In this document: positions 1 through 64,000 of the stretch, piece by piece | Position numbering within the stretch: position 1 is the stretch's first letter | How the letters are laid out: each line of letters starts with the position of its first letter | NCBI RefSeq assembly: GCF_002975435.1 | Contig: NZ_PCPT01000002.1 | Span: 434,001 to 498,000, forward strand | DNA length: 64,000 bases | From: Arthrobacter sp. MYb227 | Lineage (GTDB): Bacteria; Actinomycetota; Actinomycetes; Actinomycetales; Micrococcaceae | Reading direction: 5' to 3' | Translations under genes and position numbers: made by a program | Notes under the pieces: generated by a model | What the model saw: the letters and a program-made list of their open reading frames with translations, nothing else | What the model was told of the DNA's origin: nothing | Databases searched by the model: none

Positions 1-1
1 C

Positions 2-442
2 GTTGGTGTACCGGTACTTGATATCACCAAGGCTGTACTCGGTGAGGCTGTCAATCAAGGAATATCTCGGTTGGGGTTGCTGAGCACCTCGCAAACAGCT
101 GAATCGGGAATCTACCAAGCCCGTGCTCTGGAATTTGATTGCATAGTCAGTACACCGCCAACGCAGATTGCTCAGGCAATCGACGAAGTAATCTTCCAGC
201 GGTTGGTGAAAGGCATTCTGCGTGAACAGGACGCACAAACTATTATCGAGGCAGTCAGCTGGTTCAAGGATCAGGGTATCGAGGCCGTTATTCTTGGTTG
301 TACTGATATGACGTTACTGATGCCGCAGCTTAAAGCCGCTGAACTTCCCCTGTTAGACAGCACGATAATTCATGCTCAGGCCGCATATTACGTAGCAACA
401 ACAGGTGACCTCGAGAGCTTTTGTGTGAGGTACCCGGCCTAA
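2..442 (+). CDS. Aspartate/glutamate racemase family protein (5' end missing)
   Basis: The reading frame is open from the first complete codon at base 2, so the gene starts before the window. The visible 146 residues are the C-terminal half of a cofactor-independent Asp/Glu/hydantoin racemase. The motif AVILGCTDMTLL near the end is the family's second catalytic-cysteine block, and PVLDITKAV at the start is also typical. These enzymes invert amino acids or related compounds with a pair of cysteines. The first cysteine lies outside the window, so the substrate cannot be judged. A strong hairpin follows the TAA stop. Confidence 0.8.
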   Translation, partial: VGVPVLDITKAVLGEAVNQGISRLGLLSTSQTAESGIYQARALEFDCIVSTPPTQIAQAIDEVIFQRLVKGILREQDAQTIIEAVSWFKDQGIEAVILGCTDMTLLMPQLKAAELPLLDSTIIHAQAAYYVATTGDLESFCVRYPA

Positions 443-445
443 CTA

Positions 446-480
446 ATTTTGTCTGTGGCATCAAACGCCACAGACAAAAT
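446..480. terminator. Bidirectional intrinsic terminator
   Basis: A 13-bp perfect inverted repeat (446-458 with 468-480, core GTCTGTGGC / GCCACAGAC) has a 9-nt loop and A/T runs on both sides. It sits 4 bases after the racemase stop codon. Confidence 0.85.
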
Positions 481-497
481 TCCTTGATTTGGCAAAC

Positions 498-812
498 CTA
501 CGAAGGCAAATCAAGAGATTTTCTGCCCTGTTTCAGATCGCTCGGCGCACTCATGACAATGGTTCGACTTGGGGCTCGGGTATGCGTAGATTCACGCCGG
601 CCCGTAATAAGCGCCGAGCCCAGAACCATTGCGCCCACCATACGGAGCTGCAGGAAGAGCTGCGGAGTGATTTCGATGCCGAAGGTGTCCGTGAAGTCGG
701 CAGTGGCTGATGGCGCTTTGGTTAAGGCGCCAACGGCGAATCCATCCACGAAATTCACATAACGCTGGGATGCGGCGACTGATTCGAAGGATTTATCACG
801 GAAAATCTTCAC
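498..812 (-). CDS. Hypothetical protein or gene remnant, 104 aa
   Basis: A GTG-started frame with AGGA about 8 bases upstream. The first 75 residues look protein-like, with a hydrophobic stretch around QLFLQLRMVGAMVLGSALITG. The last 30 residues are low in hydrophobic content and look like read-through. I do not recognise a family. It faces the racemase gene convergently. It could be a real small membrane-associated protein or the remains of a larger gene. Confidence 0.25.
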   Translation of the reverse strand: MKIFRDKSFESVAASQRYVNFVDGFAVGALTKAPSATADFTDTFGIEITPQLFLQLRMVGAMVLGSALITGRRESTHTRAPSRTIVMSAPSDLKQGRKSLDLPS

Positions 813-934
813 TGGAGAAGTCCTATCAGCACAGGCCTTAGACTCGCCGAAAACATGTTAGTCAGTTTCCGCACCCGAAGTTTAGTGCGTCTACCGGTAG
901 TACGTTGATTTTCTTGAGGCGGGCGTTAAAGTGC

Positions 935-986
935 TTGAGCACCGGCTGTTTTGCGAGGGAAGATCTCGCTAACTGCCGGTGCTCAA
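935..986. other. Nested inverted repeat (structured element)
   Basis: A 12-bp perfect inverted repeat (935-946 TTGAGCACCGGC, 975-986 GCCGGTGCTCAA) encloses a second small stem (GCGAG / CTCGC). There is no T-run directly after the outer arm. It lies in the 285-bp gap between the hypothetical gene and the MFS gene, where I see no convincing CDS. It could be an RNA structure, a decayed terminator or a protein-binding site. Confidence 0.5.
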
Positions 987-1097
987 CATCATTCGCACTA
1001 CAAAGAGGTAAGAATGACTCTAAACGCCACTCCTGACTTCCCTATGTACGCAACCTTGATGTTTCCTGTGAGTGTGGCGGAGTGTGGGCAGCGTTGT

Positions 1098-2333
1098 TTA
1101 GGAGTGAGAGAAGTTCACACTATCGCGTCGGCCAACCAGCACCGCCGAGAGACCAATGCCCACTGCGGCAAAGCCGCAGGTCATCCACCAAGTTGATGAC
1201 CATCCACCGGTACTCATGGCCAGCCAGGCGACGAGCATGGGCCCGGTGAAGTTTCCAATATTGAAAATCTGCTGCATCAAACCCATTGCGGCCGGAGCAG
1301 AGCCGCCGGCGGGAGCTAGATCCACTGCCATGCGCGTCAACGTTGCGGGGATCATTGCTCCAAGTAAGGAGAACAATCCAACGCAGGTAACCTGCCAGGC
1401 CAAGCCACCGGAAATTGGTGACCAATCGATGGCAAAGGTCAGGAAACTAGTGACAGCCATTGCGGCGAATGAAACAAATAACAAAATTTTGGGTGCTATC
1501 CCGCGCTGCAGCAAGAACCCGGTGAGTACCGCGCCAATGCCATTGAGTCCGCCGACGATTGCCGAAAGGGTTCCAGGATGGGTTCCGCTGAGACCGCTTT
1601 GTTCGTAAATGGTGGGCAGGAACCCCACGACTGCCATCCACTGGATGGTGTAGCAACCAAAGACGAAACCCGCGATCCATACTTTTCCTGTGCGCGCTGT
1701 GACACCGATGCGCGCCGTCGCGGCCTTGGTTCCGCCCACGGCCTGTGGCTGATCCTTAGGAACTAAACGTATGATCAGCGGGAGGGGGATGAGGGTCATG
1801 GCGGCCATGATCCACCACCACATGTGCCACGTGCCAACCTGCAAGAAAAAGGCGCTGGAAATCAGGCCCACGAATGTTGCGGTGCCCATATACGCACTCC
1901 AGCACCCAACCGCCATATTGATCCGGTTCATGGGTGCGTAGCGGCGAATCAGACCCGGGCCCATAACGGTAGCGGCAATGAATCCGACGCCCTCAATTGC
2001 ACGCGATGCCAACAGCATATTAGCGCCCAAAGACATGGCACCGAGTGCCGATCCCAGGGTAAGGAAAAGAAGCCCGATGATCAGTGTTCTGCGTTCACCA
2101 ATGACCTCGGCAAGCAGTGAAATCCCAAGCCCACCAAGCATGCCCGCGACCTGCACGATTCCTAAGAGAACACCGGCAACCAATAGGGAAAGACCTAGAT
2201 CTTCCTGAATGACCGGAAGCGCGGCAGGCAGTTTCCAGATGTGAAGGGCGGCGGTAATGCCCGCAAAGACCACCACTACCCAGATGGAGTTGCTCCGGGT
2301 AGCGGTTTGGGGGCTGGTTTGAGCGATTGTCAT
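1098..2333 (-). CDS. MFS transporter, CynX/NimT-like
   Basis: 411 residues with about 12 hydrophobic segments, the usual length of a major facilitator. Transmembrane segments run from about residue 18 (IWVVVVFAGITAAL) to the C terminus (GFAAVGIGLSAVLV). The loop between segments 2 and 3 has GERRTLIIG, a version of the MFS motif A region. The overall pattern resembles the cyanate/nitroimidazole branch (CynX-like). The ATG at 2333 has GAAGGA about 12 bases upstream. The substrate is unknown. Proximity to an Asp/Glu racemase gene hints at a small organic acid or amide, but the two genes are on opposite strands and not an operon. Confidence 0.8.
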   Translation of the reverse strand: MTIAQTSPQTATRSNSIWVVVVFAGITAALHIWKLPAALPVIQEDLGLSLLVAGVLLGIVQVAGMLGGLGISLLAEVIGERRTLIIGLLFLTLGSALGAMSLGANMLLASRAIEGVGFIAATVMGPGLIRRYAPMNRINMAVGCWSAYMGTATFVGLISSAFFLQVGTWHMWWWIMAAMTLIPLPLIIRLVPKDQPQAVGGTKAATARIGVTARTGKVWIAGFVFGCYTIQWMAVVGFLPTIYEQSGLSGTHPGTLSAIVGGLNGIGAVLTGFLLQRGIAPKILLFVSFAAMAVTSFLTFAIDWSPISGGLAWQVTCVGLFSLLGAMIPATLTRMAVDLAPAGGSAPAAMGLMQQIFNIGNFTGPMLVAWLAMSTGGWSSTWWMTCGFAAVGIGLSAVLVGRRDSVNFSHS

Positions 2334-2494
2334 GAGTATTCGAGTCCTTCAACTGTCATGGCTGATCGGAGTCTGCCATGCCAATGACCGGTTCACTAGA
2401 ATGTTTCTCGTTGAATGCGACTTAGTACGCCACAAGTCAAGGATTTAGGTGAGTTGAGGTTCTGCTTCTAAGCGCGGTACAGCAGACTTGAAGG

Positions 2495-3910
2495 ATGAAG
2501 AACTTGCGAACCTGGTACACGTTGAAGGTTAAATTGTATGGCTCCGAGCCGCTGATTTGGCGTCGACTCGAAGTCGACGGTGCGATGAGTCTTGAGCGTT
2601 TTCATATAGTTCTTCAAGCGGCCTTGGGTTGGACCAACTCGCACCTTCACGCCTTTAGTAGCGACAATCCCTTCGAGCGAGGTCTTGGGGCCGCACGGGC
2701 TAACACGCTCACCTGGCTTGATGCGGGAAGTATTGCCGAGGGTCTGGAAGGTCAAGACGAACTGGATACAAGCATCGCTGACGCATGTGAACAATCGGGC
2801 GGGATGCTCTGGTATCAATACGATTTTGGTGATTCCTGGATGCACACGATCACCGTGGAATCCACCCGCATCCCCGAATCTGGCGAACCGATTGCTCGCA
2901 TCCTTGACGGAGCAATGCGTATTCCGCTCGAAAATAGTGGTGGGTTACATGGTTGGTACGAGATGCTGGAACTAGATTGCGGAAAATCTGGCGCCGAAGG
3001 AAGGGAATATCTCCTTGAGTGGTTGCATTCCCATGCCGGTTATTTCACCTCCATTGACCCCCTGCAATTTGACGTTGGAGCGGCAAACCTGCAGCTGCGT
3101 TTGTATATGGGTGGGGCGCAACCGGATAAGAGCAGGGAAGATGAGCAAACTCTGAACCCGGCTACCTTTGGAAATGCCGCAGTGGGAACGTGGATAGCGA
3201 CAGTTAATATTCACGCTGGATTGGTGCTTTCTAACGCCCTCTATCAGCTGGGCATCAATGTGCTTGATACGCCGAGCGAACCGAGTATGCCGGCGGATGC
3301 ACCGCGTGCCATGGCCTCGATACTGTGGTGGATCCGGGCATGTGAAGGAACCGGATTGCCGTTGACCGCTGCCGGGTACCTGAGCCCTGCAATAATCCCC
3401 GAGGTGATTGAGGGTATTGGTTGGGAGCATGAAGACTTTGTGCAATTCGGAGCCAAGACCGAAGTCCATCTACATACGCTTCACGACTTCAGACTCATGC
3501 TCATCGAGATTTCACTGCTCAAAGTTCAGGGTAAACGGCTCGTTGCTACCCCCACTGCCGTGCGCTTAGCAGGGGATCCTGCAAAGCTTTGGGCGCATCT
3601 GGCCAAGCGTGCGCTGAACTCCAAACGTGAACGCGATATTTACGATGCGACAATGGTTGCCTTGATTGCCGCGGCGGGTGAAGGAGAGGCCGATCAAAAG
3701 ACAATTACTGCCCGTATCAATGAGGGAATGCGGCTGCTGGGCTACCTCAACTATGAAGGCGGCCCGATCGGTGACACGGATTTCCAACGCTTAGGGGATC
3801 GTTACAACGCAATCACTAAGGCTTTTAGAATGTCGCTGTTGGACAACGGGAACCGTGGCCGTGCCGTGGAGATCGAGCGCGAATTCGCACGTGCCGTGTT
3901 AAGTTCCTAG
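2495..3910 (+). CDS. pRiA4b ORF-3 family protein
   Basis: 471 residues. The N-terminal domain carries the hallmark of the plasmid pRiA4b ORF-3 family: YTLKVKLYGSEPLIWRRLEV (residues 7-26), FHIVLQAALGW, HLHAF and YQYDFGDSWMHTITVE (about residues 108-123). Members are found on plasmids, next to IS1096-like transposons and free in chromosomes. Their biochemical role is not established. The C-terminal 250 residues are helical and of unknown function. No transposase is next to it here. The start is directly preceded by AAGG, an unusually tight ribosome-binding arrangement. A strong terminator follows. Confidence 0.8.
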   Translation: MKNLRTWYTLKVKLYGSEPLIWRRLEVDGAMSLERFHIVLQAALGWTNSHLHAFSSDNPFERGLGAARANTLTWLDAGSIAEGLEGQDELDTSIADACEQSGGMLWYQYDFGDSWMHTITVESTRIPESGEPIARILDGAMRIPLENSGGLHGWYEMLELDCGKSGAEGREYLLEWLHSHAGYFTSIDPLQFDVGAANLQLRLYMGGAQPDKSREDEQTLNPATFGNAAVGTWIATVNIHAGLVLSNALYQLGINVLDTPSEPSMPADAPRAMASILWWIRACEGTGLPLTAAGYLSPAIIPEVIEGIGWEHEDFVQFGAKTEVHLHTLHDFRLMLIEISLLKVQGKRLVATPTAVRLAGDPAKLWAHLAKRALNSKRERDIYDATMVALIAAAGEGEADQKTITARINEGMRLLGYLNYEGGPIGDTDFQRLGDRYNAITKAFRMSLLDNGNRGRAVEIEREFARAVLSS

Positions 3911-3925
3911 GCCCGCTGGAACACC

Positions 3926-3975
3926 AAACGTTCCCGGCCACCTTCCACAGTTTGGAAGATGGCCGGGAACGTTTT
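3926..3975. terminator. Bidirectional intrinsic terminator
   Basis: 14-bp arms (3926-3939 and 3961-3974; core CGTTCCCGGCC / GGCCGGGAACG) with an inner TTCCA/TGGAA stem, an A-run on the left and a T-run on the right. It separates the convergent pRiA4b-like gene and the MHS permease gene. Confidence 0.9.
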
Positions 3976-3996
3976 AGAAGGTGAGGCCGGAAGCCG

Positions 3997-5355
3997 CTAC
4001 TGAATCTTGGTGCCGGTGGTCGTGGTTTCAACCTTGTGTGCCGTGCGACCCAACAGGTGGGTCGGAACCTTGTAGGTTTCCTTGGCGGTCAGCGCGGAGA
4101 CCGAGGCAATCAGCGCGACCGCCAGGGTGAAGTAGCTGATGATGACCCAACCGCCGGGCTGTAGACCGCCGAGGGCCGCAACGATCGAGGGTGCGAAGCC
4201 TGCCATCAGGAAGCCGAGCTGGGTACCGATGGCCAGGCCGGAGAAGCGGACCTGGGAGGAGAACATCTCCGCATAGAAGGATGGCCAGACCGCGTTTGCC
4301 GCGGCGTAGGCGCAACCGAAGACCAATACCGAGAGTGCGAACTGGAGCAGGGTGTTGTTGGTTTCCATGGAGCGCAGATAGAACGGCATGAACGCGGCAG
4401 AAGCCAGCGCACCGTAGATGAATACCGGCTTGCGACCAATCTTGTCGGCAAGCTTGCCAAAGAGCGGCTGGGTGAACAGGGCTCCGACGTTACCGGCAAC
4501 CACCAGCCACAAGGTAATTGACTCATCCATGTGGCCGATCTGCTTGCCATAGGAAATCGCGAGTGTTCCATACACCGTGGACACCGCTGCAATGAAGGCG
4601 CAGAAGACAACACGAAGCACGTCGCGCCAGTGGAAACGGATCAGCACGCCCAGCGGTAGCTTGGCAATCTCGTTGTTCTTCTTGGCGTTCTCAAATTCCG
4701 GAGTCTCCTGCAGTGAGCGACGGATGAAGAAGGTGATCAGGACGACCACCGCGGAGAGCCAGAACGGGATGCGCCAGCCGATGCCGAACTTGAATTCGTC
4801 GGGCATTGCTACCACGGGGATGAAGATCAGTGCGGCGAGGATCTGGCCGCCCTGGGTACCGGTCAGGGTCCAGGAGGTGAAGAAAGAACGACGGTTATCC
4901 GGTGCGTGTTCAAGGGTGAGCGAAGAGGCACCTGCCTGCTCGCCGGCCGCCGAAAGTCCCTGCAGCAAGCGTGCAAAGACCAGTAGCGCCGGGGCCCACC
5001 AGCCGATTTGGTCAAAGGTTGGTATGCAGCCAATGGCAAAGGTTGCCGCGCCCATCAGGACCAGGGTAAACATCAGCACCTTCTGCCGCCCGACCCTGTC
5101 CCCGAAGTGGCCCAAGATAACGGCGCCAATGGGGCGGGCGATGTAGGCGAACCCGAAGGTTGCCAGCGACATGACCGCCGCGTTGGCGTCAGCGTCGGGG
5201 AAGAACACGTGCGGGAAGATCAGCGCGGCTGCGGAGCCGAAGATAAAGAAGTCGTAGTACTCGACGGCGCTTCCCATGAAGCTGGCAAGTGCTGCTTTAA
5301 CGGGGGTCCTGCCCCCGTTCGCGGCGGGTGCCGGTGAATTCTTCTGGGTTGGCAT
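3997..5355 (-). CDS. MHS-family MFS permease, probable shikimate/quinate uptake
   Basis: 452 residues with 12 hydrophobic segments. The N-terminal run ASFMGSAVEYYDFFIFGSAAAL and the loops GHFGDRVGRQKVL (motif A) and RLLQGLSAAGEQAG are diagnostic of the metabolite:H+ symporter family that includes ShiA, ProP and KgtP. I chose the ATG at 5355 because AAGGAG lies 6 bases upstream; an in-frame upstream extension to 5436 lacks a site. It is divergent from the shikimate dehydrogenase gene, so it probably brings shikimate, quinate or a related acid into the cell for the adjacent pathway. The substrate is inferred from context only. Confidence 0.85.
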   Translation of the reverse strand: MPTQKNSPAPAANGGRTPVKAALASFMGSAVEYYDFFIFGSAAALIFPHVFFPDADANAAVMSLATFGFAYIARPIGAVILGHFGDRVGRQKVLMFTLVLMGAATFAIGCIPTFDQIGWWAPALLVFARLLQGLSAAGEQAGASSLTLEHAPDNRRSFFTSWTLTGTQGGQILAALIFIPVVAMPDEFKFGIGWRIPFWLSAVVVLITFFIRRSLQETPEFENAKKNNEIAKLPLGVLIRFHWRDVLRVVFCAFIAAVSTVYGTLAISYGKQIGHMDESITLWLVVAGNVGALFTQPLFGKLADKIGRKPVFIYGALASAAFMPFYLRSMETNNTLLQFALSVLVFGCAYAAANAVWPSFYAEMFSSQVRFSGLAIGTQLGFLMAGFAPSIVAALGGLQPGGWVIISYFTLAVALIASVSALTAKETYKVPTHLLGRTAHKVETTTTGTKIQ

Positions 5356-5533
5356 CGGGGACTCCTTGGGTGGACTGGCTTGGGGGACTGTTACATGGTG
5401 GCTTATTGGGGGAGCCAAATCATACTTTGTGCGCATTGCGTACGGTTGTACGAATAGCGTACAAGCATTAGAGTAGAGCTAAATCACAATCAAAACAATC
5501 CCTGCGCGCAAAATCTCACGGACCGGAGCACTC
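5356..5533. promoter_or_regulatory. Divergent promoter region with IclR-type operator candidate
   Basis: 178 bp between the permease and dehydrogenase genes. It contains a perfect 6+6 palindrome TGTACG-N5-CGTACA at 5447-5463, preceded by a partly overlapping GCGTACGGTTGTACG. The repeated GTACG half sites suggest a multimeric regulator. The IclR protein encoded at the end of the unit is the obvious candidate. Binding is inferred, not shown. Confidence 0.6.
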
Positions 5534-6406
5534 ATGAGCACCACCACACAGTCATATCTTGTAGGCCTGATCGGCGACGGAGTGACCCCGTCACTGACCC
5601 CGCCCATGCATGAGGCCGAAGGTGATGCTCACGGATTGCGCTACCTCTACCGCCCCATTGACCTGAACGTTATTGGCAAACAAGGCACAGATGTTGGTGA
5701 GCTGCTCACGGCCGGGGCCATGCTGGGATTCAACGCCTTCAACATCACTCACCCCTGCAAACAACTGGTACTCGAACACCTCGATGAAATTAGCGACGAG
5801 GCCCGAAACATCGGTGCCGTCAATACCGTGGTGATCCGCGACGGAAAATTCCACGGCTACAACACCGACGCCTCCGGCTTCACCTACGCACTTGCCAACG
5901 GACTGCCCGAGGCCAACCTTGAAGCGGTCCTCCAGCTCGGTGTCGGCGGTGCCGGCTCCGCGGTTGCCTACGCACTGCTTGACTCCGGAGTCAAAGAACT
6001 CTTCCTGGTCGATCCGGAACTCTCCCGAGCCACCGAACGCGCACAAACGCTTTCCACCCAATTCCCAGACCGCGCCATCAGCGCCCACACGCCGGCCGTA
6101 GTGCCAGAACTTCTGCCACGGGTCACCGGGGTGCTCAATGCAAGCCCCGTTGGCATGCGTCAGCACCCGGGACTACCACTAGATGTCACGGGCCTTACCC
6201 CGGCACACTGGGTTGCCGATGTTATCTACCGCCCGGTGAACACCGAACTGCTGACGGCCGCCCAAACACTGGGCTGCAAAACTCTTGACGGTGGTCACAT
6301 GGCGGTGGGCCAGGCCGTTGATGCCTTCGGAATCATTACCGGGCTCACCCCCGATGCCCCGCGCATGCGCGCGCACCTTCTCGAAATGCTGGAAGCAGGA
6401 CTCTAA
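5534..6406 (+). CDS. qsuD: Quinate/shikimate dehydrogenase (QsuD/AroE family)
   Basis: 290 residues. It interconverts shikimate and 3-dehydroshikimate (or quinate and 3-dehydroquinate) with NAD(P). The substrate domain shows NITHPCKQ (catalytic Lys about residue 74), GAVNTV and NTDASGF. The Rossmann part has GVGGAGSAVAYAL, and the C-terminal GGHMAVGQAVDAF closes the site. The VDPELSRA segment after the second strand has an acidic residue where NADP enzymes carry Arg, which fits an NAD-using catabolic enzyme. Its stop overlaps the next start by 1 base (TAATG), so the two are co-translated. The symbol is assigned by analogy with the Corynebacterium qsu genes. Confidence 0.85.
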   Translation: MSTTTQSYLVGLIGDGVTPSLTPPMHEAEGDAHGLRYLYRPIDLNVIGKQGTDVGELLTAGAMLGFNAFNITHPCKQLVLEHLDEISDEARNIGAVNTVVIRDGKFHGYNTDASGFTYALANGLPEANLEAVLQLGVGGAGSAVAYALLDSGVKELFLVDPELSRATERAQTLSTQFPDRAISAHTPAVVPELLPRVTGVLNASPVGMRQHPGLPLDVTGLTPAHWVADVIYRPVNTELLTAAQTLGCKTLDGGHMAVGQAVDAFGIITGLTPDAPRMRAHLLEMLEAGL

Positions 6407-8247
6407 TGCGTACCTCAATCGCCACCGTCTGTATCTCCGGAACACTGGAGCAAAAAATGCATGCCTGCGCCAAGGCAGGATTCGACGGCATCGAAATCTT
6501 TGAACAAGACCTCACCGTCTCGGCCATGTCACCGGAGGAAGTCCGTGCGCTGGCCGACCGGCTGGGGCTCACCCTTGATCTCTTCCAGCCCTTCCGTGAC
6601 CTTGAAGGAGTCGACGAGGATAGCTTCGTGGCGAGCCTGGCCCGGGCCGAGGCCAAATTCAAGTTCATGAACCGGTTGGGCATCGACACTATGTTGTTGT
6701 GCTCAAACGTTGGCACGGCTTCCATCAATGATGATGAACTGTTTATGAGCCAGATCCGTCGACTGGCAGAGCTTGCCGCACGCTATGGCGTCAAGATCGC
6801 CTATGAGGCGCTGGCCTGGGGAAAATATGTCAACACTTACCAGCACTCCTGGGCCATCGTGCAGGGCGTCGATCACCCCAACGTTGGCATCTGTCTTGAC
6901 TCCTTCCACATCCTCTCGCGCGGAGATGACCCGGCAGAGATCGCACAGATCCCCGCGGAAAAGATCTTCTTTGTCCAGCTAGCCGATGCCCCGGTGCTTT
7001 CCATGGATATCCTCTCCTGGTCACGCCACTACCGGGTCTTCCCCGGCGAGGGCGGCTTCGCGCTTGATCAATTCATGGGTTACCTGGTGAAGTCAGGCTA
7101 TGACGGGATCGTTTCGCTAGAAATCTTCAACGATGTCTTCCGCCAATCGGATGTTGAACGCACGGCAGTTGACGGAATGCGCTCACTGATCTGGCTACAA
7201 GACCAAACCATTGAACTCTTGGGTGCCGGGGCCACCGAATTCCCGCTGGAACTCTCCGCACTGCCCGCGGCTCAAACTCCTTCCGGTTTTGATTATGCCG
7301 AGATCCGCACCGAAGACCCCGAGGCTGTTGCCGGGATGCTCGCCCAACTGGGCTTCACCTTCCGCGGCCAACACCGCCGCAAGCCGGTAACGCTGTGGAG
7401 TGCGGGGGATGCACGCATCATTATTAACACCCAGCGCAGCCGCGGAATCACCGCCCAGGTCTCCGGCTTTGGCATCCAGGTCGCCGACGCTCAGCTGGGT
7501 ACCAGCCGTGCCACGGCGCTGAAAGCACCCTCGGTTCCGCGCCACCACACCATTGATGAACACCCGCTGCATGGGTTTATCGCACCGGATGCCACCGAGG
7601 TTTTCTTTGGCACCTGGGCTAGCGAACCAGCCTGGGCCGCCGAATTCGGAGCCGGGGCCGCACCCGCCGACACCGGGCTGGTCTCCGGGCTTGACCACAT
7701 TAACCTTGCCCAGCCGTGGCAGGCCTTTGATGAGTCGGTACTGTTCTACACCTCCACGCTGCACCTCGAGGCCCGCCCGGGCACCGAGGTACCAAGCCCC
7801 ATGGGTCTGGTCCGTTCTCAGGTGCTACGTACCGATGATGGTGCCGTGCGGCTGGCCCTGAATATTGTTCCGCACGGATTAGAAGACACCCGCGATGGTG
7901 CGCTGCGCTACCCGGAGCATATTGCCATACACACCGATGATATTTTCACCCTGGCTCGCCGCGCTGTGGCCGCCGGGATGGAGTTCCTGGCGGTGCCAAG
8001 GAACTATTATGAGGACTTGGCGGCACGTTTTGGGCTGGACGAAGAAACACTGAGTGCATTGCAAGAACTGAACCTGCTCTACGATCGTGATGAGCACGGG
8101 GAATTCCTGCACTTCTACACCGAAACCGTTGGCACCATGTTCCTTGAGGTGGTCCAACGCAAGGGCGGTTACGACGGATATGGAGCACCTAATGCTCCGG
8201 TCCGCCTGGCGGCCCAGTTTGAGCGCAACCGCTGGAGCAAATACTAG
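6406..8247 (+). CDS. qsuB: 3-dehydroshikimate dehydratase with fused HPPD-like domain
   Basis: 613 residues. It converts 3-dehydroshikimate to protocatechuate, feeding the beta-ketoadipate route. Residues 1 to about 270 form a xylose-isomerase-like TIM barrel (AKAGFDGIEIFEQD, IAYEALAWG, VGICLDSFHIL, IVSLEIFND), the dehydratase part. Residues of about 285 to 610 hold two VOC modules like 4-hydroxyphenylpyruvate dioxygenase (DYAEIRTEDPEAVAGML, GLDHINLAQPWQAFDESVLFY, GTMFLEVVQRKGGYDGYG). This is the QsuB architecture of Corynebacterium and Pseudomonas. A protocatechuate dioxygenase is not in the window. A 3-dehydroquinate dehydratase (QsuC) is missing from this unit. Confidence 0.9.
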   Translation: MRTSIATVCISGTLEQKMHACAKAGFDGIEIFEQDLTVSAMSPEEVRALADRLGLTLDLFQPFRDLEGVDEDSFVASLARAEAKFKFMNRLGIDTMLLCSNVGTASINDDELFMSQIRRLAELAARYGVKIAYEALAWGKYVNTYQHSWAIVQGVDHPNVGICLDSFHILSRGDDPAEIAQIPAEKIFFVQLADAPVLSMDILSWSRHYRVFPGEGGFALDQFMGYLVKSGYDGIVSLEIFNDVFRQSDVERTAVDGMRSLIWLQDQTIELLGAGATEFPLELSALPAAQTPSGFDYAEIRTEDPEAVAGMLAQLGFTFRGQHRRKPVTLWSAGDARIIINTQRSRGITAQVSGFGIQVADAQLGTSRATALKAPSVPRHHTIDEHPLHGFIAPDATEVFFGTWASEPAWAAEFGAGAAPADTGLVSGLDHINLAQPWQAFDESVLFYTSTLHLEARPGTEVPSPMGLVRSQVLRTDDGAVRLALNIVPHGLEDTRDGALRYPEHIAIHTDDIFTLARRAVAAGMEFLAVPRNYYEDLAARFGLDEETLSALQELNLLYDRDEHGEFLHFYTETVGTMFLEVVQRKGGYDGYGAPNAPVRLAAQFERNRWSKY

Positions 8248-8285
8248 AGACCAGCAGCAAAACTATGAGGGGGAGCCGGACAACG

Positions 8286-9077
8286 ATGTCGCAGCAGCCT
8301 GACTACTACGTGAAATCCGCCGAGAAGACGCTTGCGGTATTACTTGCGTTCAATTCCGGTACCAGCGCGCTTTCCGTCACCGAGGTGGCGGCGGCGATTG
8401 GTGTTTCACGTGCAGCGGCACGTCGATTCCTGCTCACCCTCGTAGATTTGGGTTACTTGGTATCCGAGGGCAGCACCTACAAACAGACCCCACGGGTGCT
8501 GGATATTGGGGCATCCTATCTTTCGGGGCTCACCCTGCCGCAGGTTGCTCGCCCACATTTACAGCGCCTTGCCACCGAACTGTCGGAAACCACGGCACTG
8601 TGCGTGCTCGATGGGCAAGACATCTTGTATGTGGAACGGATCGGCAATCCGCGCCTGCATTCAATGAACGTATCGATTGGTAACCGGCTTCCGGCCTGGG
8701 TGACCTCCATGGGCCGCGTGCTTGTTGCGGCGCTGCCAGAAGATCAGCGCGAAGAATTCCTCACCCACGCCCAGCTACGTAACTACACGGCCAAGACCGT
8801 TGCCAGCGTTGCCGAGCTGCGCGAGGAACTAGATAAGGTCCGCAGCCAGGGCTGGTCATTGGTGACCCAGGAACTCGATGAGGGATTGCGTGGGTTGGCG
8901 GTTCCGGTCTACCGCGGTTCCCAGCTCTTGGGCGCTCTAAACGTTTCGGTGCAGCCCGGACGCATTGGCTCAACATCTATTACCGATGAGATGCTGCCGC
9001 TCATGCATCAGGTGGCGCAGGATATTGCCGATGACTTCGGTGGGCGCACCGGCAACGAAATATCGGCCAAAGCGTGA
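8286..9077 (+). CDS. IclR family transcriptional regulator
   Basis: 263 residues. An N-terminal winged helix (KTLAVLLAFNSGTSALSVTEVAAAIGVSRAAARRFLLTLVDLGYL, about residues 12-56) is followed by the IclR effector domain (LSETTALCVLDGQDILYVERIG, SMGRVLVAALP, GLRGLAVPVYRG, GALNVSVQPGR). The effector domain of PcaR/PobR-like members binds aromatic or shikimate-type acids. I prefer the ATG at 8286, which has AGGGGGAG 10 bases upstream, over an in-frame ATG at 8265 that lacks a site. It follows qsuB by 38 bp and is probably co-transcribed, so it would control its own operon and the divergent permease. Confidence 0.9.
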   Translation: MSQQPDYYVKSAEKTLAVLLAFNSGTSALSVTEVAAAIGVSRAAARRFLLTLVDLGYLVSEGSTYKQTPRVLDIGASYLSGLTLPQVARPHLQRLATELSETTALCVLDGQDILYVERIGNPRLHSMNVSIGNRLPAWVTSMGRVLVAALPEDQREEFLTHAQLRNYTAKTVASVAELREELDKVRSQGWSLVTQELDEGLRGLAVPVYRGSQLLGALNVSVQPGRIGSTSITDEMLPLMHQVAQDIADDFGGRTGNEISAKA

Positions 9078-9603
9078 TGTGCTAACCAGCCACAACATGG
9101 TGGGGTTCTTGAAACGTAGCATTTGGATCTCTGGTTGCTGAAGCCGCGCAAATCTATCGATACGGAGGTCGGGCATAAGGGCACAGGAAGACTCATCAAG
9201 GCGTCTTTTGCCGCAGGCCTGTGTCATTGCTCGTGAAAAGTGAGGACGTGGGCCACCTCGACGAATTGTATGGCGCTGGTTTATGTATATTCTTTGTTGC
9301 GAGGGGTCCACGAAGCCTTGCGGCACTGAAGAACCTGAAATTGTTGATTCGTTGATTTCTCGAAATTCCTCGGGTCAAGAATGAGGATCAATCCAGACAT
9401 CACCACGCGCTAGCTTAAGTTGCCAAAAGATTCTCCTGCTGAGTGAGCGCCTGAAGCCTAAATACCATTTTCGGCTGATCCTATATTTTCCATGGTTTCT
9501 AAAGTTACCCTTACAAGTGAACCGTAGTAATTGAACTATAAGACCGCACCTGCTAGAGTTGGCCCTCAGAAGCAATTAATTCTTTTGAAGGGAGCTGGTG
9601 GCA
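9078..9603. other. Gene-poor stretch, 526 bp
   Basis: No convincing coding frame on either strand; the frames present are short and lack ribosome sites. Base composition drops to AT-rich towards 9600. It may contain decayed coding sequence, but I could not match it to a family. The promoter of the following gene should lie in its last 100 bases. Confidence 0.4.
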
Positions 9604-10200
9604 ATGTCTGCTAAAAGTGAATTTGCCCCCTTGGCCGAAGCCGCACGGTACCTCGAGCTGGGTAGGAATGGCACTAAGAGCTTGGTTGGAGTGATGCTCG
9701 GAACCGGTCCCGGCCCCGGGGGAAGGAAAATTAGCATGCGAGATGTTGAAGAGTTAATGAGCCGCAAGGAGCATCCTCTGCCTGCCGGCCGTCCAGTTTT
9801 GAGGTGCCCTCAGAACCCTGCGCTTTTGGGCCCCTCACTGTACTTCTCACCAGCAACGCCCGAGAAAGCTGCAGAAATAGATGCCATAAACACCGCACTT
9901 CGAGAAAGTGGCCGAAGCCATCTCGAATGTTCGGAAGCGACAAAGGAGGATCGTCGCTTCACAGGATACTGGGAAATAGGAGACGAAACCGCGGACCTTC
10001 TAGTGAAAGAGGGAGGGGTAATCGTCGGCACCATCGCCGGATTTGTTTACGAAGCCGCCGAAGTCATTGATGTTGCAATCACAATCCCATATCGCAAGAG
10101 GAAAGTATTCGTTGTGCGCCCGATACTTGGGGACGAACTGGAACCCTGGAAAGTGTTCCTGCCGAGCAATAGCCGAGGGCCAGCTCTCATTCAAGCCTAG
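9604..10200 (+). CDS. Hypothetical protein with possible N-terminal helix-turn-helix, 198 aa
   Basis: I do not recognise a family for the whole protein. The N-terminal 50 residues (FAPLAEAARYLELGRNGTKSLVGVML, then GGRKISMRDVEELMSRK) resemble an excisionase or MerR-like winged-helix domain that reads an ordered helix pair and ends in a DNA-contact helix. The rest (about residues 60-198) is mixed alpha/beta with no known motif. The ATG at 9604 has GAAGGGAG 9 bases upstream and is preferred over an in-frame GTG at 9598. The region is more AT-rich than its neighbours, and the next gene is Abi-like, so the pair may have been acquired by transfer. No functional claim is made. Confidence 0.6.
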   Translation: MSAKSEFAPLAEAARYLELGRNGTKSLVGVMLGTGPGPGGRKISMRDVEELMSRKEHPLPAGRPVLRCPQNPALLGPSLYFSPATPEKAAEIDAINTALRESGRSHLECSEATKEDRRFTGYWEIGDETADLLVKEGGVIVGTIAGFVYEAAEVIDVAITIPYRKRKVFVVRPILGDELEPWKVFLPSNSRGPALIQA

Positions 10201-10367
10201 AAGCCCCTGGTGAGTTCGTGAGTCTTGTTAAAGAACAGATGCTTGGATCAAAGGTTCGCATTCACACACATGGGTGAAGGAGTTGCCTCTAAGCCAAGCA
10301 TCCAATAACTCGCAAAACGAGCTTTCATTGGGACAAGTCTAACACCTATATCTTGAGGAGTCATAAG

Positions 10368-11066
10368 ATGGCCAGCGGCAGCGACGGCAATCCCCCGTGG
10401 ATTTCGAAAAGTCGATTCGTGAAGTACAAGGATGCTGCGAATGGAGACCCCGGACTAGCTCTGGAGCTTTACTCTTGGAATGTCGAACTAAGCGTAGCGC
10501 TATTTCGGGATTTCTCTCATTTGGAGGTGGCACTGAGAAACGCGTGTGACAAGGCACTGTTTAGACGAGGTCGGTACGTTGCCCATGGCGCGGACTGGCT
10601 GAAATCCGATGAGAATGCACGACTGGTGTTACCTACCGAAAATCACACACAAGAAACGGTCAGGAAACTCTGCCAAAAACTACAAGATGCCCGTGACTTC
10701 TCAGGGTATACAAAAAATTCGTCAATACCACGTGGGAAAATTCTTGCTGAGCTGTCCTTCGGTTTCTGGAAGTATCTTTTTACTAAGCGAATGCGTCAAG
10801 AACTCTGGGAAGGGTGCCTGAACCTTGAATTCAGGTATGTCGACCGTGCTAAAAGTGTTGACCCAGCAAAATTGCACGGAGACCTAGAAAGACTTGCGAG
10901 GCTACGAAACCGAATCGCCCACCATGAGTCCATCTTCGATAAATCTCCGCAAGAGGATCACGATGCTTTGCTCCGTATGACGGAACTCCTTGGCCCCGAT
11001 GTAGACAGATTTGTGCGCAAACATTCCACCGTCCGTGCAGTGCTTGCCTCGCGCCCCACTAGGTAA
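10368..11066 (+). CDS. Abi-like protein with HEPN motif
   Basis: 232 residues of the Abi_2 / abortive-infection-like family: GDPGLALELYSWNVELSVALFRDFSHLEVALRNACDKAL near the start, GFWKYLFTKRM in the middle and LARLRNRIAHHESIF near residue 185. The RNRIAHHE segment is an R-x4-6-H HEPN motif, which in this superfamily is the metal-independent RNase site. Family members are linked to phage exclusion by abortive infection. The ATG at 10368 has GAGGAG exactly 7 bases upstream. The gene stands alone with no recognisable antitoxin gene next to it, unless the preceding helix-turn-helix protein serves. Activity is inferred from the family. Confidence 0.75.
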   Translation: MASGSDGNPPWISKSRFVKYKDAANGDPGLALELYSWNVELSVALFRDFSHLEVALRNACDKALFRRGRYVAHGADWLKSDENARLVLPTENHTQETVRKLCQKLQDARDFSGYTKNSSIPRGKILAELSFGFWKYLFTKRMRQELWEGCLNLEFRYVDRAKSVDPAKLHGDLERLARLRNRIAHHESIFDKSPQEDHDALLRMTELLGPDVDRFVRKHSTVRAVLASRPTR

Positions 11067-11100
11067 AATAGGTGCAGAATACAACGACAGCGGAGAGCTC

Positions 11101-11760
11101 CTAACGATTAACCAATACTGAATACTGCCCAAAATCAATGCGCATCACAAAGCGCCGTGGGGTTGGGTGGGCAACCTCGGTAAACCCGGCCTCGGCAAAG
11201 ATCGAGCGGCTACCCACATACAGTTCGCCCCACATCGGTGCCTGGCCCGCAGCCAATTGCAAGGGGTAACCCTCCAACGCTTGGGCACCCCCAGAACGCG
11301 CAAATTCCACAGCCGCGGATGCCAAAGCGCGGCTGATCCCGCGACGCCGATACCCGGCGCGGGTGACAAAGCAGACTGCCGCCCAGACGCTTTCGTCGTC
11401 TTTGTCTTCTTCCCGAGAACCAAAAACTATGCGCGAGGACCTCAACCGCGGGTAGGCGGTTCGTGGTTCCACGGCGCACCAGCCAACTGGCTCGTCACCC
11501 AGAAAAGCAATCAGGCCACTGGTGGTTTTTGCTGCAGGTATCCCGCACTGGGTTTGCGCATGCAGGGCTTGTATACGCTCTTGAACTGAAAGCGCATCAA
11601 AGGATTTACCTGGATTCTGGAACCATTGGCACTGACAATCCCACGCGGTGCCCTTTGAGCCAAAGACTAAATCTAGTTCCGCTCCGCTGACCTCGTTTGC
11701 TGGGACAATACGCACTGCGGTGTTGGTGGATTCAGTTGTATGAACAATTTTCTGAGCCAT
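11101..11760 (-). CDS. GNAT family N-acetyltransferase
   Basis: 219 residues. GLIAFLGDEPVGWCAVEPRTAYPRL forms strand 3 and the turn, and VCFVTRAGYRRRGISRALASAAVEFARSGGAQALEGYP holds the acetyl-CoA P-loop (R/Q-x-x-G-x-G/A, here RRRGIS). The N-terminal part has a GNAT-associated WDCQCQWF segment found in a subgroup of actinobacterial acetyltransferases. The start at 11760 has AGGAG 9 bases upstream. It is convergent with the Abi-like gene. The substrate is unknown. Confidence 0.8.
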   Translation of the reverse strand: MAQKIVHTTESTNTAVRIVPANEVSGAELDLVFGSKGTAWDCQCQWFQNPGKSFDALSVQERIQALHAQTQCGIPAAKTTSGLIAFLGDEPVGWCAVEPRTAYPRLRSSRIVFGSREEDKDDESVWAAVCFVTRAGYRRRGISRALASAAVEFARSGGAQALEGYPLQLAAGQAPMWGELYVGSRSIFAEAGFTEVAHPTPRRFVMRIDFGQYSVLVNR

Positions 11761-11940
11761 GGAGCAATTCTCCTGCCGAGTCCGATGAGTGCTGCCTCTT
11801 TGCTTCAATACCCCCTTGACTCTTCGAGACTGCCAGCACCAAGAAACTCGGTCAAGAGGTAGCCCGTGGGGAACTCGCAGCACCAACGGTGGTTCTTCAT
11901 CAGAACCTGTTCAACGTGCTGCAGGTGGCAGAATCGAGGT

Positions 11941-13107
11941 GTGGACAATGAACAAGGCGTGGGCGCCCACGAACCCTCGGCCGCTCAACAGCTTCGAAGC
12001 GAAAGCTGGGCCCTGTGGCTAGGGCTGGGAAGCACAATCTTTGGCACCATGGTAGGTCTGATCGGATTCTCGGACTACAGGCCGGATCTTGCCGGCTACC
12101 AATCGGTGGGAGTCTACGCGGCGGTGCTTGCCGGACTTACGGCAGCCACCGGAAGTGTCCTGGGCTACCAACGATTTTTAGTTGTTGAGCAGAACTGGTT
12201 GCAAGAATTCCCACGCTATCGCCAGATCATTAACCTCGCTGCACTGGTGCTGATCCACGCGTCCATCAGCGTCATGGCCATGATCATTACCTTCCGGATC
12301 TTCCAAGATGCATTCTTGGGGCTGAGCGTGGATAAATATGCGGGAAGCCTGATGGTTGGGATCAGTGCGGGGATTGCCGGATACATTGCACTGCTCTCGG
12401 TATCCCGGATTACCGCTCAGTCACTCTCCGGGTTGCTGGCCGTCTTCCTGGTTACCGGAGTCTTTATCAGCATGCTTGCCACGCAAAATCCTTATTGGTG
12501 GCAATCAATGTTCTCCACGTTGGGAACCCGTGCCGCAGGCTCAACCTCGGCATGGACCTTCAATCTGACACTTGTCATAGCGGGCCTGGTGCTGAGCACC
12601 TTGACCGGGTTCATTGTTCGAAACCTTCAGTTACTTGCAAACATCTTTGATTCCTTCGCCGATACCCAAGGCAAACCCCGGCCACGATTCATCAGGCCGC
12701 GCCCCCATGTAGTCAGCGTCTGTTTGTTGGGACTCGGAGTGTGCGTGATTGGCATTGGTCTGGTGCCCGTGAGCATCTCGGCCCCGGTACACTCAACGAT
12801 CGTCAAAATTGCCGCTGGATTCATCGTGGTGCTCCTACTAGGTGCGGCGCTCTGGTTACCCGGATTCCCGTGGGTCTTCCACCTGTTGTCCTTTGCCTGC
12901 TTCCTGGGACTTGTCGGGGCAGCATTGCTCTGGCAGCCACTTGCCTACTACAACCTCACGGCCTTTGAACTCGCGGTCGTCGGAATAGTCTTTGGTTGGC
13001 TCATCGTCTTTATCCGCACCACCGCAGCGGCGCTCGCCGTGAAGCAAAAAGCGCTCACCGACCTCCGTGTAATCGCCGGGGAAGCCGAGGCAGAGGTCAG
13101 CGGGTAG
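11941..13107 (+). CDS. Polytopic membrane protein of unknown function
   Basis: About 388 residues with 10 to 11 hydrophobic segments, from WALWLGLGSTIFGTMVGLIGF to FELAVVGIVFGWLIVFI. A charged loop near the middle (DSFADTQGKPRPRFIRPRPH) divides two sets of helices. It belongs to no family I recognise. The start is uncertain: the frame is open from 11866 but the first 25 codons read like non-coding sequence. The GTG at 11941 or a later codon is more likely. Its 3' end overlaps the convergent monooxygenase gene by 11 bp. Confidence 0.65.
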   Translation: MDNEQGVGAHEPSAAQQLRSESWALWLGLGSTIFGTMVGLIGFSDYRPDLAGYQSVGVYAAVLAGLTAATGSVLGYQRFLVVEQNWLQEFPRYRQIINLAALVLIHASISVMAMIITFRIFQDAFLGLSVDKYAGSLMVGISAGIAGYIALLSVSRITAQSLSGLLAVFLVTGVFISMLATQNPYWWQSMFSTLGTRAAGSTSAWTFNLTLVIAGLVLSTLTGFIVRNLQLLANIFDSFADTQGKPRPRFIRPRPHVVSVCLLGLGVCVIGIGLVPVSISAPVHSTIVKIAAGFIVVLLLGAALWLPGFPWVFHLLSFACFLGLVGAALLWQPLAYYNLTAFELAVVGIVFGWLIVFIRTTAAALAVKQKALTDLRVIAGEAEAEVSG

Positions 13108-14647
13108 CTACCTGTTCAAAGTGTGCAACGAACATATCGGGACGCACCAGCACCACCGATCCATTGGGCAACCGGCGCTTGGGGGACTCGGCAAACTCGT
13201 GTAGTCCGACCCCGAATTCGGCTGCCAGCTCTTGACCACGGGTCCTTCCTGCCGGTCCATAGATATGGACCTGCCAGGTCGCGTCGTTGAGCACCTCAAA
13301 GTTATCTGGCTGAGCACCTGTACGATTTGTAACCCAGGGAAGCCTACGGCCCAGGACCTTGCCACGGCGTCGAGCCCGAGCAAATCCGCTGGCCTGTGCG
13401 GAACGATTTTCTGAACTCTCATCGATCCAGTAATGAATGCGGATCTGCGAAAGATAGCCGAAGAAGCGGCGTCCCGCAGAAATTCTGCCCACCAAGCGCA
13501 CGGCCATGGGCCAGAAGAGCGGAAGTGCACGAGTGCGTACCGTGTGCGCCAACCACGAGCGCGAGGTGATGGCCGTGAAAATCCAGTCGGTGGTGGACAC
13601 CAAGCGCAGTGCCACCGGGCGACGTTCGGCCTCGTAGCGTTGCAAGTAAGACTCGGGCATTCTGCCGGAGAACACATCTGATAATTTACACACAAGGTTA
13701 TGCGCGTCCTGCAACCCGGTGTTCATCCCTTGAGCACCCACGGGGGAGTGGATATGCGCGGCATCTCCCACCAGGAAGACCCTGCCGTGGCTAAAGGTCT
13801 TTGCCACGCGGTGATGCACCCGGTAGGTGGAGAACCATGCCGCATCGGTATAGAGGACCCCGAATTCTTTGCGCAGGCTTGCCCGGGCACGGCTTTCATC
13901 AAGATCGAGCTTCTGCTCATGCGGCGAGGCATCTGGCTCGTGCAAAATCCCAAGTAACCGGCGGCGGTCCCCTCCGGAAGCATCGGCGCCCATGGGGAAT
14001 CCGAGCATGAAGTTTTCATCGGAGAAGCGCAGGTTAATTCCGGAGCCCATTCCTGAAACACCGTGTGCATCTAGGACATAGAAAACCTCGTCATCGGTTG
14101 AACCCTCGAAGGGAATATTGAATGACTCGCGGAGGGGGGATGAAGCGCCATCGGCGGCGATGACGTACTTGGCGGAGATCCTCAGCTGTCCCTCGGGGCT
14201 CGAACAAGTCACGTTGACGCGGTCTGCTGTTTCTTCCAAGGACTCGAAACCGTAGCCCCAGAGAACCGGGGTGCCCGAGTCTTTCAGGCGCTGTGCGAGT
14301 AGCTCCTCGTTGGCGCTCTGCTCCAACATGGTCAGCCCCGCATAGTGAGTCTGGGAGTAACCGAGCCTATTGAGTTTGATGCTTTTGAAACTACGGGCAC
14401 CGACACCAGGGCGCATTTCACCCGTGGGAATGGCACGTGCCTGGACTTCATCGGCTAGGCCCAGCTGCCTATAGATTTCCATGCTGCGCGCCTGAAGCGC
14501 CAGCGCACGAGATTCTTGCGTAGGTCCGGATTTCAGATCCACGACTTTGGCATCGATTCCAAACTTTTGTAGCCAAGCACCGGCCATCAGACCGGTAGGT
14601 CCTGCTCCGATGACCAATACGTCCGTGTGAAGTTCCGTGGCATCCAT
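13097..14647 (-). CDS. FAD-dependent aromatic monooxygenase (PheA/TfdB family)
   Basis: 516 residues. The FAD site opens with VLVIGAGPTGLMAGAWL (GxGxxG, residues 10-26). The second FAD block is FLVGDAAHIHSPVGAQGMNTGLQDAHNLVCKL, and YVIAADGASSPLRE is the DG motif. The C-terminal 120 residues resemble the thioredoxin-like domain of phenol and resorcinol hydroxylases. Such flavoproteins hydroxylate phenols or polyketide-like rings with NAD(P)H and O2. The ATG at 14647 was chosen; a GTG 36 bases upstream is possible. It stands alone, and the substrate cannot be deduced. Confidence 0.85.
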   Translation of the reverse strand: MDATELHTDVLVIGAGPTGLMAGAWLQKFGIDAKVVDLKSGPTQESRALALQARSMEIYRQLGLADEVQARAIPTGEMRPGVGARSFKSIKLNRLGYSQTHYAGLTMLEQSANEELLAQRLKDSGTPVLWGYGFESLEETADRVNVTCSSPEGQLRISAKYVIAADGASSPLRESFNIPFEGSTDDEVFYVLDAHGVSGMGSGINLRFSDENFMLGFPMGADASGGDRRRLLGILHEPDASPHEQKLDLDESRARASLRKEFGVLYTDAAWFSTYRVHHRVAKTFSHGRVFLVGDAAHIHSPVGAQGMNTGLQDAHNLVCKLSDVFSGRMPESYLQRYEAERRPVALRLVSTTDWIFTAITSRSWLAHTVRTRALPLFWPMAVRLVGRISAGRRFFGYLSQIRIHYWIDESSENRSAQASGFARARRRGKVLGRRLPWVTNRTGAQPDNFEVLNDATWQVHIYGPAGRTRGQELAAEFGVGLHEFAESPKRRLPNGSVVLVRPDMFVAHFEQVATR

Positions 14648-14946
14648 ATATCTCACGCTACGCCCGAATGCTGTGCAAAGCACTGGTGAGTAGGGCTCTG
14701 GCGCGTCGGGTACAACTATTTAGTGACAGCTTTTTCCATGGCCTGCTGCTGCATCTTTGTGACTATCAAGGATCTTCACGAACAGGTTAGTGCGTGAGCA
14801 GCAGGAGTGAAACAACTAAACCTTAGGCGATGGTGGCTCGCGTGAGCATAGATGATTGAAGCCGCTTTGAAAGTTCCTATGTTTGCGAAGACTATTAAGT
14901 CTTCACATGAGCGCTCGCTCCGCCACCAGAAACAACGTCCAGGCTT

Positions 14947-16401
14947 TTATTTGCTTGTCGTTTCTGTGAGACGCAACGATAGTAAGCACAAGGCACGAAC
15001 TTCACCGTCTGCGAGGTCTACTCCCAATAGAGTTTCGATACGTTGGATCCGGTAAGCGAGGGTATTTCGGTGAATGAAGAGCTCCTCACCGGTGAGTCGA
15101 GCATTGCCGCTGTGACGGAGGTACGCGGTGAGGGTGTCTCGCAAGACGTTTCCCATGTCGGTGTCCAAAGGTGCCAAGAGTTTGGCCGCCATCGAGACTA
15201 AACCAGCGCTGGGTAACCCATCAATGATGCCGGTTAGATCAAGCGCCGGAGAGCGGTGGACGCCGGGAATCGTGTTATGCCGGCGGGCCAGGCGAAGCGT
15301 CAGCGGAAGTTCTGGCAAATCGGTAGGTGGGGTGATACAGAGTGCGAAAGCCGCGTCGGTTGGTAGTAAAGGTCTGCAAATTTCTGCAGCATCGACGCCT
15401 TCGCTTGGCTGCTGTAGCAGGATGCTCAGTAGCCCCGGCTCTTCTGCGAACCTCACGCTACCGTGAGTTCTTTCGAGCGCCACACGTAACCGCCAGCCGA
15501 CGGCACGTAATAACGTGGTGCCGGATTCTTCGGTACCCGAGGGTCCAGCCAAAACGACCGCTTCAAAGGGAATATCTGGTTCGAGGCCCGTTGCCCCTGC
15601 CAAGGAGCGAAGAGCGTTGTTTGGCTCCGAACCGGCATAGATGGCTTCAATGAATGCCGCGGCGGGTGCCGAATGCAGAGGTGATTGCGCCCCGAGCGTG
15701 TAGCTCAATTGCATGGCCAGCACCGCGGCCACCGGGCCGAGTAATGGTTGAAGCAAGGTATCGCTGGGTAGGCCTTGGACCAGGAGCTGGAAACGGTGCC
15801 CGGGACCGCTGGGAAGCCGCAATACCGAACGGGTAGCCGTGCCTTGAATGGTGCCCGCGGAGATAAGTTCGTAGCCCTGCTCATCAAGAATCGCCACGCG
15901 GGTCTTCACCGCAGCGGCCACTCCTTCAAGGACTTTTCCCAACGAAGCTCCAGCCGCGGCCCAGCGTGTGCACTCATCGGCAAGTTCCCACCCCGAGCGC
16001 TGCTCGTCGTAGCGCTCAGTGGAAAGAATTTGCCATACGTGACGCATAAAGAGCGCGAACGGTACTTCTGCGGGAAGTTCAATGAGTGGAATTCCGTGAC
16101 TATTGCAGGCATCAACGAGCCCTTGGGGCAGTGAAAGGTGGGCCGGCCCCAGCCCGAAAGCCAGTGCCGAGACCGGTACTGCAGCGAGCCTTTCAACGTA
16201 GGCGTCCCAAGTCCTTGGATCACTGAAATTCAGGCCCATTCCCGTGGTCAATACCAAGGCGTTAACACCAAGATAGGGCGTGGGATCCATATGCTCGGTG
16301 GGAGCACACCAGGTAACAGAGCGCATGAGTTTCTCGGCGGGAGTATTCGTACGCAAATGCAGACGCATTTGTTTATCGGTCAGAAGATCAGCAACTCGCA
16401 T
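14947..16401 (-). CDS. PucR family transcriptional regulator
   Basis: 484 residues. The N-terminal PucR-like domain (RVADLLTDKQMRL, then GLGPAHLSLPQGLVDACNSHGIPLIELPAEVPF) is a purine-catabolism regulatory fold. The middle GGDEF-like segment (about residues 160-350) is typical. The C-terminal HTH_30 shows HRNTLAYRIQRIETLLG at residues 444-460. It is divergent from the 5-oxoprolinase operon with only about 90 bp between, so it very likely controls that operon in response to an amide or cyclic amide. PucR relatives commonly sense the substrate of the adjacent catabolic genes. Confidence 0.9.
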   Translation of the reverse strand: MRVADLLTDKQMRLHLRTNTPAEKLMRSVTWCAPTEHMDPTPYLGVNALVLTTGMGLNFSDPRTWDAYVERLAAVPVSALAFGLGPAHLSLPQGLVDACNSHGIPLIELPAEVPFALFMRHVWQILSTERYDEQRSGWELADECTRWAAAGASLGKVLEGVAAAVKTRVAILDEQGYELISAGTIQGTATRSVLRLPSGPGHRFQLLVQGLPSDTLLQPLLGPVAAVLAMQLSYTLGAQSPLHSAPAAAFIEAIYAGSEPNNALRSLAGATGLEPDIPFEAVVLAGPSGTEESGTTLLRAVGWRLRVALERTHGSVRFAEEPGLLSILLQQPSEGVDAAEICRPLLPTDAAFALCITPPTDLPELPLTLRLARRHNTIPGVHRSPALDLTGIIDGLPSAGLVSMAAKLLAPLDTDMGNVLRDTLTAYLRHSGNARLTGEELFIHRNTLAYRIQRIETLLGVDLADGEVRALCLLSLRLTETTSK

Positions 16402-16495
16402 GCCCGGCCCTTTGTGCTTTTTGCATAGTTAGTACTTTCATATTCAGCATATTGCACAGTGTGCCGTGTCACTAATTCTCCGTATGGTTGCAGGT
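16402..16495. promoter_or_regulatory. pucR-pxpA divergent control region
   Basis: 94 bp containing a perfect 5+5 palindrome GCACA-G-TGTGC at 16454-16464. It is the only clear symmetric site between the regulator and the operon and so is the best operator candidate. No good Shine-Dalgarno sequence precedes pxpA, which leaves a leaderless or short-leader transcript possible. Confidence 0.45.
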
Positions 16496-17263
16496 ATGCC
16501 TCAACAAGTGATCCAGCGCACCGTGACCCAGCCAATCCTCATCAATTCAGATATGGGCGAAGGTATTGGGCTACACGCCTTTGGTAATGATGCAGAGCTG
16601 ATGTCAATCATCGATGTAGCAAATATTGCCTGTGGATTCCATGCCGGGGACCCCGATGAAATGAATCGCACCGTCGAACTCGCAGCCGCCAATGGGGTCG
16701 CCGTGGGGGCACACCCCGGTTTGCCAGACCTGGTAGGTTTTGGACGACGCCGCATGATGCTCACTCCCGAAGAAGTAGAAACCATCATCCTCTACCAAAC
16801 CGGCGCACTGACAGCCTTCCTCACTAAGCATGGACTGAAGCTCAACCACATCAAGCCCCATGGCGCACTGTACGGAATGCTCGCAGGCGATGAGGAACTC
16901 ATGCAGGCAGCCGGATCGGTTGCCAAACTGTTCGACGTTCCTTTCTTCGGGCTTGCCGGTACCGCACACGAAAGTGTCTGCCGAGAGCTAGGCGTCGAAT
17001 TTGTTCCAGAACTCTATGTGGACCTGAACTATTCGAATCAAGGCGCGCTCATCATTCAGCGCCGGCCAGAGATTACCAACCCGGAAGCCGCAGCCAACCG
17101 AGTATCAGCGGCGCTCGCCGGCGGCCCGGTGCTAGCCGTGGATGGCACCGAATTAAGCATTGATTTCTCAAGCATCTGCGTCCACTCGGACGCCCCGAAT
17201 TCACCGCAAGTCGCCGCCGCGGTACGAGCTGCCATCAACAAGGCAATAACGCTCGAGAATTAG
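16496..17263 (+). CDS. pxpA: 5-oxoprolinase subunit PxpA (LamB/YcsF family)
   Basis: 255 residues. Hallmark blocks: ILINSDMGEGIG near the start, ANIACGFHAGDPDEMNRTV, GVAVGAHPGLPDLVGFGRR, LNHIKPHGALYGML and ICVHSDAPNSPQVA. In Bacillus, PxpA with PxpB and PxpC hydrolyses 5-oxoproline to glutamate at the cost of ATP. The start is uncertain between ATG codons at 16484 and 16496; neither has a strong ribosome site. It is the first gene of an operon that also encodes a biotin carrier and a biotin carboxylase. Confidence 0.9.
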   Translation: MPQQVIQRTVTQPILINSDMGEGIGLHAFGNDAELMSIIDVANIACGFHAGDPDEMNRTVELAAANGVAVGAHPGLPDLVGFGRRRMMLTPEEVETIILYQTGALTAFLTKHGLKLNHIKPHGALYGMLAGDEELMQAAGSVAKLFDVPFFGLAGTAHESVCRELGVEFVPELYVDLNYSNQGALIIQRRPEITNPEAAANRVSAALAGGPVLAVDGTELSIDFSSICVHSDAPNSPQVAAAVRAAINKAITLEN

Positions 17264-17359
17264 CCCCACGCACAACACCAGACTTAGCTAACCGGTGAGC
17301 GCGGCAGCCCCCTGCCACTCATCAAATAATTTATTGCAATGACCCGAAAGGCAGTTCTC

Positions 17360-17599
17360 ATGGCTGACATCATTTCCCCACTTCCAGGCATCTTCTACCG
17401 CAGCCCCGGCCCCGGCAAAGCACCATTCGTCAACGTTGGCGATGTCGTCACCGTGGGACAAGCAGTAGGGATCGTAGAGATCATGAAGCAGTTCACCGAA
17501 GTCCAGTCCGATGTAGCAGGAACCATCGCCTCCTTCGGCGTCGAAGACAACGCCATGGTGAATCCCGGCGACGTCCTGATCACCGTAACCGAAGGCTAA
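17360..17599 (+). CDS. Biotin carboxyl carrier-like protein, 79 aa
   Basis: A stand-alone biotinyl/lipoyl domain. ISPLPGIFYRSPGPGKAPFVNVGDVVTVGQAVGIVEIMKQF contains the modification loop: EIMKQF has the usual Met-Lys, with K43 as the predicted biotinylated lysine, although canonical carriers read EAMKM. The C-terminal half (VAGTIASFGVEDNAMVNPGDVLITV) is the symmetric repeat of the fold. At 79 residues it lacks the long N-terminal region of AccB. It lies 11 bp before the biotin carboxylase gene and is surely translated with it. Confidence 0.85.
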   Translation: MADIISPLPGIFYRSPGPGKAPFVNVGDVVTVGQAVGIVEIMKQFTEVQSDVAGTIASFGVEDNAMVNPGDVLITVTEG

Positions 17600-17610
17600 G
17601 GACGGCAGCC

Positions 17611-18963
17611 ATGAAGAAACTCCTCATCGCGAACCGCGGCGAAATTGCGGTTCGCATCATCAACAGTGCCCGCTCATTGGGCATCGCCACCGTCGCAATC
17701 GCCAGCGAACCGGATGCCGAATCACTTGCCGCAAAGCTCGCCGATGAGCTAGTCATCGTGGGCCCGGCGCAAGCAGCAGCAAGCTACCTGAACCAGGAAG
17801 CGGTCATTAAAGCTGCTCTAGACACCGGAGCCGACGCGATCCACCCCGGATATGGGTTCCTTTCCGAGAACGCAGAGTTTGCTCGCGCGGTAGTAGCCGC
17901 CGGATTGATCTGGGTGGGTCCAGATGCCAACGCCATTGAACTGATGGGCAATAAGTCTCAAGCCCGTGAATCGGCCAAGAACGCAGGAGTTCCGGTACTT
18001 CCAGGAACCGAAGGCCCGCTGGCCGAGGGTGATGACGCGATCGCCTTGGCCCAAGAGATTGGTTACCCACTCGTCGTTAAGGCTTCTGCCGGCGGCGGTG
18101 GGCGCGGGATCCGCTTCGTCGAATCCGAATCTGAGCTTTTGGCAACCATTGAGATGGCTCAGGGTGAAGCCGGGGCAATCTTTGGCGATTCGGCAGTTTA
18201 TATGGAACGTTTTGTGCAGGATGCCCGCCACGTTGAGGTACAGATCCTCGGTGACGGAACCACATTCCTGCATCTGGGCGATCGGGACTGCTCCATGCAG
18301 CGACGTTCCCAGAAGGTCATCGAAGAAGCTCCTGCCCCATCACTGCCGGACGCCGTACGTGAAAAAATCCGTAGCTCTTCGGTGGAATTGGCTCGTGCGT
18401 GTGGCTATAGCGGTGCTGGAACCATCGAATTCCTCTATGATCCGGTACGTGAAGAGGCCGCATTCATTGAGATGAACACCCGGCTACAGGTTGAACACCC
18501 GATTACCGAAGCCATCACCGGAGTCGATCTGGTACGCGAGCAGCTGCTGATTGCCTCCACCGGCAAGACAACGCTGACCCAAGAAGATATTTCCTTTAGT
18601 GGGCATGCAATTGAAGCGCGAATTAGTGCCGAAGACCCCTTCAATAACTTCTTCCCAAGCCCGGGGACCATCACCAAGATGGACTGGGCCACCGGACCAG
18701 GCATTCGGGTTGACTCGGGATTTGCTGCCGGATCGGTGGTTGCTCCGTACTACGATTCCATGCTTGCCAAGCTGATTGTTCATGCGCCGACGCGCGATGA
18801 GGCAATTGAAGCGATGAACGCGGCCCTAGACGCCACCGTCATTGAGGGGATTAAGACAACTATCCCCATGCACCGAGCGTTGCTTGCTCGCCCGGAATTT
18901 GCTCAGGTAACCCATCATTCACGTTTCATTGAATCCACCCCCGACATTCTGGAGACAGCATGA
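17611..18963 (+). CDS. Biotin carboxylase (AccC-like)
   Basis: 450 residues, the standard length of a stand-alone AccC. MKKLLIANRGEIAVRII opens the N-terminal domain. HPGYGFLSENAEFA, KASAGGGGRGIRFV (glycine-rich ATP-grasp loop), DRDCSMQRRSQKVIEEAP and FIEMNTRLQVEHPITEAITGVDLV cover the ATP, bicarbonate and biotin sites. It carboxylates the biotin of the adjacent carrier. Its stop overlaps the start of pxpB by 4 bp (ATGA). Since no acyl-CoA carboxyltransferase is encoded here, the likely acceptor partners are PxpB and PxpC. Confidence 0.9.
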   Translation: MKKLLIANRGEIAVRIINSARSLGIATVAIASEPDAESLAAKLADELVIVGPAQAAASYLNQEAVIKAALDTGADAIHPGYGFLSENAEFARAVVAAGLIWVGPDANAIELMGNKSQARESAKNAGVPVLPGTEGPLAEGDDAIALAQEIGYPLVVKASAGGGGRGIRFVESESELLATIEMAQGEAGAIFGDSAVYMERFVQDARHVEVQILGDGTTFLHLGDRDCSMQRRSQKVIEEAPAPSLPDAVREKIRSSSVELARACGYSGAGTIEFLYDPVREEAAFIEMNTRLQVEHPITEAITGVDLVREQLLIASTGKTTLTQEDISFSGHAIEARISAEDPFNNFFPSPGTITKMDWATGPGIRVDSGFAAGSVVAPYYDSMLAKLIVHAPTRDEAIEAMNAALDATVIEGIKTTIPMHRALLARPEFAQVTHHSRFIESTPDILETA

Positions 18964-19865
18964 GCACCGTAGCCATTGGGCTGGGCCCGGCACGTTACAC
19001 CTGGGGCGGGGACGAAACCCTGTTCATCGAAGTTGCCGAAGCGATGTCACTCGAAGCAAACTTCAAGGTGATGGCCTTGGCCAAGGCCACGACTGCTACC
19101 GGTATCCAGGGCATCATTGATATTTGCCCCGCCAACGCTTCGCTCTTGATCCGTTTTAACCCGGATGTACTTGAGGCTTCAGTACTTGAAGCTACGGTTC
19201 GTGGACTCGAAGAAGGCTTGGGGGATATCTCCGAACACCGTCTGAGCACCCGAATCGTTGAAGTACCCGTGTGGTACCAAGATCTATTTACGTCCGAAGT
19301 CGAGGCGCGTTTTCGTGAAGGATTCCATCAGGAACCAAGCGGTACGGATTTGGATTATGCAGCCAAGGTCAACGGTCTGGCCGACGCTGCCGAATTCATC
19401 AAGCGGCACCATGAACAGCCGTGGATTGCCTCGATGGTTGGATTCGTCGCTGGGTTACCTTTCCTTTTCCAGCTTGTGGATATGGACAAACAACTCCAGG
19501 TCCCCAAATACCTGAGCCCACGTACCGATACGCCAAAGCTCACTGTCGGACACGGTGGTGCGTTTGGCTGCATCTATTCGGTGCGCGGCGCGGGTGGGTA
19601 TCAAATGTTTGGGGTGGCTGCCGCCCCGATCTTTGACCCTTCTCAAGGGTTGGCTGATTTTGAGGACTTCATGATCTTCTTCAAACCAGGAGACCTGGTG
19701 AAGTTCAAACCGGTCAGCGAGGCGGAATACGAAGCCATCCAACAGGAAGTTGCGGCAGGTACCTTCCGTTATCGTCAAGCATCGGTTGAGTTCTCGCTGG
19801 CCGATGCGCTGGCCGATCCGGAATCAAATAATAAGAAGATTATGGAGACTCTCGATGGCGTTTGA
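18960..19865 (+). CDS. pxpB: 5-oxoprolinase subunit PxpB / carboxyltransferase (KipI, AHS1 family)
   Basis: 301 residues with the allophanate hydrolase subunit 1 fold: FIEVAEAMSLEANFKVMALAK in the N-terminal half and FIKRHHEQPWIASMVGFVAGLPFLFQL, VPKYLSPRTDTPKLTVGHGGAFGCIYSVRGAGGYQMFG in the C-terminal half. It is longer than Bacillus KipI (about 240 residues), with an extended N-terminal part and a C-terminal tail of about 80 residues (PGDLVKFKPVSEAEYEAI). It overlaps accC by 4 bp and pxpC by 11 bp. AHS1 and AHS2 domains also occur as the carboxyltransferase of urea carboxylase, which is relevant to the biotin genes here. Confidence 0.85.
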   Translation: MSTVAIGLGPARYTWGGDETLFIEVAEAMSLEANFKVMALAKATTATGIQGIIDICPANASLLIRFNPDVLEASVLEATVRGLEEGLGDISEHRLSTRIVEVPVWYQDLFTSEVEARFREGFHQEPSGTDLDYAAKVNGLADAAEFIKRHHEQPWIASMVGFVAGLPFLFQLVDMDKQLQVPKYLSPRTDTPKLTVGHGGAFGCIYSVRGAGGYQMFGVAAAPIFDPSQGLADFEDFMIFFKPGDLVKFKPVSEAEYEAIQQEVAAGTFRYRQASVEFSLADALADPESNNKKIMETLDGV

Positions 19866-20829
19866 AATTAAGAACCCGGGCCTATCCACAACCGTCCAGG
19901 ACGAGGGGCGTACCGGATACTACGATGTTGGAATCCCGCAGGGCGGCTCCATGGACCAGTATTCTGCGGCCCTAGCCAATGCCTTGGTGGGTAATGATGC
20001 TTCGATGGCGGTTCTTGAATGCACCTATATGGGACCGATCTTCATTACCGATGTGCCGGCGGCGATCGCTGTGTCCGGCGCTCCGGTCATCGTGAAAGTT
20101 AATGGCACAGAAGTGCCCCAATGGGAACGAATCAGCCTAGAAGCCGGGGACGAAGTCTCTTTTGGCATTATTGCCGGTGGTACGCGATTCTATATTGCCG
20201 TGGCTGGTGGAATTGATGTCCCCGAAGTTCTGGGCAGCCGCTCCACCTATGTTCTCGGTGCCTTGGGCGGCTTCGAAGGCCGTAAGCTCGCTGCCGGAGA
20301 TGTGGTTCCGGTGGGAGTTTCTTCCGGAAACCTACCGGCAGGCCATCGCATGGCAGAAGAATTCCGCCCCGTGTTTGCAAAGGAGCAGCGGGTCCGGGTC
20401 ATCATGGGTCTCTACGATCACCGATTAACCGATGCCGGGCGTGCTTCTTTCTTGAACGAAGAATGGAAGCTGACGCCGGTAGCCGACCGTATGGGGTTAC
20501 GTTACGACGGACCCGGCGTTGAATGGAAGGAACGTGTGCAGCCCTTTGGTGCTGGCTCCGATCCCTCAAATATCGTTGACGCCGGATACGCCGTTGGCTC
20601 CATTCAAATCCCTGGTGGTACCCAGCCGATCATTCTGCACCGCGATGCGGTATCGGGCGGCGGTTATGCCATGGTTGCCACGGTGATCTCGGCGGATATG
20701 GATCTAGTGGCTCGGGCAGCACCAGGTACCGTGACGCACTTTGACGAAGTCACCATGGATGCTGCACTTGTCGCTAGACGCGCGTTGAAAGCACGAAGGA
20801 ACGCTGCAGTTGCTTCCCTTTCAAGCTAG
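19855..20829 (+). CDS. pxpC: 5-oxoprolinase subunit PxpC / carboxyltransferase (KipA, AHS2 family)
   Basis: 324 residues. FEIKNPGLSTTVQDEGRTGYYDVGIPQGGSMDQYSAALANALVGN is the classic start of the AHS2 family. FYIAVAGGIDVPEVLGSRSTYVLGALGGFEGR and RMGLRYDGPG follow, then VGSIQIPGGTQPIILHRDAVSGGGYAMVATVI. The ATG at 19855 (GGAG 9 bases upstream) lies inside pxpB, so translation is coupled. The frame is open further upstream to 19750, but that part is the pxpB shadow. It completes the PxpABC set. No dedicated transporter is encoded in the operon. Confidence 0.9.
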   Translation: MAFEIKNPGLSTTVQDEGRTGYYDVGIPQGGSMDQYSAALANALVGNDASMAVLECTYMGPIFITDVPAAIAVSGAPVIVKVNGTEVPQWERISLEAGDEVSFGIIAGGTRFYIAVAGGIDVPEVLGSRSTYVLGALGGFEGRKLAAGDVVPVGVSSGNLPAGHRMAEEFRPVFAKEQRVRVIMGLYDHRLTDAGRASFLNEEWKLTPVADRMGLRYDGPGVEWKERVQPFGAGSDPSNIVDAGYAVGSIQIPGGTQPIILHRDAVSGGGYAMVATVISADMDLVARAAPGTVTHFDEVTMDAALVARRALKARRNAAVASLSS

Positions 20830-21385
20830 CCCAAAGAACAGTTCAGCAGCTAAGAGATCATGAAGCACCCCCAACCTTCAAGCGCCCCCAGAGATCTCCC
20901 GCGGAAGACGACATGAAGAATTTGTTCGGCCTGCTGAACGATTAGTTTGTGGCGTGACCCGATTGAGAAATTTCGTTCAGGTGCGTTCCAACTCGGACCA
21001 CTAGTTGGTTATGAGAAGTTTCTGATCGGCTGACAATGTAGCTTGAAAATTAGGCAGGCACGGCTTCTGATGGACACGTTTTCTACCAGGTAAACGAATT
21101 GATCAAGTCAGCCGTGTCTGTCTGTCTGTCTGTCTGTCTTTTTCTTCTCATCGCGCCCATTTGGCCAGAGCAAACTTCTCAATCATTTGCCGAGGTTTGA
21201 TCGAAAGTTCTGCTGTTGTGTTCGCTTCCCACCTTTATGTACGCAACATGAATTTTAGGTTACGTAAGTGATTGAGGGGTTGAAACGAAAACCTGACTTG
21301 TGATTTTCTGTTCACCAACGGTAGGTGCGCATCCCTACGAGATGCACCCTCCGGGTAATTCACTGACCTCTTCAGGAGACCACGA
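20830..21385. other. Gene-poor stretch, 556 bp, with a tetranucleotide run
   Basis: No convincing gene. It holds a 9-bp inverted repeat (GTTCAGCAG 20841-20849 with CTGCTGAAC 20931-20939), an imperfect inverted repeat around 21056-21066 and 21110-21120, and the TGTC run listed separately. The last 100 bases should contain the promoter of the TspO-like gene. Confidence 0.5.
21115..21138. repeat. Tetranucleotide tandem repeat (TGTC)6
   Basis: Six perfect TGTC units followed by a T-run, about 247 bp upstream of the TspO-like gene. Perfect tetranucleotide runs of this length slip readily, so copy number may vary between isolates. No open frame runs through it. Confidence 0.9.
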
Positions 21386-22192
21386 ATGCACACAACGCGT
21401 GAAGCCCCACTGACAATTCCCCTCGCCGTCGCGATTGCCGTGGCGATAGCTATTCTTGGTGCATTCGTAGGCAGCGGCGCCCTGGGTGGAACCGCAGTCA
21501 ACGAGGCTGCAGATGGATGGCTAGGCGCGGACGCGACATTGCTCGCTCCTGCCGGGTCTGCCTTTAGTATCTGGAGTGTCATCTACTTAGGCCTTGCGGT
21601 GTATGCGGTGTGGCAGCTATTGCCCGCAGCCCGTCGCTCGAATCTGCAAGCTCGTGTACGGGTGCTTTGCGCGGCGAGCGCCGTGCTCAATGCCCTGTGG
21701 ATCGGATCGATCCAGCTTGGCTGGCTGGGGATCAGCGTGGTGGTGATGCTGCTGCTTTTGCTCACACTCATCCTTATTTTTCGAGTGCTCGCGCAGAGCA
21801 AGGTGCAGCACACCTTCGAACGATGGATCATGTGGCTGACCTTTGGACCCTACTTGGGGTGGGTCAGCGTGGCAACGCTTGCAAATATTGCTGCCTGGCT
21901 TTCTTCTCTGGGAATTTCAGCGACTTACTGGTGGTCCCAACCGGCGGCCGTGGTGCTGCTGATGGTTGCTACGTTGATCGGTGCCGCCAGTGTGCTCTCT
22001 TCGAGCGGAAAGATTTCCATGGCGATGGCCATGGTCTGGGGAATCGCTTGGATCGGGGTGGGGCGCAGCGAAGGCGAATCGGCATCGGGACTTGTATCGG
22101 TCAGCGCCTATATCCTCGCCGCACTGTTGCTGTTCTTTGCCCTAGCAAGTGCGTGGCGCCTGCGCGTTCGTGCGGCACCCAGCGTTAGCTGA
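21386..22192 (+). CDS. TspO/MBR-related tryptophan-rich membrane protein
   Basis: 268 residues with about 7 hydrophobic segments. LLAPAGSAFSIWSVIYLGLAVYAVWQLLP (about residues 51-79) is the recognisable TspO-type block, and FGPYLGWVSVATLANIAAWL with a later WW pair matches the second half. It is longer than the 5-helix TspO core (about 160 residues), with an added C-terminal set of helices, as in the longer actinobacterial relatives. TspO proteins bind tetrapyrroles and act in stress responses. The function of the long form is not settled. Confidence 0.75.
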   Translation: MHTTREAPLTIPLAVAIAVAIAILGAFVGSGALGGTAVNEAADGWLGADATLLAPAGSAFSIWSVIYLGLAVYAVWQLLPAARRSNLQARVRVLCAASAVLNALWIGSIQLGWLGISVVVMLLLLLTLILIFRVLAQSKVQHTFERWIMWLTFGPYLGWVSVATLANIAAWLSSLGISATYWWSQPAAVVLLMVATLIGAASVLSSSGKISMAMAMVWGIAWIGVGRSEGESASGLVSVSAYILAALLLFFALASAWRLRVRAAPSVS

Positions 22193-22302
22193 TTCACGGT
22201 TGCCCCCCCAGTGCACTGCGCGGGGCACAACGGAGTACAGCGAAAGGTCTTACCTAGCAGGTGCTTATGTCGCCGTTTGATAGGACAAGCCGGCGGGTGT
22301 CA

Positions 22303-24825
22303 TCAGTCGGCGCGGCGCATGGCCGCCAGCAGCAGCCGGGCACGCCCGGCAATATCCGTATCTCGTACGGCCAGCACCGAGACCAGATACTCGAGCCGCT
22401 CGATCTGCAACAGGTAGTCGCCTCCGAGCCGTTGGTTCAACGGGCGGGAAGCAAGCTCCTCGGCCATGCGCCAGGCCAAGGCGAGCGCACTTTCGAAAAG
22501 CCGTTGGTCGGCTTCGGCCGCCTGCGGCAGCGCGCCTTGCTGCGCCACGAGCACCGCATTGAGTCGCGAATCATCAAGCCCGATCGCCAGTGCTTCGAGT
22601 TCCGTGCGCGCCGTGCGCAATCTGGCTGCGCCCTTGCCAAAGCGGCCCAGCCGCATCGACATGCTGCCGCCGTAGCGCAGTACCTGATAGCCGATAAACA
22701 AGAGCAGCACGAAGGCCGGGAATAGGAACCAGAACAAGGCATCCAGTGGGAAATCGGGTTCCCTGTAGTTGTTTTCCTGCAGCCCTATCGATAGCCCCTT
22801 CAGGGCATAGACCACTGCTTGCTCGGGGCTGTGCTCGAGCTGGATCAGGTTGGTGTTCCAATCGAACCGCTTTAGCCAGGTGGTTTCGCCGGAATACACC
22901 TCTCCGGTCATCCGCACCGGGACGATGGTGTACCCGTTGTTGAAGAACCACACGGGAACCAGCGCGTGTCCGGGCGGTAATTCTCCGGTGAGTGGATCAA
23001 CCAGTTCGGGGTGCTGGGCCTTGATGTCCCACATGGCCTCCAGCAATACGTGAGGCTCAAAGCGGATGCTCGCGTACGGGTCGTTGGGGTTCTGATCCTT
23101 GGTAAGCACCCGGGGGTCGCGACTGAGCCCCAGATCCTCCTCGGCATCCCGGGGCACCACCGTGACCTGTAGATCCTCGGTGAAATTGTCCTGAAAGTCG
23201 CGGCGGATTATTTCCTCATCGAACCTGCTGCCATCGGGGACAAAGTGCAGCCCCTGCAACTGTTTGTCTCCGGTCAGTGCGGTTCCGGAACCGTCTTCGA
23301 GGATAACGATGACGATGGCGCTCAGGAAGGCCGCAACCAGCACCATGGCCGTTCCACCGAGCACCTTCGCTCCCCGGCGGATACCCGTGCGCAGTGCCGG
23401 ATTCACCGGGGAGCCGTGGTGCTTGGGAGCCGGGGCATCATCGAATTCCGGTAGTCTTCCGAACGCTTCGCGAGCCGTTGCATTGGCGACATCAAGTGCA
23501 GTGCGGGCCTGCCACGAGCCCTGCGGGTTCAGCCCAAGGGTGGCCCGTAAAACACTCAGGTCCTCGGCGGGACGTGGGTTCACGGCAGGCCTACGCGGCA
23601 GCATGCGGCGCAGCTTCCGCGAGATAGCATGTGCCTGTCGCTTGAGCACGTTCTCGGCGCGATCCCAGCTGCGCACCGCATGCGCGGAACTTCCGTTTTC
23701 GCCGGTGCTTGCGGCAAGCAGGGTGTCCAGGGCGGATTCCAGATCGGCGATGATCCCCGGATCGATGACGCTCCCGGGCGCCGCGCGCAGGCGCACCAAT
23801 AGTTCCCGGGTGGCAAAGGATAGTGGCGCTGCCAAACGTTGGAAAGTGGACTCTGCGCCGAAGCGGCCGATGACCGCACCGGCACCCATCACCGCGTCGG
23901 CCGAGGCCGCCAGTCGCGTGAGGCTTGCTTCAAACCGTTCGAGCCGCTTGGCCGTTGCTTGCGTCATCCCGCTGGAGCGCTCGTAGAGGGCTGCGGCGAC
24001 CGACTGCTCGGTGCGCGCCAGTTCCAGCGATGTCGTGCGCACCTTCTCCCAAGCGGTGGTGAAACCGGTCGGCCGTTGTTCCTCCTCGATGGCCAGGTAG
24101 GTGACTTCGAGGGCTTCGAGTTCCAGGACGATGCCGGCCAGCTGACGTTGGGCTGTGGTGAGCCGGCGGAAGCGTGCCTCCCAGCGGGAGCGGCGGCCCA
24201 GCGCCTTCGATAGGGTGAACGCGGTGAGCAGCAGGCCCAGGGCCGTGCCCATGATCCACGGTAGGGGTGATCGAGGTGGTCCGTCATCAAGCTGCAGGGC
24301 CGCTTCCCGTGCGGCGGCAATCACGGCAAGCGGTCCGTGGCCGAGGCCCACGTTGACTTGGTAAGCGTCGTGAATGTCTTGGCCCGCAGCCACGTCTTGG
24401 GCCCGATCCTTGAAGTAGGGGCGGATTGCCGCCTTGCCGCTGGCCTGGTCCCGGCGGATTGCCTCGGAGGTGTCATCCTCCGTGGCACGCTGCGCCAGCT
24501 GGGTGCTCAGCAGAATATCGGTATCGGGGGCGAGGTTCCCTTGCTGTTCGGCAAGACTTAGCGTCCTGTCGGTGACCCGCAACGTGAGCGGTTTCCAAGA
24601 CGCGACCGGCTCCTTGAGCGCGGCTTGTGCGGTTTGTTGCGAAATGTTCCACGGCTGCTGGCCCTCGACAATGATCCGGATCTCTGCCGATGGATGCGCG
24701 GTGACGGCCACCAGACCGGTGATCCCGAACATCAGGGTGGCGGTGCCCAGCAGGATCGGAAGCCAGGGCAAGCCGAAGTTCGGCTTGCTGCGGACACGTT
24801 TCAGCTGTGTGGAATGACTACTCAT
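22303..24825 (-). CDS. Large membrane protein of unknown function (DUF5129-like)
   Basis: 840 residues. Transmembrane segments are visible at about residues 18-40 (LPWLPILLGTATLMFGITGLVAV), 185-205, 505-530 (GGTAMVLVAAFLSAIVIVIL) and near 735 (ALFWFLFPAFVLLLFIGYQVL). The stretch between the second and third is long, Ala/Leu/Glu/Arg-rich and probably helical (about residues 215-430). The 530-720 part is predicted to be outside the membrane, with WFFNNGYTIVPVRMTGEVYSGE. It resembles DUF5129 proteins of Arthrobacter relatives, from memory only. The start at ATG 24825 lacks a strong ribosome site, so an upstream start near 24936 cannot be excluded. Confidence 0.7.
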   Translation of the reverse strand: MSSHSTQLKRVRSKPNFGLPWLPILLGTATLMFGITGLVAVTAHPSAEIRIIVEGQQPWNISQQTAQAALKEPVASWKPLTLRVTDRTLSLAEQQGNLAPDTDILLSTQLAQRATEDDTSEAIRRDQASGKAAIRPYFKDRAQDVAAGQDIHDAYQVNVGLGHGPLAVIAAAREAALQLDDGPPRSPLPWIMGTALGLLLTAFTLSKALGRRSRWEARFRRLTTAQRQLAGIVLELEALEVTYLAIEEEQRPTGFTTAWEKVRTTSLELARTEQSVAAALYERSSGMTQATAKRLERFEASLTRLAASADAVMGAGAVIGRFGAESTFQRLAAPLSFATRELLVRLRAAPGSVIDPGIIADLESALDTLLAASTGENGSSAHAVRSWDRAENVLKRQAHAISRKLRRMLPRRPAVNPRPAEDLSVLRATLGLNPQGSWQARTALDVANATAREAFGRLPEFDDAPAPKHHGSPVNPALRTGIRRGAKVLGGTAMVLVAAFLSAIVIVILEDGSGTALTGDKQLQGLHFVPDGSRFDEEIIRRDFQDNFTEDLQVTVVPRDAEEDLGLSRDPRVLTKDQNPNDPYASIRFEPHVLLEAMWDIKAQHPELVDPLTGELPPGHALVPVWFFNNGYTIVPVRMTGEVYSGETTWLKRFDWNTNLIQLEHSPEQAVVYALKGLSIGLQENNYREPDFPLDALFWFLFPAFVLLLFIGYQVLRYGGSMSMRLGRFGKGAARLRTARTELEALAIGLDDSRLNAVLVAQQGALPQAAEADQRLFESALALAWRMAEELASRPLNQRLGGDYLLQIERLEYLVSVLAVRDTDIAGRARLLLAAMRRAD

Positions 24826-24954
24826 CGACTCGTTCGGCAGTTCTCGGGTGGCATACGGTGGAACAAGCACCAATTCTAACGACTCTGGAATAAGCGCCAG
24901 ACGGTACCCTCGCCCCCATGGGTGCCCGGCTGGCACCGGCGTTAGGGTTAGCCC

Positions 24955-25415
24955 ATGAATAAGGAAAAGCAGCTGCGGGCAGTTCTGGCCGACGGTACCG
25001 GCGCACGGCGGGCCCGTCCTGTTGCTGCATGCCTAGGGAGACTCGCGCGGATCCTCCAGCGGAGACTATATTGCCCAGCAAGTGGCGGTAACCGCACCGG
25101 ATCGCGTGGCGGGGCTGGTGCTGGTCGGTTCACCGCTTAGCCTCCAGCGGCGGCCGGACTTCGCCGATGAGGTCGATCGCCTCGTGGATCCGGTGGATCC
25201 TCACTGGGTTCGCCGCTCGCTGTCCTGGTTTCCCTGTTTCGACCCCGGTGCCCTGCATGGCACCTCGAGGAGCGGATCCGCGACGGCGCAAAGATACCGG
25301 CGCACGGTGTGGATCGCGACGCGTGCTCTACCCGAACACCGGCCACCTGGTCCTCTGGGAACAAGCGGGGCGCATCGCCACGGATCTTGCGGCATTCCTG
25401 GCAACTCTGGAGTAG
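24955..25415 (+). pseudogene. Decayed alpha/beta hydrolase gene
   Basis: The frame reads GPVLLLHA-stop-GDSRGSSSGDYIAQQVAVTAPDRVAGLVLVGSP, where intact relatives have HAWGDSR. The TAG at 25034-25036 therefore replaces a Trp codon (TGG). Further on, the frame holds until SLSWFPCF near 25240, after which a large part of the lid and core is missing. The C-terminal piece LYPNTGHLVLWEQAGRIATDLAAFLATLE appears in another frame, ending at 25415. A nonsense mutation, an internal deletion and a frameshift together mean it cannot make a working hydrolase. Confidence 0.75.
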
Positions 25416-25449
25416 GTCCCGCCTAGCCGCGCAGCTCCAAAGCAACGCA

Positions 25450-25485
25450 AAACGCCCGATCGAAAAAAATCTCGGCCGGGCGTTT
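25450..25485. terminator. Intrinsic terminator
   Basis: AAACGCCCG (25450-25458) pairs with CGGGCGTTT (25477-25485), with A-runs to the left. It lies directly after the flotillin gene stop on the minus strand. Confidence 0.75.
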
Positions 25486-25496
25486 GAGGAGCAACT

Positions 25497-27101
25497 TTAG
25501 TTCTGTTCGAACAAGGGGTTTTCGTTCGTGGCATCGAGTGAGTCCAGAGACGTCTCGTTCTTCGTCGCTACCGACGTTGCCTGACCGCCGAGCAGACCCG
25601 AAAGTACCTCGCCAAGATCCACACCTGAACCGGCCTTGAGCATTGCCAGGCCCTCGGTGACAATCTTGTTTGCCTGCTTGACGGCATCGGAGGCACCATC
25701 GGAGCTGATCACCGTGTAGCTATCGATGCCAGAGACGGCATCCGAGCTGGCCTTGACGATTTCCGGCAGGGCACTGATGGCCAGGAACGCGAGGCTGGCG
25801 TCGGTGTGGCCGGTCAGTGCCAGAGCCTTAGCATCTTCTGCCTTGGCCGTTGCTTCACCAATGGCGGCAATGGAAGCGCCCTCGGCTTCACCGCGCAGAC
25901 GAATCGCATCGGCCTCGGCCTTGGCATTGTATTCAACCGCGGTTGCCTCGGCCTTGGCCTGCAGTTCCACGGCCGTGGCCTGGCCTTGGGCACGGAAGAC
26001 CTCGGCGTTCTTCGAGGCTTCCGCCTCCACGTTCTGGGCCGCGGCGCGAGCCTCGGCATCGGCGATGGATGCACGCTTGGCACCATCGGCCTCGATGGCC
26101 TTGGACTCGGAGCGTGCCGTTGCATTAAAGACGTCGGCATCGCGCTTGGCCTGGGCCTCGGTACGCAGCTTATAGGCCTGGGCATCGGCGGGCTTGTGCA
26201 CCTCGATGTCCAAGCGTTCCTGCTCTACCAAGGCCTTTTCTGCCAGCGCCTTGCGCTCGAGTTCTGCAACTAGGACGTCCTGCTCGGCCTTGGCCAGCTC
26301 ATGGGCGGAGCTAGCGATGGCAGCTGCACGGTCTTCCTCGGCCTTAAACTCTGACTTCTTGATCGCGAGGTCGCGAGCCAGGGCCGCGGTGGCACCTTCC
26401 TGCTCAATGCGCGCGGCTTCCGATTCCTGGAAGGCCTTGGAGGTGGCAACGCGGGCCTCGCGCTTGGCGCGTTCCAGGCCCGGCTTGCCAACTTCCTCGA
26501 GGTAGTCGATGACGGTTGGCTTATTGTCCGGGCCCACCACGGTGCGCGACGGGGTACTCACCGAGGAAATATTAAAGGCATCGATCTGGATACCCTGTTC
26601 GGCGAACTGGGTGACAGCCGATTCCAGAGACTGGTCCTGGAATTCCTTGCGGTTGTTGTTCGCATCCTCGACCGACATGGCCGAGACAATGCCGCGCAGC
26701 ACGCCTTCTGCGGATTTGGTGACCGAGGCGTTGAGATCTTCCTTCGAGTGGGTGAGGAAGCGCTGGACGGCCTTGCTCATGCCCTCCACGGAGTCGTCGA
26801 ACTTGAAGTTCAGGCTGGCGGTGACCGAGGTGGTGATGAAGTTCTTATCCACGCCTTCGACGGCAAGCTCCACCTGGCGCTGCTCGAGGGACATGATGTA
26901 CTTCTGGTGAATGACGGGCAGGAACAGCACGATGCCCTTGGTGAATATTTGTACCTGGCCTTTGGCACCCTTACCAGCGCGGATGACCGCCTGGTTGGGT
27001 GCGACCGTGACAAGACGCGTTGTTGCGTACCAGATGAGGGCTACGAGGACGACGATGATCGCTACGACGGCTATTACCGTTCCGCTTGGGGCAAAATCCA
27101 T
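25497..27101 (-). CDS. Flotillin-like SPFH-domain protein
   Basis: 534 residues. One membrane segment lies at residues 8-26 (TVIAVVAIIVVLVALIWYA). The SPFH/band-7 domain spans about residues 30-215 (VAPNQAVIRAGKGAKG, VDKNFITTSVTASLNFKF, LRGIVSAMSVEDANNNRKEFQDQ, IDAFNISSVS). Residues 215-450 are a long Ala/Glu-rich coiled coil with many EA repeats, the flotillin domain that drives oligomer formation. Flotillins organise membrane microdomains. The upstream NfeD-like gene, 5 bp away, is the usual partner. Confidence 0.9.
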   Translation of the reverse strand: MDFAPSGTVIAVVAIIVVLVALIWYATTRLVTVAPNQAVIRAGKGAKGQVQIFTKGIVLFLPVIHQKYIMSLEQRQVELAVEGVDKNFITTSVTASLNFKFDDSVEGMSKAVQRFLTHSKEDLNASVTKSAEGVLRGIVSAMSVEDANNNRKEFQDQSLESAVTQFAEQGIQIDAFNISSVSTPSRTVVGPDNKPTVIDYLEEVGKPGLERAKREARVATSKAFQESEAARIEQEGATAALARDLAIKKSEFKAEEDRAAAIASSAHELAKAEQDVLVAELERKALAEKALVEQERLDIEVHKPADAQAYKLRTEAQAKRDADVFNATARSESKAIEADGAKRASIADAEARAAAQNVEAEASKNAEVFRAQGQATAVELQAKAEATAVEYNAKAEADAIRLRGEAEGASIAAIGEATAKAEDAKALALTGHTDASLAFLAISALPEIVKASSDAVSGIDSYTVISSDGASDAVKQANKIVTEGLAMLKAGSGVDLGEVLSGLLGGQATSVATKNETSLDSLDATNENPLFEQN

Positions 27102-27106
27102 GGGGG

Positions 27107-27598
27107 CTAAACTCCGTTCAGTTCAGAGGTTGAGACAACCCTGATGCGCTCGCCCTCAACAGCCACCACGGCAACGGGTGTGCCTTGCTTGATGGGGCTG
27201 TGTGAAAAGACGAGGCGTTGGTTGATTTCATCGGGGTGGTTCAGCTGAACCTTCCCAATGGTGTTGTTGATATCTGTGGTGGCGATGCCAAGTAAGCCGA
27301 TGATCTCGTGCGGCTGCGCATCGGTAATTTTGGCCATCTTCCGGGCCAGAAACGTTGCGCCGGCGATGCCGAGGATCCCCAGCATCGATGCGACGAGGTA
27401 GGCAAGGGTGAGCGAGCCGTTATTGAGCAGCACAATCGCACCCGCGGCGCCAAAGAGCGTCGCAGCCACACCAACGGCCGTGGTGGAGATGATCCCCTCC
27501 AAAAAATCGAGGAGCTCTCCAACCACCATGGACAAAATCAAGAGCAGGAGGCCAACGCCTCCGATCACTGCGAATGCGAGCATGCTGGCTTCTTTCAT
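27107..27598 (-). CDS. NfeD-like membrane protein
   Basis: 163 residues. Two or three hydrophobic segments lie in the first 90 residues (MLAFAVIGGVGLLLLILSMVVGELLDF and LFGAAGAIVLLNNGSLTLAYLVASMLGILG). The C-terminal part (ITDAQPHEIIGLLGIATTDI, HSPIKQGTPVAVVAVEGERIRVVS) has the beta pattern of an NfeD OB-fold. It is upstream of, and co-oriented with, the flotillin gene. The start may instead be the ATG at 27583; neither start has a strong ribosome site. NfeD proteins of this short class partner flotillins in membrane organisation. Confidence 0.75.
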   Translation of the reverse strand: MKEASMLAFAVIGGVGLLLLILSMVVGELLDFLEGIISTTAVGVAATLFGAAGAIVLLNNGSLTLAYLVASMLGILGIAGATFLARKMAKITDAQPHEIIGLLGIATTDINNTIGKVQLNHPDEINQRLVFSHSPIKQGTPVAVVAVEGERIRVVSTSELNGV

Positions 27599-27765
27599 TC
27601 AAAGGGAATAACTCCCAGCCTACGTGCCAGCTCCCCGCTGACGGTGTCAGACCTGCCGTGGTGTGCTGAGTATGTCGGGCAGATTTGTAAAGGCGTCCCG
27701 GGAGATCTGGCATAGCGCAAGGCTTCCCCGCGCGTGAAAAGGCCGGCAAAAACACCACAACGTGC

Positions 27766-27800
27766 GTGGTGCCCAAGCTCACCGCCCATACCCTAGACAT
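27766..27800. repeat. Left copy of 35-bp direct repeat flanking the CRISPR-Cas block
   Basis: Identical over 35 bases to 44399-44433 (begins GTGGTGCCCAAG, ends CCCTAGACAT). The flanking bases differ on both sides. The right copy is the upstream region of rlmN, so this copy is an orphan fragment of the rlmN control region, 168 bp from the nfeD-like start. Confidence 0.95.
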
Positions 27801-28226
27801 AGTGGAGACACGACTCCAAAACGGTCCTACCAGCGCTGAGGGCTATACAAAATATCGGTGATAAGTGCTCTTGCGCTCGCACAGGTTGTAGCGGCCATCT
27901 CCTTAAACAGACTGGCGACCGCTCTGATTTAGAAGCACCACGGTCGCTAGTCCTCTAGGATCCGATTGTTTGGATTGCCTAGAGAACTTAAGTTATCAGT
28001 CAAACTCGAGAAAAGTAATATTTACAACAGCTTGCTTGTTTAATTCTCCAAAGTTCATTACTAACTTCTCGGAATTTCAATGTAACCCAGCAACCGCCGG
28101 GAGCACTTTTCTACGACAGCCTGCTTTGGCTCAATCCCGCACATACGCGAGTAGCTTCCTACTCGTGCGAGTCTACCCGCGAATACGCTCACTTAGGTGG
28201 TCGACGGACTAGGTAAGCCCTCATGC
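27801..28226. other. Left end of the inserted block, no gene
   Basis: 426 bp between the left direct repeat and the cas2 stop. It is AT-rich in the middle and holds no convincing CDS, integrase or tRNA. It contains the degenerate CRISPR-repeat-like sequences listed separately. Confidence 0.6.
28079..28155. CRISPR. Two degenerate CRISPR-repeat-like sequences downstream of cas2
   Basis: 28128-28155 begins GGCTCA, keeps CCCGCA and ACGCG, and matches the array repeat at about 17 of 28 ungapped positions, more with one gap. 28079-28106 ends in GGGAGCAC, identical to the repeat's last 8 bases, and matches about 18 of 28. The two are 21 bp apart, less than a normal spacer. They have the same orientation as the main array and lie where many I-E loci keep an array, next to cas2. 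They could be relics of a decayed second array, or chance. Confidence 0.4.
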
Positions 28227-28625
28227 TTATCGCCCACGCCGGTACTTGCTCATATTGCTCCAGCCGGGTCTTATTCCGGTTGAACCACTTGCTTTGTCTG
28301 ACTCTAATGCTGGTGTCGTGGTAGCTACAATGCTGATGGATTCCGGTTTTGGTTCTCGAGGACGTGCCATGAGTGAGATGCCATCAAAGTCTTTGACCTG
28401 CCAATGATGCCGATGCACTCGAAATTTCATTCTTTGCTCGTTGCGGGCAGTGAAGATCAATATTGCACGGCCATCTTTACAGAGGAGTTTTACCTCGGCC
28501 CAGATTTCGTCTCTGATTCGAGCGGAAACGACACCGACAAATACCCCTGCGCTGATTTCCAAGAACCATCGGGTCAAGAATCCGCGCAGTCCCACGGGAC
28601 AAGACGAAAGCACCAAGACTGTCAC
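28227..28625 (-). CDS. cas2: CRISPR-associated endonuclease Cas2 (type I-E)
   Basis: 132 residues. TVLVLSSCPVGLRGFLTRWFLEISAGVFVGVVSARIRDEIW is the diagnostic Cas2e start, and ILIFTARNEQRMKFRVHRH follows. Cas2 dimers bridge two Cas1 dimers in the integrase that inserts new spacers. The C-terminal tail past residue 95 is longer than in E. coli. The GTG start overlaps the cas1 stop (GTGA), so translation is coupled. It is the last gene of the cas operon. Confidence 0.95.
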   Translation of the reverse strand: MTVLVLSSCPVGLRGFLTRWFLEISAGVFVGVVSARIRDEIWAEVKLLCKDGRAILIFTARNEQRMKFRVHRHHWQVKDFDGISLMARPREPKPESISIVATTTPALESDKASGSTGIRPGWSNMSKYRRGR

Positions 28626-29578
28626 GAGGCATCGCCGCTGGTTGCGTAGTTGTTGCCGCTGGGTAGCAGACCAGCGGCGTAATCCCAGATGTTTACTACG
28701 TCGTTGCCGAGCTCGGTGTCCTCGGGGACTTCATCCGGTAACAGCAGCTGCTGGATGTCCTGAGCACACCTGCCCATCAGCCCACTGGAAAATACTGCAT
28801 CACGAACCGCGTGTCTTACACCAGCAGTTACGTCTGCGGGCTCGGACGCGGTGACTTGGAAAGCGATGGGGATGGTTAGCTGCGCCTTATACAAATCTGC
28901 AATGTCGTAGACAAATGATTTGTCATGTCCGGTGTGGACAAAACCAAGCCCGGGCGAACAACCTAGAGAGACAATGACTGTATGAATAATTCCATAGAGG
29001 CAGACGTGCGCCGCAGACAGAGCTTTATTAATCTCGTCGCTGGAGTCAAAATCATCGACTCGGTAGTCACGACGCGTCCATGGAACTTTCCACTTTTCAG
29101 ATTGTTCGCGGTAGATGCGCCGGATACGGGCCCCTTCGCGTCCGCGTAGTTGTTGCATGGTCGCTTGAGAGATATCTTCGCCCGGAAAGCGAAGCTCATA
29201 CATTTCTCGGGCGACGCCCAGACGGAGTTGCTGGTTGGACACGAGGCGGGCTTGCGACTCTAGCAGCCGTGATGATCGAGCCAGCGAACGTCCATGAGCG
29301 TAGTAACGCACACCGTTTTCTCCAACCCAGACGGCCGTGGCCCCAGAATCGGCAAGCAGCGACATCGCCTGGTGAGTCACACGGGTTCCGGGTCCAAAGA
29401 GCAATGTTCCAATCGCAGCAGCAGGAACATGGACTACTGACTCCTTATCCGTAACCGTTAACGCATTCTGGTCCCGATGGACGGTGCAGCGTTCCAGATA
29501 GAGGAAGGAGATTCGGTCTTTGACACGGGTTAGCGCTGGTAGCTGGATCGGGCGTTTGGAAGGAGTAGGAGCCGCCAT
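28622..29578 (-). CDS. cas1: CRISPR-associated endonuclease/integrase Cas1 (type I-E)
   Basis: 318 residues. LPALTRVKDRISFLYLERCTVHRDQNALTV opens the N-terminal beta domain. ALSAAHVCLYGIIHTVIVSLGCSPGLGFVHTGHDKSFVYDIADLYKAQ carries the catalytic His and Asp of the Cas1 active site. It joins new spacers to the leader-proximal repeat together with Cas2. It begins 1 base after the cas6e stop. Confidence 0.97.
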   Translation of the reverse strand: MAAPTPSKRPIQLPALTRVKDRISFLYLERCTVHRDQNALTVTDKESVVHVPAAAIGTLLFGPGTRVTHQAMSLLADSGATAVWVGENGVRYYAHGRSLARSSRLLESQARLVSNQQLRLGVAREMYELRFPGEDISQATMQQLRGREGARIRRIYREQSEKWKVPWTRRDYRVDDFDSSDEINKALSAAHVCLYGIIHTVIVSLGCSPGLGFVHTGHDKSFVYDIADLYKAQLTIPIAFQVTASEPADVTAGVRHAVRDAVFSSGLMGRCAQDIQQLLLPDEVPEDTELGNDVVNIWDYAAGLLPSGNNYATSGDAS

Positions 29579-29579
29579 G

Positions 29580-30266
29580 CTAGATGGAAACTGGAGTTAG
29601 CGACATGAGCCCTAGACCGTAAGCCTTGCCACGGCCAATTCCAGAGACTAATGCCGTACGAAACGCTTCAATGTCATCGACTCGGAGTGTTCCATCGAAC
29701 TGGGTGCTGTGCAAAGTGACCATTGAGTTATTTCGTTTGAAACGGCGGTTTCCCGATGGGCCGATACGAACCATCGGGCCATGCTCGGCGGACTCAAGAA
29801 TGGAAAAGCCATGGGTGCTGCTTTGGCGCTGTAACCACTGAACTTTTTGTTCGTCGTGGATAATCGGTACTCTTTTACCGCGGGTTAGCTCCGGTCTTTT
29901 GGCATTGGCGGAGCCAATATCCACGGCTGCCTTCATGGTGTTTGCGGTGAGCCTGAAACCATAAGTCCCACCCTGCTTCACCTGCTTCAGAATACGTGAA
30001 TAGTCCTGAGTTTCGGGCATCAGATGTCTAAGCCCAGCTTCCTTGTGGAAAACCTCGGTGGAGGGTTCTTCGGTGCTCACAACGTAGAGCCAAGTACTTG
30101 TAGCAAAGGAATCGACTCGCCACAGTACGCGCTGTTCACCGGATTGTCCGTGGGGTGCTGGTGAGAACATTTTCATGATGGCACCGTGCAATCGATGCGG
30201 GTTGGTGAGGTACGGCATTGCATTGCGTGAGATCGGATCGATGGCAATGCGAGTTCTGAAGGTCAT
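29580..30266 (-). CDS. cas6e: crRNA endonuclease Cas6e (CasE/Cse3)
   Basis: 228 residues. The catalytic-histidine region is NPHRLHGAIMKMF (H24 and H27), and the C-terminal glycine-rich RNA-binding loop is SGIGRGKAYGLGLMSL. It cuts the repeat stem-loop of the array transcript and stays bound to the 3' hairpin of each crRNA. The ATG at 30266 follows the cas5 stop by 5 bases. A longer frame to 30290 lies inside cas5 and is not needed. Confidence 0.95.
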   Translation of the reverse strand: MTFRTRIAIDPISRNAMPYLTNPHRLHGAIMKMFSPAPHGQSGEQRVLWRVDSFATSTWLYVVSTEEPSTEVFHKEAGLRHLMPETQDYSRILKQVKQGGTYGFRLTANTMKAAVDIGSANAKRPELTRGKRVPIIHDEQKVQWLQRQSSTHGFSILESAEHGPMVRIGPSGNRRFKRNNSMVTLHSTQFDGTLRVDDIEAFRTALVSGIGRGKAYGLGLMSLTPVSI

Positions 30267-30271
30267 GATGA

Positions 30272-31027
30272 TTAGTCCAATCCGTCCCAAGTATGGTGGT
30301 CGTCAATGCCCGTGTTTGTGTGAACCTTCGGTACATGAAGCTCGTTGTGGAGCACTACCGGTTTCAACGCTGAGTAGGTCCGTGGCAGGTAGTGTCGATG
30401 TTTTGAGCTGTAGGAGATGGGTAGATCGCGGATGGTGATGCCCCGTGGATCATCTGGCGTCGTATCTGCATGCAAAGGAAGCGAAAGCATTTCCTGATTT
30501 CGTAGCCTGCGGTTCATGACCGAGGAAATTTGTGCGGGTAAGCCGCGCAGTACTTCAACCGAGTTTCCCTCGAGCAATCCGGTGCCGTCTGTCCCGTCGT
30601 GGATGCCGCGCATAGCAACCGGCCTCGCGGGGGGACAGGATCGTCTACCTAAGAAGAGCGGATACACGGGACGTACAAGGGCATCTGCGATCTCCTGGAC
30701 CAGGGCATCGTTTCCGGAAAGTGCGGCAGTGAAGCGCGCATCTGCCAAATAGTAACGCCGGCTTAGTGGCATCGCCTGAGATTTATCCATCGACAGCGAA
30801 ACCTGGAAGTCTTCCACGAGCACGCCCGGCTGTTCGGTGCGCACCGCGAAAGTCAATGCACTCAAATCAGTGAAGTCGGCATCGCGGTCTCGGCCCAAGG
30901 CACTGGCCACAAGACCCAAAACTCCGCTCTTGGTCGGTTCCGAACCGGTGGAGCGCACTGTGAACCTGCTGTCGTTACCCCATGACTGAAGCGGTCCCGC
31001 TAGAGCCAGGAGTACGCTTACCGTCAC
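30272..31027 (-). CDS. cas5: Cascade subunit Cas5e (CasD)
   Basis: 251 residues. SVLLALAGPLQSWGNDSRFTVRSTGSEPTKSGVLGLVASALGRDRD is the Cas5e signature. Cas5e caps the 5' handle of the crRNA in the Cascade complex. The GTG start overlaps the cas7 stop (GTGA). Confidence 0.96.
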   Translation of the reverse strand: MTVSVLLALAGPLQSWGNDSRFTVRSTGSEPTKSGVLGLVASALGRDRDADFTDLSALTFAVRTEQPGVLVEDFQVSLSMDKSQAMPLSRRYYLADARFTAALSGNDALVQEIADALVRPVYPLFLGRRSCPPARPVAMRGIHDGTDGTGLLEGNSVEVLRGLPAQISSVMNRRLRNQEMLSLPLHADTTPDDPRGITIRDLPISYSSKHRHYLPRTYSALKPVVLHNELHVPKVHTNTGIDDHHTWDGLD

Positions 31028-32166
31028 TCTGCACGCCCCAGATGATCCAAAACCGCCTGATTCGCGATCTTGGTCAGTTCTGGCAGGGAAGCAGAATTTC
31101 CAAGTTCTTTCAGCGACTCGGTGGCCTTGCTGGCAGCTGACACATGCCGAGTGGTGATCAAACCATAGGCCTCATCGAATGACTTGACATGATTCGCCAA
31201 CTCAACTGCAGACTTTTCTAAACGCGATCCGCCAAAATCGGCGGTAACAGCCTGTTCGAAGGCCCCGACCCAGCTCAGCGGCTGTTCGTTGCTGAAACTC
31301 AGCACGATGGCATCGGGCAACGTGCCATTGGCAAAAGTATTCTTCTTGCCGGTGGGCATAGCGCGGACGAAGCTGTCAATGAACTGGGCGGTGGCCTCGG
31401 CCGCAACTGTTGCGTCTCCCAAGGTCTTGTTCAACGCGCCAACATTGATGGTGGCATAGCGATACAACGTGGAGGATGTGAACTCGACGGTGCCGATCAT
31501 ATCGGCACCGGCTTCGTCCTCTCCGCGTTTGTCATCCATGGCGGTGAAGTAATCGAATTCAGGTACGGCCTCGTGCACACTGATGGCGTGGGCTACCTGT
31601 GTGGAGGCATCGACGGAGAGTTCCTTGGCATCGGCGAGCATCCGGCCGAAGAGCGCAACATCGATGGCCTGATTGGCATTCAGTGCAGCAACTGCATCCT
31701 TCTTAACGGGCTTGCCTTCGGTATCGATGGCCAGCTGGGCAAGGTTCTCGGCCTGGGCGGCACCCATGAAAATCAAGTAGGCGCTTTCGGGAAGGGCTTC
31801 GGGTTCTACCGGTTCTCCGGCTTGGGGTTTAGTCTTTGCACGACCCTTGGGCACCGCAACCTTGATCTTTGCCGCTTCCAGTGACGTTTGTGCCCATGCT
31901 AGAGCATTTCCCTCATGTTCCGGGGCGAGCGCCGTGATTTCGTCGGCGACCAGCTTCACAACATCCTTGGTGCGAACACCAAGTTTATCGGCATCGAATT
32001 TGGTACCAAAGTCGGTGCGAATGGCGCGCTTCCATGCTTGGCTGGAGACCCGTTGGCGCACCGTGCCGCCATAGATTGCGGTCTTGGGAGAGCCGGACTC
32101 ATCCCGGTTGATGTTGTTGGGAGGCAGGGTCTGCAGGACATGGATATCGACAAAGAGGTTGCTCAT
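31024..32166 (-). CDS. cas7: Cascade backbone subunit Cas7e (CasC/Cse4)
   Basis: 380 residues. NLFVDIHVLQTLPPNNINRDESGSPKTAIYGGTVRQRVSSQAWKRAIR is the classic Cas7e start. The middle includes a Lys/Pro-rich segment (KGRAKTKPQAGEPVEPEALP, about residues 115-135) that is an insertion relative to E. coli CasC. Six copies would coat the crRNA spacer. The ATG at 32166 has AAGGAG 12 bases upstream, and 72 bp separate it from cse2. Confidence 0.96.
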   Translation of the reverse strand: MSNLFVDIHVLQTLPPNNINRDESGSPKTAIYGGTVRQRVSSQAWKRAIRTDFGTKFDADKLGVRTKDVVKLVADEITALAPEHEGNALAWAQTSLEAAKIKVAVPKGRAKTKPQAGEPVEPEALPESAYLIFMGAAQAENLAQLAIDTEGKPVKKDAVAALNANQAIDVALFGRMLADAKELSVDASTQVAHAISVHEAVPEFDYFTAMDDKRGEDEAGADMIGTVEFTSSTLYRYATINVGALNKTLGDATVAAEATAQFIDSFVRAMPTGKKNTFANGTLPDAIVLSFSNEQPLSWVGAFEQAVTADFGGSRLEKSAVELANHVKSFDEAYGLITTRHVSAASKATESLKELGNSASLPELTKIANQAVLDHLGRAE

Positions 32167-32238
32167 GGTGGTGTGGTTCTCCTTCAACGGACGATGGATG
32201 AAAACTTGAAAAGTGGAGTGGGGTTAACTGGCGGCTTG

Positions 32239-32820
32239 CTATTCGCCGAGGGGCATAGACGGGGTGGGTTTGGAATAGGCAAAGTCGCGTCCCCATTGCA
32301 GGAGGACTGGTTTGTGCTGTCCCGGGATCAACAAGCGGCGAAGATCATCGGCCAGTCGTACGTAGTCGATCGAAGCATCGGCGTCGCGCAGGATGCGGAC
32401 CAGTGCCCCCAGATGGTGTTGGACTTCCAACGGTGAGGAAGCACTTGCCAGTGCATCGAAACGGCGTTTGACGGCATCGGCAGACATGCCGTGATCGCTG
32501 AGGCCGCGTATGACCCTGCCAAAACGAACGCCCGGCTCATGCATACCCTTGGATTTCATGCCCTGCTGGTGGACCGCAAAGAGAGAGAGCGAAATATGCG
32601 AAGCCCATTCCGAGGGGCTTGCATGTTGGCCACGGCCTTGATCGGACGTGGGCAAATCCTCGAGAGTTACGCTCCACAGCTCTGGCTCGGTTCCCGGGGC
32701 CTTATTGGTGGCCTTGCGAAGGTGGGCCATGGTGCGCACGGCAGTTGCCTCGTTAGCTAGGTATCCCCGTTGAAGCTGGTTGACTTTCGCGGCAATGAAC
32801 GTGGTGAACTGATCAGACAT
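32239..32820 (-). CDS. cse2: Cascade small subunit Cse2 (CasB, Cas11)
   Basis: 193 residues, helical. Typical blocks are TMAHLRKATNKAPGTEPELW, SLSLFAVHQQGMKSKGMHEPGVRFGRVIRGL and HHLGALVRILRDADASIDYVRLADDLRRLL. Two copies stabilise the R-loop. The ATG at 32820 has AAGGAGAAGG upstream and overlaps the cse1 end by 8 bp. The frame is open further upstream to 33000, but that is a shadow of cse1. Confidence 0.93.
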   Translation of the reverse strand: MSDQFTTFIAAKVNQLQRGYLANEATAVRTMAHLRKATNKAPGTEPELWSVTLEDLPTSDQGRGQHASPSEWASHISLSLFAVHQQGMKSKGMHEPGVRFGRVIRGLSDHGMSADAVKRRFDALASASSPLEVQHHLGALVRILRDADASIDYVRLADDLRRLLIPGQHKPVLLQWGRDFAYSKPTPSMPLGE

Positions 32821-34504
32821 TGGCCTTCTCCTTGGCTGGGGGCGGGGAATTTGGTGGAACATCGGAGTCTGATGGGAAGCGCTTTCGCAGCGAAGCATTG
32901 AATCTGGCTCGGGCAGTGTGTGCGGTGTTCCAATGTCCGTCTTTGTCCTGCGATCCCAAGAGGCTGCGCTCGCTGGCCCGGGACATGAGCCGGTCGGCAT
33001 GCTTAGTCAGCAAGGTGCGTGCGCGTTGGTTCCACCCGGCACGAATATCGTTGGTGCTGTTGTCCGGGGCTACCTTGGAAAGCCAGCTGCGGAACTCGTG
33101 GTCGAAATCGAAGTAGGCGGCCGCTAGGACGCCTGCGGGATCAGCAGGTCGGTCGTTGCCGCCGGCAATCAGGAGGTTCTTGGCTAAATCGCCCAGATCT
33201 CGGATCGCATAGCCGGTGCGGCTGGCCGCGGCGAGTGCTTCCTGACGGTGTGCTACAGCCTTCTCGGTGAGAAGGGAAGCCATGAATGTCAGCTTGTCGT
33301 CGTACTGGGCTTCGAACGAGGAATCTTGGGGCCCGTATCTAAACCCGACAAGGACCGTGGAAAACGAATAGTCATCGTCGATAGTTCCCTTGTGTATCAG
33401 TCTGCCAAGCTGGCGTAGAACCCTGGGAGTTTCATGACGCCGGCCTTCAACTTGCTCGGAGTTTTCACTACCGAGAATAGCGCCTAAGCCCCGCCAAGCG
33501 GCGCGTGAAGGATCATGCTCGCGGGGCATAAAGACGGGAACTCCGAGTTTTTTTGCTTGGGGAACGCTATCCCGCCACAGGCTGAGCGGCTCAAATATGT
33601 GGGAATTTTGTGGAAGCAAGCGATCACCGTTGGTTACCAGCGCAGCTGTGATGTGTGTAGCGTCGTGGCGCAGTCTGACTCGACGCGAAGGCCAGGTGAA
33701 AATATCTGAATCGCCCACCGGATCAGGGGGAGTTGTTGAGCCTTTTTTCGGCACTGAACCATCTCCACGCGTGGATGAAGCATCAGGAACTTCACGTTCC
33801 CAGATAGCGGTGTCTTGGTCTTCACCGGTGCCTAATTCGGCGAAACGCAGATTGAGCATGAGCGTTTCAAACAAGTTCGCGCCTTCGACGTAGAGCCCTC
33901 CCAGTCGACCGGCCCACCCCGTGCCGATGGGATAACCTTTGCCTCCCTTGACCCGGTCATCACCTAGCGCGCCGGGTTTGATCCCGGAGTAATCATAGGC
34001 CTGCAAATGAACTAGCCATCGTGCTGCCTCGGCGAAGGACAACGTTGCAGCACCCGAGCCGGCACGGGTGGTGAAATGTTGGTGCCCCGCCGGGATATCG
34101 GGAATCAACCGTCCAGGCGAGTCATACTCGTTCTTAGGAGTTTCCAGAGTAGGGGTTTGCATAAACGGTGCCCGGGCACCGAGTAAATCGAACCGATTAT
34201 GGATCTCATTGCGGTCCAGATACGCCTCAACTGTTTCAGCAGGGAAGCTCTCCTGCTCCCACAGCGACGTCCATTCGTCTAGGGGTTCCTCGACTGCTCC
34301 CACTGCTTGCCGGGCCACGGCAAGCAGTACCCGCAGGATTGCAAAGTCCAGTGTTGGTACCTCGTTGCTCATCCGGCGTAGCAAATGTGCTTGAGCGAAT
34401 AAGTCCCGAAGTCCGAGCTCAGCAAGGCTTCCGTCGAGTCGCTGTACTGGAATCCAGGCCTCATCTACGAGGTTGAATGATATGTTCTCGGCTGGTTTAA
34501 TCAT
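32813..34504 (-). CDS. cse1: Cascade large subunit Cse1 (CasA/Cas8e)
   Basis: 563 residues. SFNLVDEAWIPVQRLDGSLAELGLRDLFAQAHLLRRM (residues 8-45) is the Cse1 hallmark, with LDFAILRVLLAVARQAVG after it. It recognises the PAM and recruits Cas3. It is about 60 residues longer than the E. coli protein (about 500 residues). Its ATG overlaps the cas3 stop (ATGA). Confidence 0.95.
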   Translation of the reverse strand: MIKPAENISFNLVDEAWIPVQRLDGSLAELGLRDLFAQAHLLRRMSNEVPTLDFAILRVLLAVARQAVGAVEEPLDEWTSLWEQESFPAETVEAYLDRNEIHNRFDLLGARAPFMQTPTLETPKNEYDSPGRLIPDIPAGHQHFTTRAGSGAATLSFAEAARWLVHLQAYDYSGIKPGALGDDRVKGGKGYPIGTGWAGRLGGLYVEGANLFETLMLNLRFAELGTGEDQDTAIWEREVPDASSTRGDGSVPKKGSTTPPDPVGDSDIFTWPSRRVRLRHDATHITAALVTNGDRLLPQNSHIFEPLSLWRDSVPQAKKLGVPVFMPREHDPSRAAWRGLGAILGSENSEQVEGRRHETPRVLRQLGRLIHKGTIDDDYSFSTVLVGFRYGPQDSSFEAQYDDKLTFMASLLTEKAVAHRQEALAAASRTGYAIRDLGDLAKNLLIAGGNDRPADPAGVLAAAYFDFDHEFRSWLSKVAPDNSTNDIRAGWNQRARTLLTKHADRLMSRASERSLLGSQDKDGHWNTAHTARARFNASLRKRFPSDSDVPPNSPPPAKEKANV

Positions 34505-37377
34505 GGGCCATTGCCTTTCTGGGGTGGTGTCACGATGAGTCCGAGCTGTCTGTCATAACGAATGTGGTGGTCCGCAAGAGTTGTCTCACACTTTTGATTG
34601 AGAAAGAGTACAAGTTGGCCTTTGAGCAGTTGATTTTCTTGCCAGGCCTCTAATCCTTGGGATTCGAGTTCGGTCAGGGTCTTGTCTAAGGTTGTAAAAT
34701 CCTTTGAGAAGCTCATCGGTAGGCGAACGCTGTTGCGGAGAATCTGCCGAGCCAATTCAAAATCTTCGATTCGGGCAACACCGGTGAGCGAGAGCTGCAG
34801 ATGTTCTTGCCAGGGGAGCCCGGAGATTGTGTCCTGCTCCCGAGTCATTAGGAGGACTTCGAATGAATCCTCAATGTCGCGGACGCGAGTTACCGCTTCG
34901 GCTTCCTCACGCGCCGGACCGGACAAATTCCTGGTCTTGGCATCGACGGCAGTACCCGATTCGGTTGCTCGGTCGATAAACAGATCCAGTGAGGGCTTAG
35001 GCGCGGGGATAAGTCCGGTCTTCGCCTTGGCTTCTTTCTTTGCCAGTTGGGCTGCAGCGACGCGGGCATATTCGTCGTGATCCTTGCGCCAGATGGGAGG
35101 ATAGACCAAATCTGCAGCGTAGGCCTCTTGCACAAGGTCCGCGGCTTGGTGAGGATGCCGCAGAGGGGTATCCCACGCAGAGTGTTGTTCAAAAACCGCC
35201 AGCGTGTTCAACAAAGGGAATTCCCCGTAGATAACCGAGACGGACCGCAGAATCGTCGAATGCGAACGCTCCCAGTCATCGACCCCGCGCAGCCATAACT
35301 CGGGCTGCCTGAAACCAGGACAACGATTGCCGCGTATGTGGCGTTGCAAACGTCCGGCGCGTTGCAGCAATAAATCCATCGGGGCAAGATCACTCACCAA
35401 CAGATCGAAGTCGATGTCCAAGGATTGTTCGAGTACGGAGGTTCCGACGACCACCTGAAGTAGAGGGCGGACCGCTCCTGAATGTTCAGGTCCAAGCGTT
35501 TCAACCAGCAATCTTTCAATTTCGAGGCGGTCAGCTGTGATAAACCGCGAATGCGCTAGAACCGTATTATTAGGAAGTTTAGAACGGATAAATTGGAAGG
35601 CCGCTTGAGCTCTAGCCACAGTATTACAAATGATCCCGATGACGCCCCCGGACGCGATACGTGGCTCAAGTAAATCCCACAAAGCTTCCAGCTCATCGGG
35701 AACCTGGATTGGTTGTACAGGAACCGGGGTAGTCACCAATACGCTATGGGACATCGTTAGTCCTGCAGACGAAACTTGGGTGACACACGGGTACCCCAAA
35801 CGCTCGGGAATTAGCTCAGCCATCATTGAATTAATTGCGTCCGAACGTTTGCCTCGAAATTGGTCGGGGGCTGCGCGCGAATAATAGGCCTTAGCGAGGC
35901 TGCGGCGTTGCTGGGCCGGAAGTGTGGCAGACATGAGGATCACTGGAACCCCATAGACGGACAGCCATTCTAAGATGCGGTGTAAAAACGTGAGCATATA
36001 CGCGTCGGCGGCGTGCACTTCGTCGATTACCACGACCTTGGAAGCCAATCCGAGATGCCGAAGTGTGTAGTGCTTGGTATTAAGTGCAGCCATGAGAACC
36101 TGGTCGATCGTGACAACCGAGATATTTGGCTGGAGCACGCGCTTTCGGTCCGAAAAAAAGTGGTGGACCAAGAACGTTGGAGAATCGGATGAAGTATCTT
36201 CGTCATGAATAATGCACGAGTGCAAGAGTTGCCTAGGCAGGGCTTCGAGCTGCGGGCTGAAACGTGCTTTTCCATGTCCCAGCGTAACGGTGGGCGTTCC
36301 ACTGCCATCGGGGGTAGCTGCTTTTAGCCAATCCAGAATACGAGGAAGCATGGCATCGGTGGTGGCCATGGTGGGCAGAGCAAACGCGACTCCGTTTAAG
36401 CCCAAGTTTGAAGCCAACTGTTCTGCCGCGGCAAGTGCCATTTCCGTCTTGCCGCTGCCGGTTGGTGCTTCGAGAATGTATAGCTCAGGGCTTGTCGCAG
36501 AGGAGACCATCCGGAAAAAGGTCTCCTGCATGAGCGAAGGCTGGGCCCCGGGTGGCAGGTTAAAACGTGATGCGTAGTAGCCAGAAGTGGATCTGGAGCC
36601 CTTACCGAATGACCACGTTGCCGGCAACCCTAATGCATGTTGCGCCTCTCGGATGCGGGTGAGATGATCCGGGGTAGTGGCGCCGGAGCGCAGTGCAAAA
36701 ATCGAGGAATTACTTGCAGCCCAGTCGGCGAGGATAACTAACCCGGTTAAAATCAACTGACACTTAGCAGGAACTCCAGTTGCTGCAAGCAGTTTAAGTG
36801 CTTGGGTGGCTTCCAGCTTTGCAGTCCAGCCGGTGAGCATCTCATCTTGGGCCGCTACCCATTTTGGGTTGCCTGGATTCTTTCTTAGCGTGTTGAGGAT
36901 ACCGGTTTCCGGAAAGCGACCATGATGGCCGCCGGACATGACCGCCACAGAGCTGGCCTTGGGCCCGGTATATCCGTAGTTTTGTTGGAGCCATCGGGAA
37001 ATAATGGCCATGCCATGTATAGAGTGTGGCAAATTGTCTAGATCGCCGGGCCGGTCAATTGCCGGGTACCCGAGCTCTTCGGCATGAGCGTAGAGCGAGG
37101 GAACTTGTTGCTGGAATTTTGGTGAGGCCTTTCCCACGTCATGAGTGGCCGCCAAAAATTCCACGAATGCTGCCAGATCTTGAGGTGATAGCGCTAGATC
37201 CTGAGCCAACGCTATTTTGATATTGGGGCTTGCCTGTTCGAGGATCATCCGTGCCGCATCCGCCGCGTCCACGCCGTGGTCGTACAGCGGCAAATGGAGT
37301 AGTTCTTCAGGGATATCCGGACGGTTTGTCTTGGCCCATAGTTCAGGTCTAATCGTGCTTTTGACAGGCGACAACAT
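34501..37377 (-). CDS. cas3: CRISPR-associated nuclease-helicase Cas3 (HD domain)
   Basis: 958 residues. The N-terminal HD nuclease has D33-H34 and the metal motif ATHDVGKASPKFQ (H79-D80). The SF2 helicase has EAPTGSGKTEMALAAAE (motif I), VVIDEVHAADAYML (motif II, DEVH) and LMSATLP (motif III), with QRAGRLQRH as motif VI. Cas3 is recruited by Cascade to nick and degrade the non-target strand. The start at 37377 has AAGGGGGA directly upstream. The gene heads the eight-gene cas operon, which reads away from the array. Confidence 0.97.
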   Translation of the reverse strand: MLSPVKSTIRPELWAKTNRPDIPEELLHLPLYDHGVDAADAARMILEQASPNIKIALAQDLALSPQDLAAFVEFLAATHDVGKASPKFQQQVPSLYAHAEELGYPAIDRPGDLDNLPHSIHGMAIISRWLQQNYGYTGPKASSVAVMSGGHHGRFPETGILNTLRKNPGNPKWVAAQDEMLTGWTAKLEATQALKLLAATGVPAKCQLILTGLVILADWAASNSSIFALRSGATTPDHLTRIREAQHALGLPATWSFGKGSRSTSGYYASRFNLPPGAQPSLMQETFFRMVSSATSPELYILEAPTGSGKTEMALAAAEQLASNLGLNGVAFALPTMATTDAMLPRILDWLKAATPDGSGTPTVTLGHGKARFSPQLEALPRQLLHSCIIHDEDTSSDSPTFLVHHFFSDRKRVLQPNISVVTIDQVLMAALNTKHYTLRHLGLASKVVVIDEVHAADAYMLTFLHRILEWLSVYGVPVILMSATLPAQQRRSLAKAYYSRAAPDQFRGKRSDAINSMMAELIPERLGYPCVTQVSSAGLTMSHSVLVTTPVPVQPIQVPDELEALWDLLEPRIASGGVIGIICNTVARAQAAFQFIRSKLPNNTVLAHSRFITADRLEIERLLVETLGPEHSGAVRPLLQVVVGTSVLEQSLDIDFDLLVSDLAPMDLLLQRAGRLQRHIRGNRCPGFRQPELWLRGVDDWERSHSTILRSVSVIYGEFPLLNTLAVFEQHSAWDTPLRHPHQAADLVQEAYAADLVYPPIWRKDHDEYARVAAAQLAKKEAKAKTGLIPAPKPSLDLFIDRATESGTAVDAKTRNLSGPAREEAEAVTRVRDIEDSFEVLLMTREQDTISGLPWQEHLQLSLTGVARIEDFELARQILRNSVRLPMSFSKDFTTLDKTLTELESQGLEAWQENQLLKGQLVLFLNQKCETTLADHHIRYDRQLGLIVTPPQKGNGP

Positions 37378-37635
37378 TCCCCCTTAGAAATTCCATCACT
37401 TCAGACCATAGTCGTGATGCCGGACACTTTGCGGTAAGTGCTACATGGCGTTTCGGAATTTGTACTGTGACCGGCACCTAAAAGTCACCGCAATTTATGG
37501 GTGTATTTTACGTTTTGCAGAGTATATGGCGGTCGCCAAGAATCGCTAGGGGGCCTTTTCGTTGGAGAACTTGTGTTTTGTTCGCGCAGGGGCAGGCAAC
37601 TTGTGGTTGGTGTTGTTCCTACACAGCTTTTGCTG
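37378..37635. other. Spacer between cas3 and the array (cas promoter region)
   Basis: 258 bp with no gene. It contains T-rich tracts and should hold the cas operon promoter on the minus strand. In the crRNA orientation it lies 3' of the array. No clear intrinsic terminator was seen, so array transcripts may run into cas3. Confidence 0.5.
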
Positions 37636-38209
37636 GGCTCATCCCCGCAGACGCGGGGAGCACGGACCCCGCTCCATGACACGTAGGTTGCACCGGGGCT
37701 CATCCCCGCAGACGCGGGGAGCACTTTGGGCCAGCACATCACCACGGTGGGCAAGCGGGCTCATCCCCGCAGACGCGGGGAGCACCCGAGCTGGAGGGAA
37801 AGACCACAAAACGCATTGGGCTCATCCCCGCAGACGCGGGGAGCACCAGGCAGTCTCGGCAATGGCCGGTGCTGGTGGCTCATCCCCGCAGACGCGGGGA
37901 GCACTGGTGCTTTACAAACAAGCTGACCACTGTGCCGGGCTCATCCCCGCAGACGCGGGGAGCACCGCGGGAAGGTTGTTCTGTGGCACCCCATATTGGG
38001 CTCATCCCCGCAGACGCGGGGAGCACAGCAATCTCAATCTGTTCACGAACACGGTCAAGGGCTCATCCCCGCAGACGCGGGGAGCACTTCAGGATCAAGC
38101 AACGCCGCAGCCGCAAATTGGGCTCATCCCCGCAGACGCGGGGAGCACCCACGGCTCACCCTCAATAGTTAGGGTGCGTACGGCTCATCCCCGCAGACGC
38201 GGGGAGCAC

Positions 38210-38364
38210 CGGCCTTTTTATTGCCCAAACGTGTGTGCCGTGGGCTCATCCCCGCAGACGCGGGGAGCACCGGCCTTTTTATTGCCCAAACGTGTGTGCC
38301 GTGGGCTCATCCCCGCAGACGCGGGGAGCACCGGCCTTTTTATTGCCCAAACGTGTGTGCCGTG
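38210..38364. repeat. One spacer present three times in tandem
   Basis: Spacers 38210-38242, 38271-38303 and 38332-38364 are identical (begin CGGCCTTTTTATTGCC). They lie near the leader-distal end. They arose by repeat-unit duplication, not by independent uptake. Confidence 0.95.
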
Positions 38365-39491
38365 GGCTCATCCCCGCAGACGCGGGGAGCACAATCTGCG
38401 ACGCCAGCACTTGAACCCGCAGCGGGGCTCATCCCCGCAGACGCGGGGAGCACTTTTGCGATGTTTTCGGCGAGGCCAGGTTCTCGGGCTCATCCCCGCA
38501 GACGCGGGGAGCACTGAGCATCAAGTACCGCACTGATTGGGCATGGGGGCTCATCCCCGCAGACGCGGGGAGCACATAGAGGGTGTTGCGTAGCTTCGCG
38601 GGAATTAGGGCTCATCCCCGCAGACGCGGGGAGCACGGTGCATCGAATTCCATGGCGATCATGTAGGCGGGCTCATCCCCGCAGACGCGGGGAGCACACT
38701 AACAAAACTGCCATCAGAGTTAAAGGGTGGGGCTCATCCCCGCAGACGCGGGGAGCACAAGCAGAGAGACGCGTTGACGAATGCGTAGCAGGGCTCATCC
38801 CCGCAGACGCGGGGAGCACGAGCCCTTCGCAAAGGCTTCATGTGCGGTAGCGGGCTCATCCCCGCAGACGCGGGGAGCACTAGTGCCACACCAGACGAAT
38901 TGGCGTTCGTATGGGCTCATCCCCGCAGACGCGGGGAGCACCCCTCAAAGATGCTTTTGCCTATGGCGCCCACGGGGCTCATCCCCGCAGACGCGGGGAG
39001 CACCCATGATGTGCCGGAACTGACTGCGGGATGCTGGGCTCATCCCCGCAGACGCGGGGAGCACATCGTGTAACGCTCGGCCGGCATAAACGAAATGGGC
39101 TCATCCCCGCAGACGCGGGGAGCACCGATGGTGAAGATGACTTCTTGGCGCAGGGTTGGGCTCATCCCCGCAGACGCGGGGAGCACGCTTCCTTCCCGGC
39201 TACTCGTCGCGCCGCTTAGGGCTCATCCCCGCAGACGCGGGGAGCACGCCCCAGCGGGCGCGCCCTGCACCGTGGGAGGGGGCTCATCCCCGCAGACGCG
39301 GGGAGCACCCATGAGTACTGAACACACCACGGACTATGCGGGGCTCATCCCCGCAGACGCGGGGAGCACGCTGAGTTGGCTGAGGTGAAGCCTGCCGCGT
39401 CGGGCTCATCCCCGCAGACGCGGGGAGCACGCGGTCAAGAGTGCATTGACTTTGCCGAATCTGGGCTCATCCCCGCAGACGCGGGGAGCAC

Positions 39492-39585
39492 TCACTGCCC
39501 GATACGGGGCACGGTGTAACGCGGGGCTCATCCCCGCAGACGCGGGGAGCACTCACTGCCCGATACGGGGCACGGTGTAACGCGG
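39492..39585. repeat. One spacer present twice in tandem
   Basis: Spacers 39492-39524 and 39553-39585 are identical (begin TCACTGCCCGATACGG), separated by one repeat. Confidence 0.95.
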
Positions 39586-40528
39586 GGCTCATCCCCGCAG
39601 ACGCGGGGAGCACTTGGGTGGCGAGGTTGCCAACGGGATAGCTGGGGGCTCATCCCCGCAGACGCGGGGAGCACTCAAGATTGTGCTCAGTGGATCAAAT
39701 ATCAGTGGGCTCATCCCCGCAGACGCGGGGAGCACCGGTTCCCAAAGAAACGCTCAGCTTCACCGGGGGGCTCATCCCCGCAGACGCGGGGAGCACGAGG
39801 TTGACGCTCGTTTGCCGAAGATTCCGGTGGGCTCATCCCCGCAGACGCGGGGAGCACTTACATGTCAGCGATTGGCATGCAGGGCGCACGGGCTCATCCC
39901 CGCAGACGCGGGGAGCACAATATCCCGGTGGGGCTTTTGATGGTCGGATCGGGCTCATCCCCGCAGACGCGGGGAGCACCGGCGGCATGCCATAGTTCCA
40001 CAACTGTCATTGGGCTCATCCCCGCAGACGCGGGGAGCACGGGGATACCCGGTCTGCGGACTCTGAAGAAGTGGGCTCATCCCCGCAGACGCGGGGAGCA
40101 CTCGTCCCACTGGTAGATCGCACGGCCAGCAGTGGGCTCATCCCCGCAGACGCGGGGAGCACCTGCCGCTCATTGGTATCTTCACCGCTGCCGCGGGCTC
40201 ATCCCCGCAGACGCGGGGAGCACCCCGTGCTTGTTAGCGAGCTTGTAACGCGCCAGGGCTCATCCCCGCAGACGCGGGGAGCACAGTCACACGCGGAATC
40301 ATGCGCGTAAAGGCGTGGGCTCATCCCCGCAGACGCGGGGAGCACGCACTTCAGTACCCGATTATGGGCCTGAAGCTGGGCTCATCCCCGCAGACGCGGG
40401 GAGCACTTGATGACGGTGCTTGGAAGGATGTTTCCCCTGGGCTCATCCCCGCAGACGCGGGGAGCACTTTCGGGAGGATAAATATGGGGGCCAGGCCCAG
40501 GGCTCATCCCCGCAGACGCGGGGAGCAC

Positions 40529-40772
40529 TCAAGTAAAGCTGGGCTGGGTCGGAATTCTTTGGGCTCATCCCCGCAGACGCGGGGAGCACACAAGCTCCGT
40601 AAGAAGGGCTTCACAGCAGCAGGGCTCATCCCCGCAGACGCGGGGAGCACTCAAGTAAAGCTGGGCTGGGTCGGAATTCTTTGGGCTCATCCCCGCAGAC
40701 GCGGGGAGCACACAAGCTCCGTAAGAAGGGCTTCACAGCAGCAGGGCTCATCCCCGCAGACGCGGGGAGCAC
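40529..40772. repeat. Two-spacer unit duplicated in tandem (2 x 122 bp)
   Basis: 40529-40650 and 40651-40772 are identical, each containing the spacers beginning TCAAGTAAAGCTGGG and ACAAGCTCCGTAAGAAG with their repeats. This is a clear trace of unequal recombination between repeats. Confidence 0.95.
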
Positions 40773-43700
40773 CTGTGTGCTTTTGCGGGCGGTATGGGCT
40801 GTACGGGCTCATCCCCGCAGACGCGGGGAGCACGAGTTTGTAACTGATTCGGCCGCAGACAATGAGGGCTCATCCCCGCAGACGCGGGGAGCACTTGGCC
40901 GCGGGCTTGGGCGAGGTGGAGTGCGAGGGCTCATCCCCGCAGACGCGGGGAGCACTGGTTTCTCGGTGTTCAGCGAGTACGGCGAGGGGGCTCATCCCCG
41001 CAGACGCGGGGAGCACATCTCCCCGAACTCCTCGACCAGCGTCCAGACGGGCTCATCCCCGCAGACGCGGGGAGCACATTGAGTGCGTCGAGATGCTCGG
41101 CTTCAAGTTGGGCTCATCCCCGCAGACGCGGGGAGCACTCTGTGATTGAAGCAGCGGAAGCATTGGGGTGGGGCTCATCCCCGCAGACGCGGGGAGCACG
41201 GGTTGTGGCGTCCTTCCGATTGGGTGTCCGGGGGCTCATCCCCGCAGACGCGGGGAGCACAGTGTAGACGCGGGGCTTTTCACAGCCGTAGCGGGCTCAT
41301 CCCCGCAGACGCGGGGAGCACGCCGTCTCCGGCGGTCTAGCCACGGTCGTGCGGGGCTCATCCCCGCAGACGCGGGGAGCACGTATCTACCTCCCGCAAG
41401 GACCGGTTACCGCAGGGCTCATCCCCGCAGACGCGGGGAGCACATCGGCGATCTCCGGGAAAGAGATACCCAAGTGGGCTCATCCCCGCAGACGCGGGGA
41501 GCACTGATTGTGGTGACGCAGGATGCGCCGGGCAATGGGCTCATCCCCGCAGACGCGGGGAGCACCCGATGTCCCCGGCTACGGCTGGTTACGAAAAGGG
41601 CTCATCCCCGCAGACGCGGGGAGCACATATTACTTTCGTCAAAAACACCGATCCGCGAGGGCTCATCCCCGCAGACGCGGGGAGCACGGTTTCTGGCCTC
41701 GCGCCCACACAGCGTGTTTGGGCTCATCCCCGCAGACGCGGGGAGCACCGCTTGAATACTCAGGAAATACCCCCATTTATGGGCTCATCCCCGCAGACGC
41801 GGGGAGCACACGCCTAACCCGGACGCTAACCCGCATCACCCGGGCTCATCCCCGCAGACGCGGGGAGCACAGATCATCTCTCCACCGCACAGAGGACCAA
41901 GGGGGCTCATCCCCGCAGACGCGGGGAGCACGTGGTGCGGGTTGAGCCTCGTACCGGGCGGCAGGGCTCATCCCCGCAGACGCGGGGAGCACCTAAACAA
42001 CGCCGTAACCGGTCTAACCGATATGGGCTCATCCCCGCAGACGCGGGGAGCACGTCGCCTTGACACGCATCTTCGGGGTGCCAACGGGCTCATCCCCGCA
42101 GACGCGGGGAGCACCAATGACACTAGCCTGGTTGGTGAAGGTATGGGGGCTCATCCCCGCAGACGCGGGGAGCACATGCCATTGGCCCTACCACGTAAAT
42201 TGGCACGGGGCTCATCCCCGCAGACGCGGGGAGCACCGGGCTAGTCGCGGTCGTCATCGCCAGCGTGAGGGCTCATCCCCGCAGACGCGGGGAGCACTAG
42301 TGTTATTGTCTTTATCGAGTCCAGCCGTCGGGCTCATCCCCGCAGACGCGGGGAGCACTCCGGTGTGGGTGTCTTGCCCGTCAATATGATGGGCTCATCC
42401 CCGCAGACGCGGGGAGCACTTAATGAAGGTGAGCTTGCACGGCTCATGGCCGGGCTCATCCCCGCAGACGCGGGGAGCACCCAAAGACCACCAAGGGAAC
42501 TCGCACCATCACGGGCTCATCCCCGCAGACGCGGGGAGCACCTGGCCTGAAATTAGTCAACGTATTCTCCTTGGGGCTCATCCCCGCAGACGCGGGGAGC
42601 ACTGAATTCTTCGGTGAACCGTGGGGCGACGGGTGGGCTCATCCCCGCAGACGCGGGGAGCACAGCGGGGTGATGCCCTTTGCTGGGGCGATGTAGGGCT
42701 CATCCCCGCAGACGCGGGGAGCACACGCCTTACCATCCGCGTCTTCGGGATCGATCGGGCTCATCCCCGCAGACGCGGGGAGCACATATCGGTGACTGTC
42801 AGCTCCCACCGGTTGGAGGGCTCATCCCCGCAGACGCGGGGAGCACATCTAATGGCACCCACGTCAAGCTCCGTTGTTGGGCTCATCCCCGCAGACGCGG
42901 GGAGCACCAGCTGTAAAAGTTCTGGAATGTCCATATTCTGGGCTCATCCCCGCAGACGCGGGGAGCACCACTTCATGATCAACCGCGTTGGTCTCACCAC
43001 GGGCTCATCCCCGCAGACGCGGGGAGCACTTGTCCCAAGATTTGGCGTCAGCCAAGCAACGGGGCTCATCCCCGCAGACGCGGGGAGCACCGGTGGCGCT
43101 GTCACGGTTTGGTGCTTTGAGAGGGCTCATCCCCGCAGACGCGGGGAGCACACCAATCCAGCCCGATCAACGCCGGTCACCGGGGGCTCATCCCCGCAGA
43201 CGCGGGGAGCACGGTTCAAGGGGCGCGCGTTGGGTTGTGGGAAGGGGCTCATCCCCGCAGACGCGGGGAGCACTCTTGGTGATGACCTTGATGCTGTCCC
43301 GGTATGGGCTCATCCCCGCAGACGCGGGGAGCACCATGCCCGAAGACAGCGTTGTCGGAACCGAGATGGGCTCATCCCCGCAGACGCGGGGAGCACCTCA
43401 TGCCGCAATCTCTCCAAGGTTGATACCTGGGCTCATCCCCGCAGACGCGGGGAGCACAATCCGATTCAGGCTCACGAAGGTATCGGCGGGGGCTCATCCC
43501 CGCAGACGCGGGGAGCACTCGACCCTGCCCCGTGTACTCCGAGGCAGAGAGGGCTCATCCCCGCAGACGCGGGGAGCACCTTCCGGAGTCAGGCCCTCGT
43601 TTGGATCTGTGGGGCTCATCCCCGCAGACGCGGGGAGCACTTCGATAACTGGTTTTTCAATCGCCCTCAGCTGGGCTCATCCCCGCAGACGCGGGGAGCA

Positions 43701-44311
43701 CTTCTGGCTTCGAGACTTCGTGGTCAAGCCGGTGGGCTCATCCCCGCAGACGCGGGGAGCACGCTATTGCTTCGATGGTGGAGCTGTCGTCTGCGGGCTC
43801 ATCCCCGCAGACGCGGGGAGCACCAGTAGCCTTATCCGGTGCCACAACGGTTACAGGGCTCATCCCCGCAGACGCGGGGAGCACTTGTAGCTTGCCTTTA
43901 TTTTGTGGCGAGGCTTGGGCTCATCCCCGCAGACGCGGGGAGCACCACTTTTTGGTGCGTCCACTGGAGCTAGGTCAGGGCTCATCCCCGCAGACGCGGG
44001 GAGCACGTGTGCCGATGTGCAGGCCGCCTCCATGGCGCGGGCTCATCCCCGCAGACGCGGGGAGCACCCTTTTCTTGATCGGTTCAGGGGCATCCACCAG
44101 GGCTCATCCCCGCAGACGCGGGGAGCACTCGCAAGACGCAGCGCTGGCTCCGGGTCCATAGGGCTCATCCCCGCAGACGCGGGGAGCACCCCTCCGATGC
44201 TTGCCGAGGTTGCTCCGGGTCGGGCTCATCCCCGCAGACGCGGGGAGCACAAATTCTCAAGACGCAATCTAAGCTTGGCCCAGGGCTCATCCCCGCAGAC
44301 GCGGGGAGCAC

Positions 44312-44398
44312 TCTAGTTGACTAGGGAAAATACGCCCAAATCAACAAACCGCAATCAGTTTATCTGCACTCGCCGACCAGAAGAACCTGGTAAAGGCG
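44312..44398 (-). promoter_or_regulatory. Probable CRISPR leader
   Basis: 87 bp between the last repeat and the right direct repeat. In minus-strand sense it runs into the first repeat with an AT-rich end and contains TTGCGG, 16 bp, TATTTT, a plausible promoter. It is back to back with the rlmN promoter. Its identity as leader follows from the repeat orientation. Confidence 0.6.
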
Positions 44399-44433
44399 GT
44401 GGTGCCCAAGCTCACCGCCCATACCCTAGACAT
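44399..44433. repeat. Right copy of 35-bp direct repeat (rlmN upstream region)
   Basis: Identical to 27766-27800. It contains CATACCCTAGACAT, whose TACCCT could be a -10 element, and ends 19 bases before the preferred rlmN start, so it looks like native rlmN control sequence. Confidence 0.95.
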
Positions 44434-44452
44434 GCATGGGAGAATGGAAGAG

Positions 44453-45778
44453 ATGACTTCCGCCGATAATTCCCAGCAGACCGTTCCCGCTTCCGTCGAG
44501 CCCACCGCCGCGGACATAAAAGCCCGCCGCGCCGCCCAAGCGGCGCAGGCCGCGGCTCAGGGTGCCCAGCAAATGCGCATCTCCGAATCCCGTGCCAAGG
44601 CCGAGGGGCGTGCACAGGTTCGCCCCACAGCCGAAGGCTGGAAGCAGGCAATGGGCGATGACGGTCGTCCGCAGCTGCAATTTTCCGCCAAGAAGCGCGT
44701 TTCGCAGCCACCGGTACACCTCGCGGACCTTACATTGGCCGAGCGTGCGGACAAGCTCAAGGAATTGGGCCTGCCCGGATTCCGCGCCAAGCAGCTCTCG
44801 GTGCACTACTTCCAGCATTACACCACCGATCCCGAGCTGATGAGTGACCTGCCCAAGGATCGCCGCGCCGAGATCGCCGAAGTCATGTTCCCCAAGCTCT
44901 TGACCGAGGTCAAGCGCCTGGCAACCGACGACGGCCGCACCATCAAGTTCCTCTGGCGTCTCTTTGACGGCTCGTTGGTCGAATCGGTCTTGATGCGTTA
45001 CAGCAACCGCATCACCCTGTGCATTTCCTCCCAGTGTGGCTGTGGCATGAACTGCCCGTTCTGCGCCACCGGCCAAGCCGGATTGACCCGTAACATGTCT
45101 ACCGCGGAAATCTTGGACCAAATCGTCCAGGCCAACCGCGTGATCGTCGAAGGTGGTCTGGGTGGCCAGAAGCACCCCGAAGAGCGCGTGGGCAACATCG
45201 TATTTATGGGCATGGGTGAGCCGCTGGCCAACTACAAGCGCGTCATCAACGCCGTGCGTCGCATGGTTGCCGAAGCCCCCGAGGGCCTGGGCATGAGCGC
45301 CCGTGGCATCACGGTATCCACCGTGGGCCTGGTGCCGGCAATTAACAAGCTGGCCGAGGAAAATATCCCGGTCACCTTTGCACTCTCGCTGCACGCCCCG
45401 GATGACGAGCTGCGCGATGAAATGATCCCGGTGAATTCTAAGTGGAAGGTCGACGAGGCAATTGATGCCGCGTTCAACTACTACGTAAAGACCGGTCGTC
45501 GCGTTTCCATCGAGTACGCCTTGATCAAGGACATGAACGATCACGGCTGGCGTGCGGACATGCTGGCCCGCAAGCTCAACGCGCGTGGCCGTGGCTGGGT
45601 ACACGTGAACCCGATCCCGCTGAACCCGACCCCGGGCTCGGTGTGGACTTCCTCGGAACCCGACGTCACCGCCGAGTTCATTGACCGTTTGGAAACCGCC
45701 GGCGTTCCTACCACGTTGCGCGATACTCGGGGCAAGGAAATTGACGGCGCCTGCGGTCAGCTGGCCGCAGCCGAATAA
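44453..45778 (+). CDS. rlmN: 23S rRNA / tRNA (adenine-C2) methyltransferase RlmN
   Basis: 441 residues from the ATG at 44453. It is a radical-SAM enzyme that methylates A2503 of 23S rRNA and A37 of some tRNAs. CGCGMNCPFCATGQAGLTRNMS carries the CxxxCxxC iron-sulphur cluster motif. GMGEPLANYKRVI is the SAM block, and GACGQLA near the end holds the catalytic cysteine. The N-terminal 85 residues are Ala/Gln-rich and predicted disordered, an extension over E. coli RlmN. Upstream in-frame ATGs (44432, 44444) are possible starts. It is a housekeeping gene that marks the right-hand border of the CRISPR block. Confidence 0.95.
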   Translation: MTSADNSQQTVPASVEPTAADIKARRAAQAAQAAAQGAQQMRISESRAKAEGRAQVRPTAEGWKQAMGDDGRPQLQFSAKKRVSQPPVHLADLTLAERADKLKELGLPGFRAKQLSVHYFQHYTTDPELMSDLPKDRRAEIAEVMFPKLLTEVKRLATDDGRTIKFLWRLFDGSLVESVLMRYSNRITLCISSQCGCGMNCPFCATGQAGLTRNMSTAEILDQIVQANRVIVEGGLGGQKHPEERVGNIVFMGMGEPLANYKRVINAVRRMVAEAPEGLGMSARGITVSTVGLVPAINKLAEENIPVTFALSLHAPDDELRDEMIPVNSKWKVDEAIDAAFNYYVKTGRRVSIEYALIKDMNDHGWRADMLARKLNARGRGWVHVNPIPLNPTPGSVWTSSEPDVTAEFIDRLETAGVPTTLRDTRGKEIDGACGQLAAAE

Positions 45779-45797
45779 TCTCACGTACTTCACCTAG

Positions 45798-45836
45798 ACT
45801 CGAAGGCATCCCATATAGGGGTGCCTTCGAGTTTTT
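45798..45836 (+). terminator. rlmN intrinsic terminator
   Basis: 11-bp perfect stem ACTCGAAGGCA / TGCCTTCGAGT (45798-45808 and 45822-45832) followed by a T-run. Confidence 0.9.
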
Positions 45837-45851
45837 ATGGAGAGTTTTCAC

Positions 45852-46319
45852 ATGTCGCTAGCGGATCCGTTCTTCCTTGATAAATCAGATACCGGCAGCT
45901 GGAAGGCGCTGAACGGCCTTTCAGTGAAAGTCAAAGAAGCCAGCGAGGCGGCAGGTCTTGAAACCAAACTCATTGAATTGCTGAACATTCGGATTTCGCA
46001 ACTCAATGGCTGCTCATTCTGCCTTGATATGCACACTCGTCTGGCGCTGGAGGCCGGCGAAAGTGTGCAGCGCATTGCCGTTCTGACGACCTGGCGCGAA
46101 ACCGAGTTGTTCACCGATCTGGAAGCCGCGGCACTCTCCGTTGCCGAGGCTACAACCGCGCTGCCGGATACCGAGACTCGTATTGCCGAGCTCGCCGCCT
46201 CACGTCTGGTGCTTGATGATGCGCAGTTCTCTGCCATCCAGTGGGCAGCAATCGCCATGAACGCATTCAACCGCGTATCTATTCTTTCGCAGCACCCGGT
46301 GCGCGCTCGCAAGAGCTGA
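45852..46319 (+). CDS. Carboxymuconolactone decarboxylase / AhpD-like protein
   Basis: 155 residues. LNIRISQLNGCSFCLDMHTRLALEAGE is the AhpD-type CxxC...H site (C-S-F-C then H three residues on), which acts as a disulphide reductase or peroxidase in the antioxidant branch of the family. FSAIQWAAIAMNAFNRVSI is the usual second helix block. The ATG at 45852 with GGAGAG about 9 bases upstream is preferred over 45837. It is monocistronic, with terminators on both sides. Confidence 0.88.
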   Translation: MSLADPFFLDKSDTGSWKALNGLSVKVKEASEAAGLETKLIELLNIRISQLNGCSFCLDMHTRLALEAGESVQRIAVLTTWRETELFTDLEAAALSVAEATTALPDTETRIAELAASRLVLDDAQFSAIQWAAIAMNAFNRVSILSQHPVRARKS

Positions 46320-46625
46320 ATTCCGTGGGTACTTCGCCTAGTTCGGAGCAAAACCACTGACTAAAAAATAGATCTAAATGATGGGTATCTGCAAGTGTGT
46401 GGATACCCATCTTTGCTTGTATGGACTTCTGGGTCTTATCCATGCTCATGCGGTTCCTCGGAGAAATCATCTCGCCCAAGCACGCTCCATGTTTTCCGTG
46501 CCGGGCCCGTTGTACTTTGGATTTTTTGGGGTCAAGGGGGCCCAAACGCAGGTCTATTGCTGGCATGTATGTACAAGGTGACGGCCTAGCACCCTCACAT
46601 TTGCCACTTTTGATGTTCTACAGTC
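46320..46625. other. Gene-poor stretch before the phn operon
   Basis: Contains the hairpin at 46380-46411 and no convincing CDS. The rest is upstream sequence of phnD. Confidence 0.5.
46380..46414 (+). terminator. Probable terminator hairpin
   Basis: 10-bp perfect stem GATGGGTATC / GATACCCATC (46380-46389, 46402-46411) followed by TTTG. It is 60 bp after the AhpD-like gene. Confidence 0.65.
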
Positions 46626-46658
46626 CATAACCTGCAGTTAACCTTCGGACACCCTTTG
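46626..46658. promoter_or_regulatory. PHO-box-like triple 11-bp repeat upstream of phnD
   Basis: Three adjacent 11-mers, CATAACCTGCA, GTTAACCTTCG and GACACCCTTTG, share the NNNNACC/CCC core and 11-bp spacing of actinobacterial PhoP boxes (GTTCACC-type units). They lie 88 bp before the phnD start. The match is partial. Confidence 0.4.
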
Positions 46659-46745
46659 ATTCTTTTTGGCTACCTAATGTCTGTGATGAGCGCGGGAAAA
46701 TATGCCCCCCTGCGCCACACAGACTTCGCAAAAGGAACCAACACC

Positions 46746-47663
46746 GTGTCAACTCGCGCCAAGCTTTCCGCAGCCGCCCTCGCCCTGGCGGCCTCCACTC
46801 TTCTTGCCGGCTGTGCAAGTTCCGCCCCGGGCAATGCCCAGACTCCGGAAGCCGCAGCCGGCTTCGCCAAGGATTCTTCAACCTTGGTCTTCGGTGTAGT
46901 TCCCGACTCGGTAGACACCGAGACCAACTACCGCCCACTGATGGACTACCTAGAGATCAAGACCGGTAAGACCGTCGAATACCACGAGTCGACCGACTAC
47001 GCAGCCCTGATCGAGGCCTCTGTGGCTGGCAAGATCGATGTGGCATCCTTCTCCGGATTCACCTACATCACCGCCACCAACAACGGCGCCAAGCTCACCC
47101 CGGTCTCCTCGATCGTCACCAAGGAAGGCCAAGAGCCGGGCTACTACTCGCAGGCAATCGTCCCGGTTGACTCGGAGATTAGCGCGGTTGCCGATTTCAA
47201 GGGTAAGAAGGTCTGCTTCGTTGACCCGTCTTCCACCTCCGGCTACCTCTTCCCCTCCTACAACCTGGGCAAGGAAGGTATCGATGTGAAGACCGATATC
47301 ACCACGGTCTTCGCCGGTAAGCACGACGTCTCGGTCACCAAGACCGCAGAAGGCAAGGAATGCGAGGTTGGCTTCGCCGAAGACAGCGAAGTGGAGAAGA
47401 ACGACAAGGTCAAGGTCGTGGGTGAAACCATGGTTCCGGGCGCCCCGATCGTTGTCTCGCAGAACCTCCCGGCCGATCTGAGCACCGAAGTTGCCGGCCT
47501 GCTCAAGGAACTTTCTATCGATGAAATTGCTGCCGCCGGTGTCAAGGGCGCAGATTCCGAGGGCTTCAAGGCAGTCTTCTTCGAAACCAAGCCGGTAGAT
47601 GACGCCTACTACAACACCATTCGCGACATCTGCAAGAGCACCAACGCCAGCCAGTGCCAGTAA
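46746..47663 (+). CDS. phnD: Phosphonate/phosphite ABC transporter substrate-binding lipoprotein
   Basis: 305 residues. A lipoprotein signal peptide ends in LAGC with C23 as the lipidated cysteine. The mature part shows FGVVPDSVDTETNYRPLMDYLEIKTGKTVEYHESTDYAALIEASVAGKIDVASFSGFTYI and VCFVDPSSTSGYLFPSYNL, the PhnD/PtxB phosphonate-binding pattern (SxTSG motif). The GTG at 46746 has AAAGGA 9 bases upstream. It is the first gene of phnDCE. Ligand may be a phosphonate or phosphite. Confidence 0.92.
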   Translation: MSTRAKLSAAALALAASTLLAGCASSAPGNAQTPEAAAGFAKDSSTLVFGVVPDSVDTETNYRPLMDYLEIKTGKTVEYHESTDYAALIEASVAGKIDVASFSGFTYITATNNGAKLTPVSSIVTKEGQEPGYYSQAIVPVDSEISAVADFKGKKVCFVDPSSTSGYLFPSYNLGKEGIDVKTDITTVFAGKHDVSVTKTAEGKECEVGFAEDSEVEKNDKVKVVGETMVPGAPIVVSQNLPADLSTEVAGLLKELSIDEIAAAGVKGADSEGFKAVFFETKPVDDAYYNTIRDICKSTNASQCQ

Positions 47664-47725
47664 CTAGCTACATCAAGAACTAGCTACCAAGCCAACGCCG
47701 ACGCGGAAAACCAAGGGAAAAGAAC

Positions 47726-48574
47726 GTGAACACACAGTACGCAGTCAAGACCAGCAACCTGACAAAAATCTATGGAGATAAGAAGGCCCTGGCCGGGGTC
47801 GACCTAGAAGTCATGCCGGGAGAAATGGTAGTGCTGCTGGGCCTGTCGGGTTCCGGAAAATCAACCTTCCTGCGCCACATCGACGCACTCGAACGCCCCA
47901 CCGGTGGAGAGGTTCAGGTGCTGGGTACCGACCTGTCCAAGCTTTCGGGCCGTGGATTGCGTCAGCTGCGTTCCAAGGTGGGGTTCGTGTTCCAGCAATT
48001 CGAGCTGGTTCCCTCACTCACGGCACTGGAAAATGTGCTCACCGGTGCGCTCTCCACGCTGCGTGGGCCACGTTTGGGACTTGCCATGTACCCGCGTCGG
48101 CTTCGGCTTAAAGCTCTCGAAACTCTTGAACGTGTAGGTCTGTTGGAATGGGCCTACGAACGTGCAGATACGCTTTCCGGTGGTCAGCAACAGCGCGTGG
48201 CAATCGCTCGTGCGCTGATGCAGGAACCCGAAATCCTGCTGGCCGATGAGCCGGTGGCCTCGCTTGACCCGGAATCCAGCATTGTGGTCATGGACCTGAT
48301 GAAGGAAATCGCCGCCGAGCGTAACCTGACGGTGCTCTGCTCGCTACATCAGGTGGACCTTGCGTTGTCCTGGGCCGATCGCATCGTCGGTCTGCGCCAC
48401 GGCTCGGTGGTACTCGATACCCCGACCGCCGGCTTGAGTCGCGAATCGGTCATGGAAATCTACGGCCAGCTGGCCCCGGTCCCGGAAGCCGCAATTTCCG
48501 ATCTTGAAAATGAACTAAAGAAGGCGGCCGACGCCCGCAACCAGTCACTCGCCGCATCCGGAGCTGCATCCTAA
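47726..48574 (+). CDS. phnC: Phosphonate ABC transporter ATP-binding protein
   Basis: 282 residues. Walker A is GLSGSGKST (residues 39-47), the signature is LSGGQQQR, and Walker B is ILLADEP with VASLDPES after it. The Q-loop region FVFQQFELVPSLTALENVLTGAL is typical of PhnC. The GTG at 47726 has AAGGGA 8 bases upstream. Its stop codon touches the phnE start with no gap. Confidence 0.95.
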   Translation: MNTQYAVKTSNLTKIYGDKKALAGVDLEVMPGEMVVLLGLSGSGKSTFLRHIDALERPTGGEVQVLGTDLSKLSGRGLRQLRSKVGFVFQQFELVPSLTALENVLTGALSTLRGPRLGLAMYPRRLRLKALETLERVGLLEWAYERADTLSGGQQQRVAIARALMQEPEILLADEPVASLDPESSIVVMDLMKEIAAERNLTVLCSLHQVDLALSWADRIVGLRHGSVVLDTPTAGLSRESVMEIYGQLAPVPEAAISDLENELKKAADARNQSLAASGAAS

Positions 48575-50239
48575 ATGAGCATGGCAACACCCCTCAAAAC
48601 CGCAGGAAAACTCGATCTTCGCTCCGGCTCCCTGCCCAAGCCGGCCCCCGAACGCACGGCGGTGGCACTGACCCTGCTGACAATTTTTGCGGTATCGCTG
48701 ATCTCCTTGTGGCAGTCGGGCATCTCGATCACCTCGATGATCGGTTCGGCAGATAACGCCCAACGTTTCTTGGCTCGGGTGGGAACCGTCAGCTTCCCAC
48801 CCGCGGCCGAACTCATCGAACTCACGCTCTTCACCCTGGGACTGGTGCTGACCGGCACGCTACTGGCGGCAGCGCTTTCGGTTCCGGTTGCCTACATCGC
48901 CGCGGCAAACACCACCCCAGGCGGGGCTTGGCAGGCACTGGGCCGCTTCATGACCGTGATCACCCGCGCAATTCCCGACGTCGTCTTTGCCATGGTCTTC
49001 ATCTTGGTCTTCTCCATCGGAGCACTGCCAGGCATCCTGGCCATTGGTTTGCACTCCATTGGCATGATTTCCAAGCTCTTCGCCGATGCCATCGAACAGA
49101 TCGACGAGGGACCACGCCTGGCCATTCGGGCCTCCGGTGGAACCAAAGCCCAGGAATTCTTCGGCGGCATTCTGCCCCAGGTTCTGCCCTCCTGGATTGC
49201 CACGGTGCTACATCGCAACGACATCAACCTGCGCGGCTCGGTCATCCTGGGCTACGTCGGTGTCATGGGTCTAGGGCTGGAAATGTCCTACGCCTTCAAA
49301 TCCCTGAACTACTCGCTGGGCGTTGGCATCGCGATCGTGATGTTCGTGCTCTGTGTGGCCATGGAACTCATTTCCGGTGCGGTCCGCAAGGTCCTGCTGG
49401 GCCAAGGAACCAGCAAGGCGCGCACCGGCAAGAAGACCGCCATTGCGATGACGGTAAATTCCAAGCGCCCCTGGACCGCAGACCGCGTACGCAACCTCGT
49501 ATGGGGTTGGGGCGCCGTAGCCATCGCCCTGGGTGGCGTCTGGGTCTCGAACATCAACTGGAGCGATCTAGTGACCGTATGGCCGAAACTCCCGGCCATC
49601 ATGGCGCAGTTCTTCCCACCAAACTTTGGCTCCTATGATTTTGCTACCATGGCCATGGCCATGGGCAAGACCCTCTCCATCGCTCTTGCGGCAATGGTTT
49701 TGGCCTTGGGTGTCTCGATCATCATTGGTTCGTTCGCGGCGCGCAACGTTGCTCCAACCCCCGGGATCCGTACCGGTTCACGCTTTGGACTGGTGATTAT
49801 CCGCGGCGTTCCCGAAGTCATCCTGGCGATTCTGCTGATTGTGGTGACGGGTCTGGGCAGCCAAGCCGGCATAATTGCCCTGGCCTTCGGCGGCATTGGT
49901 CTGCTGGGCAAGCTGATTGCCGACTCCGTTGAGGAAGTGAACCCCGGACCGCAGAAGGCACTGATTGCCACCGGTGCTAGCCGTCTGCAGACCTACTTCT
50001 CGGCAACCCTGCCGCAAAGCGCTCGAGCCATGGTGGGACACACCTTCTACCTGTTGGATACCAACATTCGTGCCGCAACTATTCTGGGCATCGTGGGCGG
50101 CGGTGGCATCGGTTACTACCTGCTCAACGCGGGTCAGGGCTCGAACTACCCGCTTGTCACCTCGATCGTCATCATGATCCTGTTGACGGTGCTAGCGGTT
50201 GAAGGTTTGGCCATGTGGGTCCGTAAGGTCTTGCGCTAA
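48575..50239 (+). CDS. phnE: Phosphonate ABC transporter permease, two PhnE domains fused
   Basis: 554 residues. Two BPD-type permease units lie in one chain: about residues 25-265 (EAA loop region LFADAIEQIDEGPRLAIRASGGTKAQEF) and about 310-550 (LIADSVEEVNPGPQKALIATGASRLQTYF). Each has 5 to 6 membrane helices. A fused form would act as a monomeric channel instead of a PhnE1-PhnE2 pair. The two halves are diverged, not a recent duplication. ATG follows the phnC stop directly. Confidence 0.93.
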   Translation: MSMATPLKTAGKLDLRSGSLPKPAPERTAVALTLLTIFAVSLISLWQSGISITSMIGSADNAQRFLARVGTVSFPPAAELIELTLFTLGLVLTGTLLAAALSVPVAYIAAANTTPGGAWQALGRFMTVITRAIPDVVFAMVFILVFSIGALPGILAIGLHSIGMISKLFADAIEQIDEGPRLAIRASGGTKAQEFFGGILPQVLPSWIATVLHRNDINLRGSVILGYVGVMGLGLEMSYAFKSLNYSLGVGIAIVMFVLCVAMELISGAVRKVLLGQGTSKARTGKKTAIAMTVNSKRPWTADRVRNLVWGWGAVAIALGGVWVSNINWSDLVTVWPKLPAIMAQFFPPNFGSYDFATMAMAMGKTLSIALAAMVLALGVSIIIGSFAARNVAPTPGIRTGSRFGLVIIRGVPEVILAILLIVVTGLGSQAGIIALAFGGIGLLGKLIADSVEEVNPGPQKALIATGASRLQTYFSATLPQSARAMVGHTFYLLDTNIRAATILGIVGGGGIGYYLLNAGQGSNYPLVTSIVIMILLTVLAVEGLAMWVRKVLR

Positions 50240-50326
50240 ATCTGGGCAGTCTCACGAAACACAAAACCTGCAGGGCTCTTCCCCTGTCAGTTTCCCCCTT
50301 TATGAACCAAGGTCACTCGAAAGCTC

Positions 50327-51436
50327 ATGAGATCCATTCTGAACTTTGTTCCAACCCCGCTGGCCATGGCCTGGCAGGGGCCCGGTCAGCCGCACCAGGT
50401 CATCGCTGTGCCGCATGTGCAGTTAGAAGCCGGGGACGCACTTGTTGAAATCGAATACGCAACCATCTGCGGATCGGATATTCATACGGCCTCCGGACAT
50501 CGGAGTGCAACAGCGCCCCTGGTCTTAGGACATGAACAAGTGGGGCGAGTGGTTGCCACCACCGATGAAGCGGTTCTCAGTGATGGAACTCCATTGGTTG
50601 TGGGGGATCGGGTGATCTGGGGAGTGATTGTCAGCTGCGGGCAGTGCTCGCTATGCCTGCGTGGCTTGAACCAAAAATGTGAGGCCTTGCGCAAATACGG
50701 ACACGAGAAATTGGGCCGTGGCTGGGAACTCAATGGTGGGTTCGCTACCCATGCGCATATCTTGTCAGGAACTGCCATAACAAAAGTTTCCGAACAGATC
50801 CCTGCACCGATTCTTGCCCCGGTTTCCTGTGCCACGGCAACGGCTGCAGCAGCACTGCGCACTTCACGAGAACTGACGCCTATGACGGGTAAAACGGTTG
50901 TAGTTTCGGGAGCCGGGATGGTGGGGCTTGCGATCATTGCGATGGCAGTTTCCCAAGGCGCCATTGTAGTAGCCCTTGACCCACATGTGGAGCGTCGAAA
51001 GCTAGCGGTGAAATTTGGGGCACTGATCGCGCTAGATCCCATCACCGAGCCGCTGGCACCGGCACTGAGCCAGGCGGGACTTGAAGCTCCACTGATCAGT
51101 TTTGAGGCATCAGGTGCTCCGGGCGCCGTGAAATCCTCGATCAGTATGCTGGGCATCGGTGGGGTGGCGGTTCTTGTTGGAAGCGTCAGTCCATCACCGG
51201 AGGTTGGAATTGATCCAGAAGCAGTGGTTCGTAAGCTACTGAAGATTGTGGGGGTACACAACTACCTGACACAGGATCTTGAAGCAGCGACTTCCTTCAT
51301 GGAAAACTCGTGGAACACGCTGCCCTTTGCCGACCTCGTCGGTCCTTCCCTTCCGCTCTCCAAGCTTGATGAAGCCATCGAGGTTGCCAAAAGTGGAGCG
51401 GACGTCCGCGTGGGAATCCACCCCGACCCCGCCTAA
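50327..51436 (+). CDS. Zinc-dependent alcohol dehydrogenase, phosphonate-associated (HpnZ-like)
   Basis: 369 residues. CGSDIHTASGHRSATAPLVLGHEQVGRVV holds the catalytic zinc ligands (Cys and His-Glu), and SCGQCSLCLRGLNQKC is the structural zinc site. YGHEKLGRGWELNGGFATHAHI, CATATAAAAL and the Rossmann VSGAGMVGLAIIAMA match the proposed phosphonate-catabolism alcohol dehydrogenase group (TIGR03366). The position after phnDCE supports this. No phosphonatase, PhnA or C-P lyase gene is nearby, so the substrate is uncertain. Confidence 0.82.
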   Translation: MRSILNFVPTPLAMAWQGPGQPHQVIAVPHVQLEAGDALVEIEYATICGSDIHTASGHRSATAPLVLGHEQVGRVVATTDEAVLSDGTPLVVGDRVIWGVIVSCGQCSLCLRGLNQKCEALRKYGHEKLGRGWELNGGFATHAHILSGTAITKVSEQIPAPILAPVSCATATAAAALRTSRELTPMTGKTVVVSGAGMVGLAIIAMAVSQGAIVVALDPHVERRKLAVKFGALIALDPITEPLAPALSQAGLEAPLISFEASGAPGAVKSSISMLGIGGVAVLVGSVSPSPEVGIDPEAVVRKLLKIVGVHNYLTQDLEAATSFMENSWNTLPFADLVGPSLPLSKLDEAIEVAKSGADVRVGIHPDPA

Positions 51437-51512
51437 ACTCACCGATCCACCGCAAACATTCAGAAACCCAAGGCACAATTAGGGTTTCAGCAAGGCGGGG
51501 AGCGCAGGACAT

Positions 51513-52313
51513 ATGGCACAAACACTGACCAGTGGCGGTGAAACGGTGCTGAGCCGGTATGCCCCGGAAAGCGTCTATCTGCTGGGCGCCGGACGAGCGA
51601 TCCTCTTACAACTGGCCATGCCCCAGGTAGGGTACGGGGTAGCGAGGCATTCAAACTTTGCCGCCAATCCTGTGGGAAGGCTACACGGAACACTGACCTA
51701 TATTTACGCACTGAGCAACGGCACCGATGAACACCGGGCCAAGGTGCGTGAAATCGTCAATACTGCGCATGCACCGGTCAAGGCCTCAGCGGCCAAAGAC
51801 GGTTCACATCCTGCCTATTCCGCACGTGATCCGCGCCTTCAATTGTGGGTTGCGGCAACCCTTTATGACTCGGCAATGCAGATTCACGAGCTAGTGTTCG
51901 AGCCGCTTAGCGAGGAAGAAGCCGAAGAGCTCTTCCAGCAGTATGCGGTGCTGGGTACCGAGCTGGGCATGCCGGCAGGCTTTTGGCCCGCGAACCGTCA
52001 AGAGTTTGCCGCCTATTGGGCGGAAACCAGCTCACAACTCAACGTTGATGAGACGGTACGGGAAGTTGCTACACAGCTACTTGAAGCAAAATCTGCACCC
52101 TTGTGGGTGCGGCTTCTGATGCCGCTGGCCAAACTCATGACCCTGGGATTGCTGGGACCGGAACTGCGTGAGCTCTATGGCTTTAGCTGGAACCACAAAC
52201 AACAACGAGCCATGGAGCGCGTGTTGCGCTGTGCCAAGTTTGGTATGCGCGTGCTTCCGCCAGCAATCCGGCATTTTCCGATGCGCTACTATCTGCGGCG
52301 TCTTGAATCTTGA
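51513..52313 (+). CDS. Oxygenase MpaB family protein (DUF2236)
   Basis: 266 residues. Typical blocks are YLLGAGRAILLQLAMPQVGYGVARHSNFAANPVGRLHGTLTYIYALSNG, AYSARDPRLQLWVAATLYDSAMQIHELVF and LLMPLAKLMTLGLLGPELRELYGFSW. The family includes latex-clearing protein Lcp and the fungal oxygenase MpaB; most bacterial members are untested. The HSNF...RLHGT region is where the proximal heme-binding histidine would be sought. It stands alone, 76 bp after the dehydrogenase gene. Confidence 0.82.
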   Translation: MAQTLTSGGETVLSRYAPESVYLLGAGRAILLQLAMPQVGYGVARHSNFAANPVGRLHGTLTYIYALSNGTDEHRAKVREIVNTAHAPVKASAAKDGSHPAYSARDPRLQLWVAATLYDSAMQIHELVFEPLSEEEAEELFQQYAVLGTELGMPAGFWPANRQEFAAYWAETSSQLNVDETVREVATQLLEAKSAPLWVRLLMPLAKLMTLGLLGPELRELYGFSWNHKQQRAMERVLRCAKFGMRVLPPAIRHFPMRYYLRRLES

Positions 52314-52444
52314 GTCGTCGAATTATTGGCCTTGGATGTGGTTGGTCGTGGTTTTGCCGCGGTTGAAACCTAACTGTTGGAACCGCATATCGACGCATCT
52401 GCTCGATGCTGCCCAAACATGTACACGTGACTTATAGCAAACGG

Positions 52445-53569
52445 TTAGTTGCAGGAAATTTGCGTTGGCGTTAGCAGGGGTTTTGAGATCTTTGCAATGC
52501 TGATATTTGAAACGGAAGCTGATTCCCAGTCTCCTGGGTAAATCGCCACTACGCTGAAACTTACGTTCACCGCACCTCCGAGCAAAAGCTGTAGTAGGCC
52601 ACCCAAAAGACCTACGACGGTACCCAAAAGCCCACCCGCATCGTTAGCAATTGAAAGGGTATATGACGTTGACCCTGCAGGTACTTTGATAGACGCAGTT
52701 TCATCTTTCGCGGTTACGATGATCTTGTATTCTTCCACTGCTACCGGAACGTTTTTTGGTTCTGACCAACGGACAATCACTTCCTGTTTATTTGTGCCTG
52801 CCCCACAGTAAAGATTCGTTGGCGCAGGCATCGTTGCTGCTTGTATCAGCGTTCCTGCGCTGGACGAGGAGCTCCATACTGCAAGTGTTCGCTCGACACT
52901 GTTCGCGGCCGCTAACGGCAGCACAACGGCTAGCGCGGTGAGGATCGTGCCGATTTTTAGCAGTGAAAGTTTTCTGGAAGTCGTGTGAACTTTGGCGTCG
53001 GCGCCTATGGTGACAGAACTTTCAGAATGAAGTGCTGCAGAAGATCCAGGACTATTGTCGTTCGAATCTCTGCGGGGTTCGCGCCGGAAGAAAGCAAGAT
53101 ACAGCAGATAAGCGCACAACAGACCGCCAACGAAGAACGCCCAAGGCTGACTAAACCAGGTCAGCACATAGCCCAAAAAAGGTACGCTGACTATGAGCCG
53201 GTCGGCGCTAGATACCTGGTACGGCTGAAGATCGGCGACGCTATTTGCGTCCCCCTTCAGAACCAAACCTTCGGGCAGATTTTCCACCACGCGGTGCGTA
53301 AGTCGAATGCCATCGGTGTTCACAACCGATACAACTTGTCCGGGAACCACCTCGGCAACCGGTGTAGGTACAGCAAACCCCAATGAACCAGTGGGGATGC
53401 TCGGTCCCATGGAACCCGAAGCAAAGACCAGTGGCTTTAAACCAAATACGAGCGTTAGAACCGCCAGTATTAGGCACAAGGAGCCAAGAGTCGCGCCGAT
53501 GTTTAGTGCCCACCGCTGCCAATGATTTGTCTTTGGGATTGGGTTCGAAGGCTGGTGGTCATTGCGCAT
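52445..53569 (-). CDS. SipW-type signal peptidase fused to a TasA-like C-terminal domain
   Basis: 374 residues. Residues 20-44 are a membrane anchor; ASGSMGPSIPTGS contains the nucleophile Ser (S53), RLTHRVVE the catalytic His that replaces Lys in S26B peptidases (H92), and LKGDANSVAD the third block. A second membrane segment (SQPWAFFVGGLLCAYLLYLAFF) ends the peptidase. After residue 190 a second signal-like segment (LLKIGTILTALAVVLPLAAANSVERTLAVWSSSSSAGTLIQA) resembles the SipW-dependent export signal (hydrophobic core, then a W-x-x-x block). A fibronectin-like part follows (VRWSEPKNVPVAVEEYKIIVTAKDE). It appears to carry its own substrate-like region. Confidence 0.75.
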   Translation of the reverse strand: MRNDHQPSNPIPKTNHWQRWALNIGATLGSLCLILAVLTLVFGLKPLVFASGSMGPSIPTGSLGFAVPTPVAEVVPGQVVSVVNTDGIRLTHRVVENLPEGLVLKGDANSVADLQPYQVSSADRLIVSVPFLGYVLTWFSQPWAFFVGGLLCAYLLYLAFFRREPRRDSNDNSPGSSAALHSESSVTIGADAKVHTTSRKLSLLKIGTILTALAVVLPLAAANSVERTLAVWSSSSSAGTLIQAATMPAPTNLYCGAGTNKQEVIVRWSEPKNVPVAVEEYKIIVTAKDETASIKVPAGSTSYTLSIANDAGGLLGTVVGLLGGLLQLLLGGAVNVSFSVVAIYPGDWESASVSNISIAKISKPLLTPTQISCN

Positions 53570-53570
53570 A

Positions 53571-54134
53571 TCAGGAACCTACCGAAGCTGTAAACGTCAA
53601 TTTCACGGTGGTTGAATTCCCTTGCAAGGTGTTGGCTGCGGAGGTAGGCAACGAATATTGCACGCACAAAGTTTCGGATGCGCCGGGCGCTAGTGAAGGA
53701 CGTGGTTGCGCTGTGGGGAACGGTTGCGTGGCGCCCTTGCTCAGCAGGGGAGTTCCTTCGCAGATGGCGTTCGGTGCGGACCCAGCGATCGCTCCATCTG
53801 TAACAACGACATTCAAGGCATTGCCTAGCTTGCCACCGCCTGTTTCAGTAGTACTGCCGGAGATGGTATAGGTGACGGCTATGGAACTCGAATTTTTGAC
53901 AACGACGACAGCGGACTGGCTCATCCCTGGGTACCATGCAGAACCACTCAACGGCACCGTGTATGTGGGCGAATCCGTGGCTGTCTTGCCCACTCCTAGT
54001 GCGACAGTGGCAGCGCTCACGGTGGAGGTTGCAGTAGCGGTTCCCGTCCAGGCAGCTAGCGTTGACACGGCACCAATACCTACAAGAATACCCATGGATA
54101 GCAAGGCCTTGACCTGCATCCCTTGCCTGCTCAT
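53571..54134 (-). CDS. SipW-dependent TasA/CalY-like surface protein
   Basis: 187 residues. The signal region KALLSMGILVGIGAVSTLAAWTGTATATSTVSAATVALGVG has the hydrophobic core followed by a W-T-G segment and an ATVALG strand, as in SipW substrates (TasA, camelysin). The remainder is a beta-rich domain with two conserved-looking cysteines (AICEGTP and ETLCVQYSLP). The start codon overlaps the previous stop (ATGA). It sits 1 base before the fused peptidase gene. Confidence 0.78.
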   Translation of the reverse strand: MSRQGMQVKALLSMGILVGIGAVSTLAAWTGTATATSTVSAATVALGVGKTATDSPTYTVPLSGSAWYPGMSQSAVVVVKNSSSIAVTYTISGSTTETGGGKLGNALNVVVTDGAIAGSAPNAICEGTPLLSKGATQPFPTAQPRPSLAPGASETLCVQYSLPTSAANTLQGNSTTVKLTFTASVGS

Positions 54135-54781
54135 AGTAGATTCCTAGCTGTATTGATTGATTGCTGAGGACGTCGCCGTGACCTTGCAAATAACACTCCG
54201 CCGGTCACCAATGCCCCGAGAGCCAGTGGCAGGAGTCCGGCCGAATATCCTGTTTCTCCCAAAACTCCCGGCGAAGGTAAAACTGACTTGCCTGGGGCTT
54301 GCTCCTCTAGCTGCTCGGGCGCAGTCGGTGAGGGGTTAGATTCGCTTGCCTGCACTGTCATGCGTATTAGTTCTGAATTCTTGCCTTGGGTTTCGTTGCC
54401 AGCAGTTGATGGCAACCACACCCGTACGGTAACAGCGGTAGCTTCTCCGCTACCCAGAGTAGATATACCGGAAGCTTTCGTTCCCACTAAAATTCCAGTG
54501 AAATCATCGGCTAGGTTAGTTTGTAGGGAGAAATCTACGGCGTGCGGGCGCGAATTACGGATCCACAGCACCCCTTCAAATTCTTCGCCGGGGGTCAGCT
54601 TAGGCATGTTCGCAAAGAGCGGTGGAGGTTCGGCAGAGTAATTAATCCCATCTGTACTGTAGCTAAGGCCTGCATCTGTTGGCACGTCTGCGTAAGCCTG
54701 CGCGTCGACTGGAACATAACCGAAGAACATAAGCGTTGCAGCGCCCGCAATGAAGCTACTTATGAATCTGCGCATGATCAT
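54131..54781 (-). CDS. Cell-wall-anchored or secreted protein with LGETG motif
   Basis: 216 residues. An N-terminal signal peptide (FISSFIAGAATLMFFGYVPVDAQA) leads into a beta-rich domain. The C terminus reads VLGETGYSAGLLPLALGALVTGGVLFARSRRR: a sortase-like motif (LGETG in place of LPXTG), a hydrophobic helix and a basic tail. No sortase gene is in the window. The ATG at 54781 overlaps the sipW stop (ATGA). It may anchor the fibre to the wall. Confidence 0.75.
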   Translation of the reverse strand: MIMRRFISSFIAGAATLMFFGYVPVDAQAYADVPTDAGLSYSTDGINYSAEPPPLFANMPKLTPGEEFEGVLWIRNSRPHAVDFSLQTNLADDFTGILVGTKASGISTLGSGEATAVTVRVWLPSTAGNETQGKNSELIRMTVQASESNPSPTAPEQLEEQAPGKSVLPSPGVLGETGYSAGLLPLALGALVTGGVLFARSRRRPQQSINTARNLL

Positions 54782-55347
54782 GTGCTCTTCACCGTTCGTT
54801 TTTCGCGCCACGCGCCGATCAGCATGACAAAGGCGTAGGTCAACAGTCCTCCGACGGCGAGCCAGGTAAGCCACGTACGTTGTTCTCCCGAAATGGCAGA
54901 GTTGAGAAAACCAAGGATCGGAACTGAATACCAGAGGCTTCCCCGGATCTGTTCGGGAAGAATCAAAGGATCGTTGGCATTATTAGCATCTCCACGGAGG
55001 GTAAATCGCTGTTCCCCTCCTGCAGTTTTACCTACGCCAACCACTCGGTGAGTGACCACCGTTGGCTCACCAGGCTTAAGCTGATACGTCACCACGTCAC
55101 CGGGACGAATTTCGTTAGGATCGACGGGTTTGACCACCATGAGGGTGCCAGGAGGAAATCCTGGCCGCATAGAGCCAGTAAGTACCGTGTAAGCGGTGGC
55201 GCCGCCAAGACGCGGAATACCTATCATCACTGCAAGCAGAGACACGACGATAAAAAGTGCCAGCCATGATGAGGTTTGCGCAATCCACCAAAGCGCGCTT
55301 GTTTTTTCCCGTTCACGTCGGAGCTGGGCGCGTGTCAGTTCACTCAT
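54778..55347 (-). CDS. sipW: Signal peptidase I, SipW type
   Basis: 189 residues. Membrane segments are at residues 25-48 and 160-182. TGSMRPGFPPGTLMVVKPVD carries the nucleophile (S59), VVTHRVVGVG the catalytic His (H100) and LRGDANNANDP the third block. Ser-His instead of Ser-Lys marks the SipW/archaeal-eukaryotic branch, which processes TasA-like fibre proteins. Start overlaps the preceding stop (ATGA). Confidence 0.9.
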   Translation of the reverse strand: MSELTRAQLRREREKTSALWWIAQTSSWLALFIVVSLLAVMIGIPRLGGATAYTVLTGSMRPGFPPGTLMVVKPVDPNEIRPGDVVTYQLKPGEPTVVTHRVVGVGKTAGGEQRFTLRGDANNANDPLILPEQIRGSLWYSVPILGFLNSAISGEQRTWLTWLAVGGLLTYAFVMLIGAWREKRTVKST

Positions 55348-55931
55348 TGTTGCTGCCCCACAAAGTTCAGCACAAGATTCAATTTCCCACCTGCTGCAGC
55401 TTGAGGTGTATGTGATGGAATTTCGATGCGAATACAGAGAGTTTCTGAGCTGGAGCTGTCTTCGCCTGCGCTCAGATTTCGAACCTTGCCCAACGTAGCA
55501 GCGGCATTGGCCGGGCCCTTGTATAGAGGATCTGTCAGTGCGTTGCGAGCGGCACAGCTTGGAGCGCTCATGCCGGCCTTAATGGTTAATACGCTGTGTG
55601 TTGAAAGAGCCTTGTCCGCAGCTGTTGCCGAGGTAGGAAAAGTAGATGCGCCGGCCAGATCGTAGGCCAAGTCCGTGGTGCCACCATTGCTGATGACCAA
55701 GGGCGCTTGGACAAACTGGCCCGGGATTAGATTGGTTCTATTTAGCTCAGTGAATGCATAATCTTGTTGAGCCTTAGAAGCGTTGCCGGCTAGCAGATAC
55801 AGACTTCCGGTGGATATGGAACCAACACCCATACTTCCTTTGGCATGCCAAAGAGCGGCCGTACCTTGAGAGCTCATGAAGAGCACCAAAAGTACGGCCG
55901 CTGCAATTGCGACCTTCAGCTGTTTAGGCAT
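55344..55931 (-). CDS. SipW-dependent TasA-like protein
   Basis: 195 residues. Signal VAIAAAVLLVLFMSSQGTAALWHAKGSMGVGSISTGSLYLLAG has the core plus ALW followed by GSISTGSL, a SipW-substrate pattern. A beta domain follows with cysteines at SCAARN and ETLCIRIEIP. It resembles the 187-residue protein encoded two genes downstream (same spacing of the ETLC segment), so the two are probably paralogous subunits. Confidence 0.78.
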   Translation of the reverse strand: MPKQLKVAIAAAVLLVLFMSSQGTAALWHAKGSMGVGSISTGSLYLLAGNASKAQQDYAFTELNRTNLIPGQFVQAPLVISNGGTTDLAYDLAGASTFPTSATAADKALSTHSVLTIKAGMSAPSCAARNALTDPLYKGPANAAATLGKVRNLSAGEDSSSSETLCIRIEIPSHTPQAAAGGKLNLVLNFVGQQQ

Positions 55932-55956
55932 CCAGAAAACTGTGGTTTAGTTCCGG

Positions 55957-56511
55957 CTATGGGCTGACCTGGTTAAGAGTCAGAGCCAAATCGGTAAGAA
56001 GCATTTCTTGCTCCATGGTGGACACCGGTGTTGAACCGGGGGTGCCCTTGGCAAATGCGACAGTGATTGTCACGGGAACTTCGAAGCTGCCGGGCTCGGA
56101 GAAAGAGACAACGCTACCGGACGTTGTCAGCTTCGGGTCAATTGGATTTGGAACAACCGCGACTGTAACTTGTCCTACTAACGTCGCCGGAACGACAGAA
56201 TCAAGATTCCCGACGACAAGTTCACCCTTGAGGTTTTTGCCGTCGGCCCCTATTTTTACGGTCTGTTCAAAAACGACGGTGTCGCCCGGAACCAAGTGAT
56301 CCAAGGCTGGATCAAACGTAGTATTTGCGGCATTCGGGCTGGTATCGCTCCAAGTCCCTGCGGTGGTTGCGTCGAGTGTCAGATGACCGGTGGAGACGGA
56401 TCCAGCGTCGAGGTTTTTGGTGTCGGACCATTGTGCGATGGTCCCGGCCCCACCCAGTAGTAATACTCCAGCAGCTGCTGCGGCAATAGTAGCCTTTGTA
56501 ACCTTCTTCAT
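55957..56511 (-). CDS. Alternate-type signal peptide protein (TIGR04089-like)
   Basis: 184 residues. KATIAAAAAGVLLLGGAGTIAQWSDTKNLDAGSVSTGHLTL is the alternate-type signal described for SipW-dependent actinobacterial proteins, with the QWSD and SVSTGHL blocks. The mature part is a beta sandwich (DHLVPGDTVVFEQTVKIGADGKNLKGEL). It is the first gene of the six-gene minus-strand operon and the most abundant type of subunit in such loci, so a likely main fibre subunit. Confidence 0.85.
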   Translation of the reverse strand: MKKVTKATIAAAAAGVLLLGGAGTIAQWSDTKNLDAGSVSTGHLTLDATTAGTWSDTSPNAANTTFDPALDHLVPGDTVVFEQTVKIGADGKNLKGELVVGNLDSVVPATLVGQVTVAVVPNPIDPKLTTSGSVVSFSEPGSFEVPVTITVAFAKGTPGSTPVSTMEQEMLLTDLALTLNQVSP

Positions 56512-56683
56512 GACTAAATATCCTCACACTCAATGTGCCCCCCAGTAGGCACCATCGCCATTCAATCTGATATGTCTACAAACTCAAATTATTACCGCAC
56601 AATGAAAGCTTCATTATCATTGATCTGATCACTCAGAGTGTGAGTGTAGGGATTTTAGTCGTGTCTGACTATGGCTTTCTCAG

Positions 56684-56739
56684 AATCAAATAGCCGTCGG
56701 ATCAAGTGGCTTGACTTATTGGCCCGACGGCTATTGATT
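56684..56739 (-). terminator. Terminator of the small Cys-rich gene
   Basis: Arms 56684-56700 and 56724-56739 (core ATAGCCGTCGG / CCGACGGCTAT, extended by AATCAA / TTGATT) with an inner TCAAG/CTTGA stem. It lies 12 bases after the stop of the gene at 56752. Confidence 0.8.
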
Positions 56740-56751
56740 GTTTACTTTCGG

Positions 56752-56868
56752 CTACTTGCAGGTACAGCGGTCTGCAACTGCGACGTCACCGAGCGCATCT
56801 TCAATGTGCTCGCCGCAGCCTTCCCAAGTTGGCTTGGCACAGTATTCACAGGTGATCTTTTTGCACAT
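56752..56868 (-). CDS. Small Cys-rich protein, 38 aa
   Basis: ATG TGC AAA AAG start; the product opens MCKKITCEYCAKPTWEGCG and ends VADRCTCK. Six cysteines include CEYC and CTC pairs, suggesting zinc or another metal. AAGGA lies 9 bases upstream and a strong terminator follows, both supporting expression. It is of a type I recall beside thioredoxin genes in other bacteria. It is divergent from the thioredoxin gene with a palindromic operator candidate between. No function is known to me. Confidence 0.8.
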   Translation of the reverse strand: MCKKITCEYCAKPTWEGCGEHIEDALGDVAVADRCTCK

Positions 56869-56914
56869 GATGAAGTTCCTTCACAGAAAACGAAAATATT
56901 ATCCATGAGGAATA

Positions 56915-56930
56915 ATACCCCTCTGGGTAT
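56915..56930. promoter_or_regulatory. CsoR/CstR-type operator candidate
   Basis: ATACCC-CTCT-GGGTAT, a perfect 6+6 palindrome of the kind bound by CsoR/CstR-family repressors that sense copper or persulphide. It sits between the small Cys-rich gene and thioredoxin, over the probable promoters of both. No CsoR-family gene is in the window. Confidence 0.55.
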
Positions 56931-56996
56931 GGTTGGACTATCTGGGACGCATCCGCTGTCTCTAACTCAGACATTCCCGAAGGGATGAAGCACCAT

Positions 56997-57362
56997 ATGG
57001 CTTCCGTAGAACTAAACGCCGCAAACTTTGAATCAATGATCTCGGCCCCGGGAACTGTCATCGTCGATTTCTGGGCTGCGTGGTGTGGCCCGTGCCGCAA
57101 CTTTGCCCCGATCTTTGAAGCGGCGAGCGAAAAGCACCAAGACATAGTCTTTGGCAAGATCGACACCGAAGCCGAACAGCAGCTTGCCGCGGCAGCAAAC
57201 ATCACCTCGATTCCAACGTTGATGGCCTTCCATGATGGCATCCTCGTTTTCTCGCAGCCAGGTGCATTGCCCGCCGAAGCACTCGAGGATCTCATTGTTC
57301 AGATCCAGGGTCTTGATATGGATGCAATCAAGAAAGATATTGCCCAGCGCGCAGACGCATAA
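56997..57362 (+). CDS. Thioredoxin
   Basis: 121 residues. FWAAWCGPCRNFAPIFE contains the active-site WCGPC (C30, C33), and SIPTLMAFHDG has the cis-proline. It is a little longer than E. coli thioredoxin because of a C-terminal helix extension (DMDAIKKDIAQRADA). The ATG at 56997 was chosen over one at 56985, giving the usual MASVEL start. A GC-rich hairpin near 57385-57414 may end the transcript. Confidence 0.92.
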   Translation: MASVELNAANFESMISAPGTVIVDFWAAWCGPCRNFAPIFEAASEKHQDIVFGKIDTEAEQQLAAAANITSIPTLMAFHDGILVFSQPGALPAEALEDLIVQIQGLDMDAIKKDIAQRADA

Positions 57363-57485
57363 AACTTATTTGCCTATCGTGTGGCTCCGGACTGGTTTCG
57401 TAACCGAGCCGGAGTCACAGCTGTATTCCACTACTCCTATGAAAGGGTAGAAGCGCAGCAAAAGTAGAGAGCAAGTGGAGGAAAA

Positions 57486-58691
57486 ATGTCGCGCAAACTC
57501 AAGGTCGCCGAACGAGCAAAGGTCCCAGCCTTTGAAGTCATGAGCATTCTTGACCGAGTAGCTGCGCTACGCGCTAGCGGACGCGACGTTATTTCCCTAT
57601 GCGCCGGTGAACCAAGTGACGGAGCGCCTACGGCAGTCTCCAAGCGGGCTGCAGAAATCCATACGGCTGGTACTCCCATGACTTATACGCCGCCGCTGGG
57701 CATTCTTGAACTTCGCGAAGCGATCGCCGGGCACTACAAGCGTTGGTACAATATTGACGTCCCGTCAGCAAACATTGCGGTAACCACGGGTAGCTCCGGT
57801 GCTTTTATGTTGCTCTTTCTTGCCTCATTTAACGCAGGGGATAAAGTGGCCTTGGCGCGGCCGGGTTACCCCGCCTATGCGAACATTCTGCGTACCTTGG
57901 GCGTCGAGGTTATTGAATTGGCAGCAGGTCCAGAAATTAGATATCAGCCCAGCGTTGAGTTGCTTGAAGCGGCGTGGGAAGAGCATGGTGAACTTGATGG
58001 GCTGATGCTCGCCTCCCCGGCTAATCCAACTGGAACCATGGTTTCGGGCGCCGAACTTGGTGACTTGGGTGCTTGGTGCAAGGATCATGGGGTTCGACTG
58101 ATTAGTGACGAAATTTATCACGGAATCGATTACCCTGAAGCGGGTGCCGAAGCCCGCAGATCGGTGAGTGCCTGGGAACTTGATAAGGACAGTGTTGTCA
58201 TTTCCAGCTTCTCTAAATACTGGGGGATGACTGGATGGCGTTTGGGCTGGGCGTTGGTCCCCGATGACCTGATTGGCACTGTCGACGCATTGGCCGGCAA
58301 TCTGGCTCTATGCCCGCCTGCTCCGGCACAATATGCTGCGCTTGCCGCCTTCACCGACGAGTCATATGCGGAGGCGGAAAGCCGGGTTGACGAGTTTGCC
58401 AAGGCCCGTGCCGCGCTGCTTGAAGCAATGCCGCGCTTGGGCTGGGGCGAATGTGCACCGGCCGATGGTGCGTTCTATCTCTATGCCGAACTTGGACAGA
58501 TGCTTGGGTCCTTCCCCGACTCGAGCGCGTACTGTGCTGCACTGCTGGAAGCCGAAGGCGTTGCAATTGTTCCGGGAGTTGATTTTGACAAGGTTGATGG
58601 TGGTCAACGGGTTAGGCTGAGCTTTGCTGCGGGTCTTGCTCAAGTACAGGAAGCTATTGAGCGAATCGTGCGTTTCCAGCAAGCGCGCTAA
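57486..58691 (+). CDS. PLP-dependent aminotransferase, class I/II
   Basis: 401 residues. GEPSDGAPTAV, YTPPLGILELREAI, ASPANPTGTM, SDEIYHGIDY and SSFSKYWGMTGWRLGW (PLP lysine in SFSK) are fold-type I blocks of the aspartate/valine-pyruvate aminotransferase group. The substrate cannot be stated. GGAGGAAAA lies just before the ATG. It stands alone. Confidence 0.9.
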   Translation: MSRKLKVAERAKVPAFEVMSILDRVAALRASGRDVISLCAGEPSDGAPTAVSKRAAEIHTAGTPMTYTPPLGILELREAIAGHYKRWYNIDVPSANIAVTTGSSGAFMLLFLASFNAGDKVALARPGYPAYANILRTLGVEVIELAAGPEIRYQPSVELLEAAWEEHGELDGLMLASPANPTGTMVSGAELGDLGAWCKDHGVRLISDEIYHGIDYPEAGAEARRSVSAWELDKDSVVISSFSKYWGMTGWRLGWALVPDDLIGTVDALAGNLALCPPAPAQYAALAAFTDESYAEAESRVDEFAKARAALLEAMPRLGWGECAPADGAFYLYAELGQMLGSFPDSSAYCAALLEAEGVAIVPGVDFDKVDGGQRVRLSFAAGLAQVQEAIERIVRFQQAR

Positions 58692-58840
58692 GTCGAATCA
58701 GCAATCTATCCGGGTGACTTTTCCGCACCGCTTCCAGCAGCTGGGTTGCGTATAGGTCATTTTCCACAACTTCCGGCCATGTAGATCTGCCATGTAGCCT
58801 GACCGCACATCCTTGAGGGACGAACTTCGAGGAGGATCCA

Positions 58841-59248
58841 GTGGAAAACTATCTTGACCCAAAGCTTAGGGACGCGCTGAAAGTTGTGCGCTCACGGCTG
58901 CCGCTGAGTAATGAATGCTTGGCTTGCTATGTTTTTCGCATGCTTGAACACGGCTGCGATGGACTGAAATGGTCGCTAACTTACCGTGACATGAGGGCGC
59001 CACGTGCCACCGCGCTGGAGCGCAAATTTCCGCTACTTGGCGGTTATTGCGATTGCGAGGTCATCGCCAACGTGTTCCATCCCAACGAACCCATGTGGAA
59101 GCTTGGTGAATCTGGCGGCATTGATGAGAATAACCCGCCCGTGTGTATGACCGTCAGGCGTGGAACCATTCAGCCCTGTGGGCTGTGGCTGATGCGTTCG
59201 GGAATTCAATGGGGTGGGGGCGTCTATAAGAATCGCAAGGCATCCTGA
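58841..59248 (+). CDS. DUF2695-like protein
   Basis: 135 residues. GYCDCEVIANVFHP (about residues 67-80) and the preceding CDGLKWSLTYRDMRA are the DUF2695 pattern of a short Cys-rich domain. Eight cysteines overall suggest metal binding. The GTG at 58841 has GAGGAGG upstream. The last 40 residues (CMTVRRGTIQPCGLWLMRSGIQWGGG) are not part of the known domain. Function unknown. Confidence 0.7.
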   Translation: MENYLDPKLRDALKVVRSRLPLSNECLACYVFRMLEHGCDGLKWSLTYRDMRAPRATALERKFPLLGGYCDCEVIANVFHPNEPMWKLGESGGIDENNPPVCMTVRRGTIQPCGLWLMRSGIQWGGGVYKNRKAS

Positions 59249-59300
59249 CCCTGCCTAAAGTCCCTATCCTGACGCGTGAAAACGATGTTGTACTGGAAAG

Positions 59301-59945
59301 ATGGACCGCAGAACCGTGGCTGGTGGCGGTGGAAATAGTTTTCAACGCTGGCTGACATGTGGGTCGATCTTGGTGTTGTTGCTGACCTCAGTTTTCCACT
59401 TCTACCGTGGATCACCAGCAGATGGTGGTGTCTATCTTGTGTTGGCTGTGGCGCTGATCCTTAACGGAAGGCAAGAAAGTACAGATGCCAAGGTGCAGCG
59501 AGACAGGCATTCCTCGAGCCAGTTTCATCCGTGGTGGCTGATCGTGCTGTTACCACTACTTGCTACTGTTGCGGCTTTGCTTCCCCTGGGGGCTTGGCTC
59601 GTTGTGTTGCTACTTGGCACTGGTGCGGGAATCATGATTCTTGGTTGGCGCATAGACCCAAAGGCCGAAGCCGTTTCGAACCCGCGAATGTTGGGGCCGC
59701 AGCACAGAAATACCGCGCTGGGGTTGTGTGTAGTGGTGCTGTTTCTTTGCTTTTGGGAGTTGTGGATGTACTTCACCAAACATCTGAACCCGGAGCTGGA
59801 GAGCATCTACCCACCACTCACTGATCTTGTGGAACCCGCGTTTCAGGGCATGAGTACGAGGTGGCTGCTGACGCTGCTGTGGATGACAGGGTGCGCACTG
59901 TTGGTCGTGCCGCATCCCAGAGCGAACGGCAGGAATCGGATATGA
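59301..59945 (+). CDS. Membrane protein of unknown function
   Basis: 214 residues with 6 hydrophobic segments (WLTCGSILVLLLTSVFHFY, GVYLVLAVALIL, WWLIVLLPLLATVAALLPL, LVVLLLGTGAGIMILGW, LGLCVVVLFLCFWELWMYF, WLLTLLWMTGCALLVV). No family recognised. The stop overlaps the start of the next small membrane gene (ATGA), so the two are expressed together and may form a complex. Confidence 0.7.
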   Translation: MDRRTVAGGGGNSFQRWLTCGSILVLLLTSVFHFYRGSPADGGVYLVLAVALILNGRQESTDAKVQRDRHSSSQFHPWWLIVLLPLLATVAALLPLGAWLVVLLLGTGAGIMILGWRIDPKAEAVSNPRMLGPQHRNTALGLCVVVLFLCFWELWMYFTKHLNPELESIYPPLTDLVEPAFQGMSTRWLLTLLWMTGCALLVVPHPRANGRNRI

Positions 59946-60142
59946 CACGGGATATTGCAATTATTGGTTACCTGAGTGTGCCGTTGATGCTGGGTGCCTT
60001 GATTTTGTTTTCGAGGTTCTGGCCAAATATGTGGGCGAGCCCCACGGATGTACTGAGCCTGATCTGGCAGAACCGTGCGGCAAGGATGACATTGTTGATC
60101 TTCGTCTGGTGGTTCGGTTGGCACTTTTTGCTCGATGGATAA
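59942..60142 (+). CDS. DUF6186-like small membrane protein, 66 aa
   Basis: MTRDIAIIGYLSVPLMLG begins the first of two helices; MTLLIFVWWFGWHFL is the second. The size and the WWFGWHF end fit the DUF6186 family of actinobacterial two-helix proteins. It overlaps the previous gene by 4 bp and precedes a strong terminator. Confidence 0.75.
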   Translation: MTRDIAIIGYLSVPLMLGALILFSRFWPNMWASPTDVLSLIWQNRAARMTLLIFVWWFGWHFLLDG

Positions 60143-60191
60143 CCCTAACACCGCTAAGAATCCTCACGGTGAAAGTTTGCCAGGACGCAAA

Positions 60192-60227
60192 ATGTCGCGG
60201 CAAGTTCCCTTGAACTCGCCGCGACAT
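60192..60227. terminator. Bidirectional terminator
   Basis: Stem ATGTCGCGGC / GCCGCGACAT (60192-60201, 60218-60227) extended by an AGTTC/GAACT inner stem, between convergent genes. Confidence 0.85.
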
Positions 60228-60252
60228 CAAAACTCCGTGATGGAAAAGGTAT

Positions 60253-60687
60253 CTAGTCTTCGGGGTGAACAATCTTTAGGTGTTCGGCGGGAATCCGATC
60301 TCGGTCATAGGTGATCTCCGAAAAGCCATGTGGTGCAGGTTTTCCGTCTGGTCCCATGTTCACAAAGACAATCTTTTCAATGGTAAGAATCGACTGGCGG
60401 GTGAACATATTGCGTACCTCGGCACGCATAGTCAGCGAGGTGCGACCAAAAGCCGTGGCAGTCAGACCCATTTCAATGAGGTCACCTTGCTGGGCCGAGG
60501 AAACAAAGTTAATTTCCGACATGTATTTGGTTACGGCGAATCCGTTGCCGAGCTGCACGATTGCGTAGATTGCGGCTTCCTCATCGATCCAACGCAGCAA
60601 CGAGCCACCGAAGAGCGTCCCGTTGGCATTAAGGTCTTCGGGACGAACCCATTTGCGGGTGTGGAAAGTAATATCACCTTGCGTCAT
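60253..60687 (-). CDS. Acyl-CoA thioesterase, hotdog fold (YciA-like)
   Basis: 144 residues. VRPEDLNANGTLFGGSLLRWIDEEAAIYAI holds the NxxGTLFGG and acidic catalytic region of YciA/ACOT-like thioesterases, and INFVSSAQQGDLIEMG is the second motif. It hydrolyses acyl-CoA to free acid and CoA. The substrate range is unknown. Confidence 0.85.
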   Translation of the reverse strand: MTQGDITFHTRKWVRPEDLNANGTLFGGSLLRWIDEEAAIYAIVQLGNGFAVTKYMSEINFVSSAQQGDLIEMGLTATAFGRTSLTMRAEVRNMFTRQSILTIEKIVFVNMGPDGKPAPHGFSEITYDRDRIPAEHLKIVHPED

Positions 60688-60759
60688 GGCTTGATTCTAT
60701 GGCTCGTGCGGCTCAACGCACGAGGTTAGTGACAAGTGCCATGCGCGTCGCGGGGCTAT

Positions 60760-61275
60760 CTAGCCCAGGTGATCCATCGCCTCGCAGGGATTGGCGCCGG
60801 GCTGGGAGCTATGTACCGACATTGATAATTTGCCCAAGAGGCCTGCCAGTGCGCTGGTTTCTGCTGAATCTAGGCCGGTCAGCAGTGTCTGTTCTGCCTG
60901 GGCGACGCGCGTTTCAAGCCGCTGTAAGAGCTCTAGGCCTTTGGGCGTTGCAATGATCTTGCGAGCGCGACGGTCCGTCGGTGCCGGAATGCGATCTACG
61001 AGTTCTGCGGTGACCAGATCGTCGATCAGATAGGTCAGTACCGTGCGGTCAATGCCAAGGTGTGCGCCCAGTGCCTGCTGGTTAGCCGGATCGTGGTGCA
61101 CCACGGTGGAAAGCATTTGGTAACCACGTACCGAGCACGGGATTTCCTCGACAGCCTGTGCAAAGAGAGTTTGGTGGCCGCGCAGAATCATGCCTAGGTG
61201 CCAGGCAAGATCGCCGGGGATGAACCCGGGAAGGGGCTTGTCCTGTGTGGCTAGGGGTATCTGTTGGCTGTTCAT
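60760..61275 (-). CDS. MarR family transcriptional regulator
   Basis: 171 residues. LGMILRGHQTLFAQAVE (dimer helix), QQALGAHLGIDRTVLTYLIDDLVTAELVDRIPAPTDRRARKIIATPKGLELL (helix-turn-helix and wing) are diagnostic. The start is set at ATG 61275; ATG codons at 61284 and 61287 are possible. It is divergent from the reductase gene and probably represses it, as MarR proteins next to flavin or NADP oxidoreductases often do in response to quinones or similar stress. Confidence 0.85.
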   Translation of the reverse strand: MNSQQIPLATQDKPLPGFIPGDLAWHLGMILRGHQTLFAQAVEEIPCSVRGYQMLSTVVHHDPANQQALGAHLGIDRTVLTYLIDDLVTAELVDRIPAPTDRRARKIIATPKGLELLQRLETRVAQAEQTLLTGLDSAETSALAGLLGKLSMSVHSSQPGANPCEAMDHLG

Positions 61276-61368
61276 GATATCCATCATAACCGATGATGTG
61301 GTGTTGCGCAGATGATCTGTAACCAATATAGTCTGTAGTACAACATATATTTGTGGAAAGAAGGACGC
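61276..61368. promoter_or_regulatory. marR/reductase divergent control region
   Basis: 93 bp. It contains TGTA-G-TACA (61334-61342) and a nearby AT-rich ACCAATATAG...ACATATAT region. The short palindrome is the best MarR site candidate. Confidence 0.4.
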
Positions 61369-62040
61369 ATGGACATCGGCGCACAAGAACACGTGGCAAC
61401 TCGCGGAACGATCGGCATTCTTGGCGCCGGTCGAGTGGGCACCGCCATTGCTCGCTTGGCAATTGCAGCTGGCTACCAAGTGAAAATCGCAACTTCCAAA
61501 CCCGCCGCGGATAACGCACTAATCATTGAAATCGTCACCCCGGGTGCCGAAGCCGTCAATGCCCATGAAGCGGCAGAAGCCGACATCGTGGTTGTTGCAG
61601 TGCCACTTCACAAGTACAAGAGCGTTGGCGCCGAAACGCTGGCCGGTAAGACGGTAATCGATGCAATGAACTATTGGTCGGTCACCGACGGCGATATCGC
61701 TGACTTCGAAGTTGATGAGCGCACCTCCTCGGAAGTTGTCGCGGCGCACCTCGCAGAATCCAAGCTCGTAAAGTCCTTCAACCACATTGGATACCACGAG
61801 ATGGAGCCGGACGCGCTGCCATTCAGCACCGCAGATCGCAGGGCGCTGGCCGTTGCCGGCGATCACCAAGGGGCCAAGGATCAGGTGGCAGCGTTTATCG
61901 ATGCCCTCGGATTCGACGTGGTAGATGCCGGAGCACTTGCCGCTGGCAAAAACTACGAACCCGGAACCGATGTGTTCAATGGCCGCTTCAGCGCAGAGGA
62001 ACTCTACGCCAAGCTACACGGAAACCTCATCTCCGCCTAA
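61369..62040 (+). CDS. NAD(P)-binding reductase, F420-dependent-reductase-like
   Basis: 223 residues. TIGILGAGRVGTAIARLAIAAGYQVKIATSKP is the dinucleotide fold; IVVVAVPLHKY, VIDAMNYWSV and FNHIGYHEME match the NADP:F420 oxidoreductase and UDP-like NPD group. The ATG at 61369 has AAGGACGC upstream. It is followed by a luciferase-like oxidoreductase, with 55 bp between, and probably supplies a reduced cofactor. Confidence 0.75.
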   Translation: MDIGAQEHVATRGTIGILGAGRVGTAIARLAIAAGYQVKIATSKPAADNALIIEIVTPGAEAVNAHEAAEADIVVVAVPLHKYKSVGAETLAGKTVIDAMNYWSVTDGDIADFEVDERTSSEVVAAHLAESKLVKSFNHIGYHEMEPDALPFSTADRRALAVAGDHQGAKDQVAAFIDALGFDVVDAGALAAGKNYEPGTDVFNGRFSAEELYAKLHGNLISA

Positions 62041-62095
62041 AACATTTTTGCTTGACCGACCTATTGAAACTTCACACCTTTAAGGACAATTCACC

Positions 62096-63139
62096 ATGGA
62101 AATCGGTGCCTACAGTTTCGGCGATTCACAGCTCAATGCTGACGGCTCGCTGCGCTCAACCACAGAAGCAATCCAGAATCTCTTCGCGGCAATTAAACAT
62201 GCCGACGACGTGGGACTTGATTACTTTGGGGTGGGAGAACACCACACAACCACCATGCCAGCTTCCTCGCCCGGTGCCATGATTGCCGCCGCCGCCGCAG
62301 CCACCACACAGATCAAACTTGGTAGCGCTGCAAGCATTATTGGCACCGATGACCCGGTGCGCATTTTCCAGCAATTCGCTACAGCAGATGCCATTTCCGG
62401 TGGTGGACGCGTAGAAATTACCGCCGGCCGCGGCTCCTCGGTGGAGACCTTCCCGCTCTTCGGACACAGCCTCGAAGAATACGACGACCTCTACGCCCAA
62501 AAGCTTGAGTTGCTGATGACCATCAATGATTCGGAGACCGAAAACGTCACGTGGTCCGGAACCGTACGCCCGTCACTCGATGACCTCGCCGTGGTGCCGC
62601 GTCCGGCCTCGGGCAAGCTCCCGATCTGGCTGGCAACAGGTGGCAACGCTAGCTCTTCGGCACGCGCCGGACAGTTGGGCCTGCCGGTTTCTTACGGGAT
62701 TATTGGTGGAGCGCCACATCGCTTCGCACCGCTGACGGAACTCTACCGCCGTTCCGGCGCCGCAGCGGGCCACAAGCCGGAAGCGCTCAAGGTGTCAGTT
62801 GGCGCGTTGGGCTTCGTGGCCCCCACCAAAGCCGAGGCACTCGAGCGTTTCTACCCGGGCTGGCATAACCTCAACGTGGAAATGGGTCGACTGCGTGGCT
62901 GGCCAGCGCCGGATAAGCGCGCCTACCTAGCCCAGGCCGACGCTCCGGGTGCCTACTACGTTGGCTCCCCGGACGAGGTCGCAGAACGCATTGCCCACCT
63001 GCACGGATACCTAGGCCACATGCGCCACTTCCTGCAGATGGATATTGGTGGCATCCCGCAGGAACAGCTACTTGAGTCGATCACGCTGCTGGCCACCGAG
63101 GTCAAGCCGCGCGTTGAACGCCTGTTGGCACAGAAGTAA
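62096..63139 (+). CDS. LLM-class flavin-dependent oxidoreductase
   Basis: 347 residues. EIGAYSFGD, HADDVGLDYFGVGEHHTTTMPASSPGAMIAAAAAATTQIKLGSAASII and GGRVEITAGRGSS are bacterial-luciferase-like blocks; PRPASGKLPIWLATGGNASSSARAGQLGLPVSYGIIGGAP is the flavin and substrate loop. These enzymes use FMN or F420. It is in the same direction as the reductase gene and ends at a strong terminator. Confidence 0.88.
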   Translation: MEIGAYSFGDSQLNADGSLRSTTEAIQNLFAAIKHADDVGLDYFGVGEHHTTTMPASSPGAMIAAAAAATTQIKLGSAASIIGTDDPVRIFQQFATADAISGGGRVEITAGRGSSVETFPLFGHSLEEYDDLYAQKLELLMTINDSETENVTWSGTVRPSLDDLAVVPRPASGKLPIWLATGGNASSSARAGQLGLPVSYGIIGGAPHRFAPLTELYRRSGAAAGHKPEALKVSVGALGFVAPTKAEALERFYPGWHNLNVEMGRLRGWPAPDKRAYLAQADAPGAYYVGSPDEVAERIAHLHGYLGHMRHFLQMDIGGIPQEQLLESITLLATEVKPRVERLLAQK

Positions 63140-63161
63140 CACCGCACTGAAATAAGCGTGT

Positions 63162-63208
63162 AGAAAGGTTGGGGATGGAACCACAGAAGTTCCCTCCCCA
63201 ACCTTTCT
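63162..63208 (+). terminator. Intrinsic terminator
   Basis: 14-bp perfect stem AGAAAGGTTGGGGA / TCCCCAACCTTTCT (63162-63175, 63195-63208) with TTCT at the 3' arm. Confidence 0.88.
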
Positions 63209-63314
63209 GTATCCCAAACCAATATTTAGCTCATCATGGGCAAGCACCCCTTGCTATGTGGGAATGCCGGTGCCACCGTTGAACTATCGGTAACGCGTAG
63301 TGAAGGGTACAGAC

Positions 63315-63503
63315 ATGGGAAACCATCATCACGAAGATGAACGCTACAAAAAGTTCTACGACCGGACCCCGCACGGAGAAATCCCCAGTGACGAACGGCT
63401 TCGGCTAGCCACGGCGGATGGCACGGACCCTATCGAAGAAAGCGAACCTAGCGCGCAGGAAGAACACAGAGACCGCCGGGTCATAGGCAGTAGCGCTGGT
63501 TAG
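63315..63503 (+). CDS. Small hydrophilic protein, 62 aa
   Basis: MGNHHHEDERYKKFYDRTPHGEIPSD... is highly charged (rich in Glu, Asp, Arg and His) and predicted disordered. The ATG has GAAGGG 8 bases upstream, which supports a real gene. No family recognised. Confidence 0.55.
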   Translation: MGNHHHEDERYKKFYDRTPHGEIPSDERLRLATADGTDPIEESEPSAQEEHRDRRVIGSSAG

Positions 63504-63546
63504 TGAACCATTGCTCAGAACCACTCGAGCGGGTTAGCCTCAAGCC

Positions 63547-64000
63547 ATGCGGAAACTTACGATGCTCAATAATCTGACGCTCGATGGGGTCATGCAGGCT
63601 CCGGGCCGCGCGGAAGAGGACACACGCCATGGGTTTGCCGCGGGTGGATGGGCGCAAAGCTATGCCGATAACGTACTCGGCGAATATTTGGGTCAAGGCA
63701 TGAGCACACCCCATGAATTAGTGCTGGGCAGACGAACCTGGCAAGACTTCGCATCATTCTGGACCACCCAAACGGATAATCCATTCACGGATCTGCTCAA
63801 CAACCTCACCAAATATGTTGCCTCGAGAACACTGCACGAACCTCTAGCTTGGGCGAACTCAAAACTCTTGGACGGTGACGCAGTCCAGGCCGTTGCCGAG
63901 CTACGAGCCCAAGACGGCCCAGATTTATTGTGCATGGGAAGCGGAAACCTGCTTCAGGGACTCATGGGCGCAGGACTGGTAGACGAATACACACTACTGC
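63547..64000 (+). CDS. Dihydrofolate reductase / RibD C-terminal family protein (3' end missing)
   Basis: 151 residues visible; the gene runs off the window. MRKLTMLNNLTLDGVMQAPG is the DHFR/RibD-C start. GEYLGQGMSTPHELVLGRRTWQDFASFW and DLLCMGSGNLLQGLMGAGLVDEYTLL are the family's NADPH-binding and C-terminal blocks. It is likely a NADPH-dependent reductase of unknown substrate. The ribosome site is weak. Confidence 0.8.
   Translation, partial: MRKLTMLNNLTLDGVMQAPGRAEEDTRHGFAAGGWAQSYADNVLGEYLGQGMSTPHELVLGRRTWQDFASFWTTQTDNPFTDLLNNLTKYVASRTLHEPLAWANSKLLDGDAVQAVAELRAQDGPDLLCMGSGNLLQGLMGAGLVDEYTLL

Follow-up and report, generated by a model that had tools for sequence, protein, structure and literature searches.

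How did a complete CRISPR-Cas locus come to lie between two identical copies of a short element from the upstream region of rlmN? The locus is present in Arthrobacter sp. MYb227, in a stretch of 64,000 nucleotides (contig NZ_PCPT01000002.1, positions 434,001 to 498,000) that is referred to here as the window. An earlier note, made from the letters of the window, had described the block as a discrete insertion which split an ancestral nfeD-rlmN junction. Our analysis favours, with moderate confidence, entry of the block (approximately 27801-44398) into this lineage as a discrete unit by recombination at the element before rlmN.

Enclosed by the two copies are a full type I-E cas operon and a CRISPR array with 110 repeats (Table 1). 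All eight cas genes of this type (cas2, cas1, cas6e, cas5e, cas7e, cse2, cas3 and cas8e) score above their Pfam cut-offs and, together with the array, assign the system to type I-E; the Pfam matches and the repeat count thus bear out the content given for the block in the earlier note. Apart from these genes and the array, the bracketed DNA holds just short non-coding tails, which speaks for insertion as one unit. To the content described earlier we can add the 87 bp that separate the array end from the right copy, and two degenerate CRISPR-repeat-like stretches in the tail on the cas2 side (28079-28106, matching at 18/28 positions, and 28128-28155, matching at 17/28). The two stretches may be the relic of a second array, or they may be chance matches, as similar scores occur elsewhere in the window. 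A small second array is present on the cas2 side of the locus in G002, one of 14 same-genus genomes (hereafter congeners); comparison of the non-coding tail and the leader with G002 gave no similarity.

Some spacers of the window array are duplicated: spacer 10 is present three times in tandem (10-12), spacer 31 is the same as 32, and the pair 48-49 is found again as 50-51. These duplications suggest recombination between array repeats. In base composition the cas block does not stand out as foreign. DNA searches of the left tail against plasmids, of the array against phages and of the block against plasmids returned no match, and the relatives of the Cas1 protein reach at most 61.9% identity in plasmids and less than 60% in phages. 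No Rfam family was detected at 20000-48000, and no tRNA gene in the whole window.

Table 1. Features of the CRISPR-Cas block and its flanks (positions in the window)
Feature	Position	Strand	Remarks
Interval not found at this place in congeners, outside the repeats	22193..27765	.	877-aa gene, flotillin, nfeD
Flotillin-like gene (Band_7) and nfeD, the latter so named in the earlier note (no Pfam hit)	25497..27598	-	
Left copy, orphan	27766..27800	+	35-bp rlmN-upstream element, without downstream GCATGGGAGAATGG
Non-coding tail, cas2 side	27801..28226	.	two degenerate CRISPR-repeat-like stretches
cas2e	28227..28625	-	PF09707
cas1e	28622..29578	-	PF01867
cas6e	29580..30290	-	PF08798
cas5e	30272..31027	-	PF09704
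cas7e	31024..32187	-	PF09344
cse2/cas11	32239..33000	-	PF09485; true start probably inside the ORF
cas8e/cse1	32813..34504	-	PF09481
cas3	34501..37377	-	HD, helicase and C-terminal domains (Pfam)
CRISPR array	37636..44311	+	110 identical 28-bp repeats, 109 spacers
Trailer, array end to right copy	44312..44398	.	87 bp; no similarity to congener flanks above shuffles
Right copy, native	44399..44433	+	35-bp element upstream of rlmN
rlmN	44435..45778	+	Radical SAM match; RlmN_N domain scores below its cut-off

The bracket is exact, as had been claimed: the copies at 27766-27800 and 44399-44433 are identical at 35/35 bases and the sequences diverge immediately on both sides. This pair is the longest dispersed repeat of the window outside the array. 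The second-longest exact direct repeat is 15 bp when the array and one short tandem repeat are excluded, and the longest exact direct repeat ranged from 14 to 17 bp in 20 Markov-1 simulations of window length. With a tolerance of 3 mismatches, the 4.3-Mb genome contains the 35-mer twice, both times in the window, and the 35-mer is thus not the dispersed genomic repeat which the earlier note had named as evidence against its reading. No third copy with at least 26/35 matches is present on the + strand of window positions 1-44600. As a control, exact direct repeats of at least 30 bp lying at least 5 kb apart were found in 0 of 80 rlmN loci (up to 21 kb, 1.6 Mb) and in 0 of 27 congener stretches, a rough control inasmuch as these stretches are shorter than most CRISPR loci (40 kb).

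Identity of rlmN (91-92% to three named Paeniglutamicibacter species, 88-94% to the 14 congeners) places the genome with Paeniglutamicibacter. The element is present as a single copy just upstream of rlmN in all 14 congeners and nowhere else (up to 3 mismatches to the first 23 bases), which agrees with the earlier assignment of the right copy to the rlmN upstream region. Across the congeners and the window 13 of the 35 positions are variable, and the window version differs from each congener at 4-9 positions; the two window copies agree at all 35. Because the window copies are identical where the congeners vary, the duplication is restricted to this lineage and young compared with the genus. 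Downstream of the element at rlmN, most Paeniglutamicibacter sequences carry GCATGGGAGAATGG or a close variant, which we take to resemble a -10 region. This motif is missing after the left copy, which is therefore an orphan, as it had been called.

Ten aligned sequences of the region upstream of rlmN (44399-44460), four of them from Glutamicibacter/Arthrobacter strains, share an invariant 16-bp core, GTGCCCAA-N-CTCACCG, and conservation of this core extends over Paeniglutamicibacter and Glutamicibacter-like genomes. Taken by itself, the core is not specific to rlmN: one additional match is present on another contig of the window genome, and 8/14 congeners have one each elsewhere than at rlmN. 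It is carried by 62 of 395 family genomes, and the window genome is the only one with two copies close together on one contig. The 35-bp element is probably a cis-regulatory element of rlmN, and its core is possibly an operator. When the rlmN upstream region was considered as an integration hotspot, the rlmN start region and the DNA preceding it shared no repeat longer than 17 bp in 80 loci. A 21-letter form of the element had 0 exact matches in IMG/VR viral contigs.

Presence of a type I-E system in the congeners was judged by a Cas8e match. One of the 14 has such a match (G002, 52% identity), on a contig other than that of its rlmN, and a system of the window type lies at rlmN in none of them. 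The 13 without a match carry one element each; the earlier note had named two copies in relatives lacking CRISPR-Cas as a second observation that would speak against it, and no congener without I-E has two. The single copy and the absence of I-E at rlmN in the congeners support a link between the lineage-specific duplication and the arrival of the block. Under insertion as one unit, the second 35-bp copy would have been carried in by the incoming DNA or created by the event; rlmN would keep an intact upstream region and the orphan element would be left at the far, cas2-side end. We infer that the duplication and the insertion were a single event, and likewise the kind of recombination that took place.

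The 43 window ORFs scanned with Pfam include no recombinase or transposase, in accordance with the absence of a visible integrase or transposase reported earlier. Matches to tyrosine-integrase domains number 13 in the genome, with several representing adjacent pieces; all are on contigs other than that of the window, distributed over five contigs with a weak match on a sixth. That no recombinase is linked to the block counts against insertion as one unit. Since no recombination gene was found in the block, the enzyme would have acted in trans or would have been lost, and the simplest candidate is a site-specific recombinase encoded by the donor or by another element. We consider it most plausible that such an enzyme, acting in trans or since lost, recombined the DNA at the short element; a role of RecA there is less likely. 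The best reading of the locus is a small integrase-less CRISPR-Cas island at a short site, with a presumed agent.

Two identical copies could also have arisen as a target-site duplication made by a transposase, or by fill-in of a staggered break followed by end joining, and the perfect identity of the copies is what is expected of a fresh duplication. However, 35 bp is far above the usual length of a target-site duplication, the 43 ORFs scanned include no transposase, and inverted repeats at the ends of the block are absent from the repeat listing. Joining of a staggered break is weakened further by the lack of a Ku match in the genome, in a search that was positive in 1 of 14 control genomes. 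We consider an origin of this kind highly improbable.

Unit insertion at the element needs to be reconciled with the left flank, where the claim of an ancestral nfeD-rlmN junction is not supported. The flotillin gene is present in 12 congeners, and flotillin/nfeD adjoins rlmN in none of them; flotillin and rlmN are 15, 53 or 401-462 kb apart in the eight congeners where both are on the same contig, and on separate contigs in the other four. In nine of the 13 congeners mapped (G011, with a short contig, was left out), 2.2-2.9 kb separate the end of an upstream TspO gene from the element, whereas the window homologue of TspO ends at 22192, 22.2 kb from it. The interval new to this place is therefore wider than the bracketed block. 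Its start, near 22.2 kb, is outside the left repeat, which calls for a minimum of two events. The flotillin/nfeD segment seems to have moved to its present place, and nfeD was probably brought beside rlmN by a separate rearrangement. The earlier note had proposed the corresponding interval of relatives as a check: one element copy with no I-E there is indeed what they carry, but an empty nfeD-rlmN junction was not found in the 14 congeners. No empty site with nfeD as left flank being found, the left junction cannot be called ancestral, and this too counts against insertion as one unit. A nfeD-element-rlmN junction, if it ever existed, was short-lived in this lineage.

The DNA next to the copies was also compared with the regions upstream of rlmN and of nfeD in the congeners. 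The flanks 27599-27765 and 44311-44398 bear no resemblance to them, and neither the left flank nor the left and right inner sequences scored above the best of 100 shuffles; one tie was observed (left inner sequence against the nfeD-upstream region of G003, 27 versus 27). A separate comparison, of 15 rlmN 5' regions with the 60 bp immediately inward of the left copy, gave a marginal value for G004 (21 against a near-top shuffle of 20), which was treated as chance.

These observations on the left flank raise the possibility that the orphan copy was made by the rearrangement which brought flotillin/nfeD to rlmN, through template switching or breakpoint duplication, the bracket then reflecting only the order of events. 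The flotillin segment is displaced relative to the 12 congeners that carry flotillin, and the entire interval of 22.2-44.4 kb is new to this place, as such an origin would have it. However, the repeats sit at both ends of the CRISPR-Cas block, and there is no repeat at the other end of the flotillin segment, the search for a third copy described above being negative. We hold this origin to be rather unlikely.

Two other genes on this side of the block are recorded here. An 877-aa gene at 22303-24936 has no Pfam hit and, by DNA, is near flotillin only here and in congener G001 among the stretches examined. An Abi_2-like (abortive infection) gene is present at 10353-11066, approximately 17 kb to the left of the CRISPR-Cas block.

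Direct repeats flanking the cas genes were surveyed in 50 I-E loci, namely 28 family loci, G002, the window and 20 class-level loci. The family loci are 28 of the 30 others with Cas8e (G079 and G233, with the gene near a contig end, were left out), and the class-level loci are 20 of 30 chosen from the 72 of 394 class genomes with a Cas7e match. Bracketing like that of the window was found in two of the 50, the window itself and G150, a genome of another genus of the same family. Most of the bracketing repeats in the survey adjoin arrays and look like leader or repeat copies, and others are short, weak or paralogous. Those of the class-level loci are mostly beside arrays on at least one side, the rest being shorter than about 50 bp, weak or paralogous; the bracketing matches in G137, G129, G046, G002 and G257 are short, or beside or like arrays. 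Within the stretches examined, rlmN lies beside the I-E system in none of the 28 family loci, nor in G002.

In G150 the I-E block occupies positions 2658-23717 in the joined coordinates of L186/L187. As in the window, the bracket is a chromosomal gene edge present in duplicate, and an array adjoins the intact gene, here a Meth_synt_2 gene: approximately the last 105 bp of its 3' end are repeated beyond cas3, and a CRISPR repeat starts about 10 bp or less from the intact stop codon. The two copies are identical at 103 of 110 aligned columns (94%), with 64 bp exact and a 2-bp insertion in the orphan, beside which an acyl-CoA dehydrogenase fragment is present. A Meth_synt_2 gene (E < 1e-100) is found in 5 of 23 genomes of this genus, G150 included, and in all four others it is directly followed by the genes which lie beyond the block in G150, an arrangement that amounts to an empty site. 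The differences from the window are the bracketing gene end with its imperfect copies, this empty site in four congeners, and the transposition genes. Between its two arrays the G150 block contains an IS66 transposase and, adjacent to it, genes for an rve/Mu-type transposase and then an AAA ATPase. Among the 11 ORFs of the block scanned with Pfam there is no integrase of the tyrosine or serine type. The transposition genes mean that G150 is not a clean parallel to the window. They may be later insertions into one array, although they could also have taken part in the movement. Because its copies carry mismatches, the G150 bracket points to recombination between two versions of the gene end and not to a fresh target-site duplication.

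It is tempting to read the two loci together, as CRISPR-Cas blocks whose insertion, by a recombinase acting in trans, reconstitutes the edge gene and leaves an orphan edge on the opposite side. The window would be the bare form, and G150 a second independent case whose transposition genes entered the array later. We regard this as a distinctly unlikely generalization, having lowered an already doubtful estimate on account of the transposition genes in G150. That such bracketing occurs in two of 50 loci, the other one with transposition genes, likewise counts against insertion of the window block as one unit.

The G150 copies bear on the RecA route as well. Here, circular or linear DNA of a relative with CRISPR-Cas beside the rlmN-upstream element would have recombined via this short stretch in common or via rlmN. 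Donor and recipient would both have the element, given its conservation within the genus and the occurrence of its core in Glutamicibacter/Arthrobacter relatives, and the differences at 7/110 columns in G150 fit recombination of two diverged versions. However, 35 bp is short for homologous recombination, and no donor arrangement is known, the 14 congeners and the 28 other family loci having no I-E system beside rlmN. This route is in our view possible but rather unlikely.

Two known kinds of mobile element which involve Cas proteins were considered and rejected for the window block. Casposons combine Cas1 with a DNA polymerase of family B and are bounded by terminal inverted repeats; Cas1 of the window lies in a full cas operon, and the block ends have no listed inverted repeat. 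Tn7-like CRISPR-associated transposons have tns genes in the block, and cas1, cas2 and cas3 are missing from them. A 5-bp direct repeat is given for such a transposon in one account (PMC6360697). The scanned ORFs of the window block are cas genes, with cas1, cas2 and cas3 all present, and its repeat is 35 bp.

Insertion as one unit has closer parallels among genomic islands. Vibrionaceae islands with CRISPR-Cas, attachment sites and integrases of their own are established (PMC6360697). Among them GI-24 resembles the window locus in that its type I-E system is chromosomal, is delimited by attL and attR, and is missing in a related strain; it differs in having its own integrase and an assayed excision (PMC6360697), whereas the window block is known from sequence and no integrase was found. 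For the 13-kb microcin H47 island of E. coli, which lies between repeats and encodes no recombinase, movement in trans was demonstrated (PMC3191183). It is likewise a small block between direct repeats without its own recombinase gene, but its cargo is a microcin, its repeats are extensive and imperfect, and its excision and integration were shown experimentally (PMC3191183). Compared with integrase-type islands in general, the window block is flanked on either side by a direct repeat, and one of the two copies belongs to a conserved chromosomal locus. An integrase of its own is absent from the ORFs scanned, and the relatives, which carry one repeat in 14/14 cases, show the nfeD-rlmN flanks joined in 0/12. 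The window locus resembles a combination of the GI-24 and microcin H47 types and may be called a putative island, though not one of the integrase type. Among the matches listed in a search of the open-licence literature with rlmN, rlmN was not named.

CRISPR-Cas is patchy within genera, and it is often unclear by which route a whole system travels with its spacer memory in the absence of a neighbouring mobile-element gene. Sharp repeats on either side of the block make it a concrete case which can be tested by PCR, and G150, whose empty site is visible in its congeners, provides a second. Excision of the window block, if observed, would demonstrate that immune memory travels with no need for mobility genes of its own.
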